Assembly: GCF_025685545.1 (NCBI RefSeq)
Contig: NZ_JAGSYC010000025.1
Coordinates: 310,001 to 374,000, forward strand
Direction: 5' to 3'
DNA: 64,000 nucleotides
From: Granulicella paludicola
GTDB lineage: Bacteria; Acidobacteriota; Terriglobia; Terriglobales; Acidobacteriaceae
The translations under genes and the position numbers were made by a program. The notes beneath the pieces were generated by a model. That model was not told where the DNA came from. It did no database searches and saw only the letters and a program-made list of their open reading frames with translations. This document shows, piece after piece, positions 1 through 64,000 of this stretch (positions are counted from its first letter, which is position 1; the number at the start of each line of letters is the position of its first letter).

Positions 1-2
1 CG

Positions 3-1739
3 GTGGGCACGGATACAGCGGCGTTTCTGCTGGGTTTACCTTCTTCGGCTAGCTATGACTACAACGCACACGCCATCGGCGATCAGTACTATCTTGGCCT
101 CTTCGTGCAGGACGACTGGCGTGCCACTCCGCGTTTGACACTCAATTTCGGTCTGCGCATGGATAAGGACTTCTCGCCTACCGAACGCGAGGGGACGGCG
201 GTTAGCGGCTTCAATGCAACAGCGACGAATCCCTACAGCAGCGCAGCCACGGCCGCATACGCAGCAACACCGAACTCCACTCTGCCCGTATCCGCCTTCA
301 AGGTGTTGGGCGGACTTACGTTCAACACACCTGGCGGCGACATCTCGAACTTCACCTCGACGATGTTCAGCCCGCGTGTCGGGTTTGCGTATCGGCCAGA
401 GGTCCTGGGCGATAAAACGGTCATTCGCGGCGGTTTCGGTCTATTCGTCGTACCGATCTTCCCGTTCAACAACTCTATCCAACAGCAGGGCTTCAGCCAA
501 ACTACGCAGGCGCCGATCATTCCTTATGCTCCTCCAACGAGTGCTACCGCGCCGGGAACGCTATCCAACCCTTTTCCAAACGGCCTCGCAGCCGCAAGTG
601 GCAATTCACTCGGACTGGGCACATTTGTAGGTCAAGCAATCGCTTTCCTCGATCCCACGATCCGCAACGGCTACTCGGAGCGGTGGAACCTTGGGGTCCA
701 ACATCAATTTCCTGGGAACTGGCTCGTGGAGGCCTTCTATGAGGGGAGCACTGGCCGGCGTCTGCCCATCAACGAATCTCTTAACTACGTTCAGCGTCAA
801 TACGAGACCACGGCTTCTAACTCTGCCCTCGGTGCCTCTGTCTCGAACCCCTTTTACGGCATTCTGCCCAATGGTGGCAGTTTGAACAGCAGCAAGACAG
901 TCAATTTGACGCAACTCCTTCAGACGTATCCAGAGTTCGGGGCTATCACGGAGTACAACGTTCCGGAAGGCAGTTCGATCTTCCATGCGCTTGATTTGCA
1001 TATGGAACATCGCACGGGCTACGGCCTGTCGATCACAGCCAATTATCAGTGGTCCAAACTGTTGGAGGCGGTCAGCTTCCTGAACGCGTCCGACCCTGCG
1101 CCCGAGTACCGCATCTCGCAGTATGACCATCCGACCCATGCAGTGATTGCGCTCAGCTATCAACTGCCTTATGGTCGCGGACGCAAGTTTGGAGCAACTA
1201 TCCCCCGCTGGCTCAACCTTCCGCTGGGTGGGTGGAACGTCGCCTCCAGCTGGTTCTATCAGCAGGGTGCACCGCTCACTTTCGGCGACGTGCTACCGAC
1301 GGGGCAGGCCATCCATTACAACCCTCGCTCCGCGACGGAGTATACCGGTGTTGCCGGTCAATACGGCACAACCTATCCATCGTTCAACATCAATGCGTTC
1401 AACAACAACATCAGCAGCACCTCTGCAACAATTCCCCAGCAGGGCTTGGGCGCCAACAACGCCTTCAACTTTCAGCCAGCAAACCACATCCGCACCTTTC
1501 CGAGCCAGTTCGCCAACCTGCGCAACGATGCGCTCAACGATTGGGATGCTTCGATTCTGAAGAACTTCGATATCACCGATCACAGCTTCTTCCAGTTTCG
1601 ATTGGAGGCATTCAATGTAAACAACCGTCCCGTCTTCTCAGGGCCGAACCTCAGTCCTACATCCGGTGGCTTCGGCCAGATTGGTGGCACTCAGAACTCC
1701 AATCGCGTCGTACAACTGGGAGCTCGGATCGTTTTCTAG
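3..1739 (+). CDS. TonB-dependent receptor, Oar-like, C-terminal part (5' end outside window)
   Basis: These are the last 578 residues of an outer-membrane TonB-dependent receptor that would import or bind oligosaccharides. The reading frame is open from the window edge, so the GTG at position 3 is not a credible start. The segment is beta-barrel: it has repeated amphipathic strands, the family signature QDDWRATPRLTLNFGLR near residue 37, the stretch FSPRVGFAYRP near 122 and the late motif FRLEAFNVNNRPVF near 535. It ends in Phe (GARIVF), the usual outer-membrane assembly signal. The plug and carboxypeptidase-regulatory-like domains must lie upstream of the window. It is followed by a strong hairpin and then a GH28 gene on the same strand, which suggests a pectin-related ligand. 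The ligand itself is inference. Confidence 0.9.
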   Translation: MGTDTAAFLLGLPSSASYDYNAHAIGDQYYLGLFVQDDWRATPRLTLNFGLRMDKDFSPTEREGTAVSGFNATATNPYSSAATAAYAATPNSTLPVSAFKVLGGLTFNTPGGDISNFTSTMFSPRVGFAYRPEVLGDKTVIRGGFGLFVVPIFPFNNSIQQQGFSQTTQAPIIPYAPPTSATAPGTLSNPFPNGLAAASGNSLGLGTFVGQAIAFLDPTIRNGYSERWNLGVQHQFPGNWLVEAFYEGSTGRRLPINESLNYVQRQYETTASNSALGASVSNPFYGILPNGGSLNSSKTVNLTQLLQTYPEFGAITEYNVPEGSSIFHALDLHMEHRTGYGLSITANYQWSKLLEAVSFLNASDPAPEYRISQYDHPTHAVIALSYQLPYGRGRKFGATIPRWLNLPLGGWNVASSWFYQQGAPLTFGDVLPTGQAIHYNPRSATEYTGVAGQYGTTYPSFNINAFNNNISSTSATIPQQGLGANNAFNFQPANHIRTFPSQFANLRNDALNDWDASILKNFDITDHSFFQFRLEAFNVNNRPVFSGPNLSPTSGGFGQIGGTQNSNRVVQLGARIVF

Positions 1740-1765
1740 ATGTTGCTGGCTATCTTTGTGCCAAT

Positions 1766-1797
1766 GCCCACGCATGACGTCGCCGTCGTGCGTGGGC
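1766..1797 (+). terminator. Hairpin after the first TonB receptor
   Basis: Stem 1766-1779 (GCCCACGCATGACG) pairs with 1784-1797 over 14 bp with one G-T wobble and a 4-nt loop; GTTTG follows. The stem is strong but the T tract is short, so it may be a terminator or an mRNA-stabilising 3' hairpin. Confidence 0.6.
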
Positions 1798-1842
1798 GTT
1801 TGCACACCAAAGGTTTAGAGCTTCGAAAGGTAGTCTAAGTAA

Positions 1843-3243
1843 ATGCTCTCGAGACGAAGATTTCTTGCAGGCCTTAGCGGCAGTTTTGCCACGGCTGCGT
1901 TGCTGCCACGCCAATCCTTTGCGCAAGCTGTCGACTTCGATGTGCGCAAGTACGGGGCTGTGGGCGACGGAGTCACCGTGGACACAAAGGCGCTACAGCG
2001 AACCATTGATGCCGCAGCGGCACAGGGGCGCGGTCGCGTGTTGATTCCTGGCGGGGCGCGGTTTCTAACCGGTGCGCTGTTGCTGCCCAGCTCTGTAGAA
2101 CTGCATTTAGCCGATGATGCGATGTTGCTGGCGAATCCAGATCCGGGCGATTACGCACATCGTCCTGGACTCATCAACGCTGAGTCTGCCACAGGGGTCA
2201 AGATCACTGGCTTGGGAATGATCGATGGTGAGGCCATGCAGTTTATGACAACCTTCTCAGAGAAAGATGAACGCTGGGAGCCAAAGTCTTTTCGTCCGCG
2301 TATCTTTTCGTTGCACCGCTGTAACGATCTCGAGATTCACAACATCACCTTTGGCCATTCGCCGACGTGGGGACTTCATATGCTGGGGTGTGAACGTGTC
2401 CTCGTAGACGGTCTGCGCATACGAAACTACATGGAGGTGCCGAACTGCGATGGGATCGATCCAGACCATTGCCGCGACGTCGAGATTCGCAACTGCGACA
2501 TCGTCGGGGCTGACGATGCCATTGTCATCAAGGCCAGCCAGACCGCTGAGGAGTATGGTCCCACGAATAACATCACTGTGCGCGATTGCGTTGTCACCAC
2601 TCGGGATGGTGGCCTGAAGATCGGCACGGAGACCTTCGGCGATATCTCGAAGATTCTTTTCGAGCGTTGCAAGGTGATCTCTGGCGGGAGAGGCCCCACG
2701 ATCACGCATCGCCAGCAGGGAAACATCGAAGATATAGAGTTCCGCGACATCGAAGTCACGGCCCAGCATCATGCGGAGAGATGGTGGGGATGGGGCGAGG
2801 CCATCTCGATTACGGCGTGGCCGCGGACGAAGGATGGCATAGTCGGCACGCTTCGTAATGTGCGCCTTCGCAACATTCGTGGCCGCGCCGAGAACAGCAT
2901 CCGCATCGATGGCACCGCCGAGAAGCCGATCGAAAATGTGTTACTCGAAGACATCGACATGACGATCGACCGATGGACGATGTATCCCGGCGCTCACTTC
3001 GACAACCGACCTACGATGCCGAATGTGGAAGGACTGGAACCGCATGACACACCCGTCTTCTTTTTGAGGAACGCGAAGGATGTTCACTTGAAGAACTGCC
3101 ATGGGCGCTGGGGTAAGAACCTGCAGCCTTACTTCTCGCACCTGCTGGAGGCGCATAACGTGAAGCAGTTGGAGCTAGAACGGTTGCAAGGACAGGCCGC
3201 ACATCCGTCGAGTCAAAGCCGTCTTGCAATCGAGGCGACCTGA
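1843..3243 (+). CDS. Glycoside hydrolase family 28 (polygalacturonase-like), Tat-exported
   Basis: This is a 466-residue right-handed beta-helix enzyme of the GH28/pectate-lyase superfamily, predicted to hydrolyse galacturonan or a related pectin backbone outside the cytoplasm. The N-terminus MLSRRRFLAGLSG is a twin-arginine signal, followed by a hydrophobic stretch and a cleavage-like SFAQA at about residue 28. The beta-helix opens with FDVRKYGAVGDG (about 33-44). The GH28 acids are visible as NCDGID (N201, D203, D206) and GADD (D224, D225). The classical GHG motif is not evident: RDGGLKIGTE occupies that region, so the subfamily and linkage are uncertain. An AAAGG lies 12 nt before the ATG, a weak ribosome site. 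It converges with the regulator at 3265, only 21 bp away. Confidence 0.85.
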   Translation: MLSRRRFLAGLSGSFATAALLPRQSFAQAVDFDVRKYGAVGDGVTVDTKALQRTIDAAAAQGRGRVLIPGGARFLTGALLLPSSVELHLADDAMLLANPDPGDYAHRPGLINAESATGVKITGLGMIDGEAMQFMTTFSEKDERWEPKSFRPRIFSLHRCNDLEIHNITFGHSPTWGLHMLGCERVLVDGLRIRNYMEVPNCDGIDPDHCRDVEIRNCDIVGADDAIVIKASQTAEEYGPTNNITVRDCVVTTRDGGLKIGTETFGDISKILFERCKVISGGRGPTITHRQQGNIEDIEFRDIEVTAQHHAERWWGWGEAISITAWPRTKDGIVGTLRNVRLRNIRGRAENSIRIDGTAEKPIENVLLEDIDMTIDRWTMYPGAHFDNRPTMPNVEGLEPHDTPVFFLRNAKDVHLKNCHGRWGKNLQPYFSHLLEAHNVKQLELERLQGQAAHPSSQSRLAIEAT

Positions 3244-3264
3244 TTCTCGGTTAGAGGCAAGCGC

Positions 3265-4452
3265 TTAGTGGCGACTGAATAAGAGGGAATCGGCGTCTCC
3301 TTCTTGAATCATGCTGTCGTTTGGATAGATGGCATCGACGTTCTCACGCGTGATCATCTGATGTTTGACGAATGATGCAAGAGGGATTTCCTTGCCCTGT
3401 ATCTTGTCGAGGGCCAGGGACATGATGGCGTCGCCGTAATGCTCGGGGAAGTAGGCAACCGAACCCAGCAATCTTGAGTTGCTTCGCCTCATCTCGCGTC
3501 GAGCTTCAATGCTGGCGTTCTGACCCACTGCGAGGCAGCCTTGCGAGCGGCCAGTTTCTTCGAAGGCGTGCAATGCACCCAGGCAGCTAGGGTCATTGAG
3601 AGCCCCTAGCAGGGTGTGTTTCGCCTTGGACTTCGTCAGATGTTTGCGGACGATGGAGAGGCTGGTTTCGAACCGACCTTTGCCATCCAGAAATCGGACG
3701 GCCTGGTCCGGGAGTTTGGGGATCAACTCGCGTATGCCTGCGAGCATTCCTGTCATCCTCGAGCGCGGAAGCGGTCCGGCCATGGGAAGTTCGAGCAGGA
3801 TCACCTCGTCGACGAGACCATTCCATTGCTGGATGCAGGCTTTTGCGAGGGCTCTGCCTCCGATGACACCGGCACGATAGTTGTCGGCACCGTAAAAGGC
3901 AGCGCCCGGGTGCGGCACCTCGATGGCGATCATGGGGATTCCGGCTTCTACGAGCTTGGAGGCGATGATGGAGGCGCTCTGCTGGTTGGTCTGGAACTCG
4001 ATGACGAGGTCCACCTGCTCCTGCACGAACATCTCTGCATTGCGAATGGCGATCTTAGGGCTATACCGATTGCTGACGACCAGTAAATCGATGCCTGCGC
4101 GGTAGGCGCTGCTGCGGATGCTCTCGGAGACGAGGCGTGAAAACGAAAACTCCTCGCTTTGGGAGGCATAACCGAACCGGTAGCGCTTCTTCTGGTCCTG
4201 CGGGCTGGCGAAGCGGTAGGAGTTCTTCGCCGTCCTGACCAGCATGCCGCACTCCACGAGTGTGACCAACATGCGAAAGGTGGTGGGTCGACTGAGCTGC
4301 GTAACTTTGCATATTTCGTCGAGTCCTATGGAACCGGTGGCGTCGCGACAGAGTTTGAGAATCTCGCAGGCCCGAACGACGGACTGAATTGTGTAAGGCG
4401 AATTCTGGGCTTCGGGATTAGAGAGTTTTGAAGATGTATTTTGTGCGTTCAC
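3265..4452 (-). CDS. Transcriptional regulator: IclR-type HTH fused to a periplasmic-binding-protein (sugar) domain
   Basis: This 395-residue cytoplasmic regulator has an unusual domain pair. Residues about 22-75 (SVVRACEILKLCRDATGSIG ... SRPTTFRMLVTLVECGML) form an IclR-family winged helix. From about residue 95 onward the protein is a type-1 periplasmic-binding fold of the RbsB/LacI kind, with IAIRNAEMFVQEQVDLVIEF, the hinge-like GIPMIAIEVPHPGA and a late ITRENVDAIYP. The usual IclR effector (GAF-like) domain is absent. There is no signal peptide. The gene is divergent from the large receptor at 4743, with 290 bp between them, so it probably senses a sugar and controls that receptor and the GH39 gene. 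The sugar is unknown. Confidence 0.85.
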   Translation of the reverse strand: MNAQNTSSKLSNPEAQNSPYTIQSVVRACEILKLCRDATGSIGLDEICKVTQLSRPTTFRMLVTLVECGMLVRTAKNSYRFASPQDQKKRYRFGYASQSEEFSFSRLVSESIRSSAYRAGIDLLVVSNRYSPKIAIRNAEMFVQEQVDLVIEFQTNQQSASIIASKLVEAGIPMIAIEVPHPGAAFYGADNYRAGVIGGRALAKACIQQWNGLVDEVILLELPMAGPLPRSRMTGMLAGIRELIPKLPDQAVRFLDGKGRFETSLSIVRKHLTKSKAKHTLLGALNDPSCLGALHAFEETGRSQGCLAVGQNASIEARREMRRSNSRLLGSVAYFPEHYGDAIMSLALDKIQGKEIPLASFVKHQMITRENVDAIYPNDSMIQEGDADSLLFSRH

Positions 4453-4519
4453 TTGGGGCCAGTAGCTTTCTATATCTGCTCGTCTGTGAATGTACTATTT
4501 TGCAGGTTGAAATTTGACG

Positions 4520-4534
4520 CGATTCAGCGAATCG
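4520..4534. promoter_or_regulatory. Perfect 6-bp inverted repeat in the divergent regulator/receptor spacer (candidate operator)
   Basis: CGATTC-AGC-GAATCG lies about 70 bp upstream of the regulator start and about 210 bp upstream of the receptor start. It is the clearest dyad in the 290-bp spacer (4453-4742). No convincing -35/-10 pair could be assigned there. Its role as the operator of the IclR-PBP regulator is inference. Confidence 0.3.
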
Positions 4535-4742
4535 GAACAGCGACTCCAAAATACCCTGTAATGGATGGAATTGGGAATAGTGTGCGATTTTCGCGCCACG
4601 ATGTATTTCGCTGGATGAAATAAGCAAATTGCTTGAAAACAGTCCTCGTGAACCTCTGTTTGTGCGATCTAGGATGCGCCTCGTTCTGAAGGTTCGTTGA
4701 TCGGTGTTTTGAGATCAGGGCTTTCACCAGAGGAGGCAAAAG

Positions 4743-7700
4743 TTGAAGTTCAAATTCGCTCATGAGCAAAACCTAGAGTCAAAACCGCGAAGCAGTTTCA
4801 AGGGGATGGCCCTGTTTGTCCTCGGTGTGGTTTTAGCCCTTTGGATGCCAACCCTATCAGCGCAGTCGATTAGCGGCGACGTGGTCGCCACAGTCACTGA
4901 CCCGTCCGGGGCTGTCATTCCGAAAGTGGCTGTGACGCTGACCGAGGTCAACACCGGCCAACAGACCAAGCTGGAGTCGAACGACAGTGGTCTTACGGTC
5001 TTCAGTTCGCTCAAGCCAGGACTGTACAAGTTGGTTGCGAAGATGGCAGGCTTCGAAACAACCCAAATGGACAACATCACCGTTGTTATCGGACAGCGCA
5101 GCAGTCTCGACGTGCATATGCGCGTGGGCTCTGCCGAGAACACTGTTACTGTTTCGGCCAGCGAGCAAGCGCTTCTCAACTCAGAGAGTGCAGCGGTAGG
5201 TCAGGATATTGGCAAAACCAGCATCCAGACCCTGCCGCTGAACGGGCGTAACTTCATCCAGTTGACGCAGTTGACCACTGGCGCCGCGCCGGTGGGCGGC
5301 GGCAATTCACCAGCGTCCTACTGGACGGGGCGGTCGGATGTGACGGTTTCGTTTGCCGGACTACGTGAGAGCGACACAAGCTATCTGGTGAACGGTATCG
5401 AGACGCGTAACGCCCGCTTCGGCAATACTGGCCTCCGCCCGTCGGTGGATGCGATTCAGGAGTTCCGTGTTCAACGCACGACCTTTGGCGCCGAGTTTGG
5501 ACACTCGGCTTCGATCGTCAACACAGACCTGCTGGCTGGAGCCAATGCGTTTCACCTGGTGATGTTCGAGCTGAATCGCAATCGCGCGTACGCCGCGAAC
5601 ACCTACTTCGCCAAGCAAGCTAATACGCCGCAGCCTTCATTGAACCAGAACAACTTTGGCGCCACCCTTAGCGGACCAGTGATCATACCCAAGCTTTACA
5701 ACGGTAAAGACAAAACCTTCTTCATGTTCAATTTTGAAGGCTTTCGTCTAAAGCAGGGATTGACGGATACGGCTCTCTATCCTTCAACGGCGCAACTTGG
5801 CGGCAATCTGGCGGACGACAGCACCGGTACTGGCCTTTTCCCTACGAGTTCCGCATTTTGCCTTTCGAATCCAACTTCGGTGAAGTGCGTCAATATCATC
5901 AACCCGCAAACCAACCAACCGTTTGCAGGCAACGTAATCCCCATGGCCCAGTTGAATGCTACGGCCCAGCTGGCGCTCCAATTTATTCCCAAGCCGAACG
6001 TGACCGTGGCTTCAAACAGCCCAACACTTCCGAGCTTCAACACGATCCGTACCCCGGCGAACGTCCAGAACTACAACCAGTACAACGTTCGTTTGGACCA
6101 CACGATTTCGCCGCATGACAGCATCTATGCAACTTGGTCGAACAGCAACGATAACCTCTATAATCCGGCGATCAATCCTCTAGGTGGCGTGAATGTACCC
6201 ATCAACGATCACCTCTGGACAGCGACGTATAGCCATATCTTCAACGATCATCTGGTGAACGAGTTCCGGTTCGGTGTCAACGACTCCGCGACCTTCCGCA
6301 ATGCAGAGACGGCGTACGGTCCGAACTACGCAGGAAACCTGTTTGGCCTGTCGTATGCGAATAACGCCGATCCGGCAACGTACGGTGTGCCGAACTTTGG
6401 CATCTCGGGTGTCGGTCCGGTAGGTTCTGTCACCGAGGTCATCGGTGCGGACGACAAGAATTACCAGGTGTCGGACAATCTAACGCTGACCCGTGGAAAA
6501 GTCACATCGCAGAACGGTTTCCAATATCTGCATGAGAGCTTCACGCAGATCACGGACTTCGGATCGAATCCGAACCTTGTCTACAGCCAGGGATATTCGA
6601 CTCGTACGGCTGCCGGAACGAATGCCAAGTCTGGACTGATCGGATTGAGTGACTTTTTGCTCGGCGAGCCGTATCAGATCACTGCTGCGGGTGGAGATTC
6701 CACTCAATACCTGCACACGGCGTACTACGGTTTCTACTCCCAGAACTCGTGGAAAGTAACTCCGTCGCTGACGCTAAACCTGGGTCTGCGCTACGAGTAC
6801 GCGGGTTCGCCCATTGAATCTCGGAATAGAAGCCAGTTTTTCGATATCAAAACAGGACAGTTCAGTTATGCGGGTGCCGGTATTCGCCGTTCGATCGTGA
6901 AGCCGGATGAGAACAACTTTGCACCGCGGGTAGGCTTTGCGTATCGGCCTTCTTTCATCAAAGACACGGTCATTCGCGGCGGTGTCGGCACCTACTACGG
7001 AACGGACAACTTCAACGAAGAGCAGTTCAAAAACCAAGGCAGCCCGTTTTATACCTCGCGCAGCAATACCCCCAGCAGCACCACGCCGGTGTCGATCTCG
7101 AGCCCATTCGTGAATTCATCGACAGCATTTCCTCCGGCCAACGCGAACATCTTCACGCTGGACCAGAACAACCGGACATCCTACATCAACCAGTGGGGTC
7201 TGGATATTCAACACTCGTTCGCTAGCAACTATCTCGTAGAGTTGGAATACGCCGGAGGTAGCGGCCAGAAGCTCGCGCAGCGGTATAACGCGAACATCGG
7301 CACGATCAGCGCCACCGGCGATCCGAATACGCAGATTCCGTTGTCTCAACGCATTCCCTTCCCGCAGTACGGCTTCATCCTGGTGTCCGGCAATTACGGT
7401 CGCTCGAACTACAACGCGTTTACGGCCAAAGTGGAAAAGCGTCTGTCGAGCGGCAACTCGTTCCTCGTTGCATATACCTACTCGAAGGCGATCGATATCG
7501 GCATCACGGATGACTTCTCCGCTCTGTCACGTAACTTCTTCACGTACGATCGCGGTGTTTCCGACTACGACGTGCCGCATCGTTTTGTGGCAAGCTACTC
7601 GTATCATCTTCCGTTTGGCCGGGGGCAAAAGTTCATGGGTACAGCTCCCCTTGCAGTTGATTACCTTATCGGCGGTTGGCAGTTGAATGGAATCACCACG

Positions 7701-8105
7701 GTCAGCGCCGGTCAGTACAGCACACCGACGCTGCCGGGAGAGAACCTCAACATCGGAGCTTTCAGTGTCTCCAGGCCGAACAAAATTGGAGATCCTGGGG
7801 CTGGCCGAAAGTCTCCAACGCAGTGGTTCAACGCGGCTGCGTTTTCGGTACCGCCATTCGGAACTCCTGGTAATGCTGGGCGCAACTCGCTGGAGCAGCC
7901 TGGCTATCAAAATTGGGATGCCAGCCTTTTCAAGGGCTTCCATGTAGCCAAGCGAGCCAACTTCCAGCTGCGTCTTGAAGCCTTCAACGTCTTCAACCAC
8001 ACGCAATTCGGCTTCGCAAACACGACGCTGGGAGGCAACTTCGGTCAGATCACGTCTACACGATCTGCTCGTATTGTCCAGGTTGGCGGTCGGTTCCAGT
8101 TTTAG
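4743..8105 (+). CDS. TonB-dependent receptor, Oar-like, full length
   Basis: This is a 1120-residue outer-membrane receptor. The start is TTG: AGGAGG at 4731-4736 lies 6 nt before it. The order of parts is a signal peptide with hydrophobic core FVLGVVLALWMP and cleavage near LSAQ (about residue 40); a carboxypeptidase-regulatory-like beta-sandwich at about 42-125 (GDVVATVTDPSGAVIPKVAV); a plug at about 130-260 with LPLNGRNFIQLTQL; and a long barrel ending GGRFQF with terminal Phe. Family signatures include SWKVTPSLTLNLGLRYEY and LRLEAFNVFNHTQFGF. It lies directly upstream of the GH39 gene with an intervening 15-bp stem hairpin. No SusD-like partner is present, as is usual for this phylum. A plant glycan ligand is inferred from context. 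Confidence 0.93.
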   Translation: MKFKFAHEQNLESKPRSSFKGMALFVLGVVLALWMPTLSAQSISGDVVATVTDPSGAVIPKVAVTLTEVNTGQQTKLESNDSGLTVFSSLKPGLYKLVAKMAGFETTQMDNITVVIGQRSSLDVHMRVGSAENTVTVSASEQALLNSESAAVGQDIGKTSIQTLPLNGRNFIQLTQLTTGAAPVGGGNSPASYWTGRSDVTVSFAGLRESDTSYLVNGIETRNARFGNTGLRPSVDAIQEFRVQRTTFGAEFGHSASIVNTDLLAGANAFHLVMFELNRNRAYAANTYFAKQANTPQPSLNQNNFGATLSGPVIIPKLYNGKDKTFFMFNFEGFRLKQGLTDTALYPSTAQLGGNLADDSTGTGLFPTSSAFCLSNPTSVKCVNIINPQTNQPFAGNVIPMAQLNATAQLALQFIPKPNVTVASNSPTLPSFNTIRTPANVQNYNQYNVRLDHTISPHDSIYATWSNSNDNLYNPAINPLGGVNVPINDHLWTATYSHIFNDHLVNEFRFGVNDSATFRNAETAYGPNYAGNLFGLSYANNADPATYGVPNFGISGVGPVGSVTEVIGADDKNYQVSDNLTLTRGKVTSQNGFQYLHESFTQITDFGSNPNLVYSQGYSTRTAAGTNAKSGLIGLSDFLLGEPYQITAAGGDSTQYLHTAYYGFYSQNSWKVTPSLTLNLGLRYEYAGSPIESRNRSQFFDIKTGQFSYAGAGIRRSIVKPDENNFAPRVGFAYRPSFIKDTVIRGGVGTYYGTDNFNEEQFKNQGSPFYTSRSNTPSSTTPVSISSPFVNSSTAFPPANANIFTLDQNNRTSYINQWGLDIQHSFASNYLVELEYAGGSGQKLAQRYNANIGTISATGDPNTQIPLSQRIPFPQYGFILVSGNYGRSNYNAFTAKVEKRLSSGNSFLVAYTYSKAIDIGITDDFSALSRNFFTYDRGVSDYDVPHRFVASYSYHLPFGRGQKFMGTAPLAVDYLIGGWQLNGITTVSAGQYSTPTLPGENLNIGAFSVSRPNKIGDPGAGRKSPTQWFNAAAFSVPPFGTPGNAGRNSLEQPGYQNWDASLFKGFHVAKRANFQLRLEAFNVFNHTQFGFANTTLGGNFGQITSTRSARIVQVGGRFQF

Positions 8106-8111
8106 CGATTC

Positions 8112-8147
8112 GTCTGACGCTTCCGCTACCGCGCGGAAGCGTCAGAC
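8112..8147 (+). terminator. Long perfect hairpin between receptor and GH39 gene
   Basis: GTCTGACGCTTCCGC (8112-8126) and its exact complement (8133-8147) form a 15-bp stem with a 6-nt loop. It is followed by ACTCAGTG, not a T run. It could be a factor-independent terminator with read-through or an mRNA 3'-protection element that sets different dosages of the two genes. Confidence 0.6.
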
Positions 8148-8174
8148 ACTCAGTGCCTATTGTGAGGAGTAACA

Positions 8175-9686
8175 ATGAACAAATCCATGAAGTACCTATT
8201 CGTTGCGCTTGGGGCTGGTCTGCTGGTTTGCCAACCTGCCTTAAGTCAGGCTGTATCCCTTGACGAGGTCAAGATCGATTGGGCGAAGTCGGTGATGGTC
8301 TCGAAGTCGACGCCGACGTTGCAGGTGGTTGTAAATCCGGGTATTGCGCGTGGCGGGAAGTTGAACAAGCCAGCGTTTTCCGCGCTTCATTCGTTAGGGG
8401 CGGACTATGTGCGCTACGTGCCTTGGCTGCCCTATCCGAAACAGGCAGTGGCGGAGTTGAAAGAGCCCACTGATGGCAAGACGTCATGGGACTTCTCGCA
8501 CATAGACCCCACGCTCGATGACTTTATGAAGGCCACGGAAGGACATTCGGTCATTCTAAACTTCAGCACGATTCCCGCGTGGATGTATAAGACCGACAAG
8601 CCTGTCACCTACCCTGACGATCCCAATCAGGTCACATGGAACTACACGCAAGGCACGGACCTGCGTGACCCTTCCATGAAGGAGGTCGCCGATTACTATG
8701 CGCGCCTGCTGAGTTGGTACACAAAGGGGGGCTTTACAGATGAGTACGGCAAACACTGGGAGTCCGGCCACCACTACAAGATCGCGTACTGGGAATTGCT
8801 GAACGAGATCGATTTTGAGCACCACTGGAAGCCTTCGGAGTATGCGCGCTTCTATGACATCGTCTCGACGGCGATGCGGAAGGTCGACCCGGACCTAAAG
8901 TTCATGGCGATCGCGGAAGCTATTCCCGGAAACAATCCGGACATGTTTGAATACTTCCTAAACCCCGCCCATCATCAGGCAGGCATTCCGCTGGACTTCA
9001 TCACCTATCACTTTTACGCGACGCCGACGCCGGATCAGACGATCCACGAGTGGCAGTACACCTTCTTCGATCAAGCCAGCGGCTTTTTGAATACCGTTCG
9101 TTACATCGATGAGATCAAGAACCATTATTCGCCTTCAACCAAAAGCGATCTGGACGAGCTGGGTGTCATTCTTACGGAAGACGAAAAGGAGAACAGCCAT
9201 CCAGGTTACGTTGCCAAGCCGGAACCGGCAGCGTACTGGAACCTTGCCGGGGCTCTCTACGCTCATCTGTATATCGAGCTGTCCAAGCTGGGCATCGACG
9301 TTATCGGCGAGTCGCAACTGGTTGGGTATCCGTCACAGTTTCCCAGTGTGAGCATGATCAACTACAACACCGGCGCACCGAATGCTCGCTTTTGGGTGCT
9401 GAAGCTCCTGAAAGACAATCTCGGACCTGGCGATCAACTGGTCGAAACGGGCGTGTCGAACCCGGGAATTTCGGCGCAGGCGTACCAGACCAGCCACGGC
9501 AAAATGTTGCTGGTGCTCAACAAGCGTGAACGCGAACAGAAGATTTCTCTGCCTGCTGATGCCGAAGGAGCGAATGTCTCCTTTGTCGCTCCTTCGACAG
9601 GAGACCATGCTCCAGCCTCGTCCACTGTCGCCGAGCATAGTTTGATGTTGCAGCCATTCGAGGTCGCAATCGTTCGTTGGAAATAA
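8175..9686 (+). CDS. Glycoside hydrolase, GH39-like (beta-xylosidase / clan GH-A), secreted
   Basis: This is a 503-residue secreted glycosidase with a signal peptide (MKYLFVALGAGLLVC, cleavage near LSQA at about residue 26). AGGAG at 8165-8169 supports the ATG. The TIM-barrel shows the clan GH-A acid/base motif WELLNEIDF (E211), and E335 in VILTEDE is a candidate nucleophile. The C-terminal 100 residues (SAQAYQTSHGKMLLVLNKRE ... MLQPFEVAIVRW) form a beta-sandwich typical of GH39 enzymes. Known GH39 members release xylose or iduronate, and some are arabino-active. Next to a pectinase, arabinanases and an arabinose-isomerase-like gene, a role in trimming pectin side chains is likely but unproven. 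About 200 bp without a clear gene separates it from the next CDS. Confidence 0.82.
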   Translation: MNKSMKYLFVALGAGLLVCQPALSQAVSLDEVKIDWAKSVMVSKSTPTLQVVVNPGIARGGKLNKPAFSALHSLGADYVRYVPWLPYPKQAVAELKEPTDGKTSWDFSHIDPTLDDFMKATEGHSVILNFSTIPAWMYKTDKPVTYPDDPNQVTWNYTQGTDLRDPSMKEVADYYARLLSWYTKGGFTDEYGKHWESGHHYKIAYWELLNEIDFEHHWKPSEYARFYDIVSTAMRKVDPDLKFMAIAEAIPGNNPDMFEYFLNPAHHQAGIPLDFITYHFYATPTPDQTIHEWQYTFFDQASGFLNTVRYIDEIKNHYSPSTKSDLDELGVILTEDEKENSHPGYVAKPEPAAYWNLAGALYAHLYIELSKLGIDVIGESQLVGYPSQFPSVSMINYNTGAPNARFWVLKLLKDNLGPGDQLVETGVSNPGISAQAYQTSHGKMLLVLNKREREQKISLPADAEGANVSFVAPSTGDHAPASSTVAEHSLMLQPFEVAIVRWK

Positions 9687-9883
9687 GATAGCGGTCGCGT
9701 TTGAGTCAATCGTGAAAGATTGAGTGAATGCCATGCATTGCTTTCAAGGCTCTCCAGGTTTGTTGCTCTTTCAGACCGCACACCGAGAGACCCTTTGGCA
9801 GAGGGTATGAGACTGTTTGCGAACCTGTATCCACGCAGCTATGAGACTTTTAGGGACTTGGTCAACGCACAAGGAGAAGAACG

Positions 9884-11320
9884 ATGGATGCCAGATATAA
9901 GAGCTTGCGTGTTGGCTTGATTGGGCTGGGCCTCGAAGCATACTGGTCGCAGTTTGAAGGTTTGGAGGAGCGCCTGGAGGGCTATCTTTCCGAGGTAGAA
10001 GGAAAGATAAGCGATCCTGCTCGGACAATCGCCAACCTTGGCTTGGTGGACAGTCCGGCGAAAGCCATCGAGGCTGGACATGCATGCAGGAGAAGCGATA
10101 TCGACCTTCTGCTTGTGCATATAACGACGTATGCGCTGTCCTCGACCGTACTCCCCGTCATTCTGATGGCCAAAGTGCCGGTGATCCTGCTGAACATTCA
10201 GCCGACGGAGGCCATCGATTATGGCCGCTTCAACCGGATGAGTAACCGTACGGCGATGACCGGCGAGTGGCTTGCCTATTGCAGTTCATGTCCCGTGCCG
10301 GAGATCGCGAACGTGATGCGGCGTCTCGACATGCCGTTTCACCAGGTCACAGGCGTTTTGCACGACGATCCCCAATGCTGGCTGGAACTGGAGGGATGGT
10401 TGAAGGCCGCCGCAGTCGCGAAGGGACTAAGTCACAGCACGCTGGGATTGATGGGCAACTACTACAGCGGCATGCTCGATATCGCGACCGACCTTGCGCA
10501 AGTAAGCGGACGGTTCGGTATCAACATCGAGCAACTGGAGGTCGAGGAACTTTGCGCGATTCGCAGGGAAGTAGCCGAAGGCGACATCGCTGCGAAGATG
10601 CAAAGCTTCGCCAGCTTTTTCGCCATCAGCGACGACTGCACGGAGGAAGAATTGATCCGCGCAGCGCGGACGGCCGTTGCCCTAGATACGCTCGTTGCAC
10701 AGCATGACCTAGATCTAATGGCGTACTACCACAAGGGCACCGGCATCGCCGAGACTGAGGACGTGATGAGTTCGGTTATCCTTGGCACCTCAATGCTGAC
10801 CGGTCATGGCGTACCTGTTGCCGGTGAGTACGAGGTAAAGAACGCGATTGCGATGAAGATCATGGACCTGTTCGGAGCAGGAGGATCGTTTACGGAATAC
10901 TACGCCGTAGATTTTGCGTCGGATCTCGTTTTGATGGGACACGACGGGCCGGGCCACGTAAACATCGCTGAGGATAAGATTCAGGTGCGACCGCTGCAGG
11001 TTTATCACGGTAAGGTGGGCAACGGACTTTCGGTGGAGATGTCTGTGAAGCACGGGCCTGTAACGCTGCTTTCGATCGTTGAGAACAAACGCCGTGGATT
11101 TGCGCTGTTGGTCGCGCACGGAGAGAGCGTTCCGGGTGAAATTCTCGAAATAGGGAATACGAACAGTCGTTATAGCTTTCCTCTTGGAGCGCGAGGCTTC
11201 ATCGAGGCGTGGAACTCCCATGGTCCAGCGCACCATTGTGCTATCGGGGTTGAACATATTGGGCCGCGCCTGGAGATGCTGGCACGTTTGCTTGACCTTG
11301 ATTTTTTTCAGGTCTGCTGA
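9884..11320 (+). CDS. L-arabinose/L-fucose isomerase family protein
   Basis: This 478-residue cytoplasmic protein resembles the arabinose-isomerase fold and would interconvert an aldose and a ketose with a divalent metal. AAGGAGAAGAACG precedes the ATG. Family hallmarks are visible: GVPVAGEYEVKNA with E315, where AraA has its first metal-binding Glu; the GHDGPGH segment (H353, H358); and GPAHHCAIG (H450, H451), matching the C-terminal AraA motif AHHTVF. The N-terminal Rossmann-like part starts LRVGLIGLGLEAYW. Overall similarity to classical AraA is distant, so the substrate could be L-arabinose, L-fucose or another deoxy-sugar. No araB kinase or araD epimerase is present in the window. Confidence 0.75.
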   Translation: MDARYKSLRVGLIGLGLEAYWSQFEGLEERLEGYLSEVEGKISDPARTIANLGLVDSPAKAIEAGHACRRSDIDLLLVHITTYALSSTVLPVILMAKVPVILLNIQPTEAIDYGRFNRMSNRTAMTGEWLAYCSSCPVPEIANVMRRLDMPFHQVTGVLHDDPQCWLELEGWLKAAAVAKGLSHSTLGLMGNYYSGMLDIATDLAQVSGRFGINIEQLEVEELCAIRREVAEGDIAAKMQSFASFFAISDDCTEEELIRAARTAVALDTLVAQHDLDLMAYYHKGTGIAETEDVMSSVILGTSMLTGHGVPVAGEYEVKNAIAMKIMDLFGAGGSFTEYYAVDFASDLVLMGHDGPGHVNIAEDKIQVRPLQVYHGKVGNGLSVEMSVKHGPVTLLSIVENKRRGFALLVAHGESVPGEILEIGNTNSRYSFPLGARGFIEAWNSHGPAHHCAIGVEHIGPRLEMLARLLDLDFFQVC

Positions 11321-11387
11321 TGTTGGCGACGAGGGTGGTTTTCACCTCATCGATCAGCCGATGCCAACCCCATAAGCGGGACCGAAC

Positions 11388-11400
11388 TTTACCCAGTAAA
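11388..11400. promoter_or_regulatory. TTTAC-CCA-GTAAA dyad upstream of the stand-alone IclR HTH gene
   Basis: This 13-bp inverted repeat ends 26 bp before the ATG at 11427. Its right half read on the other strand is TTTACTGG, a word that recurs at 12107-12114 upstream of the next receptor. It is a candidate autoregulatory site. The arms are short and AT-rich, so chance is possible. Confidence 0.25.
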
Positions 11401-11426
11401 TCCGAGCCGACAGCGAAGGTGATGAG

Positions 11427-11708
11427 ATGAATCAATTGCATGTTCTTTCCAAACGACTAAACGCAACGACGAGAACAGAACGCGCCCGCAGACTGAACCC
11501 CGAAATTGATCGTGAGTATATCGTACCGATCTTAATCAAATCCGTAGCGATCCTTGAGCTTCTTCGGGATACGCCTCAAGGCTTGAAGATATGCCAGATA
11601 CACGCGCAAACAGGTATAGCGCTCTCTACCATCTATAGAATCGTTCGCACATTCGTTGTTTCAAACTATATTGAGCTGAACTGCGAAGGTTTTTACGTGG
11701 CCAAATAG
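11427..11708 (+). CDS. Stand-alone IclR-type helix-turn-helix protein
   Basis: This 93-residue protein consists almost only of an IclR winged helix: SVAILELLRDTPQGLKICQI, then IALSTIYRIVRTFVVSNYIEL with the recognition helix at about residues 64-80. IclR regulators are normally about 250 residues, and the effector domain is missing. The following 446 bp contain stop codons in the continuing frame and no recognisable remnant of that domain, so this looks like a genuine short gene and not an obvious truncation. It lies 106 bp after the isomerase gene and upstream of a TonB receptor, paralleling the IclR-HTH regulator next to the receptor at 4743. It may act as a ligand-independent or partner-dependent DNA-binding switch. 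Confidence 0.7.
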   Translation: MNQLHVLSKRLNATTRTERARRLNPEIDREYIVPILIKSVAILELLRDTPQGLKICQIHAQTGIALSTIYRIVRTFVVSNYIELNCEGFYVAK

Positions 11709-12169
11709 GTCTCGCAAGCTCTAAGACTTTGCGAAGTGTAGGAAGCGATCTCTTGCATTTTCTGCACTCTGGGAAGAAGCACAAGCCAGACAGCGCAAAG
11801 CTGGGGGCCTGACTCGTTTTCTTAGATGTCCTTGTATCGCGCCGGCCAGCAACTAGATGGCGTGGAGTTCTGCATACAGTGATCAGAACGCCAAGATTAC
11901 CCCCGTCACGCATAACGGTCAGACCGCGCTGCAAAAGCAAATGGATTAGAAACAGCTTGACACTGACATTGTGGGATCGCTATAAAAAGCGCGCCACAGA
12001 AACCTGTTTGCGGTTGCTTCAAGTTTGACAAGTTGAGAAAAGGTTTACTCGGCCGTTTTGGGTTGTACTCGGCCAATCCTTACATCTTTTGATCGTATAG
12101 AAAATGTTTACTGGAGTGGTTTGCCGTCGCGTGTGGCTGCGGCAAAGCTACTGAATGAGGAGATGTCGG
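11709..12169. other. 460-bp intergenic region upstream of the third TonB receptor
   Basis: No coding remnant is recognisable here in either strand. The distal 130 bp carry the repeat block described separately (12042-12074), a further TTTACTGG at 12107-12114, a TTGACA at 12025-12030 and a TATAGA at 12096-12101. These two hexamers are too far apart to be one promoter. The region probably holds the receptor promoter and operators. Confidence 0.5.
12042..12074 (+). promoter_or_regulatory. Tandem GGTT(G)TACTCGGCC repeat, candidate operator of the receptor gene
   Basis: TACTCGGCC occurs at 12046-12054 and again at 12066-12074, exactly 20 bp apart, which puts both on one face of the helix. Both copies are preceded by GGTT. 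A third, weaker TTTACTGG follows at 12107. Two in-phase direct repeats about 100 bp before a start suggest cooperative binding of a regulator, possibly the small IclR HTH protein. Confidence 0.4.
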
Positions 12170-15100
12170 ATGAATGTTCGGAGCAGGTTTGGGATTCGGT
12201 CGCTTGCAATGGTGGCACTGTTGACTCTCGGTTTTGCGATCGGTCACGCGCAGATCAACTCTGGTTCACTGGGCGGCACGGTGACCGATGTCACGGGCAG
12301 CGTCATCCCCAGCGCGCAACTGGTTGCGACCGAGACGGCATCGGGCACTGTTTACAAGACGACTTCGTCGTCCTCAGGCGGCTATGTGTTCACGTCCCTG
12401 CGTCCCGGTACCTATTCCGTCACCGTGACGGCCCCTGGATTTTCCGTCGCAAAGGTAACGGCGTTGCCGGTATATGTAACAACGCGCTCCTCGCATGACT
12501 TTGCGCTTGCGGTCGGTGGGGCGAACGACACAGTCACCGTCGATGCGGCGGGGCCGTCGCTCGAGACCGAGAGCTCTGATGTTGGCACAGTGTTGACCGA
12601 GGCGCAGGTGCAGGACCTGCCATCGGCTGCCGGCGGAGCTATCCGTTCACTGGCGGCGCTGACATTCCTGACGCCAGGTGCGGTTGGTCCGGGAACCAAC
12701 GGTGGCACATTATTCACAAAGATCGGCGGCGGCCAGACCTTCGGCAGCGACAACCTGATCGACGGTATCAGTACGCAGAGGTCAGAGAATGGCACGGAGT
12801 ACTTCGATCAGATGACGCCGTCCCTGGATGCGATTGGCGAGGTGCGTGTAGAGACGTTGACGCTGCCAACGTACCTGGGACGTACGACGGGCGGTATCTC
12901 GAACTTCAAGACCCGTTCAGGTACGAACACTTATCACGGCACGGTGTATGACTTCTTCAAGAATACGATCTTCGATGCGAATAGCTGGTTCAACAAGGGC
13001 AATGCAGCCCTCAACCAATTGACTCAGGATGCCGTCGGCTATCGTCGTCCTACCGATATGCACCAAGACTACGGTGCGACGCTGGGTGGGCCGCTTTCGA
13101 TTCCACACTTCTACAACGGTCGGGATAAATCGTTTTTCTTTTTCAGCTTCGAGCAGACGCCCAGCAACTTCGGCCATACCGTTCAATCGACGGTGCCGAC
13201 GCTGGCGCAGCGTGGTCTGGCCAATGGAAGCAATGGAGCGATTGGAGACTTTTCGTCGACGCTGGGAGCGGCGATTCCCGGTGTGACTAATCCCTGCACG
13301 GGCAATCCTGTGCTGGTTGGACAAATCTTCGACCCGACCACGACCCGGACCGTGGGTGGTGTGGAGTGCCGCACGCCGTTTACGAATAACCAGGTGCCAA
13401 TCGGTCGGAGCCAGATTGCGACCAAGGTATTGGCCTTGATCCCGCTGCCGAACTATGTAGGCGCGGGCACGACGAACTACCAGTACGTTACCAACGAGAA
13501 GGTGAACCAGGACGTCTACTCGCTGCGACTCGACCAGAGCTTCGGCACGCGGCATCACCTGTTCGGCTTCGCCAGTGCACGCGAAAACTACGATTCCGGT
13601 GTTGCCGACTTGCCGGGGCCAGCCAATAGCGGATCGCAGCTTCAGGACTTCTATGCCAAGCTAATCCGCGTCGGTTACGACTTTACGATTACGCCCCGCC
13701 TTGTGAACCAGATCACCTTCGGTGGCAACCGCATCAATAGCTTCAACAGTGCGCCAGCTTCGCTGCTTGGTGTGGACTACGATGCGCAGCTGGGAATTCC
13801 AAATACGCCTTCGGCGGGAACGACCTTCCCAACGTTCAACATTGGCGAAAACCTGCCGGGACTGGGAAGCGCGAACTTTGACGATAACGTCGACAACGCG
13901 CTGCTGGCGGATGACAACCTGAGCTGGAGCAAGGGCCGTCATAGCGTCCGCGTGGGTGGCACGTATCGGTGGCAGCAATTCAGCTATGAGAACAACGGGC
14001 CGGCCGCAGGCTATTTCAACTTCTCGCGCACCCAGACCGCCGGCACCAACGGTGGCACAGCAGAGCAGCAGAGCGGTAATGGCATTGCGAGCTTCCTGCT
14101 GGGCGCCCCCGCCTCTACGGGCCGCTCGCTGCAGGTTCACTTTCCACGCTGGATCTCGCATTATTATGCGGCCTATGCTCAGGATGACTGGAAGGTGCGC
14201 TCGAACCTGACGCTGAACCTGGGCTTCCGGTATTCGATAGACACGCCGCGGCATGAAGCTGAGGGTGATATCTCGGGCTTTGACCCGACGTTGCCAAACC
14301 CGTTGGCGAATGGCCTGCTGGGTGCGATCCGCTTCGGCGGTGTTGGCCCGGGCCGCGATGGCAATAAGAATGAACAGTTTGCCGATACGTACTACCACGC
14401 TTTTGAGCCGCGTGTAGGTTTTGCGTATTCGCCGGGCTGGCTGCATGACAGCTTTGTGCTTCGCGGTGCGTACACCATCATGTATGGCCCGCTGATCTAT
14501 GCGGACTACGGACAGGGCCTAAGCCAGGGCTTTACGACCAACACGCCGCCACAGACGAACGATCCCTACACGCCTTCGGGAGCACTCGATGCCGGGCCGC
14601 CAACGTTGTCGTTGACGCCAACGATTACCCCGTCTCTGAACGTAGGCGGTGGCGTCGACTACGTCGCCAAGACGGATGGACATCCAGCAACGGTGCAGAA
14701 CTGGACGCTCGAAACCGAACAGCAGCTGCTACCTGACCTCATTTTGACACTCGGCTATCTGGGCGAGCGCGGGACCCATCTGCGCTCCCTGGTGTACTGG
14801 GAGAACTCGTTGAACCCAGCCTACTTTGGATTGGGCAATACGCTCTATCAGCCACTACAGTCGGCCGCTGGTGTGGCTTCCGGTGTGCAGGCGCCGTTCG
14901 CCAACTTCTTCCAGATCACGAACGGCCAGGTTGGCCAAGCGTTGCTGCCGCATCCACAGTACGGGTATATCAACAACGACAGCTATCTGCAGAACCGCGG
15001 GCAGTCCACCTACAACGCAATGATCGTAAAGTTGGATCGCAAGTTCCGTAACGGCCTGAACGTGCTGCTCTCGTATACGTGGTCGAAGACTTTTACGGAT

Positions 15101-15823
15101 GCGGATTCGATCCAACCGTATTTCCAGGTGGTACAGAGCCAGGGCGGAACGCAGAATCCCTTCGACTTGAAGGCGGAGCGCGATGTCAGCACGGCGGATG
15201 TGCCGACCAATTTTGTGGCGAGCTATCTATACGAGCTGCCCATCGGAAAAGGCAAGAAGTTCCTGGGCAACAGCAACCGCATTGTGGACGCATTGATCGG
15301 TGGCTATCGCGTCGGCGGTGTCGACCGCTACCTGAGCGGACAACCGATCAGCTTTTTCGGCGCTCAGGGCATCCCGTACTTCGATGGCGGAGTACGGTAT
15401 CAGAAGGTCGTGGGCCAGGACTTCCAGACGCCTGCGGCGCATAGCGGCCACTACAACCCGCTGAGCTACATGTCGGTAGGCACGGCAGGAAATAATTCAA
15501 CAAGCTTTTTCAATCGCGGCGCCTTCGTCGACTTGAACGATGCGGCGCACCGCGGCAGCGGAACGTACCGGCTCGGCGATATGCCACGGAATGCAGCCAA
15601 CTCGCGCACACCTGCTTACTTCAACGAAGATGCGAACATCAACAAGCACATTCCGATCCATGGAGAGATCTCGGCGGACCTGCGGCTGGAGGCATTCAAT
15701 GTCTTCAACCGGCATGGTTTTAGCAAGCCGGACTCAGGTGTGGCGGATATCAACTTCGGACAAATTACGGGCTTGAATGACGCGCCACGCAGCATGCAGG
15801 TTGTGCTGAAGATCCGGTACTAG
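12170..15823 (+). CDS. TonB-dependent receptor, Oar-like, full length
   Basis: This 1217-residue outer-membrane receptor could also be read from an ATG at 12155. GAGGAG at 12157-12162 lies 7 nt before the ATG at 12170, and starting there gives a clean signal peptide (MNVRSRFGIRSLAMVALLTL, cleavage near GHAQ), so 12170 is preferred. A carboxypeptidase-regulatory-like domain follows (about 30-110: GGTVTDVTGSVIPSAQLV), then the plug (about 120-260, ALTFLTPGAVG) and the barrel, with NLTLNLGFRYS and LRLEAFNVFNRHGF late in the sequence. It ends in an aromatic residue (LKIRY). It is followed after 42 bp by two GH43 arabinanase genes on the same strand, so an arabino-oligosaccharide ligand is the best guess. 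Confidence 0.92.
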   Translation: MNVRSRFGIRSLAMVALLTLGFAIGHAQINSGSLGGTVTDVTGSVIPSAQLVATETASGTVYKTTSSSSGGYVFTSLRPGTYSVTVTAPGFSVAKVTALPVYVTTRSSHDFALAVGGANDTVTVDAAGPSLETESSDVGTVLTEAQVQDLPSAAGGAIRSLAALTFLTPGAVGPGTNGGTLFTKIGGGQTFGSDNLIDGISTQRSENGTEYFDQMTPSLDAIGEVRVETLTLPTYLGRTTGGISNFKTRSGTNTYHGTVYDFFKNTIFDANSWFNKGNAALNQLTQDAVGYRRPTDMHQDYGATLGGPLSIPHFYNGRDKSFFFFSFEQTPSNFGHTVQSTVPTLAQRGLANGSNGAIGDFSSTLGAAIPGVTNPCTGNPVLVGQIFDPTTTRTVGGVECRTPFTNNQVPIGRSQIATKVLALIPLPNYVGAGTTNYQYVTNEKVNQDVYSLRLDQSFGTRHHLFGFASARENYDSGVADLPGPANSGSQLQDFYAKLIRVGYDFTITPRLVNQITFGGNRINSFNSAPASLLGVDYDAQLGIPNTPSAGTTFPTFNIGENLPGLGSANFDDNVDNALLADDNLSWSKGRHSVRVGGTYRWQQFSYENNGPAAGYFNFSRTQTAGTNGGTAEQQSGNGIASFLLGAPASTGRSLQVHFPRWISHYYAAYAQDDWKVRSNLTLNLGFRYSIDTPRHEAEGDISGFDPTLPNPLANGLLGAIRFGGVGPGRDGNKNEQFADTYYHAFEPRVGFAYSPGWLHDSFVLRGAYTIMYGPLIYADYGQGLSQGFTTNTPPQTNDPYTPSGALDAGPPTLSLTPTITPSLNVGGGVDYVAKTDGHPATVQNWTLETEQQLLPDLILTLGYLGERGTHLRSLVYWENSLNPAYFGLGNTLYQPLQSAAGVASGVQAPFANFFQITNGQVGQALLPHPQYGYINNDSYLQNRGQSTYNAMIVKLDRKFRNGLNVLLSYTWSKTFTDADSIQPYFQVVQSQGGTQNPFDLKAERDVSTADVPTNFVASYLYELPIGKGKKFLGNSNRIVDALIGGYRVGGVDRYLSGQPISFFGAQGIPYFDGGVRYQKVVGQDFQTPAAHSGHYNPLSYMSVGTAGNNSTSFFNRGAFVDLNDAAHRGSGTYRLGDMPRNAANSRTPAYFNEDANINKHIPIHGEISADLRLEAFNVFNRHGFSKPDSGVADINFGQITGLNDAPRSMQVVLKIRY

Positions 15824-15865
15824 CTAAATCAGCTTCCGCTTTATCCACGCTTCATGGGAGACACG

Positions 15866-17008
15866 ATGAATCTTCGTTCCACGATGAGCTTGACGGTTGC
15901 GACGCTCCTTCTCAGCGCTGTGGCCGTGGCGCAGAGCACGCTGCCGCAGGCGCTGCGACTCTCGGGCGCGTTCGGTGGAACGCATGACCCCTCGATCGCA
16001 TTCGATCATGGAACGTACTACGTGTTTGCGACAGGTGCGGCCTATCCCGCACGTCCTGAGGGAGCAGCACCGCCGTCGCCCGACGATGCGAAGGCACCGC
16101 CACCGGCACCGATTGGGCAGTTTCCGATCCGCTGCTCAAAAGACCTGCACCACTGGACACGCTGCGGCGCGGTCTTTCCGGCGATCCCCGAATGGATTCA
16201 GCAGGCGAGTCCGAAGACGCGTGAGCTTTGGGCTCCAGACATCAGCTACTTCGATGGGCTGTACCACCTGTACTATGCATTCTCGGTTTTTGGGAAGAAT
16301 ACCTCCGGCATTGCGCTGGCAACCAACGAAACGCTGGACCCCGCCAGTCCGAAGTACAAATGGTTGGACCGAGGTCTGGTCATTCGATCCTATGAAAAGG
16401 ACGACTTCAACGCGATCGATCCAAACCTGGTGCTGGATGCGAAGGGACAGGCGTGGCTTTCGCTAGGCAGTTTCTGGTCGGGAATCAAGATGATCCACCT
16501 GGATCGCGCGACGGGGCTGCAGTCGAAGACGGACGCGAAGATTTACCCGTTAGCCTCGCGCCATGCTCCATCCGTTGCCGTGCGAAACCCGGATCTGCCG
16601 CCGGATTCGGAGGCCATTGAGGCTCCGTTCATCTTCCTGCATGGCGGCTTTTACTACCTGACCGTGTCCTGGGATCTCTGCTGCCGCGGAACGAAGAGCA
16701 CGTATCGCACCATGGTGGGCCGCTCGAAGGATGTGACCGGGCCATACGTCGATCGTGATGGAAAACCGATGATGCTTGATGGCGGTACGCCGCTGCTCAT
16801 TGCGAACGCTACGTGGCTCGGACCGGGCGGCGCTTCGGTGCTGCGTACGCCGGACGGCAAGCCAGCGGAAGATCTACTGGTGTTCCACGCATATAGCGCG
16901 AAGGATGGGCATCCAGCGATGCAGATATCCACGATTGCGTGGAAGGATGGTTGGCCGCAGGTTGCGCTGGAAGGCGATGGTAGCCCATTGCTTGAGGCGG
17001 GGCCTTAG
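15866..17008 (+). CDS. GH43 arabinan endo-1,5-alpha-L-arabinosidase
   Basis: This is a 380-residue secreted five-bladed beta-propeller. GGGAG at 15856-15860 supports the ATG at 15866 over the one at 15854. The signal peptide ends near VAVAQ (about residue 23). All three GH43 catalytic acids are visible: D41 in THDPSI (base), D185 in NAIDPNL (pKa modulator) and E252 in EAIEAPF (acid). The arabinanase-type ELWAPDISYFDGLYHLYY and FHAYS (metal-binding His) are present. A proline/alanine-rich insert near residues 64-88 (PPSPDDAKAPPPAP) is unusual and forms an exposed loop. It probably cuts alpha-1,5-arabinan in the periplasm or outside the cell, with the paralogue that follows. Confidence 0.88.
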   Translation: MNLRSTMSLTVATLLLSAVAVAQSTLPQALRLSGAFGGTHDPSIAFDHGTYYVFATGAAYPARPEGAAPPSPDDAKAPPPAPIGQFPIRCSKDLHHWTRCGAVFPAIPEWIQQASPKTRELWAPDISYFDGLYHLYYAFSVFGKNTSGIALATNETLDPASPKYKWLDRGLVIRSYEKDDFNAIDPNLVLDAKGQAWLSLGSFWSGIKMIHLDRATGLQSKTDAKIYPLASRHAPSVAVRNPDLPPDSEAIEAPFIFLHGGFYYLTVSWDLCCRGTKSTYRTMVGRSKDVTGPYVDRDGKPMMLDGGTPLLIANATWLGPGGASVLRTPDGKPAEDLLVFHAYSAKDGHPAMQISTIAWKDGWPQVALEGDGSPLLEAGP

Positions 17009-17094
17009 GTTTGTGACGTTTGAGCGCAGATCGTACGCGATTGTCGGCGCGTTATCGTAATTGTCTTTCTCGTGTTGGTTCAGGAGTCTGTCCT

Positions 17095-18195
17095 ATGTAT
17101 CTCGTCTCTCTACTTCGCCGATCTTCCCGCGCTGCCCGCTGCTGCGCTGTCTTGACCCTTGCCACTGCAACGCTGGGGCTGGGTAGTTGTTCGTCCGGAA
17201 CCACGCCTGGGGCTGCGATTAATTTGGTCACCTCGCCGCTGTCGGTGTATGACCTGAAGGGGGACGTCGGTCTGATTCATGATCCGACGATCATCCGCCA
17301 GGGATCGAACTATTATGTCCTTTCGACGGACGGTGGCCAGGCAGGCGGCTTTCTGCCAATGTTCTGCTCGTCAGACAAGATCAATTGGAAGCGGTGTGGC
17401 CAGGTGTTTACGACCATCCCTGCTTCTCTGTCGACGGCGCTCGGCAGCGCGGTTACGTCGCTGTGGGCGCCAGACGTGAGCTACTTCAACGGCTTGTATC
17501 ACGTGTACTTTGTGGCCTCGGTCTTCGGCAGCAAGAATTCGATCATCGCGTTGGCGACCAGCCCGACGATGAACCCTACCGACCCGACGTATCAGTGGAC
17601 CTACCAGGGCATCACGTTACAGTCGCCGAGTGACGGTTCTGGCTACAACGCAATCGATCCCAGCATTCTTGTGGACACCGACAGCAACGGCAACCTGACG
17701 CATGTATGGATGACCTACGGCAGTTTCTATAACGGCATCGCGCAACGGGAGATCAACCCGGTGACCGGCCAGCTCTTACTGGCACAGACTGCTGCGCCGA
17801 CCCAACTGGCGACACGGCCGGGGGTGGCAAATAATCCTATCGAGGGGCCGTCGCTGGTCAAGCACAACGGCTACTACTACCTGTTTGCATCATTTGACTA
17901 TTGCTGCAACAGCAATTTCACGACGGACAACTACAAGATCGCGGTAGGCCGTGGCACGAGCCCACAGGGGCCGTTCGTGGACATGAACGGCATTTCCATG
18001 CTGAACGGCGGAGGAACGATCCTGTTGCAGACGGCGGGTGAGTTCACGGCGCCCGGTGGCGAGGACGTGCTGGTCGATCCGACCAACGGCGACCTGATTG
18101 CCTTCCATGCGTTGTCGAACACGCAGAATGGGTATGACTATTTGTTTGTGAAATCGTTGACGTGGCCTTCGGACTGGCCTGTGATTTCGAACTAG
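17095..18195 (+). CDS. GH43 arabinan endo-1,5-alpha-L-arabinosidase, lipoprotein
   Basis: The upstream ATG/GTG options lack ribosome sites, while AGGAG at 17082-17086 sits 8 nt before the ATG at 17095, giving 366 residues. The N-terminus is a lipoprotein signal with lipobox LGSC (C32), so the enzyme is anchored to a membrane. The GH43 acids are intact: D63 in LIHDPT, D188 in NAIDPS and E250 in PIEGPS. SLWAPDVSYFNGLYHVYF and FHALS match the arabinanase subfamily of the gene upstream, and both share the ...DYCCN/DLCCR cysteine pair. Having one soluble and one anchored copy suggests sequential cutting of arabinan. It ends at a strong bidirectional terminator shared with the LacI gene. Confidence 0.88.
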   Translation: MYLVSLLRRSSRAARCCAVLTLATATLGLGSCSSGTTPGAAINLVTSPLSVYDLKGDVGLIHDPTIIRQGSNYYVLSTDGGQAGGFLPMFCSSDKINWKRCGQVFTTIPASLSTALGSAVTSLWAPDVSYFNGLYHVYFVASVFGSKNSIIALATSPTMNPTDPTYQWTYQGITLQSPSDGSGYNAIDPSILVDTDSNGNLTHVWMTYGSFYNGIAQREINPVTGQLLLAQTAAPTQLATRPGVANNPIEGPSLVKHNGYYYLFASFDYCCNSNFTTDNYKIAVGRGTSPQGPFVDMNGISMLNGGGTILLQTAGEFTAPGGEDVLVDPTNGDLIAFHALSNTQNGYDYLFVKSLTWPSDWPVISN

Positions 18196-18211
18196 GCTTC
18201 AATCACTACAA

Positions 18212-18260
18212 AACACAATGCAGGGCCTCAGCTTAACGGCTGCAGGTCCTGCATTGTGTT
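18212..18260. terminator. Bidirectional hairpin between GH43 and LacI genes
   Basis: AACACAATGCAGGGCC (18212-18227) pairs with 18245-18260 over 16 bp with a single G-T wobble and a 17-nt loop. The right arm lies inside the 3' end of the LacI coding sequence, so the last LacI codons double as a terminator arm. Confidence 0.8.
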
Positions 18261-19352
18261 TCTGGGTAAACCGGTCGTTTGGCGGACGATGAGCTTTGTC
18301 GTCACCTGCGCGACTGTGGGGAGGGTGGAGTTACCTGGTTGGACCCGGGCCAGCAGGCATTTGATCGCTGCCTTCGCAAGATCGCGGCAGGACATGCGCA
18401 CGGTTGTAAGCGGCGGTATGGTGTACTCGGCGAGGTGTATGTCGTCAAAGCCGATGAGGGAGAAGTCGGCTGGGACCTTGAGGTTGGCCTCGAAGAGGGC
18501 ATGCTGTACGCCGATGGCAGTCATGTCGTTGGAACACATGATGGCGGTGGGCCAATCGGTGAGTGCGAGGATCTTGTTCATGGCATCTCTACCGCCGTCA
18601 AGGGTGTGATCGCCTTCGACCATCCACAGCTTTTGGGGGACAATACCGGTGGTGCGTAAGCAGTTATGAAAGACAGATAGACGCGCCGCGGCGGAGTGCA
18701 GGTGAAGTGGGCCGCTAATGAAGCCGATCTTGCGATGGCCGAGGACGGCGAGGTGCTGGATGCCCTCGTGTATGCCCGCGCCGTAGTCCACGGAAAGGCG
18801 GTTGACACGAGTGCTGCTGGGCGCGACATCGATGAGAGCGACAGGGATGCCCTCGTCGGCGAAGCGCTCGACGAGAGCATCCTCGAAACCGAAGGTCATA
18901 ATGGCGACGCCATCGACCTTGCGCTCGAGCATGCGGCGGGCGCAGTCCTCCATCTTGCGGGGGTTGTAGTCGGTAGAACCTATGAGGAGCTCGTAACCCT
19001 GGGCGACGGCGACCTCCTCGAACTCGCGGATGAGCTCGGGGAAGAAGGGGTTCGTGATTTCGGAGACGACAAGGCCGAGCATGCGGCTGCGGCCGGAGAC
19101 CAAGGCGCGGGCCTGAGTGTTCGGTCGGTAGTTCAGCTCGCTTACTGCCTTCCAGACGCGGGCGGCAAGTGAGGGATCCACGGTTGCAACATGATTTACG
19201 GTGCGTGAGACGGTGGCTATAGAAACTCTAGCGTGGGCTGCGACGCTGCGGATGTCGATCTTGGGAGCTTTGGTATTGATCGTGTCGGGGCGCGCTCGAG
19301 CAGGTTTACTTGCAAGCGAAGGTTTTCGAGGCTTTGTGGAGTCCCTCTTCAA
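18228..19352 (-). CDS. LacI-family transcriptional repressor
   Basis: This is a 374-residue regulator. A basic, Lys/Arg/Ser-rich N-terminal extension of about 30 residues precedes the LacI HTH (IDIRSVAAHARVSIATVSRT, then NYRPNTQARAL hinge region). The remainder is a type-1 sugar-binding core: GLVVSEITNPFFPELIREFE, the VALIDVAPSS segment, FISGPLHLHSAAARL and SLIGFDDIHLAEYTIPPLTT. It converges with the GH43 gene across a shared terminator and its promoter faces the region before the Ig-GH43-like gene. It is likely to repress the arabinanase part of the locus in response to a pentose. The effector cannot be read from sequence. Confidence 0.9.
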   Translation of the reverse strand: MKRDSTKPRKPSLASKPARARPDTINTKAPKIDIRSVAAHARVSIATVSRTVNHVATVDPSLAARVWKAVSELNYRPNTQARALVSGRSRMLGLVVSEITNPFFPELIREFEEVAVAQGYELLIGSTDYNPRKMEDCARRMLERKVDGVAIMTFGFEDALVERFADEGIPVALIDVAPSSTRVNRLSVDYGAGIHEGIQHLAVLGHRKIGFISGPLHLHSAAARLSVFHNCLRTTGIVPQKLWMVEGDHTLDGGRDAMNKILALTDWPTAIMCSNDMTAIGVQHALFEANLKVPADFSLIGFDDIHLAEYTIPPLTTVRMSCRDLAKAAIKCLLARVQPGNSTLPTVAQVTTKLIVRQTTGLPRNTMQDLQPLS

Positions 19353-19652
19353 TCTGGCATCCTTAGCAACTCTTCTTTACGTTCGATTCTTCAAGTCGTT
19401 TAGAGCAGCGAAGTGAGTGACTTGAGCAGTGAAGGTTTGCCTGTACACGTTGATAAGGTAACGTTTTTCAAAATTAATAGTAGGAAGTAGTGAACTTCTT
19501 CTAAGGGGATTATTGCATTAGGGCTACTGTCGCAGGAATTAATTTGGGCTCGCTGAGCATTCGCGTGGGATGCGGTTCGTTAGGGTGCTGCGATATGGTT
19601 GTGGTGACACTGACCGACGTTACGAATCGAAAGCAATGTCGATTTGAAGTTC
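19353..19652. other. 300-bp region between the LacI start and the next terminator
   Basis: No gene is seen. It contains the LacI upstream region, an AACGTT core at 19460-19465 of the kind found in LacI-family operators, and a perfect 15-bp dyad ATTTGAA-G-TTCAAAT at 19642-19656 that abuts the following terminator. None of these can be assigned with confidence. Confidence 0.3.
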
Positions 19653-19686
19653 AAATGCCCCACCTTCTGGGGAGGATGGGGCATTT
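19653..19686. terminator. Bidirectional hairpin downstream of the Ig-GH43-like gene
   Basis: AAATGCCCCA (19653-19662) pairs with TGGGGCATTT (19677-19686). On the plus strand it is followed by a run of six T in total; on the minus strand it closes 19 bp beyond the stop of the Ig-GH43-like gene. Confidence 0.7.
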
Positions 19687-19704
19687 TTTGCTACTACTCG
19701 CTGG

Positions 19705-22587
19705 CTATGGGACGAGGGCGGAGACGTGGATGTAACTGAAAGTGGCGCCTTCGCCGAGGTTGTCGGCGAAGATGCCAATCTTGGCGGACGTGCCATACGT
19801 GACGTTCCAGGCTGGCCCACGAACATAGGTGACGCCGTCCACACTGCTGTAACTGGTGTAGGTGGCTGCGCCAGTAGAGGCATTGGTGATGCGCTTGGCC
19901 AGCCGCAGGTAGGTGAAGGCCGAGTTGTGGGGCGTACCGACCGGGGCGGTCGACGAGTAGGCCGTATTGTTCGACGTGTTGACGCCGAACTGGTTGAGGA
20001 ACTCAAGCTGTCGTGTGTCAAAGTCGGCCCAGTCGTCAAGACGGAGATAGACAGCGTCGCTGCTGTAGACCATCAAGCCCTGGGCGGGGTAGTTGTAGCT
20101 GCAGCAGCCGGTAGGCGGAGTGAGCGAGTGGAACTTGATCTCGACCATATAGTTGCCGGTTGGTTCAGCTTCGGCAAGAATTGGCAGCGTCGTCATGCTG
20201 TACGCCGTTCCGGGGACGTTGGTGGACTCTGCGAAGTTTGAGCACAGCGTGAAGCCAGTAGCGCCGAAGCCGGGTGAGACGCCGGGAACCGCCGCAAAGC
20301 CGTTGCCAGGATCGAGGCAGGCAGCGTTCGGGTTGGGGCCGTGAATGAAACTGAACTGGCTGGCGAAGGCGGTCGCTCCCGCGAAGTCCTGCGAGTATGC
20401 GGCAAGCGCCGCGCCAGGTGCGTCGGGGGCGTAGGCGGGTGGGACGTACCCGTTGGTGGCGGCGGGTTGCGCGGCGGGGACGGGTTGAGGTTGGTCGGAG
20501 TCACCCGTTCCGTTGCGGACCACAGGCCAGCCGTTGACCCAGTCGAGCGGATCCATCATGAGCTGGCGCGCGGTGTATCCAGTCACATTGGGCAGGTATT
20601 GCTGGTTGGTGGAGACGCCGGAGTAGAAGATGTAGTCTTGGCCGGCCTCGTCGGTGAAGGTGGTATTGCTGCCGGGGCCGACGATCGTGTTGCCGGTGTT
20701 TACGAACACGGTGTCGCCGCCGGCAGCTCCATTGGTGCCGGAGGTAGCGGAGAAGGCGTTCATGTCGTTGCCTTCCGCGTCAAGGTATGGTCCAGTGATG
20801 CTGGTAGAACGTCCGACACGAACGCTGTAAGTGGAGTAGGCTCCGCTGCAGCAGGCGCCTGCAGGTGTGGCGAATTCGTAGTAATAGCCGTTCTTGTAGA
20901 GCAGATAAGGATTTGTGTAGTAGTTGTCGACGGCGATATTAACCTCGGTGCCAGCGTTGGAGGTGAGGCCGTTGGCAGAGAGTTGACGGATGGATAGGCC
21001 GGCGTAAATTCCCCCATAGGCGATCCAAAGCTGGCCGGTCTGATCGGCGAGGACTTCAGGGGCGAAAACAGTTCGGTTACAGCTGTTTCCGCAGGCGAGC
21101 TGCTGGTTTACGACCGGTCCGCCGCTATCGATGAAGGGGCCGGCGGGTGTAAGTGCGACGCCGACGCCAATGGCAGAGCCACCCGGAGAGGCAGTGACAG
21201 CAGGCGCCTCATAGTAGAGCAGATACTTGCCGCCGATGAATTTGATGGCGGGCGTCTGCAGCTCCTGTCCGGTCGCGATCCACGTGGGGAGCGTGGCGAA
21301 AGCGTCGCGGACGTAGGTCCAGTTGACGAGGTCGGGGGAACTGAAGATGGAGATCAGGTGAGCGCGGAAGCTGCCGCCAGGAGTAACCGTGTCAGCGGAG
21401 TTGAAGGCGTCTCCGGTGCAGTAGGCGTACCAGGTGTCTGTACCCGCAAGCTGGTACTTGATGATGGCGGGGTCGGGGCAGTTGTAGACCTTGCCCGTGT
21501 TGTCGACTGTGTCGGTGAGATTGAGCGGGTTTGTGTAGTTGGCACCGGTGTAGGCGGTGATAGTGAGCTTGAGCGAGTTAGTGGTGTAGTTGGGCGCGTA
21601 GTTCGCGTCGCCCGAGTAGTAGGCGGTAATCGTATTGCCAGCCGTGCCGGTGACGAACTGCTTGGTGGTGAGCGTGGCAGCGGTCCCGGCGCTGTTGACA
21701 GACGCAGTACCCAGAACGACGGTCCCGTCGTAGAAGGTCACGGTGCCGGTGGGCGCTCCCTTCGTGGTGCTTTGAGGGACGATGGTCGCGGTGAGGGTGT
21801 CGGAGGTGCCAGCGGCGACCGTGGCATTGTTGGCGACGGTGCCGGAAAGGGTGACGGTATCCTGCGTGAGCGGCGAGTGGACCGTGACGGCCGCACCGGC
21901 AGTAGTTACCGAGCCGAGGAAGAAGCCATTGGCTGCCAGCGAGGCACTGAAGACCTGTGTGCCGGTGGGCGCGCCGATGGTGTAAGGGAGCATGGCGATT
22001 GCGGTGCCATTCACGGTGGAAAGCGCGGCCGATCCAATGACCGTGGGGGCGCCGCCATTGGTCGCGACGTAAAAGGTGACCGTGCCGGTAGGGATGCTCA
22101 AGCCGCCGTTCGCGATGGCGGTGAGGCTGATGGGGTCGCCTACGCCGGCGATGATGAAGTTGGAGGCGATCGTGAGCGAGGTGGGGTCGTAGACGTTGAC
22201 CGTAACGGGTGCGGAGGTAGAGCCAGCGTGGGCCTGGTCACCACCGTAGACAGCGGTGATCTGATGTGCGCCGATGGCGAGGCCGGAGATGGTCGCGGTC
22301 ACCGTGCCTGCCCCCGCTACCACGACAGGCTGAAGGTACGTAGTGCCATCGTAGAAGACGATGGTGCCGAATGCAGACGAGATGGCGGAACCGCCAGCTA
22401 GTGTAGCCGTGGCGGTGAAGGAGCCTCCGACGTTGATCGTCGTGGTGGAGGTGGTCAGCGCGACAGAGGTGCCGGGGAGCGCGGTCGTGGTATTGCTGCT
22501 GCTGTTACAACCCGTAAGAGGGAGCAGGGCGAAAGCGGCGAGAATGGCTGCGGCGATGACGCTGCGGAACTGGATTTGGTGGCTCAC
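19705..22587 (-). CDS. Lipoprotein with three Ig-like repeats, a degenerate GH43 domain and a C-terminal beta-sandwich
   Basis: This 960-residue surface lipoprotein has lipobox LTGC (C27). Residues about 38-345 hold three Ig-like repeats of the bacterial type with GTVTFYDGT and ITAVYSGD. Residues about 355-690 align well with the two neighbouring GH43 arabinanases, including shared CCSG and a WVNGWPVV end. However, only the base is kept (D372 in CPDPAI): the pKa-modulating Asp is Ala (A509 in FAPEVL), the acid Glu is Thr (T558 in YYTNPY) and the metal-binding His is lost. The last 220 residues resemble the concanavalin-like domain often appended to GH43. It is therefore more likely a glycan-binding surface protein than an arabinanase. 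It is transcribed towards the LacI gene. Confidence 0.8.
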   Translation of the reverse strand: MSHQIQFRSVIAAAILAAFALLPLTGCNSSSNTTTALPGTSVALTTSTTTINVGGSFTATATLAGGSAISSAFGTIVFYDGTTYLQPVVVAGAGTVTATISGLAIGAHQITAVYGGDQAHAGSTSAPVTVNVYDPTSLTIASNFIIAGVGDPISLTAIANGGLSIPTGTVTFYVATNGGAPTVIGSAALSTVNGTAIAMLPYTIGAPTGTQVFSASLAANGFFLGSVTTAGAAVTVHSPLTQDTVTLSGTVANNATVAAGTSDTLTATIVPQSTTKGAPTGTVTFYDGTVVLGTASVNSAGTAATLTTKQFVTGTAGNTITAYYSGDANYAPNYTTNSLKLTITAYTGANYTNPLNLTDTVDNTGKVYNCPDPAIIKYQLAGTDTWYAYCTGDAFNSADTVTPGGSFRAHLISIFSSPDLVNWTYVRDAFATLPTWIATGQELQTPAIKFIGGKYLLYYEAPAVTASPGGSAIGVGVALTPAGPFIDSGGPVVNQQLACGNSCNRTVFAPEVLADQTGQLWIAYGGIYAGLSIRQLSANGLTSNAGTEVNIAVDNYYTNPYLLYKNGYYYEFATPAGACCSGAYSTYSVRVGRSTSITGPYLDAEGNDMNAFSATSGTNGAAGGDTVFVNTGNTIVGPGSNTTFTDEAGQDYIFYSGVSTNQQYLPNVTGYTARQLMMDPLDWVNGWPVVRNGTGDSDQPQPVPAAQPAATNGYVPPAYAPDAPGAALAAYSQDFAGATAFASQFSFIHGPNPNAACLDPGNGFAAVPGVSPGFGATGFTLCSNFAESTNVPGTAYSMTTLPILAEAEPTGNYMVEIKFHSLTPPTGCCSYNYPAQGLMVYSSDAVYLRLDDWADFDTRQLEFLNQFGVNTSNNTAYSSTAPVGTPHNSAFTYLRLAKRITNASTGAATYTSYSSVDGVTYVRGPAWNVTYGTSAKIGIFADNLGEGATFSYIHVSALVP

Positions 22588-23059
22588 TGTGGTGGATCCT
22601 CACGGCGATAGTCTAGAAAACGTATTCTTGAATGGCTGCAATCGTACGAAGCAGATGAAGCGCGGCAGGGTTCCGGCAATGCCCCGCACGCACACCTGCG
22701 GATGTTGAGAGACATCGCTAGAGTTAGGAATCTTAGCGCGGAAACTATACCCACACACAATAATGAAGCGCAAGAGTCTTTTTGGGATGGGTAAACGCTT
22801 CCTGCGGTGGAGTGCCAGTGTCCGTAGCATGACGCGAACCAGCCCGTCCCGGCTTAACAGTCTGGGTTGCGTTCCACCGCATTCAGGTATTTCTGCAATG
22901 CGACCGCCGAATTCGTGGCTCGCGGTCTGCGTAGGTGGTTGGCTGATACAGAAGCTGAGGCGCTCTATATCGAGCCCGGTTAGCCGATGATATCGACGGT
23001 ATTCCAGTCGGAATAGAGCGGGAGCGCTCCGAATTCGGTTACCGCCGTGCTGGAGCCTC
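22588..23059. other. Intergenic region before the integrase scar
   Basis: About 470 bp contain the upstream region of the Ig-GH43-like gene. Open frames here (for example a 161-codon one on the minus strand from 22600) have no recognisable motif or ribosome site and look like chance. The right half may be eroded mobile-element DNA. Confidence 0.4.
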
Positions 23060-23499
23060 GCGAGGCGAGCGGCAGCGGACTTCAATGGAGTTGGTCAAAT
23101 CAAAGGCGTCAGCAAGCGGTAGAAGAGGCCGATCATCCTTACCGTCGAGCAGTATTTCCAGATCCTCGCCCTGTTGCCAGAGTCCTACCAGACGATGGTG
23201 GTGCTTGCCCAATGCACCAGCCTCCGTGCCGAAGAGATACTGGCGCTGAACGGGAAGCGGCTGCCGCTGCATGATGAGCGGTGGGCTGCTGCCGGGAAGT
23301 ACGGCAGCGTAGGTTGGCATACCTTCCGCCATACCTATCGTTCCTGGCTGGACAGCACCTCGGCACCTATCGGCATGCAGCAGAACTAATGCGGCATGCC
23401 CAGGTTTCGACCACGATGATTGTGTACGGAAACGCCTTGATGACGTCCAAGCGTGAGGCCAACAGCAAGGTCGTAACGATGGCATTGAGGAGCGCTTAG
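23060..23499 (+). pseudogene. Tyrosine recombinase (phage-type integrase) remnant
   Basis: Pieces of one integrase can be read across three frames. MELVK (ATG at 23085) continues in another frame as KGVSKR, then meets an in-frame TAG at 23120-23122, then KRPIILTVEQYFQILALLPE and LRAEEILAL. The catalytic-domain box GWHTFRHTYRSW (Arg-His region) follows directly, with apparent loss of the segment normally between. A one-base deletion near 23385 shifts the frame, and LMRHAQVSTTM then VYGNALMTSKREANSK carry the region of the nucleophilic Tyr. At least four lesions make it nonfunctional. It points towards the 3' end of the tRNA at 23595, the normal orientation for an integrase next to its tRNA target. 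Confidence 0.8.
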
Positions 23500-23594
23500 G
23501 CCCATGCAAAAAACGCCAACCGCTCTCGATAACTTCCCAAAGCGATTTACGACCGCTGTTATTTGGGGTTATCTGGGGTTGACGTTTCGCTAAG

Positions 23595-23671
<77 letters not shown>

Positions 23672-24011
23672 CTTCCAATAATACGTAGGAAGGGCCCTGA
23701 GGTCAATGCCGGGTGAACGCCCCTCCTTTTGGAGCCGAAACTCGTCATTTGCCAGTGTTCGCGATAGATCTTCCTTCAGCCGCGTCCAGCGCTCATCAGA
23801 TCCAGCCCTGTTTTCCTCAGTTCGCGCGCAGATCGACGCCTTCGGGGCAGCCGCTCTCGCCGTGTGGTCAACCGGAACTTTTGCCGCGAGTTCGCGTCTT
23901 ACCTGATAGTGCAGGGCATCGAGCCCGGCACGCGTGCCTCGGCTGATCCGATGGCGATACAGATTGCATCCAACACCATGTTGCAGATGCGACGATTCTC
24001 GGGAGTGCAAG
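23672..24011. other. 340-bp region between tRNA and BON-protein gene
   Basis: I see no gene, strong hairpin or repeat here. The tRNA promoter (minus strand) and the promoter of the BON-domain gene must lie in it, but no convincing hexamers were identified. Confidence 0.4.
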
Positions 24012-25286
24012 ATGACGACTCGGTTGAAGTACAGTTTGGGCGGAATACTGATGGTAGCCTCCGCCAGCGCCTTCGCGCAGACCGCCCCTCCGGCCGCGAA
24101 CGGTTTGCCAGACGCTCAGGTTGAGTCCAACGTGCTGCGCGCATTGGCGGGAGCCTCGGACCTATCCACACAGAACATTCAGACCAACACGGTCTACGGC
24201 ACGGTCACGATCTCCGGCAACGTGCATGACGAAGCGATGCGCACGAAGGCTGAAAACCTCGTTGCCCGCACGCAGGGCGTGAAGAAGGTTGTCGACCAGT
24301 TGACCCTCGGCGACACCCCTCCACCCACCAACTCCGCCGACAACGCCCCACAGGGCGATCCCAATCAGGGCAATGCGCCGCAGGGACAGTCCGGACAGGT
24401 GTTGCTCTCGGACGGCACCTACGGTCCTCCTCCCTCTGGCGATCAGAATGGGCAGCCCATGCCACCTGACCAGCAGCTGCCAGCGGATCAGCAGCCTCAG
24501 GGCCAGCATGCTCCCCCGCCTCCGGGCTATAACGACCAGCAGGGCTATCCTCAGCAGGGACCTCCGCAAGGCCCTCCGCAGGGACGCCAACCTCTGTATG
24601 CAAATGGTGCTCCATATCAACCGCCTCCGGGAGCTACCGCAGGCCAGCGCCCGGGCATTCCCGTGGTCGTTCCTCCCAACTCACCGCTCCGCATCCGCAT
24701 CAACCGCGGCCTGACCTCTCAGCAGACGCAGCCGGGCACGCCCTTCGACGGCACTGTCATGGGCGATGTTGTCGCCAACGGCGTCGTCGCGATTCCGCGC
24801 GGAGCCACGGTGCAGGGAACTGTCATCGACGCCAAGAAGGCAGGCGTCTTCAAGGGCCATGGTGAGATCGCTCTGCAAGTTACCTCGCTCACCCTCGGTG
24901 GACAGGTCTACCCCGTCAACACGCAGGTCTGGGTGAACGACGGTCACGATAAGACCGCAGGCACCGTCAACCGCACCGCAGGCACGGCTGCCTTCGGCGC
25001 CATCATCGGAGCTCTCGCGGGCGGTGGTGAAGGTGCAGCCATCGGCGCGGGTGTCGGTGCAGGTGCTGGCCTCGCTTCCTCGGCGGGCGGTCCTCGCGGC
25101 CAGGTCATGATCCCGCCTGAGTCCGTGCTCACCTTCGTCACCGCTGCGCCCACCCCGGTTCGCACCGTGTCGGAGCAGGAGATGCAGCGCCTCTCCTTCG
25201 CCGCCGGCCCCGGACCTCAGCCGCAGCGCCCCATGCGCCGCTACTATAGTCCGTACTACGGCTACTACTACGGCCCAGCGTACTAA
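24012..25286 (+). CDS. BON-domain, glycine-zipper envelope protein
   Basis: The longer frame begins at 23934, but GGGAG at 24001-24005 and a signal peptide (MTTRLKYSLGGILMVASASA, cleavage AFAQ) place the start at 24012, giving 424 residues. A BON domain (about 31-100: QVESNVLRALAGASDLS ... VYGTVTISGNVHDEA) probably binds membrane or lipid. It is followed by a Pro/Gln/Gly-rich linker (about 105-215), a conserved beta domain (NSPLRIRINRGLTS ... IPRGATVQGTVI), a glycine-zipper helix (AFGAIIGALAGGG ... GAGVGAGAGLASS, about 330-365) and a Tyr-rich tail. It is a likely envelope-integrity protein; exact function unknown. Confidence 0.8.
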   Translation: MTTRLKYSLGGILMVASASAFAQTAPPAANGLPDAQVESNVLRALAGASDLSTQNIQTNTVYGTVTISGNVHDEAMRTKAENLVARTQGVKKVVDQLTLGDTPPPTNSADNAPQGDPNQGNAPQGQSGQVLLSDGTYGPPPSGDQNGQPMPPDQQLPADQQPQGQHAPPPPGYNDQQGYPQQGPPQGPPQGRQPLYANGAPYQPPPGATAGQRPGIPVVVPPNSPLRIRINRGLTSQQTQPGTPFDGTVMGDVVANGVVAIPRGATVQGTVIDAKKAGVFKGHGEIALQVTSLTLGGQVYPVNTQVWVNDGHDKTAGTVNRTAGTAAFGAIIGALAGGGEGAAIGAGVGAGAGLASSAGGPRGQVMIPPESVLTFVTAAPTPVRTVSEQEMQRLSFAAGPGPQPQRPMRRYYSPYYGYYYGPAY

Positions 25287-25302
25287 GCCTTAACGAACTG
25301 CC

Positions 25303-25333
25303 AGCAGGCCGCGGACGCACTCCGCGGCCTGCT
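25303..25333 (+). terminator. Hairpin terminator after BON-protein gene
   Basis: AGCAGGCCGCGGA (25303-25315) and its exact complement (25321-25333) form a 13-bp stem with loop CGCAC, 16 bp after the stop. TCATTTG follows. Confidence 0.8.
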
Positions 25334-25384
25334 TCATTTGCACCGCGTTCCACCCATCGGGTAGCGGTTCTTCTATATACTGGT

Positions 25385-25484
25385 GGGCAAGCCCCTGCAC
25401 ACGGGAGTGGTGCGTCTTCTTTAGGAAGAAGGACTCCTGCTCGTGCACAAACATCCGGGCAACGCGGCCTCGTTCACCGAGGCC
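25385..25484 (+). ncRNA. Structured leader or small RNA upstream of the ppiD-like gene
   Basis: A TATACT (25376-25381) resembles a -10 element and would start RNA near 25388. The RNA can form a nested irregular hairpin: TGCAC (25396-25400) with GTGCA (25443-25447), GGAGT (25404-25408) with ACTCC (25433-25437), and CTTCTT (25416-25421) with AAGAAG (25426-25431) around a TAGG loop. A second hairpin, GGCCTCG/CGAGGCC, spans 25466-25484. The gene starts 28 nt later. No known RNA family was recognised. It could be a cis-regulatory leader or an independent sRNA. Confidence 0.35.
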
Positions 25485-25512
25485 CGAATGAAGGTAAGGT
25501 CTTTAGCCAAGC

Positions 25513-27480
25513 ATGATCCGTATTCTGCAGAAGGACAATCGCATCACAAAGACCATCTTCGCGGTGGTTATCGGCGCTGCCATCGTCACGATGGTCATCA
25601 CCCTCGTTCCCGGCATCTTCCAGGATGGCACCACAACGCAGCAGGGCGTCTTCGCCACCGTGCGTTCGCCGGGCTGGCTCGGGCGCCTCAGCGGTGACAG
25701 CATCTCCATCCAGACCGCGGATGTCCAGCGTCAGGCTCAGCAGCAGATGCAGCAGCAGAACCTGCCGCCCTTCTATCTCCAGTTCGTCATGCAGCGCGCC
25801 GGACAGATTCAGGTCGAGCGTGCCGTCCTGCAGCGTGAGGCCGATCGCCTTGGCCTCCAGGTCTCGGATGACGATCTCAAAAATTTCCTCAAGAGCGGTC
25901 CCTACTCGCAGTACATCTTCCCCGGCGGCCAGTTCATCGGTGAGGACCAGTACATTAACTTCGTCGAGACCTACTTCCGTCTCCCTATCGCTGACTTCGA
26001 GCAGCAGGTCAAATCCGACCTCGAGATTCAGCGCCTCCAGGCTCTCGTCTCCGGTGGTGTCAGCGTCTCCGACGCGGCCGTCCGTGCCGACTACCTGAAG
26101 ACCGGTACCAAGGTGAAGTTCGACTACGCCGTCATCTCGGCTGCTTCGATCTCGCAGACCATCAACCCCAGCGATGCCGATCTGCAGGCCTACTTCAAGG
26201 CCAACAGCACGCGTTACGCCTCGGCCGTGCCGGAAGAGCGCAAGATTCAGTTCTTCTCCTTCGACAGCTCCAACCTCCCCAACGGCGGCACCGCCCCGGT
26301 GAGCGATGCTGAGGTGGCTGCGTACTACGCCGCGCACCAGGATCAGTACAAGACGCAGGAGCAGGTCAAGACCCGCCACATCCTCATTACGGTTGCCAAG
26401 GGTGCTGATGCCAAGACCGACGCTGCCGCCAAGGCCAAGGCCGAGGACATCCTGAAGCAGGTCAAGGCTGGCGGCAACTTCGCCGACCTCGCCAAGAAGA
26501 ACTCGGATGACCCTGGTAGCAAGGATCAGGGCGGTGAACTGCCGCTCATCCCCACCGCCGGTCTCGATCCCACCTACGCGAAGGCTGCGATGGCCCTCAA
26601 CCCCGGCCAGACGTCCGACGTCGTTCGCTCGCAGTTCGGCTATCACATCATCCAGACCGAGCAGAAGCAGCCCGCCAGCACCAAGACGCTGGCTGAGGTT
26701 CGTCCCTCGATCGTCGAGGCGATCCAGGCACAGAAGTCCAGCTCTGCTGCCACCAACTACGGCGCACAACTCGTAGCCGAAGCCAAGAAGGACGGCATCC
26801 AGAAGACGGCTGACGCGCACAATCTCCACGCGCAGACCACTGACTTCCTCGGTCGCTCGGGTTCCATCTCCAGCCTGCCGGACTCCGCCGCTCTCATCTC
26901 CGCTGCCTTCGGCGCAGCCAAGGGTGCAGCTCCTCAGGTGGTCTCCACCGGTGAAGGCTACGCGATCTTCCAGGTCGTCGATGTGCAGGCAGCACATGCG
27001 CCTGACTTCGCCAGCTACAAGGACCATATCCTCACCGACTACCGTCAGGACAAGACCCCGCAGCTGCTGAACGAAGCTCTCATCAAGCTCGCCGACCGCG
27101 CCAAGGTGCTCAACGACCTGCACAAGGCAGCCGCTGAGCAGAAAATTGACGTCAAAACCAGCGACCTCGTTGGCCGCGATGCTCAGGTCACCGACATCGG
27201 TGCCATGAGCGGTGCAGCCTCCGTCGCCTTCACCATGGCCAAGGGTGCGATCTCCGGCCCCATCAACGAAGGTGCCAACGGCGCTGTTCTCCAACTGACC
27301 GACAAGCAGGAGCCCACGGCCGACGACATCGCGAAGAACTTCGCTGCGACCAAGGACAAGCTGCTCGATGCCAAGCGTCAGGAAGCCTTCAGCGTCTTCG
27401 TCGGGACCCTCATGGATCGCTACGAAAAGGCAAACGCCATCTCGTACTCCAAGAAGCCGGCCTCACCCCTCGGGCTCTAA
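25513..27480 (+). CDS. PpiD/SurA-like peptidyl-prolyl cis-trans isomerase, membrane-anchored
   Basis: This is a 655-residue periplasmic folding factor. One N-terminal membrane anchor (TIFAVVIGAAIVTMVITLV, about residues 14-35) leaves the rest in the periplasm, as in PpiD. A SurA_N-type helical domain covers about 60-210 (AVLQREADRLGLQVSDDDLK). A parvulin rotamase domain covers about 285-385 with the diagnostic KTRHILITV, KKNSDDPGSKDQGGELP and SQFGYHIIQTE. A second, more divergent PPIase-like or chaperone module follows. It has a strong terminator downstream and a structured leader upstream, so it appears monocistronic. It probably assists outer-membrane protein folding, fitting the many TonB receptors. 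Confidence 0.88.
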   Translation: MIRILQKDNRITKTIFAVVIGAAIVTMVITLVPGIFQDGTTTQQGVFATVRSPGWLGRLSGDSISIQTADVQRQAQQQMQQQNLPPFYLQFVMQRAGQIQVERAVLQREADRLGLQVSDDDLKNFLKSGPYSQYIFPGGQFIGEDQYINFVETYFRLPIADFEQQVKSDLEIQRLQALVSGGVSVSDAAVRADYLKTGTKVKFDYAVISAASISQTINPSDADLQAYFKANSTRYASAVPEERKIQFFSFDSSNLPNGGTAPVSDAEVAAYYAAHQDQYKTQEQVKTRHILITVAKGADAKTDAAAKAKAEDILKQVKAGGNFADLAKKNSDDPGSKDQGGELPLIPTAGLDPTYAKAAMALNPGQTSDVVRSQFGYHIIQTEQKQPASTKTLAEVRPSIVEAIQAQKSSSAATNYGAQLVAEAKKDGIQKTADAHNLHAQTTDFLGRSGSISSLPDSAALISAAFGAAKGAAPQVVSTGEGYAIFQVVDVQAAHAPDFASYKDHILTDYRQDKTPQLLNEALIKLADRAKVLNDLHKAAAEQKIDVKTSDLVGRDAQVTDIGAMSGAASVAFTMAKGAISGPINEGANGAVLQLTDKQEPTADDIAKNFAATKDKLLDAKRQEAFSVFVGTLMDRYEKANAISYSKKPASPLGL

Positions 27481-27499
27481 TCGTCGATAACAAATAGAC

Positions 27500-27538
27500 A
27501 AACGCAGTCGGAGGCTCTAGGGCCTCCGATTTGCGTTT
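27500..27538 (+). terminator. Terminator after the ppiD-like gene
   Basis: AAACGCA (27500-27506) with TGCGTTT (27532-27538) and TCGGAGGC (27508-27515) with GCCTCCGA (27522-27529) form a 15-bp stem with small internal mismatches. The arms are A-rich and T-rich, as expected for a bidirectional intrinsic terminator. It lies 20 bp after the stop. Confidence 0.85.
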
Positions 27539-27638
27539 CACTCTTGCAACAGCCCCTAGTCATTGTCATCCTGGGCAACGCGAAGGACCTGCTTTTGTCG
27601 TAGCGATGCGCCGAAGGTTGCGAGTTTGCTTTGTAAGG

Positions 27639-27658
27639 GTACGGGCTTCAGCCCGTAC
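27639..27658. repeat. REP-like palindrome, copy 1
   Basis: GTACGGGCT-TC-AGCCCGTAC, flanked by GG on the left and GTTGAAAGC on the right. A second copy with nearly the same flanks is at 37564. It looks like a short dispersed repetitive extragenic palindrome. Apart from this and the terminator I see nothing in 27481-27788. Confidence 0.8.
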
Positions 27659-27788
27659 GTTGAAAGCTCAATAAAAAATAACGGCTCTACCCCCTGAGGC
27701 GTGACTGTTCAATTCAACTGAACCCAACTATCGGTTCCTTTTCGTATAACTCACCTATAACCTGCATCCAACAGTCCGTGGGGGACAT

Positions 27789-29315
27789 ATGACATCGAAA
27801 CGAATCTCCGGAGTTCTGTTGCACGTAACCTCGTTGCCATCCATCGGCGGCGTGGGCGACTTCGGACCAGCGGCTTACACCTTTGTAGACTTTCTCGCCG
27901 CTGGCAAGCAGCGCATGTGGCAGGTCCTGCCGCTGAATCCCACTGGCTACGGCAATTCGCCGTACTCCGCGCTCTCCGCCTTCGCAGGCAATCCGCTGCT
28001 CGTCAGCCTTGAGTTCCTCGTGCGCGATGGCTGGCTCTCCGCCGACCGCCTCCAGAATCTTCCTCCGCATGAAGGCCCCTGCAATTTCATCCAGGCAGAA
28101 GCCGTCAAGATGCCGCTGCTCGAACAAGCCGCACAGCACTTCCTCGACCACGCCAGCGACGAGACCCGCCTCAAGTTCCAGCGCTTCTGCAACGACAACT
28201 TTGCCTGGCTCGCCGACTACGCCATGTTCGACGTGCTCCGCCGCCGCTTCGATGGCGCCAGCTGGAACGACTGGCCGCGCGAGTACGCCCTCCGCGACGC
28301 CGACACCATGGCCAGGCTCCATCGCGATAACGGCCGCGAGCTTGCCATCGTCCAGGCCATCCAGTTCTTCTTCAACGAGCAGTGGTGCGCCCTCCGCACC
28401 TACTGCGGCCAGCACGACATCCGCATCCTCGGCGACGTCGCCATCTTCGTCAACTACGACAGCGCCGACGTCTGGACCCACCCCGAAATCTTCGAGCTCG
28501 ATGAAGACCGCAAGCCGATGCGCGTCTCCGGCGTCCCGCCCGACTACTTCTCCGCCAACGGCCAGCGCTGGGGCAACCCGCTCTACAAGTGGCAGTACAT
28601 GGAAGACCACGGCTTCGAGTGGTGGGTCTCGCGCATCCGCCGCTCGCTCGCGCTCTACGACATCACCCGTCTCGATCACTTCCGCGGCTTCGAAGCCTAC
28701 TGGTCCATCCCCGCCGACGAAGAGACCGCCATCAACGGCCAGTGGATCAAAGCCCCCGGTCGCACGCTCTTCCAGAAGTTCCGCGAAGTCTTCGGCCAGA
28801 ACCTGCCCTTCGTCGCCGAGGACCTCGGCGTCATCACCCAGGAAGTCGACCAGCTCCGCATAGATTACGATCTCCCCGGCATGCGCGTCCTGCAGTTCGG
28901 CTTTTCCGACCGCGGCGGCCATCTCTACCTGCCACACCAGTTTGTGCCCAACACCGTCGTCTACACCGGCACGCACGACAACAACACCACCCTCGGCTGG
29001 TGGCAGGACAACGCCACCCCCGTCGAAAAGCACAACCTCCAGACCTACCTGCACCCCATCGAGCAGGACGCCGACGTCGTCTGGGCGATGATCAAATGCG
29101 CCTCCGCCTCCGTCGCCGAAACCAGCATCATCCCCTTGCAGGATGTCCTGCACCTCGGCAGCGGCGCCCGCATGAATGTCCCCGCCGCCCCCGACGGTAA
29201 CTGGAGCTGGCGCTACACCCCCGACCAACTCCACCCCGACCTGAGCGAAAAACTAGCCGCCATCATGGTCATGACCGACCGCGACGGCTACGTTCCCCCG
29301 GCCGCCAACGCCTAG
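27789..29315 (+). CDS. malQ: 4-alpha-glucanotransferase (amylomaltase, GH77)
   Basis: This 508-residue cytoplasmic enzyme transfers alpha-1,4-glucan segments in maltodextrin and glycogen metabolism. The GH77 signature regions are all present: LPLNPTGYGNSPYSALSAFA near residue 50, RLDHFRGFEAYW with the nucleophile D296, FVAEDLGVIT with the acid/base E344, and TGTHDNNTT with D397. The length is normal for bacterial MalQ. GGGGG at 27780-27784 before the ATG can act as the ribosome site. Codon third positions are strongly G/C, more so than in the carbohydrate locus to the left, consistent with a long-resident housekeeping gene. A hairpin at 29648 serves as the likely terminator. Confidence 0.95.
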   Translation: MTSKRISGVLLHVTSLPSIGGVGDFGPAAYTFVDFLAAGKQRMWQVLPLNPTGYGNSPYSALSAFAGNPLLVSLEFLVRDGWLSADRLQNLPPHEGPCNFIQAEAVKMPLLEQAAQHFLDHASDETRLKFQRFCNDNFAWLADYAMFDVLRRRFDGASWNDWPREYALRDADTMARLHRDNGRELAIVQAIQFFFNEQWCALRTYCGQHDIRILGDVAIFVNYDSADVWTHPEIFELDEDRKPMRVSGVPPDYFSANGQRWGNPLYKWQYMEDHGFEWWVSRIRRSLALYDITRLDHFRGFEAYWSIPADEETAINGQWIKAPGRTLFQKFREVFGQNLPFVAEDLGVITQEVDQLRIDYDLPGMRVLQFGFSDRGGHLYLPHQFVPNTVVYTGTHDNNTTLGWWQDNATPVEKHNLQTYLHPIEQDADVVWAMIKCASASVAETSIIPLQDVLHLGSGARMNVPAAPDGNWSWRYTPDQLHPDLSEKLAAIMVMTDRDGYVPPAANA

Positions 29316-29368
29316 CGCGCAGACATCGTCGCCGTTGTCTTCAGCGCAGCTCGCCGCACGTCCGCAGA

Positions 29369-29614
29369 TCAACTCTCGCGAGTGCTGTTTGGCCTGCCTC
29401 GTTTCACACCCGGCCGGTCTTCCTCTACGCAGCGGTCGGAGACCTCCACCGGGTTGGCCATCTTCCCTGCGGCCGCACGAGAAAACGTCCGCCACATCCG
29501 GTTCACGTCCACCGGCTTCCCAGGCCGAACCTCGCGCTCGACCGCGACGTGCATGGCCGAAAGGAGTTCGTCGCGTAATTCATGAAAAAGCTTGCTTATA
29601 TAAATGGAAGGCAC
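29369..29614 (-). CDS. Hypothetical small protein
   Basis: This is an open frame of 81 codons with a GTG start in the gap between malQ and the transglutaminase gene. The predicted protein is charged and partly helical (LFHELRDELLSAMHVAVERE near the N-terminus). I recognise no domain. Codon use on this strand is plausibly gene-like, but there is no good ribosome site before the GTG, so it may be spurious or start at an internal Met. Confidence 0.35.
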   Translation of the reverse strand: MPSIYISKLFHELRDELLSAMHVAVEREVRPGKPVDVNRMWRTFSRAAAGKMANPVEVSDRCVEEDRPGVKRGRPNSTRES

Positions 29615-29647
29615 TGGTCTCTAAGGCTAACAGCCTATCCCTGCTGT

Positions 29648-29678
29648 CCGTAGCCTTGGCGATCGACAAAGGCTACGG
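29648..29678. terminator. Hairpin between malQ and the transglutaminase operon
   Basis: CCGTAGCCTT (29648-29657) pairs exactly with AAGGCTACGG (29669-29678); the loop is 11 nt, with TTTCG after it on the plus strand. It lies between convergent genes and can serve both. Confidence 0.65.
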
Positions 29679-29736
29679 TTTCGTGAAAAACGGGAGTATC
29701 GATCTCGATCAGCTTTACCTCACGCAGCGCCGTGAA

Positions 29737-30627
29737 CTAAGCAGTTTCGGTCTCTTCGACCGGCTTCATGTCTACCTCGACCTGCAGTTTGTGTCCTCCG
29801 CCGCCCAGGATCAGCCCCCGCAACGGGCTCACGTCCCCGTAATCCCGGCCCCAGGCTACCGTCACGTGGCCGTCTGTCGGAGCGACGTTATTGGTGGGAT
29901 CCATATCGAGCCACCCAGCCCCGCGGCAGTAGGCAGACACCCACGCATGCGACGCATCGGCTCCGATCAACCGCGGCTTACCGGGCGGAGGATACGTTCG
30001 CAGATAGCCGCTCACATAACGGGCGGCGAGGTGGATCGACCGCAGGCAGGCGATCTGAACGTGGGCGAAGTCCTGGCAAACGCCTCCGCGCTTTTTGAAG
30101 ACCTCCTCGGTCGTCGTCCGCACAGTGGTTGCCTTAGAGTCAAAACGGAAGTCCTGGTGGATGCGAGACGTGAGTTCGAGCAACGCCTCCGCCATCGGTC
30201 GGCCAGGGGTGAAAGACTCCAGCGCATACGCCGCGAACTCCGAATGGATGCGGATGCGTGGTGATTCGAACTGGTATTGGTAGGCGGCCAGGCCCTCAGG
30301 CCGATGATCCTCGGCCAGCAGTCGGCTCGACTCTTCCCAGGGCAGAGACGCCTGCGCCTCCGGCTTCACTGCTCCCGCACGAAGCACCTCGCTCGTTGAT
30401 TCGACCACCAACTCTCGATGTGGCTCCTGCACGGTGAAGAACCACAGCACATTGCCGAAATAATCCACTCGTTCGGTGAGCGTCGCAGGCGTCGGGGAGA
30501 TCCGCAGCGTGTTCTCGATGAGTTGATTCTGTTCGTACGAGCGCGGCTTCAGGCAAGCTATATGATTGCCCACCGTGACCGGAGAGCCGTATCTATACGT
30601 GGTGCGGTGGCTGATTTGGTAACGCAT
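29737..30627 (-). CDS. Transglutaminase-like cysteine protease family protein
   Basis: Of the possible starts, the ATG at 30627 gives the family-typical opening MRYQISHRTTYRYGSPV and leaves a 7-nt gap after the upstream gene; the longer frame is rejected. The 296-residue protein has the bacterial transglutaminase N-terminal beta domain followed by the papain-like core with the triad C184 (GGVCQDFAH), H227 (DASHAWV) and D241/D243 (DMDPTNN). Proteins of this type act as peptidases or amide-bond-forming enzymes. It is the last gene of a three-gene operon with an ATP-grasp/Alpha-E protein and a DUF2126 protein. That conserved grouping is predicted to make or attach short peptides, with no enzyme of known product. 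Confidence 0.88.
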   Translation of the reverse strand: MRYQISHRTTYRYGSPVTVGNHIACLKPRSYEQNQLIENTLRISPTPATLTERVDYFGNVLWFFTVQEPHRELVVESTSEVLRAGAVKPEAQASLPWEESSRLLAEDHRPEGLAAYQYQFESPRIRIHSEFAAYALESFTPGRPMAEALLELTSRIHQDFRFDSKATTVRTTTEEVFKKRGGVCQDFAHVQIACLRSIHLAARYVSGYLRTYPPPGKPRLIGADASHAWVSAYCRGAGWLDMDPTNNVAPTDGHVTVAWGRDYGDVSPLRGLILGGGGHKLQVEVDMKPVEETETA

Positions 30628-30634
30628 CCCTACG

Positions 30635-33127
30635 TTATTGTCCCACGTTGATCGGCAACGTTCGCGCATGGCTGAAGTAGCGGCTGGACAGATCGTTGGA
30701 CCAGGAGGGGAGCAGGTTTTCAAGCTCGCCAAGGTAGCGGTCCAATCGCTGCAGTCCAGCACTTCGGCGGACCGCCGTGTCGGCAGCAGGATAGAGCATG
30801 GCTTGCAGGTCGATCTCGCGCAGATACTCCAGCGCATCCTGCATCGTCTTCAGGTCGGCAGGATCGTAGCGGGGCAGCTTCTCGTAAAGCTCGACCAGAT
30901 GACTCAGTTGAAACTCAAGCGAACGTGGGTTGCTGTCATCCAGCATTAGCACGTCCATTACGGCGAGCGGTTGCAGCGTCGTGTAATAACGCGTTCTGTA
31001 CGTCACCGAACTGTCCGCGACCTCAAGCAGGTACTCGAGGTACTTCCAATCTTCCACGGCAAGAGGTTTCGTAATCACCCGAAGCTGGCGAACGATAAAA
31101 ATAGCTCGTTCCAGCCGCCGGCCGAGGCTCATAAACAACCAGCCTGAACCCCGGATAAGATTTTCCCGCTCCATTCCCGAGAACGCCGACAGCAGCCCCA
31201 GGCATTCCGTCAACATCACCGAGTATTGCGGCAGCGTCGCGCGCCGGTCGTTCGTCATGCACGTGCGCATCTGCCCGATGAGCAGCATCATGTCGGCGGA
31301 CAATCGCTCCCTCACATTGCCACCGACCCGTCCCACTTCACTCAGCGTGCAGGGCAGACTGTCATAGCGCTCCATGTCCGTCAGCATCGAGAAAACTTCC
31401 TTCTCCAGAGCGGCGAACGTCGCCCGGGTGCGTCTGGTCTTCGGCAGCTTGCTTTGCCGCGAACCAAGACTGCTGTGCAAACAGAGAAGACTGGCAAGGT
31501 CCTTTTCTTCCGCATGGCGAATCTCGGGAACCAGAGATCGCAGAATCCGCGCCATGTTCTCTGCCCGCTCCACGTAGCGGCCAAGCCAGAACGTGTTGTC
31601 GGCCACTCCGCTTGGAACGATGAGCGAAGCTCGCCGCAACTCCAGCGGCTCCGTCACGGGCCGCAACATGCTGAACGTGTCTACGGGCCGATCCGACAGC
31701 ACCCACGCATCCTTGCTATGGCCACCGCGCTGCATGGAGACAACCGCCCCGCTCGCCTCAGAGACCCGCACCAGACCTCCGGGCAGCGCCACCCAGCCAG
31801 TCGGCGTATGCAGGACGTAGGTCCGTAGCACCATGCTACGCGGTTTCAGGCGGTCCTCCTCCCAAACCGGCGCAGTCGACAGCGCCACCTGCTCCTGCGC
31901 TACGTATTCGTGCGGAAAGGCCAGCAAGCGCTCGATCAACTCGGTCTTCTTGTGTTCCGGAAGCTCCGACCCGAAGACGGGCTCCATGCCGCGCGACGGA
32001 AATGCCGGCTTCACAACAACAGTCTCCAGGTGGTTGAGCACCCAGTCCAGCGCGCGCGGCTGTCCGCACCACCATGTCGCGACAGAGGGCAGCTTCAACT
32101 CTTCGCCTAGCAGATGTTTCGCCAGCCCAGGCAGAAACGGCATGATGGCCGCAGACTCGATCAGACCGCTTCCCAGCGCATTCGCCACCGTCACATTTCC
32201 GGCTACGATCGCGTCCACCAGTCCCGGCACGCCGAGCAGCGAGTCCCCGCGCAACTCCAGGGGATCGCAGAAGCCATCGTCGACCCGACGCAGGATTACA
32301 TCCACTTGCTCGAGACCGCTCACCGTCTTCAGGTACACACGCCGGTCCCGCACCGTCATGTCCGCTCCCACCACCAGAGTGAAACCGAGATACTTGGCAA
32401 GGAACGAGTGCTCAAAGTACGTCTCGTTATGAGGCCCGGGTGTTAGCAGAACCACGCGCGGATTCTCACAGTGTGCCATCGCTATCAGCGCGTCCCGTTG
32501 TGCCCGGAAAAACGGAGCCAGGCGCCGCACATTCGATGTGCGAAAGAGTTCGGGCAAAAGGTCGGAGATGATGGTGCGATTTTCCAGAGCGTACCCGCTG
32601 CCTGAAGGCGCCTGTGTGCGATCGGCAAGCACCCACCACTGGCCATCCGGCGAGCGGGCAAGGTCGACAGCCAGCATGTGCAGCTGGCTATGTTTCGGAA
32701 CGGGTACGCCCACCAGCGGCCGAAGAAACGCAGGATTGCCGAACAGCAGGGAAGCTGGAAAATGACCTTCCTTCAGCAGCTTCTGCTCGCCGTAGAGATC
32801 TTCCAGCAGGCGGCTCAGTAACTCCGCGCGCTGGATGATGCCCGCCTCAATAAAGCTCCATTCCTTCTCTAAAAGCAGCAGAGGAACGACATCTGTACGC
32901 CACGGCCGGTTAGCCCCCAGCGGGTCTCCGTAGATGTTGTAGGTGATGCCGTTTTCGCGAATACGTCGTTCGGCAAGCGCCCAGCGCCGAGTCAGTTCTT
33001 CGACGCCCAGCGTATGCAGCGACTCTATCAATGCATCCCAGTGCGGGCGCGGACGCACGCCGTCGGCGGACGACTCATCGAAGGTGTCCCCGTAGTGGAG
33101 AGCGGATTGGTAAAGATCGCTGATCAA
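30635..33127 (-). CDS. Circularly permuted ATP-grasp protein fused to an Alpha-E domain
   Basis: This 830-residue fusion of two usually separate or adjacent families is expected to be cytosolic. Residues about 1-480 match the circularly permuted ATP-grasp family (NGITYNIYGDPLGANRPWRT, VVLLTPGPHNETYFEHSFLA, LPSVATWWCGQP, VVKPAFPSRG), a predicted peptide ligase. Residues about 510-820 match the all-helical Alpha-E domain (NTFWLGRYVERAENMARILR). The start is TTG, and TTGA overlaps the stop of the reconstructed DUF2126 frame by 4 nt, indicating translational coupling; GAGAGG lies just upstream. The spacing of 7 nt to the transglutaminase that follows completes the operon. Substrate and product are unknown. 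Confidence 0.9.
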   Translation of the reverse strand: MISDLYQSALHYGDTFDESSADGVRPRPHWDALIESLHTLGVEELTRRWALAERRIRENGITYNIYGDPLGANRPWRTDVVPLLLLEKEWSFIEAGIIQRAELLSRLLEDLYGEQKLLKEGHFPASLLFGNPAFLRPLVGVPVPKHSQLHMLAVDLARSPDGQWWVLADRTQAPSGSGYALENRTIISDLLPELFRTSNVRRLAPFFRAQRDALIAMAHCENPRVVLLTPGPHNETYFEHSFLAKYLGFTLVVGADMTVRDRRVYLKTVSGLEQVDVILRRVDDGFCDPLELRGDSLLGVPGLVDAIVAGNVTVANALGSGLIESAAIMPFLPGLAKHLLGEELKLPSVATWWCGQPRALDWVLNHLETVVVKPAFPSRGMEPVFGSELPEHKKTELIERLLAFPHEYVAQEQVALSTAPVWEEDRLKPRSMVLRTYVLHTPTGWVALPGGLVRVSEASGAVVSMQRGGHSKDAWVLSDRPVDTFSMLRPVTEPLELRRASLIVPSGVADNTFWLGRYVERAENMARILRSLVPEIRHAEEKDLASLLCLHSSLGSRQSKLPKTRRTRATFAALEKEVFSMLTDMERYDSLPCTLSEVGRVGGNVRERLSADMMLLIGQMRTCMTNDRRATLPQYSVMLTECLGLLSAFSGMERENLIRGSGWLFMSLGRRLERAIFIVRQLRVITKPLAVEDWKYLEYLLEVADSSVTYRTRYYTTLQPLAVMDVLMLDDSNPRSLEFQLSHLVELYEKLPRYDPADLKTMQDALEYLREIDLQAMLYPAADTAVRRSAGLQRLDRYLGELENLLPSWSNDLSSRYFSHARTLPINVGQ

Positions 33128-33272
33128 GGCAGCCTCTCACCAAGGGAGATGTCAGCGCCGCTGTCCGGTCCGGGGAAGCGGAGATCCAGGGTCATCGGGA
33201 AGATCCGATTTATCTCTACCTCCGGGCTGGGCATCGGTTCAGAGGGCGGCTCCGACACTTGGAATCGCTGCA
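33124..33272 (-). other. Frame-displaced C-terminal tail of the DUF2126 transglutaminase
   Basis: Just downstream of the point where the main frame loses family similarity, the other frame reads LQRFQVSEPPSEPMPSPEVE and then FPMTLDLRFP, the characteristic DUF2126 C-terminal motif. It stops at 33124-33126, overlapping the TTG of the ATP-grasp gene. The switch lies near 33271, within or next to CTGCAGTC, and one missing base explains it. Confidence 0.75.
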
Positions 33273-36200
33273 GTCGGCTGCCAGGGCTTCGTCGGCATCG
33301 CGTGGCCGGGTGGTATGTACGGTTCCATCCGGTGGTCCGGCAAAGTAGGTACATCGGCCGACGGAGCGATGTTTCCACGTATCGATCAGGTCAAACACCA
33401 GCGGCGTATGAACGGGAATCGTGGGATGCAGTGCAGCCGAAAGCCGGCGCGCGCGATAGCGTATCCCGGCCACAGCCTCGCCAGGAATACCGGTTGGCAT
33501 GAGAGGCACACGGCGTCCGTTGCAGGCGACCACGAAGCGCGAGTCTGCAGTCAGCCCCGTCACCTTCACCTGCATACGCTCGAGCGACGAGTCCACACTG
33601 CGCCCTGTGCGACCCGAGTTCGTCTCCTCTGCCAGAACGTTCCAGGGCTCAAGCGCCTGTCGAAGTTCAAGTTCCACACCTTCGGCTGCGATGGACCCGA
33701 TCTTCGGAAAGCGAAACTCCAGGTGCGTCCTGAACCAGTTATCCTCAAACGGAACTCCCGCCGAGCGAACATAGCGCAGAACATCCTTGAAGTCTTCGTG
33801 AACGAAGTGGGGCAGCATAAATCGATCGTGCAGCGCGCTCTCCCATCGCACCAGGTCCGCAGTGAACGGCTGCTTCCAGAAGATGCACACCAGCGCTCGC
33901 ACCAGCAGCATCTCGACCAGACCCATGCGGTAGTGCGGAGCCATCTCGAACGCGCGAAGCTCCAGCAGTCCCAGCCGCAGACCCTGTCCCTCCGGCGGAT
34001 ACATCTTGTCGATGCAGAACTCCGCCCGATGCGTATTGCCGGTTACATCCACAAGCAGATTGCGGAAGAGCCCATCAAGAATATCGGGCGGACACGTATC
34101 CCCTCTCAACTGGCTGAACGCGACTTCGAGCTCGTAGAGAGCGTCCACTCGCGCCTCATCGACGCGCGGATACTGGCTCGTCGGTCCCACATACATGCCG
34201 GAAAAAAGGTAGGACATCGAAGGATGCCGCTGCCAGAATGTCACCATGCTCCGCAGCAGATCGGACCGGCGCAGTACCGGGCTGTCTTCTACGGTCTTCG
34301 AACCCAGAACAATGTGGCTGCCACCTCCGGTCGAGAGATGGCTGCCGTCATAAGCAAATTTGCCAGCGATCAGGCGATGGCTGTGCGCCTCTTCATGCAG
34401 GATTGCGTTCAGTTCTTCGAGGTCGTCCCAGTTCGCCGTCGGAGGCAGGTTCACCTCGAGCACCCCGGGATCGGGTGTCAGCCCATACGATCTCAGGCGC
34501 GGATCGGGTGAAGGTGCATAGCCCTCCAACCACACCGGAATCTGCAGGTGCGCGCAGGTATCTTCCACCGCCGCAACCAGATCAAGATAGTCTGCGGCGA
34601 CCGGCGTGTAGGGCAGGAAGACATGCAACCGGCCTTCCACCGCCTGCACGCACAGCGCCGGTCGAATCAGTACCGGCGCTTCGTCGGCTGTGCTCGACAG
34701 CGCAGGCAGGGGATCGACAGCAGGCGCTGCGCCGAACAACTCCGGCCGCCGCGAAGGCCATGTAGGCAAAGCGGGAAGTCCATCCGGCCCCTCGGTCTCG
34801 TAGGCAAGTTCATCGGGCGCGACGAAAGGTACCAGGTCCGCGGTGATGCGGTAGCCAATGGGTGAGTCGCCCGGGAAGAGAGTGAGCCGCTCCGGTCGGT
34901 CAAACCATAACTGGCTCGACCACGCGAGCTGCCCTCCAGGCTGGCGACGCCGCAGCGGAAGGATGTACCCCGTAGCTTGCTTCGTATCCTCGTCAGGTTC
35001 GAACGCCGCGAGGATGTTCTGGTCCGTCACTTGCAACCGTCTCGACAGGGCCTCCAGAAAGCGAAGAGCGTCATCCAAACCAAAATCGGTTGCATCCTCT
35101 TCCCGCGCAATCAGGTCGCCGTTCTCCCAGATCGGAATGCCGTCCACACGGGAGATGCATTGAATGGCCCAGCGCGGCAGCTGCTCCCCCGGATACCACT
35201 TTCCCTGGCCGAAGTGCAGCAGCCCACCCGGAGCGGTTCGCTCGCGCAAACGCCGAATCAGAACCAGGCCTCGGGTGCGTTTCACAGCCCCCAGCGCCTC
35301 CACGCTCCACTGCGGGCTCTCCGGTTCGTCGATCCCGACAAACGTCGGCTCGCCCCCCATCGTCAGTCGAACGTCCTGCTCCTCTAGCTTGCGATCGATC
35401 TCATGTGCGACCTCGCGCACCCTCGTCCACTCTTCCTCGCTGAAGGGTTTCGTCAGGCTGGGCGATTCGTTCAGGCGCTGGACCGAAAGACTGAAGCTGA
35501 AATCAACCTCAGCCGACTCAACCGTGCCCGAGATCGGCGCAGCCTGCAGCGGGCTCGGCGTGCACACCAGCGGAATATGCCCCACGCCAGTAAACAGTCC
35601 CGACGTCGAGTCGACGCCGATCCAGCCGGCTCCCGGCAGATAGACCTCCGCCCACGCATGCAGATCGGCTGAGTCCGCCTTTGCACCGAAAGCCTCGTCG
35701 TCCACCGGCTTGTCCTCGGCCAGTTGGATCAGATACCCCGAAACAAACCGCGCTGCCAGCCCGAACGATCGAAACACCTGGACCAGAAGCCATGCCGAAT
35801 CCCGGCATGATCCGCTCAGTTCTCCAAGTGTCTGCTCACAGGATTGCACCCCATGTTCCAGCCGCGTCAGATACTCCACGCGATCTCGCACCCGGGCGGT
35901 CACGTCTCCCAGGAACGCCACCGTGTTTTGCGCTGTCGCCGGAATCTCGCCGACGAAAGCCTTCAGCCGCGGGCCCATAGGCTCCATCTGGCGGTACGGC
36001 TCAAGATTTTGTGCCAGCTCCGCCGAATATTGAAACGGAAATGTCTCGAAGCCGGGATCGATCAGGAACGCAAAAGGGTTGGTAGGCGTCATATCCGCGA
36101 TCAGCGTCACGTCCACGATCAGCTCGGAGCTCTTGGAGCGGAAGATCACGCGTGCCAGATGATTGCCCAGCGGATCAACCTGCCAGTGCAGAATGTGATC

Positions 36201-36356
36201 GGCTGGCGTCACCTTCAGCACATAGTCCTCAATAGGAGTTTTGCAGTGCGGAGCAGGGCGCAACTGAATAATCTGAGGACCAAGAGTGACGTCCTTTTCA
36301 TAACGATAGGTCGTTCGATGATGAAGTCTGACGTCAATACACATGGATACCTTCAT
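33216..36356 (-). CDS. Transglutaminase with DUF2126 domain (3' frameshift)
   Basis: This is a 1046-residue frame. Residues about 5-300 form a transglutaminase unit (LHHRTTYRYEKDVTLGPQ; nucleophile Cys in SGSCRDSAW, His in ADLHAWAEVY, Asp in VDSTSG). The rest is the large DUF2126 domain (QDVRLTMGGEPTFVGIDEPE, FGQGKWYPGEQLPRWA, EAHSHRLIAGKFAYDGSHLS). The last about 20 residues (ADCSDSKC...) are not family-like: the true end lies in another frame, ending at 33124. The product is therefore slightly truncated, or the base loss is a sequence error. An AAGG precedes the inner ATG at 36344, which may be the true start. It is the first gene of the peptide-ligase-like operon and is divergent from the gene at 36508. 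Confidence 0.85.
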   Translation of the reverse strand: MKVSMCIDVRLHHRTTYRYEKDVTLGPQIIQLRPAPHCKTPIEDYVLKVTPADHILHWQVDPLGNHLARVIFRSKSSELIVDVTLIADMTPTNPFAFLIDPGFETFPFQYSAELAQNLEPYRQMEPMGPRLKAFVGEIPATAQNTVAFLGDVTARVRDRVEYLTRLEHGVQSCEQTLGELSGSCRDSAWLLVQVFRSFGLAARFVSGYLIQLAEDKPVDDEAFGAKADSADLHAWAEVYLPGAGWIGVDSTSGLFTGVGHIPLVCTPSPLQAAPISGTVESAEVDFSFSLSVQRLNESPSLTKPFSEEEWTRVREVAHEIDRKLEEQDVRLTMGGEPTFVGIDEPESPQWSVEALGAVKRTRGLVLIRRLRERTAPGGLLHFGQGKWYPGEQLPRWAIQCISRVDGIPIWENGDLIAREEDATDFGLDDALRFLEALSRRLQVTDQNILAAFEPDEDTKQATGYILPLRRRQPGGQLAWSSQLWFDRPERLTLFPGDSPIGYRITADLVPFVAPDELAYETEGPDGLPALPTWPSRRPELFGAAPAVDPLPALSSTADEAPVLIRPALCVQAVEGRLHVFLPYTPVAADYLDLVAAVEDTCAHLQIPVWLEGYAPSPDPRLRSYGLTPDPGVLEVNLPPTANWDDLEELNAILHEEAHSHRLIAGKFAYDGSHLSTGGGSHIVLGSKTVEDSPVLRRSDLLRSMVTFWQRHPSMSYLFSGMYVGPTSQYPRVDEARVDALYELEVAFSQLRGDTCPPDILDGLFRNLLVDVTGNTHRAEFCIDKMYPPEGQGLRLGLLELRAFEMAPHYRMGLVEMLLVRALVCIFWKQPFTADLVRWESALHDRFMLPHFVHEDFKDVLRYVRSAGVPFEDNWFRTHLEFRFPKIGSIAAEGVELELRQALEPWNVLAEETNSGRTGRSVDSSLERMQVKVTGLTADSRFVVACNGRRVPLMPTGIPGEAVAGIRYRARRLSAALHPTIPVHTPLVFDLIDTWKHRSVGRCTYFAGPPDGTVHTTRPRDADEALAADCSDSKCRSRPLNRCPARR

Positions 36357-36507
36357 CCTATACGTTCTGCTCAGCGTTCTATCGACTCTTCTGGGAACCG
36401 GAAGCCACGCAATTCGGAGTCGGACGGCCTCTTCATCGGCAGTCAGGCTAAACTGAGGATTCGCGCGTCAGACCGGACCGCATCACCACGACATAGGAGT
36501 TTTTCTC

Positions 36508-37500
36508 TTGCTCATTCGTTCTGAGTTTGACATTCAGTTTCGCCTGCCCGCACCGACTGCGATCGTCGCGATGCTCCATCTGCACCCATCCGTCGAGCCG
36601 CAACTGCACTCCGGTGGTCAACTCCTGATCGAATCCCTCGACGATCCCTTCAACCACAGTCCGGCATCCACCAGCTACACCAAGTCTATCGTCCCTTCGC
36701 GAGAGTACTTCGACGGCTTTGGCAACCGATGTACGCGTTTCATCGCACCGGCTGGATACCTCTGGCTGTCCGGCACCAATGTGATCGATGCCAGCCCTGA
36801 GGTGGATGCCGTCTACCTCGATGCCCGGCAGTCTGCCATCGACGATCTTCCTGCCGACGTACTCCAGTTCCTTCTGCCCAGTCGGTACTGCCAGGTCGAC
36901 CAGTTCGGCGGCATCGCCCACGATCTCTTCGACTCCTACCCCCAGGGCTGGCAACGCGCCGTCGCCATTCGTGACTGGGTCCATGAAAGAGTCGCCTTTA
37001 ACTACAACGCGGCACGCCCCACCAAGACGGCCATGGATGTCTTTACCGAGCGCGTTGGCGTCTGCCGCGACTTCCAACACCTCGCCATCACTCTCACGCG
37101 CTGCCAGAATATGCCCGCCCGTTATGTCACCGGCTACATCGGCGACATTCGTCGACCCTCCAGCGGTCCCGGCGATTTCAGCGCGTGGTATCAGGTCTTC
37201 CTCGACGGCAAATGGGTTGATCTGGACGCTCGCCACAACTATCGCCGACTTGGGCGGATCTTGATGGCGACAGGGCGCGACGCAGCCGATGTCGCCATGA
37301 CTACCGCCTTCGGTGCTGCCAACCTGACCAGCTTCTACGTCGATTCTTTCGAGTTGGACGCCGAGGGCAAGAGAGTTCCCGCACCGTCCTGCCCGCCGCA
37401 GGGAACTTCGATTGATCCTGTAACTCCCCAGCTCAACACCCCGACCCAGACCAACATCAGTCAGACCAGCCCCACGCAGACACAGGCGGCGACTACGTAG
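36508..37500 (+). CDS. Transglutaminase-like protein (divergent fourth member of the cluster)
   Basis: This is a 330-residue protein. The start is TTG, supported by AGGAG at 36495-36499. It has a beta-rich N-terminal domain and a transglutaminase core with C186 (VGVCRDFQHL) and D240 (DLDARHN). At the position normally occupied by the catalytic His the sequence reads DFSAWYQ (S225), so either the His is supplied differently or activity is altered. The C-terminal about 35 residues are a Pro/Thr/Gln-rich tail (QLNTPTQTNISQTSPTQTQ), unlike the family. It lies 151 bp from the start of the oppositely oriented DUF2126 gene, so both sets share one regulatory region. Confidence 0.85.
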   Translation: MLIRSEFDIQFRLPAPTAIVAMLHLHPSVEPQLHSGGQLLIESLDDPFNHSPASTSYTKSIVPSREYFDGFGNRCTRFIAPAGYLWLSGTNVIDASPEVDAVYLDARQSAIDDLPADVLQFLLPSRYCQVDQFGGIAHDLFDSYPQGWQRAVAIRDWVHERVAFNYNAARPTKTAMDVFTERVGVCRDFQHLAITLTRCQNMPARYVTGYIGDIRRPSSGPGDFSAWYQVFLDGKWVDLDARHNYRRLGRILMATGRDAADVAMTTAFGAANLTSFYVDSFELDAEGKRVPAPSCPPQGTSIDPVTPQLNTPTQTNISQTSPTQTQAATT

Positions 37501-37563
37501 CCTCGCCTCTTCACATACGGAAGCTTCAGGACCAGGGCCTCTGATCAAACTGCGCTTTGAAGG

Positions 37564-37619
37564 GTACGGGCTTTAGCCCGTACGTCGAAAGCCCCCATAC
37601 GTTCAGGGGCTTCAGCCCC
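37564..37619. repeat. REP-like palindrome, copy 2, with a companion palindrome
   Basis: GTACGGGCT-TT-AGCCCGTAC (37564-37583) repeats the element at 27639. It is followed 22 bp later by a second palindrome GGGGCT-TC-AGCCCC (37606-37619). The pair looks like one composite element of about 60 bp in the 229-bp gap between genes. Confidence 0.8.
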
Positions 37620-37729
37620 GGAGGGACCCAATGTTTGACACTGGATGGACTTACTCAAACCTTCCCGAAGCACGCTTTCGCGTTTCCTCCCCCAACCAGA
37701 TATCCTGAAAGAGACAAAGGAGAAACACG

Positions 37730-37912
37730 TTGCCACTTTCCGGAGAAGCAATTCGCACCATGAACTACGTCGATGACATCTCGGTCACCCTGCGCCGCAT
37801 CCTCACCGTGCTGCCCAGCCTCACCGAAGAAGAGAAGGCCCGCGTCGCTGACCACATCAGCAAGGCCGAACCCAGCTACGAGTCCGTCGTCGCCGCCTTC
37901 AAAGCCAAGTAA
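37730..37912 (+). CDS. Small helical protein of unknown function
   Basis: This 60-residue protein has a TTG start with AAAGGAG at 37716-37722, 7 nt upstream. An inner ATG at 37760 has a poorer ribosome site. It is predicted mostly helical, acidic and Ser/Val-rich (TLRRILTVLPSLTEEEKARV), with no signal peptide and no recognised domain. It stops directly against the ATG of the next gene (TAAATG), so the two are surely co-translated. Being coupled to an NAD-binding half-dehydrogenase, it may be a partner of that protein. Confidence 0.6.
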   Translation: MPLSGEAIRTMNYVDDISVTLRRILTVLPSLTEEEKARVADHISKAEPSYESVVAAFKAK

Positions 37913-38437
37913 ATGAAGATCGCCGTCATTGGAGCCGGGACCGCAGGCCGCACCTTCGCGCTGCGCTGCGCGGTCGCCGGCTTCGATGTCGTGCTCGAAG
38001 ACGTCATGCCCAACAAGCTGCGGCGTGCTCAGGATGAATATGCCGAGCTGACCGCAGGCGCTTCAGGCTCCCTGCGCTTCGCCGCCACGGTAGAGGACGC
38101 CGTCCACGATGCCGACATCGCCATCGACTTCGTCCCCGACGAACTCGAATCGAAGCTGGAGATCTTCAGCCTCCTCGACCGCATGGCCCCACCCCGCACC
38201 CTCCTCTGCACCCCGACCAATGCCCTCAGCCTCACCGACCTCGCCTCCTGCACCTACCGTGCCGGCAAGTGCGTAGGCCTCCGCGGCGATCTCTCCACCG
38301 GCCACATCGAGGTCCTTCGCAGCCACTTCTCCGAGCCCGAAGCCCCCGCCGCCATCACCCGGATGCTGACAGCCCTCGGCATCGCCACCACCCTGGTCGA
38401 CGACGTCGAACAACCCATGCTGGTCAAAAACCTCTAA
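37913..38437 (+). CDS. 3-hydroxyacyl-CoA dehydrogenase-like NAD-binding protein, half size
   Basis: This 174-residue protein is the Rossmann domain of the 3-hydroxyacyl-CoA dehydrogenase family (KIAVIGAGTAGRTFALRCAV, then FVPDELESKLEIFSLLDRM and TPTNALSLTDLAS). The C-terminal helical domain of about 100 residues found in enzymes of this family is absent. The usual catalytic-His segment (G-M-H-F-F-N-P) is replaced by GLRGDLST. It therefore probably binds NAD without acting as a normal dehydrogenase. It abuts the 60-residue gene upstream and is followed by a hairpin. Confidence 0.75.
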   Translation: MKIAVIGAGTAGRTFALRCAVAGFDVVLEDVMPNKLRRAQDEYAELTAGASGSLRFAATVEDAVHDADIAIDFVPDELESKLEIFSLLDRMAPPRTLLCTPTNALSLTDLASCTYRAGKCVGLRGDLSTGHIEVLRSHFSEPEAPAAITRMLTALGIATTLVDDVEQPMLVKNL

Positions 38438-38497
38438 GACCTGTCAAGCCCCAAACCCCGCAAACCATTCATTCCAAAAGAAATAGAAATGGATGTT

Positions 38498-38533
38498 TAC
38501 CCCTCTCAGTTTGCTATCCTATTAATAGGGGTA
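38498..38533 (+). terminator. Weak hairpin after the half-dehydrogenase gene
   Basis: TACCCCT (38498-38504) pairs with AGGGGTA (38527-38533); the 22-nt loop contains most of the palindrome CCTATTAATAGG (38518-38529). A possible terminator. Confidence 0.4.
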
Positions 38534-38611
38534 GAAAGAACTCCACGCTCCTCCACTCTCTGCTCTAAGCTGAAGCAGACCTGAGCCAGACTTATCCCTC
38601 CCGCTCTCAAG

Positions 38612-38646
38612 ACTTTAGGACCTAAAGTATGGAGGGGAGGGGGAGG
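38612..38646. other. 17-bp palindrome and purine tract at the 3' end of the M1-like gene
   Basis: ACTTTAGG-A-CCTAAAGT (38612-38628) is followed by a pure A/G run (38629 on, after TA) with runs of 4, 5 and 3 G. Read on the minus strand, this is a C-rich, G-free stretch immediately after the stop of the M1-like gene, as expected for a Rho-loading site. Confidence 0.35.
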
Positions 38647-38647
38647 G

Positions 38648-40726
38648 TCACTCGCCGTCGGGACTGTCCACTTTATATGGAACCTTCATCCGCTCGCGAG
38701 CCTCATTGATCGCTCCCTGCGTGTTGTCATTCGTCTGCAGAGCTTGCCGATATTCATTCACCGCGCGTTCGCGCTGTCCGGTCAAATCGAAGATCTTGCC
38801 GATATTCACATGCGACCAGACTTCAGTCCACTTCGGATCGAGATCGCCGCGCAACGCATCGCGGAAGCTGTTCGCCGCAGCCTGATAGTTCTTCTGCCGC
38901 ATGAACACCTCAGCAAGCCGATAGTTCGCCAGCGAACTGCCGCGGTTCTCGGCCAGCGCTTTCTGATACTCGGCGATCGCGCCGATCAGATCGCCTTGCG
39001 CAACATCCTGCTGTCCGCGCAACACGGCAACACGAATCGCCAGATCCGGCGTCGATTTCAGCAGCCAGTTATCAGGATCGATGATGATCCGTCGCGGCCG
39101 ACCGAATGTTTCCACCGAATACCGCGATTCCGTCCCCGAAAGATCGACGCGACGATCCTCGCTTTTGCCTTCGGTCTCGATCCGCAACTGCACCGGCATC
39201 GAAAACAGATCGAGGTCTTGCGACACCGAACCAACCGTGCGAAAGCCCTTGTTCGAGTGCAAGCGAAACACCGAATAGTTGTCCGTAAACTCCGGCGCGC
39301 CCGTTCCATCGAGCCACTGCGAGAAGAAGCTTGTCAGTTTCAGCGAGGTCGTATCTTCGGCCACCTTCTGCACGTTCGACGAGCGAACGCCCTTGTCGCG
39401 GTACTCCGACAATAACTCGCGGACGAACTTCTGGAAGCCTTCGTTGCCCATCTCCCAGCGAAGCATGTGGAAGACCATCGCGCCCTTTTCGAGCGTCATG
39501 TCCTGAAACTGCGGCGAGAACGGATCGAGATGTCCCAGCGTCGTCAGTGGCTCTGTATCATAGGCCAGCGCGCCTGCTTCCGTATCCAGAATCGCGGTCT
39601 GAAAGGACTGCTTGCCGGAGGAGTCTTCGACAAAGAGCAGTTCGGCGTAGCGCGAGAGTCCATTCGTAATCCACGCGTCGTTCAGCGCGTACGGCGAGAT
39701 CTCCGAGCCAAACCATTGATGCGCAACCGTGTTCGCAAAGAGCCGCGCGTTTCCTCGGCTCGGCTTGATTGCCACCACCTCAGGCGCCCACGCCGCAGAG
39801 ACGGAGTCTTCGGGCAGTTCGACGACGTTCAGCAGTCCCGATTCGGCGTTGCCGAACTCGGAGGTCATAAACTCGAAGGCGCGCGCGGTGTTGTTGGCAA
39901 ACTCTCGACCGCGATCCTTGTTCGCTTCGGTCACGTAGACGCGGACGTTCGCGATTCCGGGTGCTGTAATCGCAGGCAGAAACTTGCCAGCGACCAGCGT
40001 TCCAGGAAAGCCGGGCTTGTCCCAGGAGAAGTCGTACTCGGTCTTTTCACCAAGCTGCTTTTCACCAGCCACGCCAGAGCCGATCACACGCTCGCCCTTC
40101 GGCACCGTCACAGCGACCTGCATGGTGAAGCGGTCGGTGTAAAGGCCGGGAAGAGAGATTGGAAACCAGCGTCCGGGATAAAGCAGAATGCTGACCGGAT
40201 CAGCAATTTGCGCGAACTTGATGCCATCGACAGGGCTGGTTTCGAGCGTCGGTCGACCGGCATATGTGAAGGTCCAGGTCGCAGTTGTGCCTTTGGGAAG
40301 TACATCTGCTGGCGTCACGCGGATCGTTGAGTCGGTGACGTTGCGCTCGAAGGTCAGCGCGGGACCAGCAGCAGGTGTCGCATCGGGAACAGGCGTACTC
40401 ACCTTCGCTGGTGTCTTCGTGCCGTTGCGAAGGACAGGACTTTTCGGCGCGGAGGTTGCTGGTGCAGTGACAGCCGCAGGCGCGGGCGTTCCGCCAGCGA
40501 TGACGCTGGTCAGCTGCAGGCCGTTGTTCAGGCCGAAGATCACGACGTTCAGGTCGTCCAGCGTGGTGAAGGTAACGGTTGCTGTTGCGGTCATGCGACC
40601 GCTCGCGGGATCGAGGTCCGTGTGGATCACATAGCCAGTGACGTCGATCTGCGCGCGTGTGGGAATCGCTGCGTGAGCGGCTGTTGCCAGCGCGATGAGG
40701 CTGAGTGCGGTGAGACGCTTGAACAT
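38648..40726 (-). CDS. M1-peptidase-like protein with TPR tail, zinc site lost
   Basis: This is a 692-residue exported protein (signal MFKRLTALSLIALATAAHA). A TTG at 40735 is an alternative start, but the ATG at 40726 is better placed relative to AGAGGG. The middle is an M1-type gluzincin fold (DAWITNGLSRYAELLF). Where M1 enzymes have HEXXH, this protein reads NTVAH (N332, T333, H336), and the downstream zinc-binding Glu is Asn (N355); the GxMEN loop is also absent. The last about 120 residues are TPR-like repeats (GDLIGAIAEYQKALAENRGS). It is therefore a pseudopeptidase, perhaps a binding or scaffold protein in the periplasm. It lies downstream of lpxB on the same strand. Confidence 0.85.
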   Translation of the reverse strand: MFKRLTALSLIALATAAHAAIPTRAQIDVTGYVIHTDLDPASGRMTATATVTFTTLDDLNVVIFGLNNGLQLTSVIAGGTPAPAAVTAPATSAPKSPVLRNGTKTPAKVSTPVPDATPAAGPALTFERNVTDSTIRVTPADVLPKGTTATWTFTYAGRPTLETSPVDGIKFAQIADPVSILLYPGRWFPISLPGLYTDRFTMQVAVTVPKGERVIGSGVAGEKQLGEKTEYDFSWDKPGFPGTLVAGKFLPAITAPGIANVRVYVTEANKDRGREFANNTARAFEFMTSEFGNAESGLLNVVELPEDSVSAAWAPEVVAIKPSRGNARLFANTVAHQWFGSEISPYALNDAWITNGLSRYAELLFVEDSSGKQSFQTAILDTEAGALAYDTEPLTTLGHLDPFSPQFQDMTLEKGAMVFHMLRWEMGNEGFQKFVRELLSEYRDKGVRSSNVQKVAEDTTSLKLTSFFSQWLDGTGAPEFTDNYSVFRLHSNKGFRTVGSVSQDLDLFSMPVQLRIETEGKSEDRRVDLSGTESRYSVETFGRPRRIIIDPDNWLLKSTPDLAIRVAVLRGQQDVAQGDLIGAIAEYQKALAENRGSSLANYRLAEVFMRQKNYQAAANSFRDALRGDLDPKWTEVWSHVNIGKIFDLTGQRERAVNEYRQALQTNDNTQGAINEARERMKVPYKVDSPDGE

Positions 40727-40843
40727 TCCTGGCAAACCCTCTTAAACCTGACCGTGATGAAGCTTGGGTAACGGTATAGACGTGTATTTTACGGCTTCGG
40801 AGCTACGCCGGTCTTAGTGGGTTTGGTGGGAGCAAAATGCCGC

Positions 40844-42145
40844 TCAAGCGGGCCTCATCAGGCTGAGTACCGTCTCGACGACGTGAGCAATGGGCGAGCC
40901 GTCGGAGCGCAGCTTGGTGCGTACCTGCTCGAGCGCGTCCATCTGCGCCGCCCGCTCCGGAGAGTCGGTGAGAAGTGGCCCCAGCGCGTTGGCGACGTTT
41001 GCAGCGGTGAAGCGGGACTGCAGCAGTTCGGGAACAATACGTTTGCCTGCAATCAGGTTCACCATGCCGACCGGCGCGTTGCCGTCACTATCGTGCGGGG
41101 CTGGAAGCTCGGGCGGATACTCGACCAGCTTCTTCGCGAGCGCGAAGGTAAGCGCCGAGACCCTATAAACGACGACAAAGGGATTGCCGACGATGGCTGC
41201 CAGCACCGTTGCGGTACCGCTGGCGACGACAGAGGCGCGGGCGTGATGCAGCGCCTCGCGCGCATCGGGAACCAGTGTAAGGCGCGGTCGCGGAAGATTG
41301 GGATCGTGCTCGGTGGCGCCAAAGTAGCGGAGGTGCTCGGCATCGAGCGTGGAAATGTAATCGCGCAACGCCTGTGGCTGAATGGTGCTTGCGACGGGCA
41401 AAAGGAACTCGTAGCGTGTGTAGGCAGTCGGGTCGCGAGGCGCGGTGGTATTGCCGCCGTCGAAGGTGGTGTATGCCGCAGAGGCGCTGAAGAGGTCGCT
41501 GATTGCAAGCTCATGGAGCGCGGGCAGGTTGGACCGAATCTCCTTCCAGCGGCTACCCGGCAGCAGAGCGATCCAGGTACGTTCGGGATCGAGGCCATAA
41601 CATGCAGCGTAGTCCACGCGAGAGAGTGCCGGTGGCGCGGCTGCTGCGGCAAGAGGATGCCCGACGAAGGTCGCGTCGACCCCTCGGTTGCGGTAAAAGG
41701 TCTCCTCGAAAGGAAAGATGACCAGCATCCGCGAAACGCGCTCCTGCACCCAGCGCAGACGGCTGCGTTTCCATGCCCACAGCTGAGGCGAGACGAACCA
41801 GACGACAGGAACACCGAGCCGATGCAGGTTTTTTGCGAGGCGAAAGTTGACGTCCGGGAAGTCGATCAGCACCGCGACATCCGGTCGCTCCGCCTTGATG
41901 CCGGCAACGAGCTTACGGTATTGGCGATAGATGAAGGGCGCGTGCCGAATGACCTCGGTGATTCCCATGTGCGCGACATCTTCGGCGCGAACGATGCGCT
42001 GCTGTCCGGCAGCCTCCATCTGGATACCGCCCAGCCCAAAGAAGTGAGCCGCTGACTGCTGTTGGCGCAGAGCTGTGATGATGGCAGCGCCGTAGGCGTC
42101 TCCGGACGCTTCGCCAGCAGAGAGGAAGATGCGCGGATTGGGCAA
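40844..42145 (-). CDS. lpxB: Lipid-A-disaccharide synthase
   Basis: This is a 433-residue inner-membrane-associated GT19 glycosyltransferase that condenses UDP-diacylglucosamine with lipid X in lipid A synthesis. It opens IFLSAGEASGDAYGAAI, has the family motif VVWFVSPQLWAWKRSRLRW and FVGHPLAAA, and later GTATVLAAIVGNPFVVVYR. The start is a TTG with no clear ribosome site; the conserved N-terminus begins only four residues later, so the start cannot be far off. It shows that the organism makes lipid A. The gap to the divergent gene at 42191 is 45 bp and must hold both promoters. Confidence 0.95.
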   Translation of the reverse strand: MPNPRIFLSAGEASGDAYGAAIITALRQQQSAAHFFGLGGIQMEAAGQQRIVRAEDVAHMGITEVIRHAPFIYRQYRKLVAGIKAERPDVAVLIDFPDVNFRLAKNLHRLGVPVVWFVSPQLWAWKRSRLRWVQERVSRMLVIFPFEETFYRNRGVDATFVGHPLAAAAAPPALSRVDYAACYGLDPERTWIALLPGSRWKEIRSNLPALHELAISDLFSASAAYTTFDGGNTTAPRDPTAYTRYEFLLPVASTIQPQALRDYISTLDAEHLRYFGATEHDPNLPRPRLTLVPDAREALHHARASVVASGTATVLAAIVGNPFVVVYRVSALTFALAKKLVEYPPELPAPHDSDGNAPVGMVNLIAGKRIVPELLQSRFTAANVANALGPLLTDSPERAAQMDALEQVRTKLRSDGSPIAHVVETVLSLMRPA

Positions 42146-42190
42146 AGTCGCGATAGGGATAGTTTAGCCGGTTGGCGTTAGGATGTTGCC

Positions 42191-42847
42191 ATGGTCGATA
42201 AGCGGCAGGCCTTCAAAGCAACACTGGAACGTGGTCTGGAGGGTCTCGGATGGACGGTGGTCCGTGTGCCTTTCGATCCGCATACGGTATGGAAGACGAT
42301 GGTGCGCCTGCGTGTCTGCGGCATGGTGAACGGCGTTGCGTTCCGTACGTCCCTGTTTCCTCTTGCCGGTGGTGGCTTATGCCTGATGCTGAATAAGCAG
42401 GTATTGCGTGAGGCAGGGCTAAGGCTCGGCGACGTGGCCAAGATCGAGGTGCAGGCCGACCTGGAGCCTCGCCCCGCAGAGCTGCCGGACCATCTGGCAA
42501 TGTTGCTGGAAGAGGAGCCGGGGCTGCGCGAATGGTATGACTCCCTCAGCGAGAGCATGCGGCGGGAGATCGGGAAGTGGATCCTCGGGGTGAAGAGCGA
42601 AGCAACGCAGCTGAAGCGTTGTGAGCAGATGGCCGAGCGCCTGATGTCAGCGATGGAGGGAGAACGAGAGCTGCCTCCTGTGCTGGTAGCAGCCTTCAGG
42701 CGACGTGCGAAGGCAAAGGCAGGTTGGGCGAAGATGACCGAAACGCAACGCAGGCAGCAGCTGCTGGCGATCTTCTACTACCAGAGCCCCGAAGCTCGAG
42801 AGCGACGCGTTGAGAAGCTCTGCGATGAGGCGGAGCAGCGCGCGTAG
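42191..42847 (+). CDS. YdeI/OmpD-associated family protein with DUF1905 domain
   Basis: This 218-residue cytoplasmic protein has residues about 8-95 matching the small beta-barrel DUF1905 (VRLRVCGMVNGVAFRTSLFP then LRLGDVAKIEVQAD), and residues about 100-215 matching the helical YdeI-type region (LREWYDSLSESMRREIGKWI, with a second copy-like KAKAGWAKMTETQRRQQLL). AGGA lies 7 nt before the ATG. Family members are widespread and poorly characterised, with links to stress and antimicrobial tolerance. It converges with the half-size permease gene, 13 bp away. Confidence 0.75.
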   Translation: MVDKRQAFKATLERGLEGLGWTVVRVPFDPHTVWKTMVRLRVCGMVNGVAFRTSLFPLAGGGLCLMLNKQVLREAGLRLGDVAKIEVQADLEPRPAELPDHLAMLLEEEPGLREWYDSLSESMRREIGKWILGVKSEATQLKRCEQMAERLMSAMEGERELPPVLVAAFRRRAKAKAGWAKMTETQRRQQLLAIFYYQSPEARERRVEKLCDEAEQRA

Positions 42848-42860
42848 GAAAGCCTTTTTC

Positions 42861-43229
42861 CTACTTCGTGAAGAAGAGTTTGGCGGCGACGATGACCAGT
42901 AAAGCTGCGAAGCCCCGGCGCAGTACGATGGCGGGTAGATGCTGTGCCCAGGTGCCACCAAACCATCCACCGACGGCAAAGCCGATGGCGACGAGCGCAG
43001 CGACTTTGATGTCGACCTGGCCGTCGCGGTAATAGGGAAGTACGGCGAAGAAGCCGACGGGTAAGAGCAGAATGGCGAGTGAGGTGCCCTGCGCCTTGAG
43101 CTGCGACATGCCGTACATGTAGGCGAGTGCGGGTATAAGCAGGATGCCTCCGCCGATGCCGATGATGCCGGAAAGAACTCCGGCGGTGGCGCCGAGTAGA
43201 AGACCACCGAAGATGTAGGCTGGGCTCAT
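42861..43229 (-). CDS. Half-size TauE/SafE-type permease (sulfite/sulfur-anion export)
   Basis: This 122-residue membrane protein has about four hydrophobic segments. It begins with the TauE/SafE motif GVLSGIIGIGGGILLIPAL; full members have about 250 residues and two such halves, so this one should work as a dimer. GAGGAG sits before its ATG. It lies 12 bp after the rhodanese gene in the same operon, next to a persulfide dioxygenase. Export of sulfite or thiosulfate formed during sulfide oxidation is the likely role. Confidence 0.8.
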   Translation of the reverse strand: MSPAYIFGGLLLGATAGVLSGIIGIGGGILLIPALAYMYGMSQLKAQGTSLAILLLPVGFFAVLPYYRDGQVDIKVAALVAIGFAVGGWFGGTWAQHLPAIVLRRGFAALLVIVAAKLFFTK

Positions 43230-43241
43230 GCAAAACTCCTC

Positions 43242-43757
43242 TTATAGCTGGCTGGCTGCATTCGCTGGCGTGGTGGCGCGAGAAGCGACCCGGTTCCAGG
43301 GTAGGCGAGCGAGTAATGAGGCCATCATACAGATGTCGCTGACACCGGCGAATACCAGGCCTGCGCCAACCAAGGCAGTGGCGAACAGAAAATAACGAGA
43401 GAGTTCGAACGCGAGTAGCAGGGTGACCAAGACGAGCGAGCCCGCGACGATACGGATCTGGCGCTCCATGGACCAGGGACGGCGTTCGAGCCGGGAGAGT
43501 GGCTTGCCGTTGGCTGTCCAGGCATCGATGCCTCCGGGCAGAACGGTGAGCTGCTGGAATCCGAGATCTGTGAGTTGATCTTGTGCCATTTGCGCCCGTC
43601 GACCAGACTTGCAAACGAGCAGCAGCGCTTCGTCTCGGCGCCAATTCGTTGCGCGCGATTGAAGGGTAGCGAGGGGTATGTTCTCTGAGCCGACTATATG
43701 TCCGTTGGCAAACTCGGCGTACTCTCGAACGTCGATAAGACGCTGTGGCTTCTGCAT
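43242..43757 (-). CDS. Rhodanese-DUF2892 membrane sulfurtransferase (YgaP-like)
   Basis: This 171-residue protein has residues 1-95 forming a rhodanese domain (RLIDVREYAEFANGHIVGSE) with the active Cys in LLVCKSGRRAQMA. Residues about 105-165 contain two membrane helices of the DUF2892 type (RIVAGSLVLVTLLLAFELSR, FLFATALVGAGLVFAGV), so the catalytic domain is held at the inner membrane. The start leaves only seven residues before the rhodanese core, so the ATG at 43757 is fixed. No ribosome site precedes it; the promoter at 43758-43795 predicts a leaderless mRNA. It would transfer sulfane sulfur from persulfides, and is followed by the half-size permease. Confidence 0.88.
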   Translation of the reverse strand: MQKPQRLIDVREYAEFANGHIVGSENIPLATLQSRATNWRRDEALLLVCKSGRRAQMAQDQLTDLGFQQLTVLPGGIDAWTANGKPLSRLERRPWSMERQIRIVAGSLVLVTLLLAFELSRYFLFATALVGAGLVFAGVSDICMMASLLARLPWNRVASRATTPANAASQL

Positions 43758-43795
43758 AGATTGACTATATCGCCATATGGGAATATAGTCAATCC
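43758..43795. promoter_or_regulatory. Mirror-symmetric divergent promoter/operator giving two leaderless transcripts
   Basis: GATTGACTATAT (43759-43770) and its exact complement (43783-43794) flank a 12-nt centre holding CCATATGG (43773-43780). On the plus strand TTGACT (43761-43766), 17 nt and TATAGT (43784-43789) form a good -35/-10 pair, and 6 nt later comes the A of the arsR ATG (43796). By symmetry the minus strand has TTGACT (43792-43787), 17 nt, TATAGT (43769-43764) and 6 nt to the A of the rhodanese ATG (43757). Both ATGs are equidistant from the centre at 43776.5. An ArsR dimer bound here would cover both promoters. Confidence 0.85.
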
Positions 43796-44152
43796 ATGGA
43801 AAACACTGAGATGAGCGACAAGATGCTCGCGTTAGTGGCGAGCCGGTTCAAGACGCTGGGTGAGCCTTTGCGGCTGCGCATACTGCAGCAGCTTGAAAGC
43901 GGCGAGAGGACGGTTACGGCGCTGGTGGAAGCGGTAGGCGGGAACCAGCCGAACGTGTCCAAGCATCTGTCGATACTGCACGAAGCAGGGCTGGTGAGCC
44001 GGAGACGCGAGGGGACATCGGTGTTATATGGTATCGGTGATCCCATGGTGTTCAAGCTCTGTGAACTCGTGTGCCGGCGGGAGACCAAGCGCGGGGCGCG
44101 CGAGTACGCCGCCTTAGTTGGCGGAGTGAAGATCAGTGGAGCGAAGCGATGA
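43796..44152 (+). CDS. ArsR-family repressor, probable persulfide/thiol sensor
   Basis: This 118-residue winged-helix protein has SRFKTLGEPLRLRILQQLES then the recognition region VGGNQPNVSKHLSILHEAGL and a wing VSRRREGTSVLYGI. C89 and C93 lie in the last helix (LCELVC); no other Cys is present, so the classical arsenic CxC sites are absent. ArsR proteins of the BigR/SqrR type sense persulfides through two Cys, and the gene partners here favour that. It overlaps the dioxygenase gene by 4 nt (ATGA). No ribosome site precedes the ATG, in line with leaderless translation; an in-frame ATG at 43811 is a less likely start. It should repress both arms of the divergon, including itself. Confidence 0.88.
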   Translation: MENTEMSDKMLALVASRFKTLGEPLRLRILQQLESGERTVTALVEAVGGNQPNVSKHLSILHEAGLVSRRREGTSVLYGIGDPMVFKLCELVCRRETKRGAREYAALVGGVKISGAKR

Positions 44153-45486
44153 AGATCGAACGGTTTGAGGTAGAGGGGCTTGCGCAGTACTCGTATGTGG
44201 TGAGCGACGGTGGCGAGGCGGTGGTGGTGGATGCGATCCGCGACGTGGAGCGCTATCTGACGTATGCCGCGCGGGAAGGGCTGAAGATTACGGCGGTGCT
44301 CGAGACGCATATCCATGCGGACTTCGCGGCCGGATCTTGCGAACTGATCGCGAGAACAGGAGCAACTTTGGCGGTGAGTGCCTATGATGCGGGGGAGCGT
44401 TATGTCTATGCGATGCCGCACCGGGCGCTGCGCGAGGGTGATGCTGTGCGAGTAGGTAATGCTTTTCTGAGGGCGACGCATACGCCTGGGCACACACCGG
44501 AGCACTTGTCGTTCCTGCTCTATGAAGAAGGTGCGAGTGAGCCGGTGGCTCTGTTCAGTGGGGACTTCCTGTTCGTAGGATCGCTGGGCCGGCCTGATCT
44601 GCTAGGTGAGGACGCGAAGCTGGAGCTGGCGCGGGCGATGTATCGCAGTGTGCAAGCGGTGAAGACGTTGCCGGATAAGGTGAAGATTTATCCAGGGCAT
44701 GGGGCCGGGTCGCTCTGCGGGGCGGGAATGAGCGAGGCTGCAGAGACGACATTGGGAGTAGAGAAGATTGCGAATCCGTTCTTCGCTTTGGGTGAGCAGA
44801 CGTTTGTGGCGGAGCTGCTGGAGTCCGTTCCTGCGTTGCCTGCGTACTATCCGCGGATGAAGTCTTTGAACGCTGCAGGAGCGGCCGTGCTGGATCTGGA
44901 GGCGGGCGCAGGTGGGATTGCGGTACATCGCGCGCACGCGATGAAGGATGTGACTTTGCTCGATGTGCGCGCAGTTTCGTCTTTTGCGGAAGGGCATGTG
45001 CCAGGAGCTGTGAGTATCGCGAGGGGAACCAGCTTTGCGCTCTGGGCTGGCTGGCTGCTCGATGCTTCGTCGCCGATTGTGCTCGTGACGGATGATGGGG
45101 ATGATGTGGAGGTGAGGCAGGCGCTATCTCGTGTGGGACTCGATCTGGTGCTTGGGCATCTCGAGGGAGGAATGAAGGCGTGGGTTGCTGCGGGGCTGCC
45201 GGTTGGAAAGACGGCTCAGGTTGAGGAGGTAGGAGAGGCCGTTGTACTGGATGTGCGCAACGATGCGGAGCGGAGCTACGGCAGCATTCCGGAGTCTCTG
45301 CATGTGATGCTTGGAGATCTCCCGCTGGCGATCGATACTCTTTCTAAGGAGAAGGCCATCGTCACGGTTTGTGAGAGCGGACTGCGGGCCAGTATCGCGG
45401 CGAGCCTGCTGGAGCGCGCAGGGTTTAGCGACGTCAGGATGCTGGAGGGTGGAATGGGGGCATGGAACCGGACACGAACGGTGTAA
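44149..45486 (+). CDS. Persulfide dioxygenase-rhodanese fusion (CstB-like)
   Basis: The start at 44149 overlaps the arsR stop by 4 nt and gives the family N-terminus MKIERFEVEGLAQYSYV, so longer frames are rejected. Residues about 1-240 are a metallo-beta-lactamase domain of the persulfide dioxygenase type: THIHADF (H54, H56, D58), TPGHTPEH (H115), SGDFLF (D139) and YPGHGAG. Two rhodanese domains follow: the first (about 255-350) has Asp-Asp-Gly in place of the catalytic Cys and is inactive, while the second (about 360-445) has C408 in VCESGLRAS. The enzyme oxidises low-molecular-weight persulfide to sulfite and/or thiosulfate. Together with the permease and membrane rhodanese it forms a sulfide detoxification set. 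Confidence 0.9.
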   Translation: MKIERFEVEGLAQYSYVVSDGGEAVVVDAIRDVERYLTYAAREGLKITAVLETHIHADFAAGSCELIARTGATLAVSAYDAGERYVYAMPHRALREGDAVRVGNAFLRATHTPGHTPEHLSFLLYEEGASEPVALFSGDFLFVGSLGRPDLLGEDAKLELARAMYRSVQAVKTLPDKVKIYPGHGAGSLCGAGMSEAAETTLGVEKIANPFFALGEQTFVAELLESVPALPAYYPRMKSLNAAGAAVLDLEAGAGGIAVHRAHAMKDVTLLDVRAVSSFAEGHVPGAVSIARGTSFALWAGWLLDASSPIVLVTDDGDDVEVRQALSRVGLDLVLGHLEGGMKAWVAAGLPVGKTAQVEEVGEAVVLDVRNDAERSYGSIPESLHVMLGDLPLAIDTLSKEKAIVTVCESGLRASIAASLLERAGFSDVRMLEGGMGAWNRTRTV

Positions 45487-45507
45487 GCGTGTCCGGCTTC
45501 ATCGAAG

Positions 45508-47541
45508 CTAGGCAGGAATACCGAGTTCCTGATCCTTGTACTGCAGTTGATAGAGCTTGAAGTAGAGACCGCGCATCGCGAGTAGCTGCTGGTGGGTGCC
45601 TTGTTCGCGCAGCTTGCCCTTGTGCATGACGAGGATGGTGTCTGCTCGCTGAATGGTGCTAAGGCGGTGGGCGATCAGCACGCTGGTGCGGCCGGTAATC
45701 ATTCGTTCGAGGGCGAGGCGGACGCGGAACTCGGTTTCTGTATCGACGGAGCTGGTGGCCTCGTCGAGGATCAGAATGCCGGGGCGATGCGCGAGGGCTC
45801 GCGCGAAGCTGATGAGCTGTTTCTGGCCGGTTGAGAGAGTTGAACCGCGTTCGAGCACGGGCTCGGCGTAACCGGAAGGCAGCGTCTTGATGAAGTCGGC
45901 GACGTTGACCTCTTCGGCTGCGTTGGCGACTTCGTCATCGGTGATCCAGCTTGAGCCGAGGCGGATGTTTTGCGCGATGGTACCGCTGAAGAGAAAGGGG
46001 TCTTGCAGGACGACACCGAAGCGGCGGCGGAGCGTAAGCAGTTCCTGTTCGCGGACATCGACGCCATCGATAAGAACTTGCCCTGCCTGCACGTCGTAGA
46101 AGCGCATCATGAGTGCGGTGATGGTGGTCTTGCCGGCTCCGGTGTGACCTACGATGGCGGCGGTCTGGTTGGGTTCGATGGTGAAGCTTACGCCACGGAG
46201 AATCCATTCGATGTGGGCGAGAGCTGGATCGCTAGATGGGTCGGAAGGACATCGATCGAGAGCGTTCTGTTGCTCGTCGCTCAGCTGCTGGTAGGTAAAC
46301 CAGACGTTGCGGAATTCGATGCGACCTGTGCCATTGCCGAGTGTCGGCGTGGCTGGCGATTGAATCTCCGAGACGGTGTCTAGGAGTTTGAAGACGCGTT
46401 CGGAAGCGGCCATGGCGGCCTGCAGGATGTTGAACTTGTCGGATAGGTCCTGGATGGGGCGGAAGAAGCGCTGCGCGTACTGAATGAACGCGATCAACAC
46501 GCCGATGGTGACGGCGTTGCCAAAGAGGCTGTAATGCGTGATGTATCCGTGCGGCGGGACGATGTACTGATGATGCGTGAGCCATGTGAAGGTGGTCGCA
46601 TTGAGTACAGCCTTGCCGCCGAACCATAGGATCAGAGCGATGGCGATAGAGCTAATGAACTCGACGACAGGGTAATAGAGGGCGTAGGCGAAGATCGCGT
46701 CGGTCCAGGCCTGCTTGTTTTCGTCGTTAATGTTGGAGAAATCGTTGAAGGCGCGGCGTTCGCGGTTGAAGAGTTGAACGACACCCATGCCGGAGACGTA
46801 CTCCTGCGTGAAGGCGTTGATCTTGGCCGTAGCGGCGCGCTGGCGGCGATAACTGTTGCGGACGTGCGTGCGGAAGAGCTGCGTCGCGTAGAGAATGCCG
46901 GGGATGGCGGTCAGCGTGAGCAGCGCGAGTGGCCAGTTCATCTGCAGCATGATGGCGACGATGAAAGTGAGCGCGAAAATGTCCTCGAAGATGGCGAGTA
47001 CGCCCGAGGTGAACATCTCGTTGAGCGCGTCGACGTCGGAGGTGACGCGGGTGACGAGACGACCGACCGGCGTGCGGTCGAAGAAGCCGACGGACATGCT
47101 CTGGATATGGCGGAAGATCTGGCTGCGCAGATCGAACATGATCTTCTGGCCGGTCCACTGCATCAAGTAGGTCTGGACGAACTCCAGCGCAAAAGTAAGC
47201 AGCAGCGCGCCAAGATAAAGGAAGGCGAGTTGCGTGACGCCGGTGATGGGGTCAGCCGAAAGATGGCGGCCGAGCCACGCCGGATGGCCGGAAGGCGCGA
47301 AGTAGGTATCGACTGCGACCTTGACGAAATAGGGGCCGGAGATGTCGCTGGCGGCTTTGATGACGATGCAGAGGCCGGAGATTGCGATCTGGAGCTTGTA
47401 GGGTGCGAGGTAGCGTACGAGCCGAGCCATGAGGCGCGAGTCGTACACCTTACCTACGACGTCATCTGTGGACGCGGTTGCGGCGGCCTTTTCTTTCCCC
47501 TGCTTAGGGGCTTCCTGTTTCTTGTGCTTTTCGTCGGCCAT
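45508..47541 (-). CDS. ABC exporter, fused permease and ATPase (MsbA/MdlB-like)
   Basis: This 677-residue inner-membrane half-transporter starts MADEKHKKQEAPKQGKEKAA; AGGA lies just before this ATG, and 47 upstream codons in the same frame are ignored. Six membrane helices (about 60-390) are followed by an ATPase with Walker A GHTGAGKTT, signature LSTGQKQLI, Walker B ILILDEATSSVD and the switch His in IAHRLST. An insertion around residues 275-300 (HHQYIVPPHGYITHYS) is extra relative to typical members, and a short acidic/Cys insert (NALDRCPSDPSSDPAL) precedes the ATPase core. The substrate is unknown (lipid or drug). It is divergent from hemW with 61 bp between starts. Confidence 0.92.
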   Translation of the reverse strand: MADEKHKKQEAPKQGKEKAAATASTDDVVGKVYDSRLMARLVRYLAPYKLQIAISGLCIVIKAASDISGPYFVKVAVDTYFAPSGHPAWLGRHLSADPITGVTQLAFLYLGALLLTFALEFVQTYLMQWTGQKIMFDLRSQIFRHIQSMSVGFFDRTPVGRLVTRVTSDVDALNEMFTSGVLAIFEDIFALTFIVAIMLQMNWPLALLTLTAIPGILYATQLFRTHVRNSYRRQRAATAKINAFTQEYVSGMGVVQLFNRERRAFNDFSNINDENKQAWTDAIFAYALYYPVVEFISSIAIALILWFGGKAVLNATTFTWLTHHQYIVPPHGYITHYSLFGNAVTIGVLIAFIQYAQRFFRPIQDLSDKFNILQAAMAASERVFKLLDTVSEIQSPATPTLGNGTGRIEFRNVWFTYQQLSDEQQNALDRCPSDPSSDPALAHIEWILRGVSFTIEPNQTAAIVGHTGAGKTTITALMMRFYDVQAGQVLIDGVDVREQELLTLRRRFGVVLQDPFLFSGTIAQNIRLGSSWITDDEVANAAEEVNVADFIKTLPSGYAEPVLERGSTLSTGQKQLISFARALAHRPGILILDEATSSVDTETEFRVRLALERMITGRTSVLIAHRLSTIQRADTILVMHKGKLREQGTHQQLLAMRGLYFKLYQLQYKDQELGIPA

Positions 47542-47602
47542 TGGTCCTATTTTACGAGGTCGGGCGTGGAGAGGGTTGGAGTGTGCGTGGGAGAATGGAA
47601 AG

Positions 47603-48799
47603 ATGCAGCAGGCTTCCGACAATTCGATGCTCGGGATATACGTTTCGGTGCCGTTTTGCCGGGCGAAGTGCAGCTTTTGCAACTTTGCGTCCGGGGTGGG
47701 TACTCCGGAAGCGATGGAAAGCTACGTCGAGCGACTGTGCGCGGAGATCGACGGCGCCGGGGCCAACGCGGTCTCACTGGGGGCGGAACTGCCACGGAGG
47801 GTGGATACGGTGTACTTCGGGGGCGGAACGCCTAGCCTGCTGGCCCCACAGCAACTACGGCGAATCTTTGCTGCCTTGCGTAGGAACTTTGATGTCGCAG
47901 ATGGCGCGGAGATCACCCTTGAGGCGGCGCCTGGGCAGATAGGTGATGCCATACTGGCGGAATCGCAGCGACTTGGTGTTAGCCGCGTCAGCTTGGGCGT
48001 GCAGAGTTTTATTGATCGAGAGTCTGCGTCTGTGGGGCGGCTTCATACGGAGCGCGAGTGCATACAGGAGATCGTGCGGCTGCGCGCCGAAGGGCTTATC
48101 GAGGTGGGAGCAGACCTGATTGCAGGGTTGCCGTATCAGACGGCGGAGAGTTGGGAGCATTCGCTGGAGGTGGCGACCGGCGTCGGGCTGACTCACCTGA
48201 GCGTGTACATGCTGGAGATCGACGAGGATTCGCGTTTGGGGCAGGAAGTCATCGCTGGCGGGAAGCGGTTTCATGCGCATGGGGTTCCGGCGGAAGAAAT
48301 CTCCGCGGAGCTTTACGAGCAGGCCTGCGCACGGCTGCCAAGGGCCGGTTTTACGCAGTATGAGATTTCGAACTTTGCCGGAGCGGGGCATCGCTCGCGG
48401 CACAACGTGAAGTACTGGCAACGCACGCCGTATCTTGGGTTCGGACTGGATGCTCACTCCATGCTCCGGACGACGACGGGCGCGGTGCGGTTGGCGAATC
48501 CCGATGAATTGGGCCAGTATGCCGGTGCGCAGAGTGCGCGTGAGATTAGCCGTGGCGGCGTGACCGAAGCATTTGAAGAGACGATCTTTCTTGGGTTGCG
48601 GATGGATGAGGGCGTAGATTTTCAGGGGCTGGCCGCAGCGTTCCCGAACGAGTTGACAAAGCCTTGTGCTGAAGCTGTTCGAGATTTGGTGGCGGAAGAC
48701 CTGATGACGGATGAGGACGGGCGCTGGCGACTGACGTTGCGTGGGCGGTTGGTTTCGAATGAAGTGTTTGGACGGCTCTTGGAAGGCGTGGCTGTCTGA
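47603..48799 (+). CDS. hemW: HemW-type radical SAM heme chaperone (coproporphyrinogen-oxidase-like)
   Basis: This is a 398-residue protein. The start MQQASDNSMLGIYVSVPFC has GGAAAG upstream; longer frames run into the neighbouring gene. The radical SAM cluster C19-xxx-C23-xx-C26 (PFCRAKCSFCNF), FGGGTPSLL, GVQSF and ADLIAGLPYQT are diagnostic. The C-terminal HemN-type domain (QYEISNFAGAGHRSRHNVKYW) is present. HemW proteins bind heme and deliver it to apoproteins; most annotated coproporphyrinogen oxidases of this short type are HemW. It is followed after 20 bp by the threonine aldolase gene, so they may be co-transcribed. Confidence 0.9.
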   Translation: MQQASDNSMLGIYVSVPFCRAKCSFCNFASGVGTPEAMESYVERLCAEIDGAGANAVSLGAELPRRVDTVYFGGGTPSLLAPQQLRRIFAALRRNFDVADGAEITLEAAPGQIGDAILAESQRLGVSRVSLGVQSFIDRESASVGRLHTERECIQEIVRLRAEGLIEVGADLIAGLPYQTAESWEHSLEVATGVGLTHLSVYMLEIDEDSRLGQEVIAGGKRFHAHGVPAEEISAELYEQACARLPRAGFTQYEISNFAGAGHRSRHNVKYWQRTPYLGFGLDAHSMLRTTTGAVRLANPDELGQYAGAQSAREISRGGVTEAFEETIFLGLRMDEGVDFQGLAAAFPNELTKPCAEAVRDLVAEDLMTDEDGRWRLTLRGRLVSNEVFGRLLEGVAV

Positions 48800-48819
48800 T
48801 TTGAAGTTTAGGAGAGTGG

Positions 48820-49866
48820 ATGAGCGAGCGATTGATTGATCTGCGTAGCGATACAGTGACGAAGCCAACCCCTGCAATGCGTGCGGCGATGGCTTCGGCT
48901 GAGGTGGGCGACGATGTGTATGGTGAAGACCCGACGGTGAATAGGCTGGAGTCGCGCGCGGCGGAGATCTTCGGCAAAGAGGCAGCGATCTTTGTGCCGA
49001 CGGGTTCGATGGGCAATACCATCGCGGCGCGTCTGCACACCGAACATGGGCAGGAGGTTATCTGCGAGTCGCAGGCGCACATTCTCGACTGGGAGATGGC
49101 GATGGTGTCAGCGTTTGCAGGCTGCATCCCACGTACGGTTGTGGGTGATCGCGGCGTGCTGACTTGGGAGAAGATCAAGGCGGCGATCTCGCCGAAGATC
49201 TATTACCGGGCACAGACGGGGCTGATCTGGTTGGAGAACTCGCACAATATCGCGGGTGGTATTGTGACGCCGCTACCTGTATTGGAAGAGATATGGGCTG
49301 GAGCGAAGGCGGCGGGGCTGCCGATGCACCTGGATGGAGCTCGCGTTTTCAACGCGGCGACCGCACTGGGCAACAGCGTGTCTGAACTGACGAGCGGCTT
49401 CGATACGGTGATGTTTTGCTTGTCCAAGGGATTGGGTGCGCCGGTCGGCTCGATGCTTGTGGGATCGACGAAAAACATCGAGCGGGCGCGTGTATTTCGT
49501 AAGGCGTTGGGTGGGGGTATGAGGCAGGCGGGCATCATCGCGGCGGCTGGGTTGATCGCGTTGGAAGAGATGCCTGCGCGACTGCACGAGGATCATGCCA
49601 ACGCTCGTCTGCTGGCCGAAGCCGTTGCCCGATGTGCAGGGGCAGAGATCGACTTGAGCATGGTGCAGACGAACATCGTGATTTTCAAGCTGAAGGCTGG
49701 CGATGCGGGCGCGTTCGTTGCAGGGCTGAAGAAGAGTGGTGTGCTTTGCAGTGCGATCGGGCTGCAGACGGTTCGCCTGGTGACGCATTTCGATGTAAGT
49801 CGAGAGGACTGTGCATTGGCTGCGAATCAGATGGAGAGGTCGCTGCAGGCTCTCATCGCCAGCTGA
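48820..49866 (+). CDS. ltaE: Low-specificity L-threonine aldolase
   Basis: This is a 348-residue cytosolic PLP enzyme of fold type I that cleaves L-threonine or allo-threonine to glycine and acetaldehyde. It opens [20 protein letters not shown], has [12 protein letters not shown] (cofactor phosphate region), [11 protein letters not shown] (the Asp binding the PLP ring) and the Schiff-base lysine K203 in [12 protein letters not shown]. The length is normal. AGGAG lies upstream (TTTAGGAGAG before the ATG). It converges with the histidine kinase gene at 8 bp. Confidence 0.94.
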
Positions 49867-49874
49867 GCTGGCAG

Positions 49875-51869
49875 CTATTCGAGGGGAGGCAAAGGCACGT
49901 CGTTGCGCATTCGAGGCGCAAAGCGACGTGTTCTGCCGAGTCCACGACCGAAGGGTCGGGTGCGGATGGCTCCATTGGTGATGAGGGTGGTGTTGGAGGA
50001 CTTGGTGCTGATCAGTTCAGCGGCTTCAACGACCTCGGCCTCGCTGGGCTGAAGTTCGGCGTCTGTCGGCAGCCCGGCTGTGCCGCGTGGCAGGAAGATA
50101 GTGAAGGTCGTGCCGTGATCGTTCGGTGCCTCTTCTGTGGCTATAGTGCTATCGACGGCGATGGTGCCGGCATGCTTTTCGATGATGCCTTTTGTGATCC
50201 AGAGGCCGAGCCCCGAGCCCTGTTCGCCTTTCGTCGTGAAGAAGGGGCGAAAGAGGTCGTCGCGAATTTCTGGCCGGATGCCGGAGCCTTGGTCGGCAAC
50301 TTTGATGACGACGCCAGGGATGGTGGCAAACTCGTCTTCAGCCGTTTTGGTAGCGGCCTGGTTGTAAATCTTGACGCGGATGGTGGTGTTCGGTTCGGAG
50401 GCGTCGGCTGCATTGGTGAGCAGGTTGGTAAACACCTGTCGCAGCTCCGCAGGGTAACCGGAGGCGAAGGCCTCGGGCGTAAGTTCCGTGATCACGTAGA
50501 TGCCGGACTTCGCGAGGCTGCGTTCGAGCAGAATCAGAACGCTGTGCATGATGGCCGAGATGTCCAGCAGGATGGGTATGCGTGATTCGCGATGCATCCC
50601 CAGCATGGCACGACTGATGTTGGTCACGCGCGCCAGTTCGGACTGCGCCATGTCAACGAATTCTTCGCGCTCCTCTTCGCTTGTGCCCTGCTTAATCATG
50701 TAGAGCAGGTTCACGACGGAGTCGAGCGGATTGTGGATCTCATGCGCGATGGTGGCGGCCAGACGGCCAGCGACAGCGAGCTTTTCAGAAGCCAGCAGAG
50801 CGGCCTGGGTGCGGCGTCGTTCGGTTACATCGGAGATGACGGTGACGGAACCGGTGAGATAGCCGGCGCGGTCGTAGATGGGGGCTTCGCTGCGTTCCAC
50901 GAAATATTCGACGCCGTCGGACCGAACGAGCAGAGCGGAGCGCGGAGTGAGACTAACCGCGCGATCCTGCGCGGCAGTGGTGAACTGAGTGGGGCCGATG
51001 GGCTCGTTGGTCAGCTCATCGATAAGCGGAAAGACGAGCTCCATGTGGCGGTGCGAGGCGGCTGCTTGGGTCCATCCGGAAAGCCTCTGTGCGGCGGTGT
51101 TCAGCAGCTCGATGCGGCCGTCGTCGTCGCAGACGACGACGCCTTCTCCAATAGAGGTAAGCGTGGCTCGCAACCTTTGCTCGGACTCGTAGGTCGCCTG
51201 CGCCGTGCTGCGTAGCGCACCCATGGTGTTCTGGTAAGCGTCCGACACGCGGTGCATACGGTTGTTGGCGAAGAGGCCGAGGATCAGCGCACCGAACAGT
51301 GCAGATAGGATGACGACTTCGATGGTGCGCAGCATCACCTGCTGCCAGCGGTCGATGAGGGCGGAACGTTTCGATTGCAAGGTGGCGATGATGCCAGACT
51401 CGATGGTGACCATCTTGTCCATGTCGGCACGGTCGGCGCTGTTGATCTGGGAGTCGCTGAGGCTGACGCGGTCGCGGGCGGCTTTGATAATGGGGGTAGC
51501 AACTTTCTCCGACCAGTCGTTATGCAGGTCGATGAGATCGTTGATGGGCTCCATGTCCGCGCTCTGGGCTGCCAGCTGGTCGCGCAGCGTGTTCATTTCC
51601 TGGACGAGCGGCTCCATGGCGAACTCGTAGGGCTGGAGTGTGGTCTCCTTCAGGGTGCGCTGGTAGTCACGGACGCCCCTAGCCTCGTTCGAGGTGAGAG
51701 AGCTTACGGTACGTGCGGTTTCGAGACTCTGGTCGGTCGCATGCACGTCTTGGATGAGAGGGCGTACGGCCAGGACCTGCCAGCCAAGCGCTGCAGCTAC
51801 CAGCACGAGGCCAATCACCGGGAGGAACAGGGTCTGCGTAAGCAACCGGTTGAGCTGTTTCAGGTTCAC
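49875..51869 (-). CDS. Sensor histidine kinase with extracytoplasmic CHASE3-like and PAS domains
   Basis: This is a 664-residue membrane kinase. One helix (FLPVIGLVLVAAALGWQVLAV, about 15-35) and another (VVILSALFGALILGLF, about 185-202) bracket a helical periplasmic domain of the CHASE3 type. A PAS domain follows (about 230-360, LRATLTSIGEGVVVCDDDGR). The H box is TIAHEIHNPLDSV with H376. The ATPase has NLLTNAADAS (N box), VADQGSGI and GSGLGLWI. The C-terminal about 60 residues are an Arg/Pro-rich, disordered-looking tail. It is co-transcribed 16 bp after a single-domain receiver gene. The signal is unknown. Confidence 0.9.
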   Translation of the reverse strand: MNLKQLNRLLTQTLFLPVIGLVLVAAALGWQVLAVRPLIQDVHATDQSLETARTVSSLTSNEARGVRDYQRTLKETTLQPYEFAMEPLVQEMNTLRDQLAAQSADMEPINDLIDLHNDWSEKVATPIIKAARDRVSLSDSQINSADRADMDKMVTIESGIIATLQSKRSALIDRWQQVMLRTIEVVILSALFGALILGLFANNRMHRVSDAYQNTMGALRSTAQATYESEQRLRATLTSIGEGVVVCDDDGRIELLNTAAQRLSGWTQAAASHRHMELVFPLIDELTNEPIGPTQFTTAAQDRAVSLTPRSALLVRSDGVEYFVERSEAPIYDRAGYLTGSVTVISDVTERRRTQAALLASEKLAVAGRLAATIAHEIHNPLDSVVNLLYMIKQGTSEEEREEFVDMAQSELARVTNISRAMLGMHRESRIPILLDISAIMHSVLILLERSLAKSGIYVITELTPEAFASGYPAELRQVFTNLLTNAADASEPNTTIRVKIYNQAATKTAEDEFATIPGVVIKVADQGSGIRPEIRDDLFRPFFTTKGEQGSGLGLWITKGIIEKHAGTIAVDSTIATEEAPNDHGTTFTIFLPRGTAGLPTDAELQPSEAEVVEAAELISTKSSNTTLITNGAIRTRPFGRGLGRTRRFAPRMRNDVPLPPLE

Positions 51870-51885
51870 AGGCGTTTACCTTGCG

Positions 51886-52254
51886 CTAGTGAGAGTCCGG
51901 AATAAGACTCTGAATTCTGGCCAGTAGGGTCGGAGCATCATCGGCCTTTGTGAGATATCCGTTCACAAGGTCGGTGATCTCCGTAGGAAGACCAACATAG
52001 GCAGATAAAAGAAGTATAGGAATCAAAGGTTTACGTTGACGCATGACTGCGGCGACTTCGCCGCCATGCATCCCCGGCATGGAATAGTCGAGCAGAACGA
52101 TTTCAATCGGTTCAGCGTCAAAGATCGCTAGTCCAGCGGGTCCATCCGGTGCGGTGAGAACTCTGTATCCGGCACGTTCCAGTAATAGTTTGCGTACGCG
52201 CAGGCCGATGCGTTCATCGTCGATGCACAGAATCAGTCGTCCTTCGGGCGGCAT
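51886..52254 (-). CDS. Single-domain response regulator (receiver only)
   Basis: This 122-residue CheY-like protein has the acidic pocket D12-D13, phospho-acceptor D56 in LLDYSMPG, S84 at the Thr/Ser switch and K103 in YLTKADD. There is no output domain, so it must act by protein contact or in a phosphorelay with the kinase encoded immediately downstream. GGGAG lies about 9 nt before the ATG. Confidence 0.88.
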   Translation of the reverse strand: MPPEGRLILCIDDERIGLRVRKLLLERAGYRVLTAPDGPAGLAIFDAEPIEIVLLDYSMPGMHGGEVAAVMRQRKPLIPILLLSAYVGLPTEITDLVNGYLTKADDAPTLLARIQSLIPDSH

Positions 52255-52350
52255 TCCGTGTTACTCCCAGAGTGTTTACATTACCAACGTAAGGTATACG
52301 CAGCATACCACTCCCGTAGATTCAGATTAAGATTTTCGGATGGTTGTGAA

Positions 52351-55300
52351 CTAAGTATCTGTATTGCCAACTGCCGGCCAGTGAATCAGCCTGGAGCCCA
52401 GCGGGAAATACAGCCCCAAATGAATGGGAAGTTGTCCATTGGGGAGGCTCCGCCGGATTTTGGCGTAGGCCTCGAGTTGGGCGCTATAGCGACTCTGCTG
52501 CATGGAATCGAAGGTGGTATCGGGCAGGGAACCCTGCTCGGTGGTCTTGAAGTCGATGATCCAGATCGTGCTCTCACCTGGGTCGAGGGGCTGCTGACCG
52601 GCGACAAAGGTGCGATCGACGCGCAGTGTGGCTGGGACTGGGCCGAGGGCGGTGAGATCGCTTTCGCTGGCAGCCTCGGCATGAGGCGAAAGAAGCCACA
52701 AGCCCGTCGGGTCGGCGAGAGTGCGAGTGAGAGCCTCAAGGGCGCGAGAGGCCTCGCGGGCCGCATCGCGTGGCGGCACGCCTTCGCCGCGCAGGCTAGC
52801 CTCAAGCCGCGGCTGCCAGACTGGAAGTTCGGCGGCGAGGGTGGCTGCCTCGGAAGTGAGAAGGCAATCTGACATTAGCTGAAGATACCGATGGATGACG
52901 TTGCCGAAGGCTCGGACACCAAAGGAACCCTCTGGTCGCTCAAAGGGACGATCCTTGGGCAGAGTGGCCACTGCAACGTAAGGCAACCGATTCGCTGCTG
53001 CCTCCACGAAACGGCGAGCGGGATCAAAACTGAGCGGCAAACGTCTGATGAATTGCGGTTTTACGGGTGTGCCTTCGGCTGCCAGTGCCAGGGTGTCTTC
53101 CTCGTGCTCGTCGAGGAGATGCGGTCCGAGTTCGCCGGCGTCTGGCTGGGCGAGCGATATGACGGGAGCTCCGATGATCGCAGCGAGGGGCCTCACCGCG
53201 GCCTCCCAGCAGGCTTTGAGCAGGCTTGAGGGTGCGCCGTGACTGATCCCTGAGGTGGTGGGCTTTACAGCGGCGAAGAGATGCAGTTCCTCCTGCGCGC
53301 GAGTTGTGGCGACGTAGAAGAGGCGCTTGCGTTCAGCTACTTCGCGGCGGCCGCGCAGGCCGGTGAGCCATTCACTCAGCTTGCTGGCCGAGGTGCCCTT
53401 GCTGGAGATGGGCGCGAGGATCACCGCTGCTTCATCTGTCGCATTGGTCGCAAACTCGAGCCAATTGAGTAACGGGTGTCGCGACTGGCCGCTGCCACGC
53501 TCCAGGCCCGGCACCAGCACCAAGTCCCACTCCAGCCCTTTGGCCTTGTGAATGGTGAGCAATTCGACATGTGCGGTGCCAGCGAAGGGCTCAGCATAGA
53601 GAGTGCTCAGGCGACTGGTGAGCACCTCGAGGTCTATGCGTCCTCCGTCGGTGTCGAGATCTCGCAGTGCGGCCAGGTACTGCTGCACGTTGCTTTGCTG
53701 CTCGGCGGACAGTCCCGCGTCGCCACCCAGCGAGCGCCATGTGCGTTCGACCTGCGTGGCGAGTGGCGTACGACCGAGTGTCGCTATCGCAGTCTCAAGC
53801 ACGGGCCAGGTGCGTGCCAGCAGTCTTTGCCCTTCTGCGGAAAGCAGCTCGCGATGGTTGGCGATCAGCCTGGAGAGAGGTACATCTCGTCCGGTTCCGT
53901 CCCCGGTAAGAACCAGCAGGTCTGCGCGGTCGAGGCCACACCACGGCGCGTGAAGCACCGCGAGCCACGCGATGCGGTCGGCGGGATGGAGAAGAGCGCG
54001 GGTCAGCGCGAGCGCGTCGAGTACTTCCGGGCGATCCTCAAGAGAGTCGAGGTTGATGGCTTTGAAGGCCAGTGGTCCGTTGCCGCGATCGATTTTGAAC
54101 TCGTCGACGACAGCATCAAGATGACGCCGCCCATGACCCAGCACCGCGATACGCCATGGCTTCGTGCGGCCAACGGGTAGCGGTTTGGCGAGGCGGTGCT
54201 CGATGATGCTGCGGATCGTCTGTGCCTCTTGCTGGGCGTAATCCACATCTTCCGGTTCGAGCACTTTTGCGTGCCAAACGACGCCTTCGGGCTGTGTTTT
54301 CTGACGGCTGACTGTGGCCGCGACAAAGGGTACGTCAAGCGCCTCGGTCATGACTGCGTTCGGTGTGAGGAAGAGATGTGTGAACGCTTCATTGAAACCG
54401 TTCTCACCTTCAATCAACGCAGCCTGAGAGCGGAAGTTGGCGGTGAGACGCAGCGCTTTGAGCGGTATGTCGCCGAGCCGTCGCTCGGTCATGGTGCGCA
54501 GGAAGCGCTCGACACTGGCTGCGCGAAAGAGGTAGATCGACTGCTTGGGATCGCCGACGAGGAAAAGTGTTTGTGCGTGGCCGTCCCATGACTGTGTTAA
54601 CAGCTCGATGAGGTCGTACTGCCCTGCGGAGGTGTCCTGCATCTCGTCGATCAAAAGGTGGCGCAGGTTGCCGCCAGCGGAGAGCGCGAGATCGGAGGCA
54701 GAGTGATCGGAGCGCAGCACCTCGCGCGCCGCCAGAGCCAGCTCGGAGAAGTCGCATTCGCCTCGGTTGGCAAAGAGTAGTTTCAACTCGGCGAGTGCAT
54801 GGCGCAATACATGGAATAGCGCCTTCGCGACGTGCCATTGTTCGTCGGGGTAGCGGGTAGGCGGCAATCGCAGCACGGCATGAAGCGCGGAGCGCAGCGG
54901 TTCGGACTGGACCTCGGCGATGAACTGCTTTAGCGCGTCGGAGTCTTTTTTTGCAGGCTTGAAGCCAAGCGAGTTGATAGCGAGGCTCTTGCGCCAGTCG
55001 CCATCGCTTTCCTTCAGCACGAGGCGAATCAGCGCGAGCCAGTGGTTGATGCAGTCTGCTGTTGGCTCGGGTGGCAGGCGCTTGTCTGTGCAGTGGGCGA
55101 TGGGATTTGGTGCGCCGTTGTATCCAGGTTCCTGCGCATGGCGATGGGCAAAATGCGTGAGATATTCAAGGCCGTCGGGTGGGAAAGCATCGAGCGCCCT
55201 TTGCAGGCCTGCGTTGACGATGGTCTCAAGCGCACGCTCGAGGCGCTTGCGTACCACCGTATCGAGTTCCGTATCGTCGAGCGGACCGCTCAAGGGGACG

Positions 55301-55953
55301 AGCGATCCCCACTGTTCGCGCTTCTCCAGCATGCCGGCGATCAGCGAGCCCGTGTCGTTGAGATTCCCATCGCGATGCAGCAGGACGGTGCGCAGAGCTT
55401 GATGCAGGCTTAGGTTGCTGCCGCCGAGTTCAAGCAGCGTGTGCCGTGCAGCGAGGTTGTAGAGTGAGCGCGCATCCTCGAGAGGCTCGCGCGGGCCTCC
55501 ACTGCCGGACAACAGTGGCAGGGCGTTTGCAATCTGCATGCCGACGGCATCGAATGTTTGAATGTTCAGCCGCATCGGCTGTTCCAAGAGCCGCCAGTTG
55601 AGCTGACGACTGCGTTGGAGTGCTGCAGATGCGAACTCACGGCTGGAACGAACAAACGGAGCCGTATCGGCGGTGAGTGGCTCGTTCTTATTTGCGAGCA
55701 GCAACTCTTTTAGTACACGGTCGCGTAGCTCAGCCGTGGCCTTGCGAGTGAACGTAACCGCAAGAACCTCTTCAGGAGACCCGACCGACTCATCGGCTAG
55801 CAGCTTAAGAAAGCGCTGGACCAGAAGTCCGGTCTTGCCTGAACCGGCGGGTGCTTCGACGATACAGGAGGCACGGATGTCGAGGGCACGCTCGCGGGCA
55901 TCGGCGTCGGAGAGCCGCGGCGCGGTCGGGGAAAATTGGAGGACGTTATTCAT
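52351..55953 (-). CDS. UvrD-family helicase-nuclease (AddA/RecB-like)
   Basis: This is a 1200-residue DNA repair enzyme. The start MNNVLQFSPTAPR overlaps the upstream nuclease gene by 8 nt, which fits better than the ATG at 55980. The helicase motifs are Walker A EAPAGSGKT, TFTRKATAEL, LLIDEMQDTSAGQ, FLVGDPKQSIYLFR, LTIHKAKGLEWD and YVATTRAQEE. The C-terminus carries a RecB-type nuclease with IWIIDFKTTEQG (Asp and Lys of the catalytic motif). With the adjacent PD-(D/E)XK protein it forms a two-subunit helicase-nuclease that should resect DNA double-strand ends for recombination. Confidence 0.9.
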   Translation of the reverse strand: MNNVLQFSPTAPRLSDADARERALDIRASCIVEAPAGSGKTGLLVQRFLKLLADESVGSPEEVLAVTFTRKATAELRDRVLKELLLANKNEPLTADTAPFVRSSREFASAALQRSRQLNWRLLEQPMRLNIQTFDAVGMQIANALPLLSGSGGPREPLEDARSLYNLAARHTLLELGGSNLSLHQALRTVLLHRDGNLNDTGSLIAGMLEKREQWGSLVPLSGPLDDTELDTVVRKRLERALETIVNAGLQRALDAFPPDGLEYLTHFAHRHAQEPGYNGAPNPIAHCTDKRLPPEPTADCINHWLALIRLVLKESDGDWRKSLAINSLGFKPAKKDSDALKQFIAEVQSEPLRSALHAVLRLPPTRYPDEQWHVAKALFHVLRHALAELKLLFANRGECDFSELALAAREVLRSDHSASDLALSAGGNLRHLLIDEMQDTSAGQYDLIELLTQSWDGHAQTLFLVGDPKQSIYLFRAASVERFLRTMTERRLGDIPLKALRLTANFRSQAALIEGENGFNEAFTHLFLTPNAVMTEALDVPFVAATVSRQKTQPEGVVWHAKVLEPEDVDYAQQEAQTIRSIIEHRLAKPLPVGRTKPWRIAVLGHGRRHLDAVVDEFKIDRGNGPLAFKAINLDSLEDRPEVLDALALTRALLHPADRIAWLAVLHAPWCGLDRADLLVLTGDGTGRDVPLSRLIANHRELLSAEGQRLLARTWPVLETAIATLGRTPLATQVERTWRSLGGDAGLSAEQQSNVQQYLAALRDLDTDGGRIDLEVLTSRLSTLYAEPFAGTAHVELLTIHKAKGLEWDLVLVPGLERGSGQSRHPLLNWLEFATNATDEAAVILAPISSKGTSASKLSEWLTGLRGRREVAERKRLFYVATTRAQEELHLFAAVKPTTSGISHGAPSSLLKACWEAAVRPLAAIIGAPVISLAQPDAGELGPHLLDEHEEDTLALAAEGTPVKPQFIRRLPLSFDPARRFVEAAANRLPYVAVATLPKDRPFERPEGSFGVRAFGNVIHRYLQLMSDCLLTSEAATLAAELPVWQPRLEASLRGEGVPPRDAAREASRALEALTRTLADPTGLWLLSPHAEAASESDLTALGPVPATLRVDRTFVAGQQPLDPGESTIWIIDFKTTEQGSLPDTTFDSMQQSRYSAQLEAYAKIRRSLPNGQLPIHLGLYFPLGSRLIHWPAVGNTDT

Positions 55954-58660
55954 TATCAACCTCCTCCTCGTCGGCGTCACTCTTCGTGGACAAGCTGAGC
56001 TCGTTTACGCGGCAAAGGATGCGTTGCGCACAATACTGGCAGGTCTTGACAGGGTCTTTGGGCGACACGTCGGCGATGCCGTTGGCAAAATCGTAGGCGA
56101 GTTGCGTCAACTCCGCGCGCCACTCGTCGATACGCAGCGTCAGGTCGTCGATCTTCGGGCGATTGCCGGGCAGGATGCCTGCCTCCGACTGCATGCCGAT
56201 CCAGCGCATATCTTCGCCTGCAATGAGCTTGCCGAAGGTGAGACCTTTCACCTCGTCAGGCTGAAAGAGCATTGTGTAAAGCGGGAGTTGTGGCTCTTCG
56301 GGCCGCGGAATGCCCCACTGTTTCGGGTTGGCGGACCCACCGGTCTTATAGTCGACGAGCACGCTGCCAGTGACGCTCTCCACCCCATCTTCGTTTTGCA
56401 GCACACCATCAATGCGGTCGAGTCGAACGTCGAGCACGAGGGGGCCAATGGGGATCTCGGCCTTTAGTTCTCGGCCTTGAATTACAAACGGTCCGCGCTT
56501 CAACTCAATGTCGATCCAGGCGGTCATCAGGCGTAGCAGACGTTCGCGGATGACGGAGAGGTAAGCCTCGTCCCAAGCGATGCCTGAGGGGGCACTGGCT
56601 TCGCGGAGGGCATCAGCGATACAGAGTTCGAGTAGTTCGCGTCGCTCGTCAGGGTTCAACGCGGCGAGTTCGGCTTGCGATTCTAGACGCGTCCATAACT
56701 GTTGCAGTACCGCGTGAACGATATTGCCGCTCTGGATCGCATCGAGGCCGATGTCGTCCGTATCGGGCTCGATGGCGTTGAGACGCAGTTCAGCGAAGGC
56801 CCGGAATCCACAGGCTGCCTGCAACTGCAGAAGGCGCGAGCCACCGTGAATGGCGGCTGAAGGCAACGCGGGAAGCGGCCGGGTATCTGCAACCAGTTCG
56901 CAGGAGATTGGTGCAGGCAGTATCGGCGACTCTGGAACTTCGATCGTCGCAAGCTGCAACTCTGAAAGTAGAGGAGAAGGTCGAATCTCTCCGTTGGAAT
57001 CCTCTATGGCTACAGTGAACATCGCCGTGCCAGTGCGGTCGAGCAGAGATTGCAGGAGCACACGCGCCTGTGCTGCGGAGTTTACGGGGTCTGTTCCCGG
57101 CATGTTGAGACTATGCTGCAGCGTCCATGCGAGCAATGGGTGCGTGTGCTCGGCTGAAGGGAGGTTTTCATCGGTAGCATGCAGAAAAAGTACGGCGTCG
57201 AAGATCGCGCCTTCGATGTCTGTGGGGCGCATGATCTGGATGGGTGCGTTTGTGGTGGGCGGTGTGAAGTCCGTCGTGGCCGCCTGCTGCGCCAGCATCT
57301 CGATGGCCCGCTCCAGCGAGACCCGCTGACCGCTGAAATCGAGCGTCGCGACGAGGTCGAGCACACTGTCCCAGGCTCGCGTGGCCTCGTATTCGGTAGC
57401 GTTCAGCGAGCGCGCCTCACTGGATGGCCAACCGGTTGATTGCACGATCCCGCGCAGAAATTCCATCCAGGCTGCATAGGTGCGCGGACGTGCGAGGTCA
57501 CCGCCACGAGCGATCTCGGTCGCAAGCCGGCGTGGCCAAGCAAGGGGCGATTGATAGCGATCGAGAAGATGAAGAAAGGCGCCAAGGGAAAGTTCGGGCC
57601 GCAGGTGCTTCTCTTTACGGCGAAGGCGGGCATCGAGCTGCGCGGCGAGGTCGCGATCCTCGCCTGGGTTCAGATAGGGTGAGAGCAGCAAAGCGGTGAT
57701 GCGTGGCTGCGGGAGCGCGCCGATCGACCAGCGCACCAGGTCAAGTGCATCCGTTATAAGCGCAAGCTCGCTTAGCGGCTGGCCGGTGGAGAACTCCCAT
57801 GGCGTCGACGACAGGTCTGTATCAATCGATTGCAGCTCAGGTGCGAGAGCCTCTCGGAGAATAGCTTCGAACTCCGATTGTTCGTCTGCAAGGCCAGGAT
57901 TGAGGACAGCGATACGTGGTATCGGCTTTACCAACGACAATTGCTGATGCAACCAATGAACAGCAGCGATCAGCTCCTCGCGTGGGTGGGCCGCTGTTAG
58001 GGTGTTGTGCTGCTTGGCAGAGCCGTCATAGACAGGCTTGATGCGCTCGATTACTGTGTTGCGATCTTGAAAAGCATTTAGCAGATGCGACTGTGCGGGG
58101 GTGAGCTTGTCGAACCCGACGAGGCGCAACTTTGGAGGTGCCTGTAGCCCTCCGTTGATAAGGTGCTGTGCCAGTGCTGCGTCGAGTCTTGAGGGGGAGA
58201 TGCAGCGGTCAGTGTTGCAGCGATCTTCAAAGGAGCGGGCCCAGCGGGCGAAGGTGCGAGTATCTTCGCTGCCCGCGGTAGCTGTTAGCTGCGAGGTCGC
58301 ATTCCATGAGGAGGCGAGTTGAAAGGCCGACCCAGCCAATTCCGCCAGGGATTCGCTCGAGGTCAACATGCCCTGCGAAGGATCAGCGTCGATGATTGCG
58401 CTCCACAGAAGTTGTTCTTGCGCAGGATTCAGAAGAAGGCGAGACTCCGCACCGTGAACAATGAGATCGCGATAGAGACTGCTCGTCCACTGATGCCAGC
58501 TTATGGCTCGGCCGGGCTGCCATGCGGAAAGCCCTTTAGCAGACTGCATGGCGTCATAGTCGCTGCGCAGTTCGCGGGCAGCGCGACCGTTGGGCAGCAG
58601 CAGTACCTCACCTGCATCGAGCAAGTGAAGCAGTGCGGTTCGAGTGGCGGTCGACTCCAT
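55946..58660 (-). CDS. AddB-like PD-(D/E)XK nuclease with Fe-S cysteine set
   Basis: This is a 904-residue partner of the helicase. The N-terminal part is an inactive helicase-like fold (VLLLPNGRAARELRSDYDAM). The nuclease lies at about residues 600-885, with VLVDYKTGG (Asp and Lys) as its catalytic motif. C617 (QAACGFRAFAEL) upstream and C874, C877 and C883 (CQYCAQRILC) at the end make the four-Cys 4Fe-4S pattern of AddB/Cas4-type nucleases. The family is listed as a probable DNA repair protein in proteobacteria and acidobacteria. It overlaps the helicase gene and follows an MFS gene by 46 bp. Confidence 0.88.
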   Translation of the reverse strand: MESTATRTALLHLLDAGEVLLLPNGRAARELRSDYDAMQSAKGLSAWQPGRAISWHQWTSSLYRDLIVHGAESRLLLNPAQEQLLWSAIIDADPSQGMLTSSESLAELAGSAFQLASSWNATSQLTATAGSEDTRTFARWARSFEDRCNTDRCISPSRLDAALAQHLINGGLQAPPKLRLVGFDKLTPAQSHLLNAFQDRNTVIERIKPVYDGSAKQHNTLTAAHPREELIAAVHWLHQQLSLVKPIPRIAVLNPGLADEQSEFEAILREALAPELQSIDTDLSSTPWEFSTGQPLSELALITDALDLVRWSIGALPQPRITALLLSPYLNPGEDRDLAAQLDARLRRKEKHLRPELSLGAFLHLLDRYQSPLAWPRRLATEIARGGDLARPRTYAAWMEFLRGIVQSTGWPSSEARSLNATEYEATRAWDSVLDLVATLDFSGQRVSLERAIEMLAQQAATTDFTPPTTNAPIQIMRPTDIEGAIFDAVLFLHATDENLPSAEHTHPLLAWTLQHSLNMPGTDPVNSAAQARVLLQSLLDRTGTAMFTVAIEDSNGEIRPSPLLSELQLATIEVPESPILPAPISCELVADTRPLPALPSAAIHGGSRLLQLQAACGFRAFAELRLNAIEPDTDDIGLDAIQSGNIVHAVLQQLWTRLESQAELAALNPDERRELLELCIADALREASAPSGIAWDEAYLSVIRERLLRLMTAWIDIELKRGPFVIQGRELKAEIPIGPLVLDVRLDRIDGVLQNEDGVESVTGSVLVDYKTGGSANPKQWGIPRPEEPQLPLYTMLFQPDEVKGLTFGKLIAGEDMRWIGMQSEAGILPGNRPKIDDLTLRIDEWRAELTQLAYDFANGIADVSPKDPVKTCQYCAQRILCRVNELSLSTKSDADEEEVDNE

Positions 58661-58706
58661 CTAGTTGACTGTAATACCCGGCGGGTAGGCGTGCGCCTGT
58701 GGAGAT

Positions 58707-59891
58707 TCAGACAGTGGCTTTGTTCTCAGCGTCCGGCGGAAAGAAGCTCATTGCGAGCAGCAATAACACCAGCGCAGCCGGTACGGCCATCGCAATGCGC
58801 AGCGAACCTGTATGGGTAGAGACGTAACCCATCACCCAGGGAAAGATGGCGGCACCGAGGCCCGAAGCGGCCATGATCGTCGCAGCCTGCTGTGAGTGGG
58901 GTCGGCGTCGCATGAGGATACCGAAGGTCGAGGGGAAGAATGGGGCGAGGCTCAGGCCGAGCAGAAGGCAGTAGACGCTGAGCCAGCCGCTGCTGCGGGT
59001 GGTGATGATGGCCGTCAACAGCGTCGAAGAGAGGATCAGCCCGACTCTCTGCGCGGCGGACTCGCTGAAAAAACGCATAGCGGCGCTGGAAAGCACGCGT
59101 CCGATGGTGAGGGCTCCCCATAGCAAGACAACAGCAGACTGGCCGCCGAGCAACTGAGTTTCTTCATAACGCAGGCTGTAGGTGGTAAGCCACGCGGTAA
59201 GGCATGTCTCAAGACCTCCGTAGAAAAAAAGCAGAGCCGCGAAGTGGATGTGCGCCAACCTTGGTAAGGCAATTGTTGGTAAGGACTCCTGGCCCTTGGT
59301 AGCGCCCGTTGGCCCGAATCTATGTGACGGCAACAGCCACCCGCCGAACGCTGCCAGGAGGAATAGCGCAGCAAAGATCAAGACCGGGCCATGCAGGCCG
59401 TATCGCGGCAGCAGGAGAGCCGCGAGGAAGCCGCACAGTGTCGCGCCGAGACTCCAGAAGAAGTTCAAAGTGGAAAGGGCAGCGCCGGTGTGTGTGATGT
59501 AGCGGCGACCTATCAGGATATTCAACGCCGTGATGCTGAGACCGACTCCATAACCGGAGACGAAGAGCGTAGCCATGCCCGCTGCAAGGCCATGAGCAAA
59601 GGAAAACGCTGCAAACCCCACGAAGGAGCAGAGAGCTCCGGCCAGGATGCTGCGTCGCAACAGGCCGCGCACCGAAAGGCCTCCAAGGAAGGCCCCGATA
59701 AACTTGGCTGCGATCAGGTGCCCGCTCTGCTGATCAGTAATGTGCCAGTTGTGAGCCAGTGTCGGGAGGATCGGTCCGAGGATGGCTGTACCCAGACCGG
59801 TCAGCAGGATGCCAAGTCCCAGCCACACGGAGGCCGGGCCAAAAGTATTGTTGTCGAGGGGGCGGGTCTGTTCGTGCGTGCCGCTGGGCAT
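58707..59891 (-). CDS. Major facilitator superfamily transporter
   Basis: This 394-residue inner-membrane protein has about 12 hydrophobic helices. It resembles sugar or multidrug MFS proteins (WLGLGILLTGLGTAILGPIL; LIAAKFIGAFLGGL; central loop before RLAHIHFAALLFFYGG). I cannot name the substrate. There is no clear ribosome site before the ATG. The AddB/AddA genes follow on the same strand. The 129 bp before it are shared with the divergent copper-protein gene. Confidence 0.85.
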   Translation of the reverse strand: MPSGTHEQTRPLDNNTFGPASVWLGLGILLTGLGTAILGPILPTLAHNWHITDQQSGHLIAAKFIGAFLGGLSVRGLLRRSILAGALCSFVGFAAFSFAHGLAAGMATLFVSGYGVGLSITALNILIGRRYITHTGAALSTLNFFWSLGATLCGFLAALLLPRYGLHGPVLIFAALFLLAAFGGWLLPSHRFGPTGATKGQESLPTIALPRLAHIHFAALLFFYGGLETCLTAWLTTYSLRYEETQLLGGQSAVVLLWGALTIGRVLSSAAMRFFSESAAQRVGLILSSTLLTAIITTRSSGWLSVYCLLLGLSLAPFFPSTFGILMRRRPHSQQAATIMAASGLGAAIFPWVMGYVSTHTGSLRIAMAVPAALVLLLLAMSFFPPDAENKATV

Positions 59892-60020
59892 AGTGTCGAA
59901 TTTCCGGTAGCCGCCACGAGGCGTGGTCGACTCTGTTCGAGTACGTTTCGGGTTGATCCTACCACGCAGGGTAGAGAGGGCGAATGTTGGACTCCCCGAG
60001 GACTATCATGGTTTCAGAAG

Positions 60021-60944
60021 ATGAATCCGAGGTGTGGTGGCGTGCGGCTTAGCAGAGGTTTGTTTGCAGTGGTGCTGGGGCTTGGTATGGCAGTGGGCGT
60101 GGGCGCGCTCGAAGGCTGTCACGGTAAGACGGTTGCCGCTCCGGCAGGGAAGCAGTATCCGATTCGAGGCAAGGTCGTGAGCGTCGATAAAACCGGTAAC
60201 GAGATCGTTCTGGATCACGGCGCCATTCCGGGCTTCATGGAAGCGATGACCATGTCCTACCCGGTAGCCGATCCGGCTGCCATCTCCGAACTTCACCCCG
60301 GCGATGTGATCTCCGCGACGCTGACGATGGAAGAGGATGCCGCCGGCCCGAAGAACCTGCGACTGAAGGACATCGTGATCGTCGGCGAGGCGAATCCGAA
60401 TGTCAAACCGACCGTGCAGTATCACCTGCCCACTCCTGGTGAGGCGGTGCCGGACTTCAAGCTGCTGAACCAGTCGGACAAGAACGTCGATTTGAAGCAA
60501 TATCGAGGCAAGGTCGTAGTAATGACCTTCATCTACACGCGCTGCCCACTGGCGGATTATTGCCCGCGCATGAGTCACAACTTTGCTCAAATCGATAAGG
60601 CGTTGGCAGGCGACAAAGACCTGTACGCGAAGACGCACCTGCTCAGCGTGAGCTTCGACCCCACGTATGACACGCCGAAGGTTTTGAAGAGTTATGGCTC
60701 GGCTTACACCGGAAAGTATGTAAACGAAACCTTCCAACATTGGGAGTTTGCCGCGCCGCCGGTATCGGAGCTGCCGAAGATGGAGCAGTACTTCGATGTC
60801 GGCGTCACTCCTGGGGAGAGCGGTACGCTGCAGCATTCGCTCTCAACCCTCGTCATCGGCAAGGACGGCAAAGTCGTCGCTTTCTGGCCCACCAACGACT
60901 GGACGGTCGAGGATGTCATGGCAAAGATCAGGGGTGCTGCGTAA
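60021..60944 (+). CDS. CusF-like copper-binding domain fused to SCO1/SenC domain, lipoprotein
   Basis: This is a 307-residue exported protein. The N-terminal hydrophobic stretch ends in a lipobox-like ALEGC (C33; Glu before Gly is atypical). A GTG at 60042 preceded by GAGG is an alternative start. Residues about 43-118 match the CusF-type copper-binding domain (GKVVSVDKTGNEIVL; MEAMTMSYPV with Met ligands). Residues about 135-305 match SCO1/SenC, a thioredoxin-fold copper chaperone for cytochrome oxidase, with C175 and C181 (TRCPLADYCPRM, a CX5C variant of the usual CX3C) and His in LQHSLS. It probably matures a copper enzyme in the periplasm. Confidence 0.88.
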   Translation: MNPRCGGVRLSRGLFAVVLGLGMAVGVGALEGCHGKTVAAPAGKQYPIRGKVVSVDKTGNEIVLDHGAIPGFMEAMTMSYPVADPAAISELHPGDVISATLTMEEDAAGPKNLRLKDIVIVGEANPNVKPTVQYHLPTPGEAVPDFKLLNQSDKNVDLKQYRGKVVVMTFIYTRCPLADYCPRMSHNFAQIDKALAGDKDLYAKTHLLSVSFDPTYDTPKVLKSYGSAYTGKYVNETFQHWEFAAPPVSELPKMEQYFDVGVTPGESGTLQHSLSTLVIGKDGKVVAFWPTNDWTVEDVMAKIRGAA

Positions 60945-61009
60945 GGTTTGTTCCGCTATCGCTACAATATGGAGTATCGATTCCCGTTAAAGGTTAAGAG
61001 GAGGCCCGT

Positions 61010-61381
61010 GTGGCGAAGTTGACGATTGGTTTTGGCGTGGTTCTGGTGTTGGTCAGCGCAGGTTTCTGGTTGGCTACTGGTCGAACGGAGACCGCCGCGC
61101 TGCACCCTGCGGGCATCGGTGTTCTGCTAATTCTCTGTGGCGTTCTGTCAAACACCGAGAACACGAAGCAGCGCATGATCTGGATGCACGTCGCCGTAAC
61201 GGCCGGGCTCATCGGATTACTCCTGACGGGTATCCGCGCACTACTGACTTTGATAAAGGGAACGATTGCGGCCAACCCGCTTGGTTTTGACGAACGGGTT
61301 GTTATAGCACTGATCTGCCTGATTTATGTCGTTCTATGCGTCCGCAGCTTTATCGCTGCGCGCCGAACGCGAGTACTGTAG
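61010..61381 (+). CDS. Small integral membrane protein of unknown function
   Basis: This is a 123-residue protein. The start is GTG with AAGAGGAGG at 60996-61004, a strong ribosome site. Four hydrophobic segments are visible (FGVVLVLVSAGFWLAT, AGIGVLLILCGVLS, MHVAVTAGLIGLLLTGIRAL, ERVVIALICLIYVVLCVRSF), with a short basic C-terminus. I recognise no domain. It lies between the copper chaperone (65 bp upstream) and an ABC exporter (36 bp downstream) on the same strand and may be co-transcribed with either. Confidence 0.78.
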   Translation: MAKLTIGFGVVLVLVSAGFWLATGRTETAALHPAGIGVLLILCGVLSNTENTKQRMIWMHVAVTAGLIGLLLTGIRALLTLIKGTIAANPLGFDERVVIALICLIYVVLCVRSFIAARRTRVL

Positions 61382-61417
61382 ACAGCGCTTGCCGCCTGCG
61401 TAGACTAAAAGGACACA

Positions 61418-63322
61418 ATGGCGAATATTGGACATTCAGGAATGGGCGGGGGCGCGATGCGTTCCGCCGAAAAAACGGGACGCAGTGGTACGCGTGCTGC
61501 CTCCGCGGCGTTGACGGCCGCGAAACCATCACCCAGCTTCAAGCAGGTATGGCCTGAGATCAAGGCTTTGGTGATGCCGCGCCGCGGTCTGCTGGCGGTG
61601 GCGTTCGTACTGATGGTCATCGGCAGAGCTGCAGGACTTGTTGTACCTGCGCTCTTCGCGCCGTTTCTCGACAGGGTGATGGTGAAGCACGACCTCAGTG
61701 TGCTGCCGTGGATCGTCGGCGGCGCGCTTGCTGCAACGCTCATCCAGGCGGCCACCTCGTACTCGCTGACGCAGCTGCTCTCGAAGTCTGGCCAGCGACT
61801 CATCACCGATCTCCGCAAGCAGGTGCAGGCACACATCGGCAGGCTCTCGGTCGCTTTTTATGACGAGAACCGCACTGGAACGCTCGTCGCGCGCATCATG
61901 TCGGACGTGGAAGGCATTCGCAATATCGTGGGCACCGGCATCGTCGACTTCGTCGGCGGCATTCTCACCGCAGTCTTTGCCTTTATATGGCTGCTGCATA
62001 TCAGCGTCGCGATGACGATGCTCACCTTCGGCTTCCTCGTAGTCTTCGCACTCATCATGCAGCGCGCGTTCAGCGTGATTCGTCCTATCTTTCGCGAGCG
62101 TTCGAAGATCAACGCCGAAGTCACGGGTCGTCTTACCGAGTCCCTCGGTGGCGTCCGCGTGGTCAAGGGCTACAACGCAGAAGACAGCGAATCCAAGGTA
62201 TTTGCGGGCGGCGTCGATCGCCTGCTGCAAAACGTCATCAGCTCACTCACCGCGCAATCGCTTATGGGACTCGCCGGTACCGTTGTGCTGGGCGTTGTGA
62301 GCTCTATGATCATGTTCCTTGGCGCTCGCCAGGGCAATGCAGGTCACCTCACTGCAGGCCAGTTCATGAGCTATGTCATGTTCATCGGCTTTATGACCGC
62401 GCCTGTGATGCAGCTCGTGAACGTCGGTACGCAGCTGACAGAAGCGGTTGCCGGCCTCGATCGTACGCGTGAGATTCTGGCCGAGCTGCAGGAAGACGCG
62501 AGCCCAGATCGTAAGCTGCCGTTGGGACCTCTCGAGGGAGAAGTGCAATTCGTCGATGTCAGCTTCTCGTACGTAGAGGACAAGCCGGTACTGAAGGAAA
62601 TCAGCTTCGATGCCAAGCCTGGCACTGTGACGGCATTGGTGGGTTCGAGCGGCTCCGGCAAGTCGACCATCATTAGCCTCATCTGCGGCTTCCATACGGC
62701 CAAGTTGGGTGCGGTGTTGGTCGATGGACATGATCTTGCGACGGTTAAGCTCAGCAGCTTCCGCAGCCAGCTCGGCGTAGTGCTGCAGGAGACCTTCCTC
62801 TTTGATGGCACGATTAAGGAGAACATTCTGTTCTCGAACCCTGAGGCGACGGACGAAGAGTTCGCCAAAGCCTGCTCTATCGCTCGCGTGGATGAGTTCG
62901 CGAATCGTTTTCCGGAGGGTTATTCGACCATCGTGGGCGAGCGTGGCGTGAAACTCTCTGGTGGCCAACGGCAGCGGCTCTCGATCGCACGCGCGATTTT
63001 AGCTGACCCTCGTGTACTCATTCTCGACGAGGCTACGAGTTCCCTTGACTCGGAGTCCGAGGCGATGATTCAGGCGGGCTTGAACTTCCTGATGCAAGGC
63101 CGCACGACCTTCGTTATCGCGCATCGCCTCTCGACGATTCGCAAGGCCGACCAGATCCTCGTGGTTGAGCAGGGTGAGATCGTCGAACGCGGTACGCATG
63201 AGCAGTTATACGCCATGAATGGCCGCTATTTCGATCTCTACACGCGCCAGCACGGGCTGGAAACAAATCTGTTCCTTGCTCCGGGCGAAGGCGATATCGT
63301 TCCCGAGGCGGTTGCGGAGTAG
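61418..63322 (+). CDS. ABC exporter, fused permease and ATPase (MsbA-like)
   Basis: This is a 634-residue inner-membrane half-transporter with AAGGA before the ATG. A flexible Gly/Ser/Ala-rich N-terminus of about 40 residues precedes six helices (about 55-345). Motifs of the coupling region include MSDVEGIRNIVGTGIVDFVG and GRLTESLGGVRVVKGYNAED. The ATPase shows Walker A GSSGSGKST, Q loop VVLQETFLFDG, signature LSGGQRQRL, Walker B RVLILDEATSSLD and IAHRLST. It resembles lipid A and lipid flippases, but a drug or peptide substrate cannot be excluded. Its stop codon abuts that of the convergent peptidase gene inside a palindrome. Confidence 0.92.
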   Translation: MANIGHSGMGGGAMRSAEKTGRSGTRAASAALTAAKPSPSFKQVWPEIKALVMPRRGLLAVAFVLMVIGRAAGLVVPALFAPFLDRVMVKHDLSVLPWIVGGALAATLIQAATSYSLTQLLSKSGQRLITDLRKQVQAHIGRLSVAFYDENRTGTLVARIMSDVEGIRNIVGTGIVDFVGGILTAVFAFIWLLHISVAMTMLTFGFLVVFALIMQRAFSVIRPIFRERSKINAEVTGRLTESLGGVRVVKGYNAEDSESKVFAGGVDRLLQNVISSLTAQSLMGLAGTVVLGVVSSMIMFLGARQGNAGHLTAGQFMSYVMFIGFMTAPVMQLVNVGTQLTEAVAGLDRTREILAELQEDASPDRKLPLGPLEGEVQFVDVSFSYVEDKPVLKEISFDAKPGTVTALVGSSGSGKSTIISLICGFHTAKLGAVLVDGHDLATVKLSSFRSQLGVVLQETFLFDGTIKENILFSNPEATDEEFAKACSIARVDEFANRFPEGYSTIVGERGVKLSGGQRQRLSIARAILADPRVLILDEATSSLDSESEAMIQAGLNFLMQGRTTFVIAHRLSTIRKADQILVVEQGEIVERGTHEQLYAMNGRYFDLYTRQHGLETNLFLAPGEGDIVPEAVAE

Positions 63323-63335
63323 CTACTCCGCAACC
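63310..63335. terminator. 26-bp perfect palindrome spanning both stop codons of convergent genes
   Basis: GGTTGCGGAGTAG (63310-63322) is followed directly by its exact reverse complement (63323-63335). The left arm encodes the last residues and TAG of the ABC exporter, the right arm the same residues (V-A-E-stop) of the peptidase gene on the other strand. It would form a 13-bp hairpin in either mRNA, though without a T run. Confidence 0.7.
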
Positions 63336-64000
63336 CCTAGCTCGCGCAGCAGGAATGCATCGTCAAAGGCGATCTCCTTCAGATAGTCGTAACGGCCTGA
63401 CGCGCCGCCGTGGCCTGCATCCATGTTGATGTGCAGCAGCAGCGGCGTGTCGTTGGTCTTCAGCGTGCGAAGTTTCGCGACATACTTTGCGGGCTCCCAA
63501 TACATTACCTGCGAATCGTTCAGGCTGGTTTTCACCAGCATTGAGGGGTATTCGGCGGCTTGCAGGTTGTCATAGGGCGAGTAGCTGCTCATATACTCGA
63601 AGGCTTCAGGCTCGTTTGGATTGCCCCACTCCTCGTACTCAGCTACGGTCAACGGCAAGGAAGCATCGAGCATCGTGTTCATCACATCTACAAACGGCAC
63701 ATGTGAGGTCACAACCCGGAAAAGCTGCGGCTTGCCCTGCTCGATGGCAAAGTTCACAACTGCACCCATCAGCAAACCACCAGCGCTGCCGCCTTCAATT
63801 GCCACGCGTTTCGGGTCGCCATACCCTTCCCGAGTCAGAAACTCGGTCGCTTCGATGAAGTCGGTGAAGGTATTGCGCTTCACCATCATCTTGCCTGCAT
63901 CATGCCAGGGATCGCCCAGCTCGCCACCGCCGCGGATGTGGGCATACGCCATCACCAGGCCACGATCGAGCAGCGCCAGGCGCGAGGCCCCGAAACCAAG
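63323..64000 (-). CDS. S9 prolyl oligopeptidase / oligopeptidase B, C-terminal part (5' end outside window)
   Basis: The frame stays open through 64000, so the Met at 63955 is internal. The visible 225 residues are the alpha/beta-hydrolase catalytic domain: SRLALLDRGLVMAYAHIRGG, then the nucleophile elbow GGSAGGLLMG (catalytic Ser), VVTSHVPFVDVMNTM, SYSPYDNL, LNDSQVMYWEPAKYVAKLR (the Asp of the triad) and MDAGHGGASGRYD (His). These are typical of oligopeptidase B/S9A enzymes, which cleave short peptides after basic or prolyl residues. It lacks a visible start because of the window edge. Confidence 0.9.
   Translation of the reverse strand, partial: LGFGASRLALLDRGLVMAYAHIRGGGELGDPWHDAGKMMVKRNTFTDFIEATEFLTREGYGDPKRVAIEGGSAGGLLMGAVVNFAIEQGKPQLFRVVTSHVPFVDVMNTMLDASLPLTVAEYEEWGNPNEPEAFEYMSSYSPYDNLQAAEYPSMLVKTSLNDSQVMYWEPAKYVAKLRTLKTNDTPLLLHINMDAGHGGASGRYDYLKEIAFDDAFLLRELGVAE

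Follow-up and report, generated by a model that had tools for sequence, protein, structure and literature searches.

A Pfam match alone leads to annotation of the protein encoded at positions 19705..22587 of the window (the whole stretch of 64,000 nucleotides of DNA from the soil bacterium Granulicella paludicola analysed here) as a GH43 hydrolase. Residues that serve GH43 catalysis are replaced in this protein, and its locus, a gene cluster for the use of arabinan, a sugar polymer of plants, raises the question of whether it still cuts glycans and, if it does not, what it is kept for. The explanation that we prefer, and to which we give a probability of about 0.5 as a whole, is that it is a pseudoenzyme kept as an anchored, non-cutting protein that most likely holds arabinan. 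The gene, termed pseudo-GH43 below, and its domains are laid out as follows.

19705..22587, minus strand: pseudo-GH43 lipoprotein gene, 960 aa, GTG start (open frame, domain scan)
22507..22587, minus strand: signal peptide and lipobox LTGC with Cys27 (translation inspected by eye)
22192..22458, minus strand: Ig repeat 1 (Big_3_5), residues 44-132 (Pfam)
21880..22143, minus strand: Ig repeat 2 (Big_3_5), residues 149-236 (25 bits, below the curated cut-off of 35.5)
21577..21834, minus strand: Ig repeat 3 (Big_3_5), residues 252-337 (stretch scanned singly)
20524..21477, minus strand: GH43 five-bladed propeller, residues 371-688 (PF04616, 109 bits; cut-off 32.2)
19708..20430, minus strand: C-terminal concanavalin-like sandwich (GH43_C2-like through relatives)

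The LTGC motif, read by eye from the translation, provides the lipoprotein signal expected of a surface glycan-binding protein. The Ig repeats were assigned to Big_3_5 by scanning each stretch singly, and all three of those proposed in the first-pass annotation gave a match, that of the middle repeat falling short of the curated threshold. The concanavalin-like domain with which that annotation closed the protein (the C2 domain below) has no match in our Pfam scan of the window copy and is recognised through relatives, GH43_C2 lying above the cut-off in L035, L007, L040, L041, L042 and L043 and below it in L033, L006, L044, L045 and L046. Against the NCBIfam AbnA equivalog, which has a cut-off of 480 bits, the window protein scores 96 bits; its two residue-intact GH43 neighbours likewise stay under the cut-off, with 254 and 221 bits.

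An AlphaFold2 model computed from eight rows has a mean pLDDT of 57, with GH43 blocks mostly at 60-91, dips of 39-48 and a poor C2 domain; because of this low pLDDT, use of the model was confined to comparison of the fold. When the model (mean pLDDT 57) was superposed with VIA-align, the propeller fitted arabinanases best, with 1gye, Cellvibrio Arb43A, giving Z 33.6 and an rmsd of 2.4 over 286 aligned residues, so that the superposition and PF04616 both place the protein in GH43. Ranked by E-value at full length, Foldseek puts GH43 beta-xylosidases with a C-terminal sandwich on top. These proteins (Geobacillus XynB3-type, EcXyl43) share propeller and sandwich with the window protein, but they are active enzymes, and the propeller alone fits arabinanases better. 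The endo-arabinanases Cellvibrio Arb43A and Geobacillus AbnB share with it the five-bladed propeller, the general base and the CC pair, and are its best matches both in sequence and in VIA-align. In contrast to them, the window protein has replaced the acid, the pKa-modulating Asp, the metal His and the WAP Trp, and carries an added Ig stalk and C2 domain. The positions concerned are these.

21472..21474, minus strand: Asp372, general base, retained (Asp in 28/28 covering rows, plus L093 and L050)
21256..21258, minus strand: Gln444, WAP-motif Trp position (W in 25/25 full-length intact members; Q/Y/Q in the inactive three)
21061..21063, minus strand: Ala509, pKa-modulating Asp position (Arb43A and family alignments)
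20914..20916, minus strand: Thr558, general acid Glu position (Arb43A and family alignments)
20620..20622, minus strand: Ser656, metal-site His position (H in 25/25 full-length intact members; S in the inactive three)

The first-pass annotation had read by eye an Asp to Ala change at 509, a Glu to Thr change at 558, loss of the metal-binding His, a retained CCSG pair and two intact GH43 neighbours, and alignment bears out this reading throughout. In phmmer, A509 pairs with D158 of Cellvibrio Arb43A; the top PDB match, 1gyh, is by its title the D158A mutant of that very enzyme. S656 falls opposite the His of the Arb43A segment 'YLVLHAY', and the CCSG pair lies at residues 579-582. 'TNPYLL' of the window protein pairs with Arb43A 'EAPFIL', and as the printed alignment has a gap right before the Pro, the assignment of T558 to the general acid Glu position is based on the Pro anchor and the family alignment. 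Both neighbours retain IDP, E(A/G)P and FHA. An active GH43 has one Asp as base, another as pKa modulator and a Glu as acid; the window protein has the base, with A509 and T558 in place of the other two.

Published mutants indicate which of these losses count most. In AtAbf43C, D168A, D283A and E344A, which put alanine in place of one catalytic acid each, all abolish activity on pNPAra, and H408A does not lower it (PMC12493170). For XacGH43_1, the source describes a His that holds calcium beside the -1 subsite, with the carbonyls of the pKa-modulating Asp and of an Ala-Pro pair among those near the calcium waters, and states that GH43s activated by calcium are impaired when their conserved His is mutated (PMC7809346); we infer that this Ala-Pro pair corresponds to the WAP motif. 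A rumen metagenome study notes that characterised GH43s may be without the His, or may have other hydrophobic residues for the Trp (PMC3382598). Given these mutants and this variability, the Asp and Glu losses are decisive and the His and Trp losses weigh less. On this comparison of residues, the window protein is very probably a non-hydrolytic GH43 pseudoenzyme, incapable of GH43 hydrolysis. Loss of cutting would leave room for binding: PDB titles list single-residue arabinanase mutants with ligand (D147A with arabinobiose, D147N with arabinohexaose, D27A with arabinotriose), and such inactive, ligand-bound mutants make a binding role possible in the GH43 fold. No GH43 protein with lost catalytic acids appeared among the literature matches listed, which comprise titles and the starts of abstracts and leave subscription literature mostly uncovered, and the available portions of PMC7021837 and PMC5849685 contain no pseudoenzyme precedent. 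Heparanase 2 is another glycoside-hydrolase pseudoenzyme that retained its fold and lost catalysis, in a different family and organism.

The distribution of the changes was followed with a six-row family profile, searched against three overlapping genome sets that were sampled from larger groups (family, 398 genomes; phylum, 396; class, 399), and a search of the contig collection added three loci. Profile scores form two groups, over 500 bits for family members and under 175 bits for other GH43s, with the exception of one fragment of the G149 copy at 198 bits. Removal of duplicates (L034 is the G025 copy, L035 the G720 copy) left 31 distinct members. The same Ala and Thr substitutions recur in Granulicella sapmiensis (L005/L034), as the first-pass annotation had suggested looking for; a third inactive protein, L033, has Ser and Gln at these positions, and all 28 others keep Asp and Glu (25 full-length rows, the partial L060, L093 and the broken L050). 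The metal His is present in 25/25 full-length intact members. The broken copy, L050 (G061), has its catalytic motifs, the base motif in a different frame, and an in-frame TGA.

The three inactive proteins come from three species and form one clade in a 29-row tree (support 100/100, stem length 0.52). This clade is nested in an 11-row set (100/99) whose remaining eight rows are residue-intact, and it persists after removal of 12 changed columns. Its place among intact relatives, together with the fit of the propeller, supports the arabinanase descent that had been proposed. The simplest reading of the tree is one loss event in the common ancestor of the three. An artefact or frameshift was rejected, as the frames are open in three species. 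L033 (contig CAJCHN010000144.1) is filed under Rhodanobacteraceae, and the gene adjoining its pseudo-GH43 reaches 74% identity with genes of the window genus; with this identity the contig is probably mis-binned, and horizontal transfer to Rhodanobacteraceae seems unlikely.

The intact Acidobacteriota sisters (L007, L040, L041, L043 and L045, and the fused L006, L042 and L044) belong to the same family and have the same Ig-GH43-C2 order; unlike the inactive proteins, they keep the catalytic residues, and each of these eight rows has two Big_3_5 repeats where the inactive three have three each. The more distant L046 has no Big_3_5 match. As the sisters are Ig-stalked too, the stalk predates the loss and is in itself no special adaptation; the inactive clade is marked by its third repeat. 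In neither the window genome nor G025 was an intact family copy found, only weaker GH43s, so in these two the switch looks like conversion of a sole copy, not of a spare duplicate.

Much of the propeller has stayed as it was. We defined 67 near-invariant GH43 columns, with the same residue in at least 24 of the 25 full-length intact members; 51 are retained in all three inactive proteins and 7 in some, and the remaining 9 (369, 444, 445, 509, 558, 574, 583, 586 and 656) are changed throughout. Of the four positions with a catalytic or metal role, three fall among these nine (Fisher p = 0.0065), and with W444 counted as well it is four of five (p = 0.0008). The inactive proteins also differ from intact members at W921, H929 and V953 of the C2 domain. 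The former catalytic positions differ across the three (509 A/A/S, 558 T/T/Q, 444 Q/Y/Q). With this variability and with W444, A445 and H656 gone, the old -1 subsite is probably no longer a conserved sugar site. It seems to have been dismantled, and putative binding would then use outer subsites, another face or the C2 domain. Cys499 and Cys503 (ACGxxCN, window positions 21079-21093, residues 499-503) are common to the three inactive proteins and precede A509; Cys503 occurs in at most two of the 25 intact members, and the pair may possibly form a disulfide loop covering the old pocket.

The inactive genes are still under selection. NG86 dN/dS in the GH43 domain, computed as 0.254/2.023, 0.245/1.438 and 0.378/1.370 for the three inactive pairs, gives 0.13-0.28, figures that are rough because of saturation; it is about 0.04-0.08 in the four of nine intact pairs that could be estimated, the other five being saturated. 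Constraint on the inactive proteins is thus relaxed relative to intact pairs but real, as far as rough figures go, and the gene order is kept in two species. In the C2 domain, dN/dS is about 0.15, 0.33 and 0.51 for inactive pairs and about 0.09-0.16 for intact ones (5/9 pairs estimable). Columns identical across the inactive three number 179/333 in GH43 and 79/206 in C2, and the corresponding ranges for five triples of intact members are 176-219 out of 310-329 and 103-118 out of 208-214; the fewer identical columns and higher dN/dS mark the C2 domain as the freer of the two. The three frames are open over 939-974 aa, with four-fold site identity of 0.38-0.43 in the GH43 domain, near saturation. 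Between the window and G. sapmiensis, pseudo-GH43 is 64% identical, in line with the genes around it: GH43b 60%, LacI 65%, TBDR2 65% and GH43a 72%. These neighbours, and a short motif upstream of the gene, are the following.

18228..19352, minus strand: LacI-type regulator, downstream of the pseudo-GH43 gene on the same strand
17020..18195, plus strand: GH43b, residue-intact arabinanase-like protein (domain scan, motifs)
15854..17008, plus strand: GH43a, residue-intact arabinanase-like protein (domain scan, motifs)
12155..15823, plus strand: TBDR2 (label given here), CarboxypepD_reg and OMP_b-brl_4 outer-membrane receptor (Pfam)
22615..22628, minus strand: operator-like 14-mer AGAATACGTTTTCT, 27 bases before the start codon, once in the window

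The order pseudo-GH43, LacI and then, on the opposite strand, GH43b, GH43a and TBDR2 is common to the window and G. sapmiensis. Around L033, neither LacI nor GH43a or GH43b is found within 21 kb, and a piece resembling TBDR2 (44% over 308 aa) lies at the end of the contig stretch. Twelve further regions were compared, one of them that of G025 itself. In the other eleven, around intact relatives, a TBDR2-like receptor is present in 5/11 regions (L095, L097, L099, L101, L102) and a LacI relative in 1/11 (L098), several of these stretches ending at contig ends. Further genes at window positions 1843-11320 encode a GH28, a GH39-like enzyme, an L-arabinose-isomerase-like protein and a second receptor of TBDR2 type; with these nearby, the locus may amount to a broader cluster for pectin and arabinan.

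The 14-mer, a putative operator, has a single identical counterpart in L034, which lies 50 bases ahead of the start codon of the G. sapmiensis copy; the full alignment of the upstream regions missed it because the distances to the start codon differ (27 versus 50 bases). With up to three mismatches allowed, L034 has a related operator-like site some 500 bases upstream of TBDR2, and none was found upstream of TBDR2 in the window or anywhere in L033. L098 has three LacI-type sites between its LacI relative and the enzyme gene (0.23 expected; 0/200 shuffles). A looser operator pattern is near chance, with 5 sites in the window against 1.77 expected and 2 in L034 against 0.85 expected; L033 has no such site.

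Three other explanations compete with that of an anchored binding protein. That the protein is still an enzyme, acting through other residues or on a different reaction, is highly improbable. The base Asp372 is retained, the acids D359, E442, D608 and D625 are common to the inactive three and occur in at most 30% of the 25 intact members, and a GH43-like xylanase functions with Asn replacing the pKa-modulating Asp (PMC11022575). That same xylanase, however, retains the acid Glu, and the window protein has no acid at 558 or adjoining it (TNP), L033 having an Asp one residue on (QD). E442 is found in intact GH43a and D608 in Arb43A, so neither is new; a new catalytic acid was rejected, these two occurring in other arabinanase-type proteins and D625 and D359 being unsupported. 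It is also quite unlikely that an enzyme gene is slowly decaying and has been kept by chance so far. The higher dN/dS of the inactive pairs relative to estimable intact pairs, the varying former catalytic positions and the less conserved C2 domain are what decay would produce, but three long frames have stayed open despite near-saturated synonymous sites, 51 of the 67 near-invariant columns are retained in all three, and identity to G. sapmiensis resembles that of the adjoining genes.

The protein could, alternatively, be a non-catalytic partner of GH43b that docks to, positions or regulates it at the membrane, which we regard as unlikely. The argument for it comes from L006/L094, L042/L098 and L044/L101, in which one frame encodes a domain similar to GH43b (50-55% identity), then two Ig repeats and then the GH43-C2 unit of the family, so that the two units have been physically joined in evolution; in the window and in G. 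sapmiensis, GH43b and pseudo-GH43 are separate genes of one locus. Against it, the two genes lie on opposite strands, and GH43b was not found in the 21 kb around L033. The fusions are, in their own right, natural double GH43 proteins.

Loss of the same residues in at least three species makes it probable that the protein has taken on a function other than cutting, for instance the holding of a polymer, and this is the pseudoenzyme reading that we prefer. An Ig-stalked lipoprotein of arabinanase type would have lost its acid, pKa-modulating Asp, metal His and pocket Trp in a common ancestor and kept its scaffold after catalysis was gone. Lipid and Ig stalk would anchor it at the outer membrane, where it would most likely hold arabinan or arabino-oligosaccharides close to the receptor and both intact GH43s encoded beside it, and the adjacent LacI regulator would presumably control its gene. 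A surface glycan-binding role in itself is putative and stands at about even odds. Still more tentative, with the balance somewhat against it, is the fuller proposal of an arabinanase turned surface lectin that would serve arabinan uptake in SusD-less Acidobacteriota with the CarboxypepD_reg/OMP_b-brl_4 receptor.

The likeness to the SusD and SusE/F-like proteins of Bacteroidota concerns a lipoprotein gene near an outer-membrane receptor gene and a proposed role; unlike SusD, the protein has no SusD_RagB match and is a putative binder. The first-pass annotation described the phylum as lacking SusD/SusE-type proteins and the window protein as a possible replacement for them. The first part holds for SusD, SusD_RagB (PF07980) being absent from 148/149 sampled genomes and present in one; our Pfam scan likewise gave no match in the window genome or in the pseudo-GH43 protein. 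The second part is not supported: 28/31 family members keep their catalytic residues in a largely SusD-less phylum, so that the loss is not predicted by a lack of SusD.

The locus is a concrete candidate for the holding of polysaccharide at the cell surface in Acidobacteriota, in whose sampled genomes SusD_RagB is so largely missing. Three descendants of what was presumably one loss, together with intact sisters from their own genus and bacterial family, make a before-and-after set, and the main interest is in an enzyme-to-pseudoenzyme switch that can be tested with intact sisters at hand for comparison. If the reading is true, it would represent an independent route from a GH43 arabinanase to a surface glycan-binding protein.
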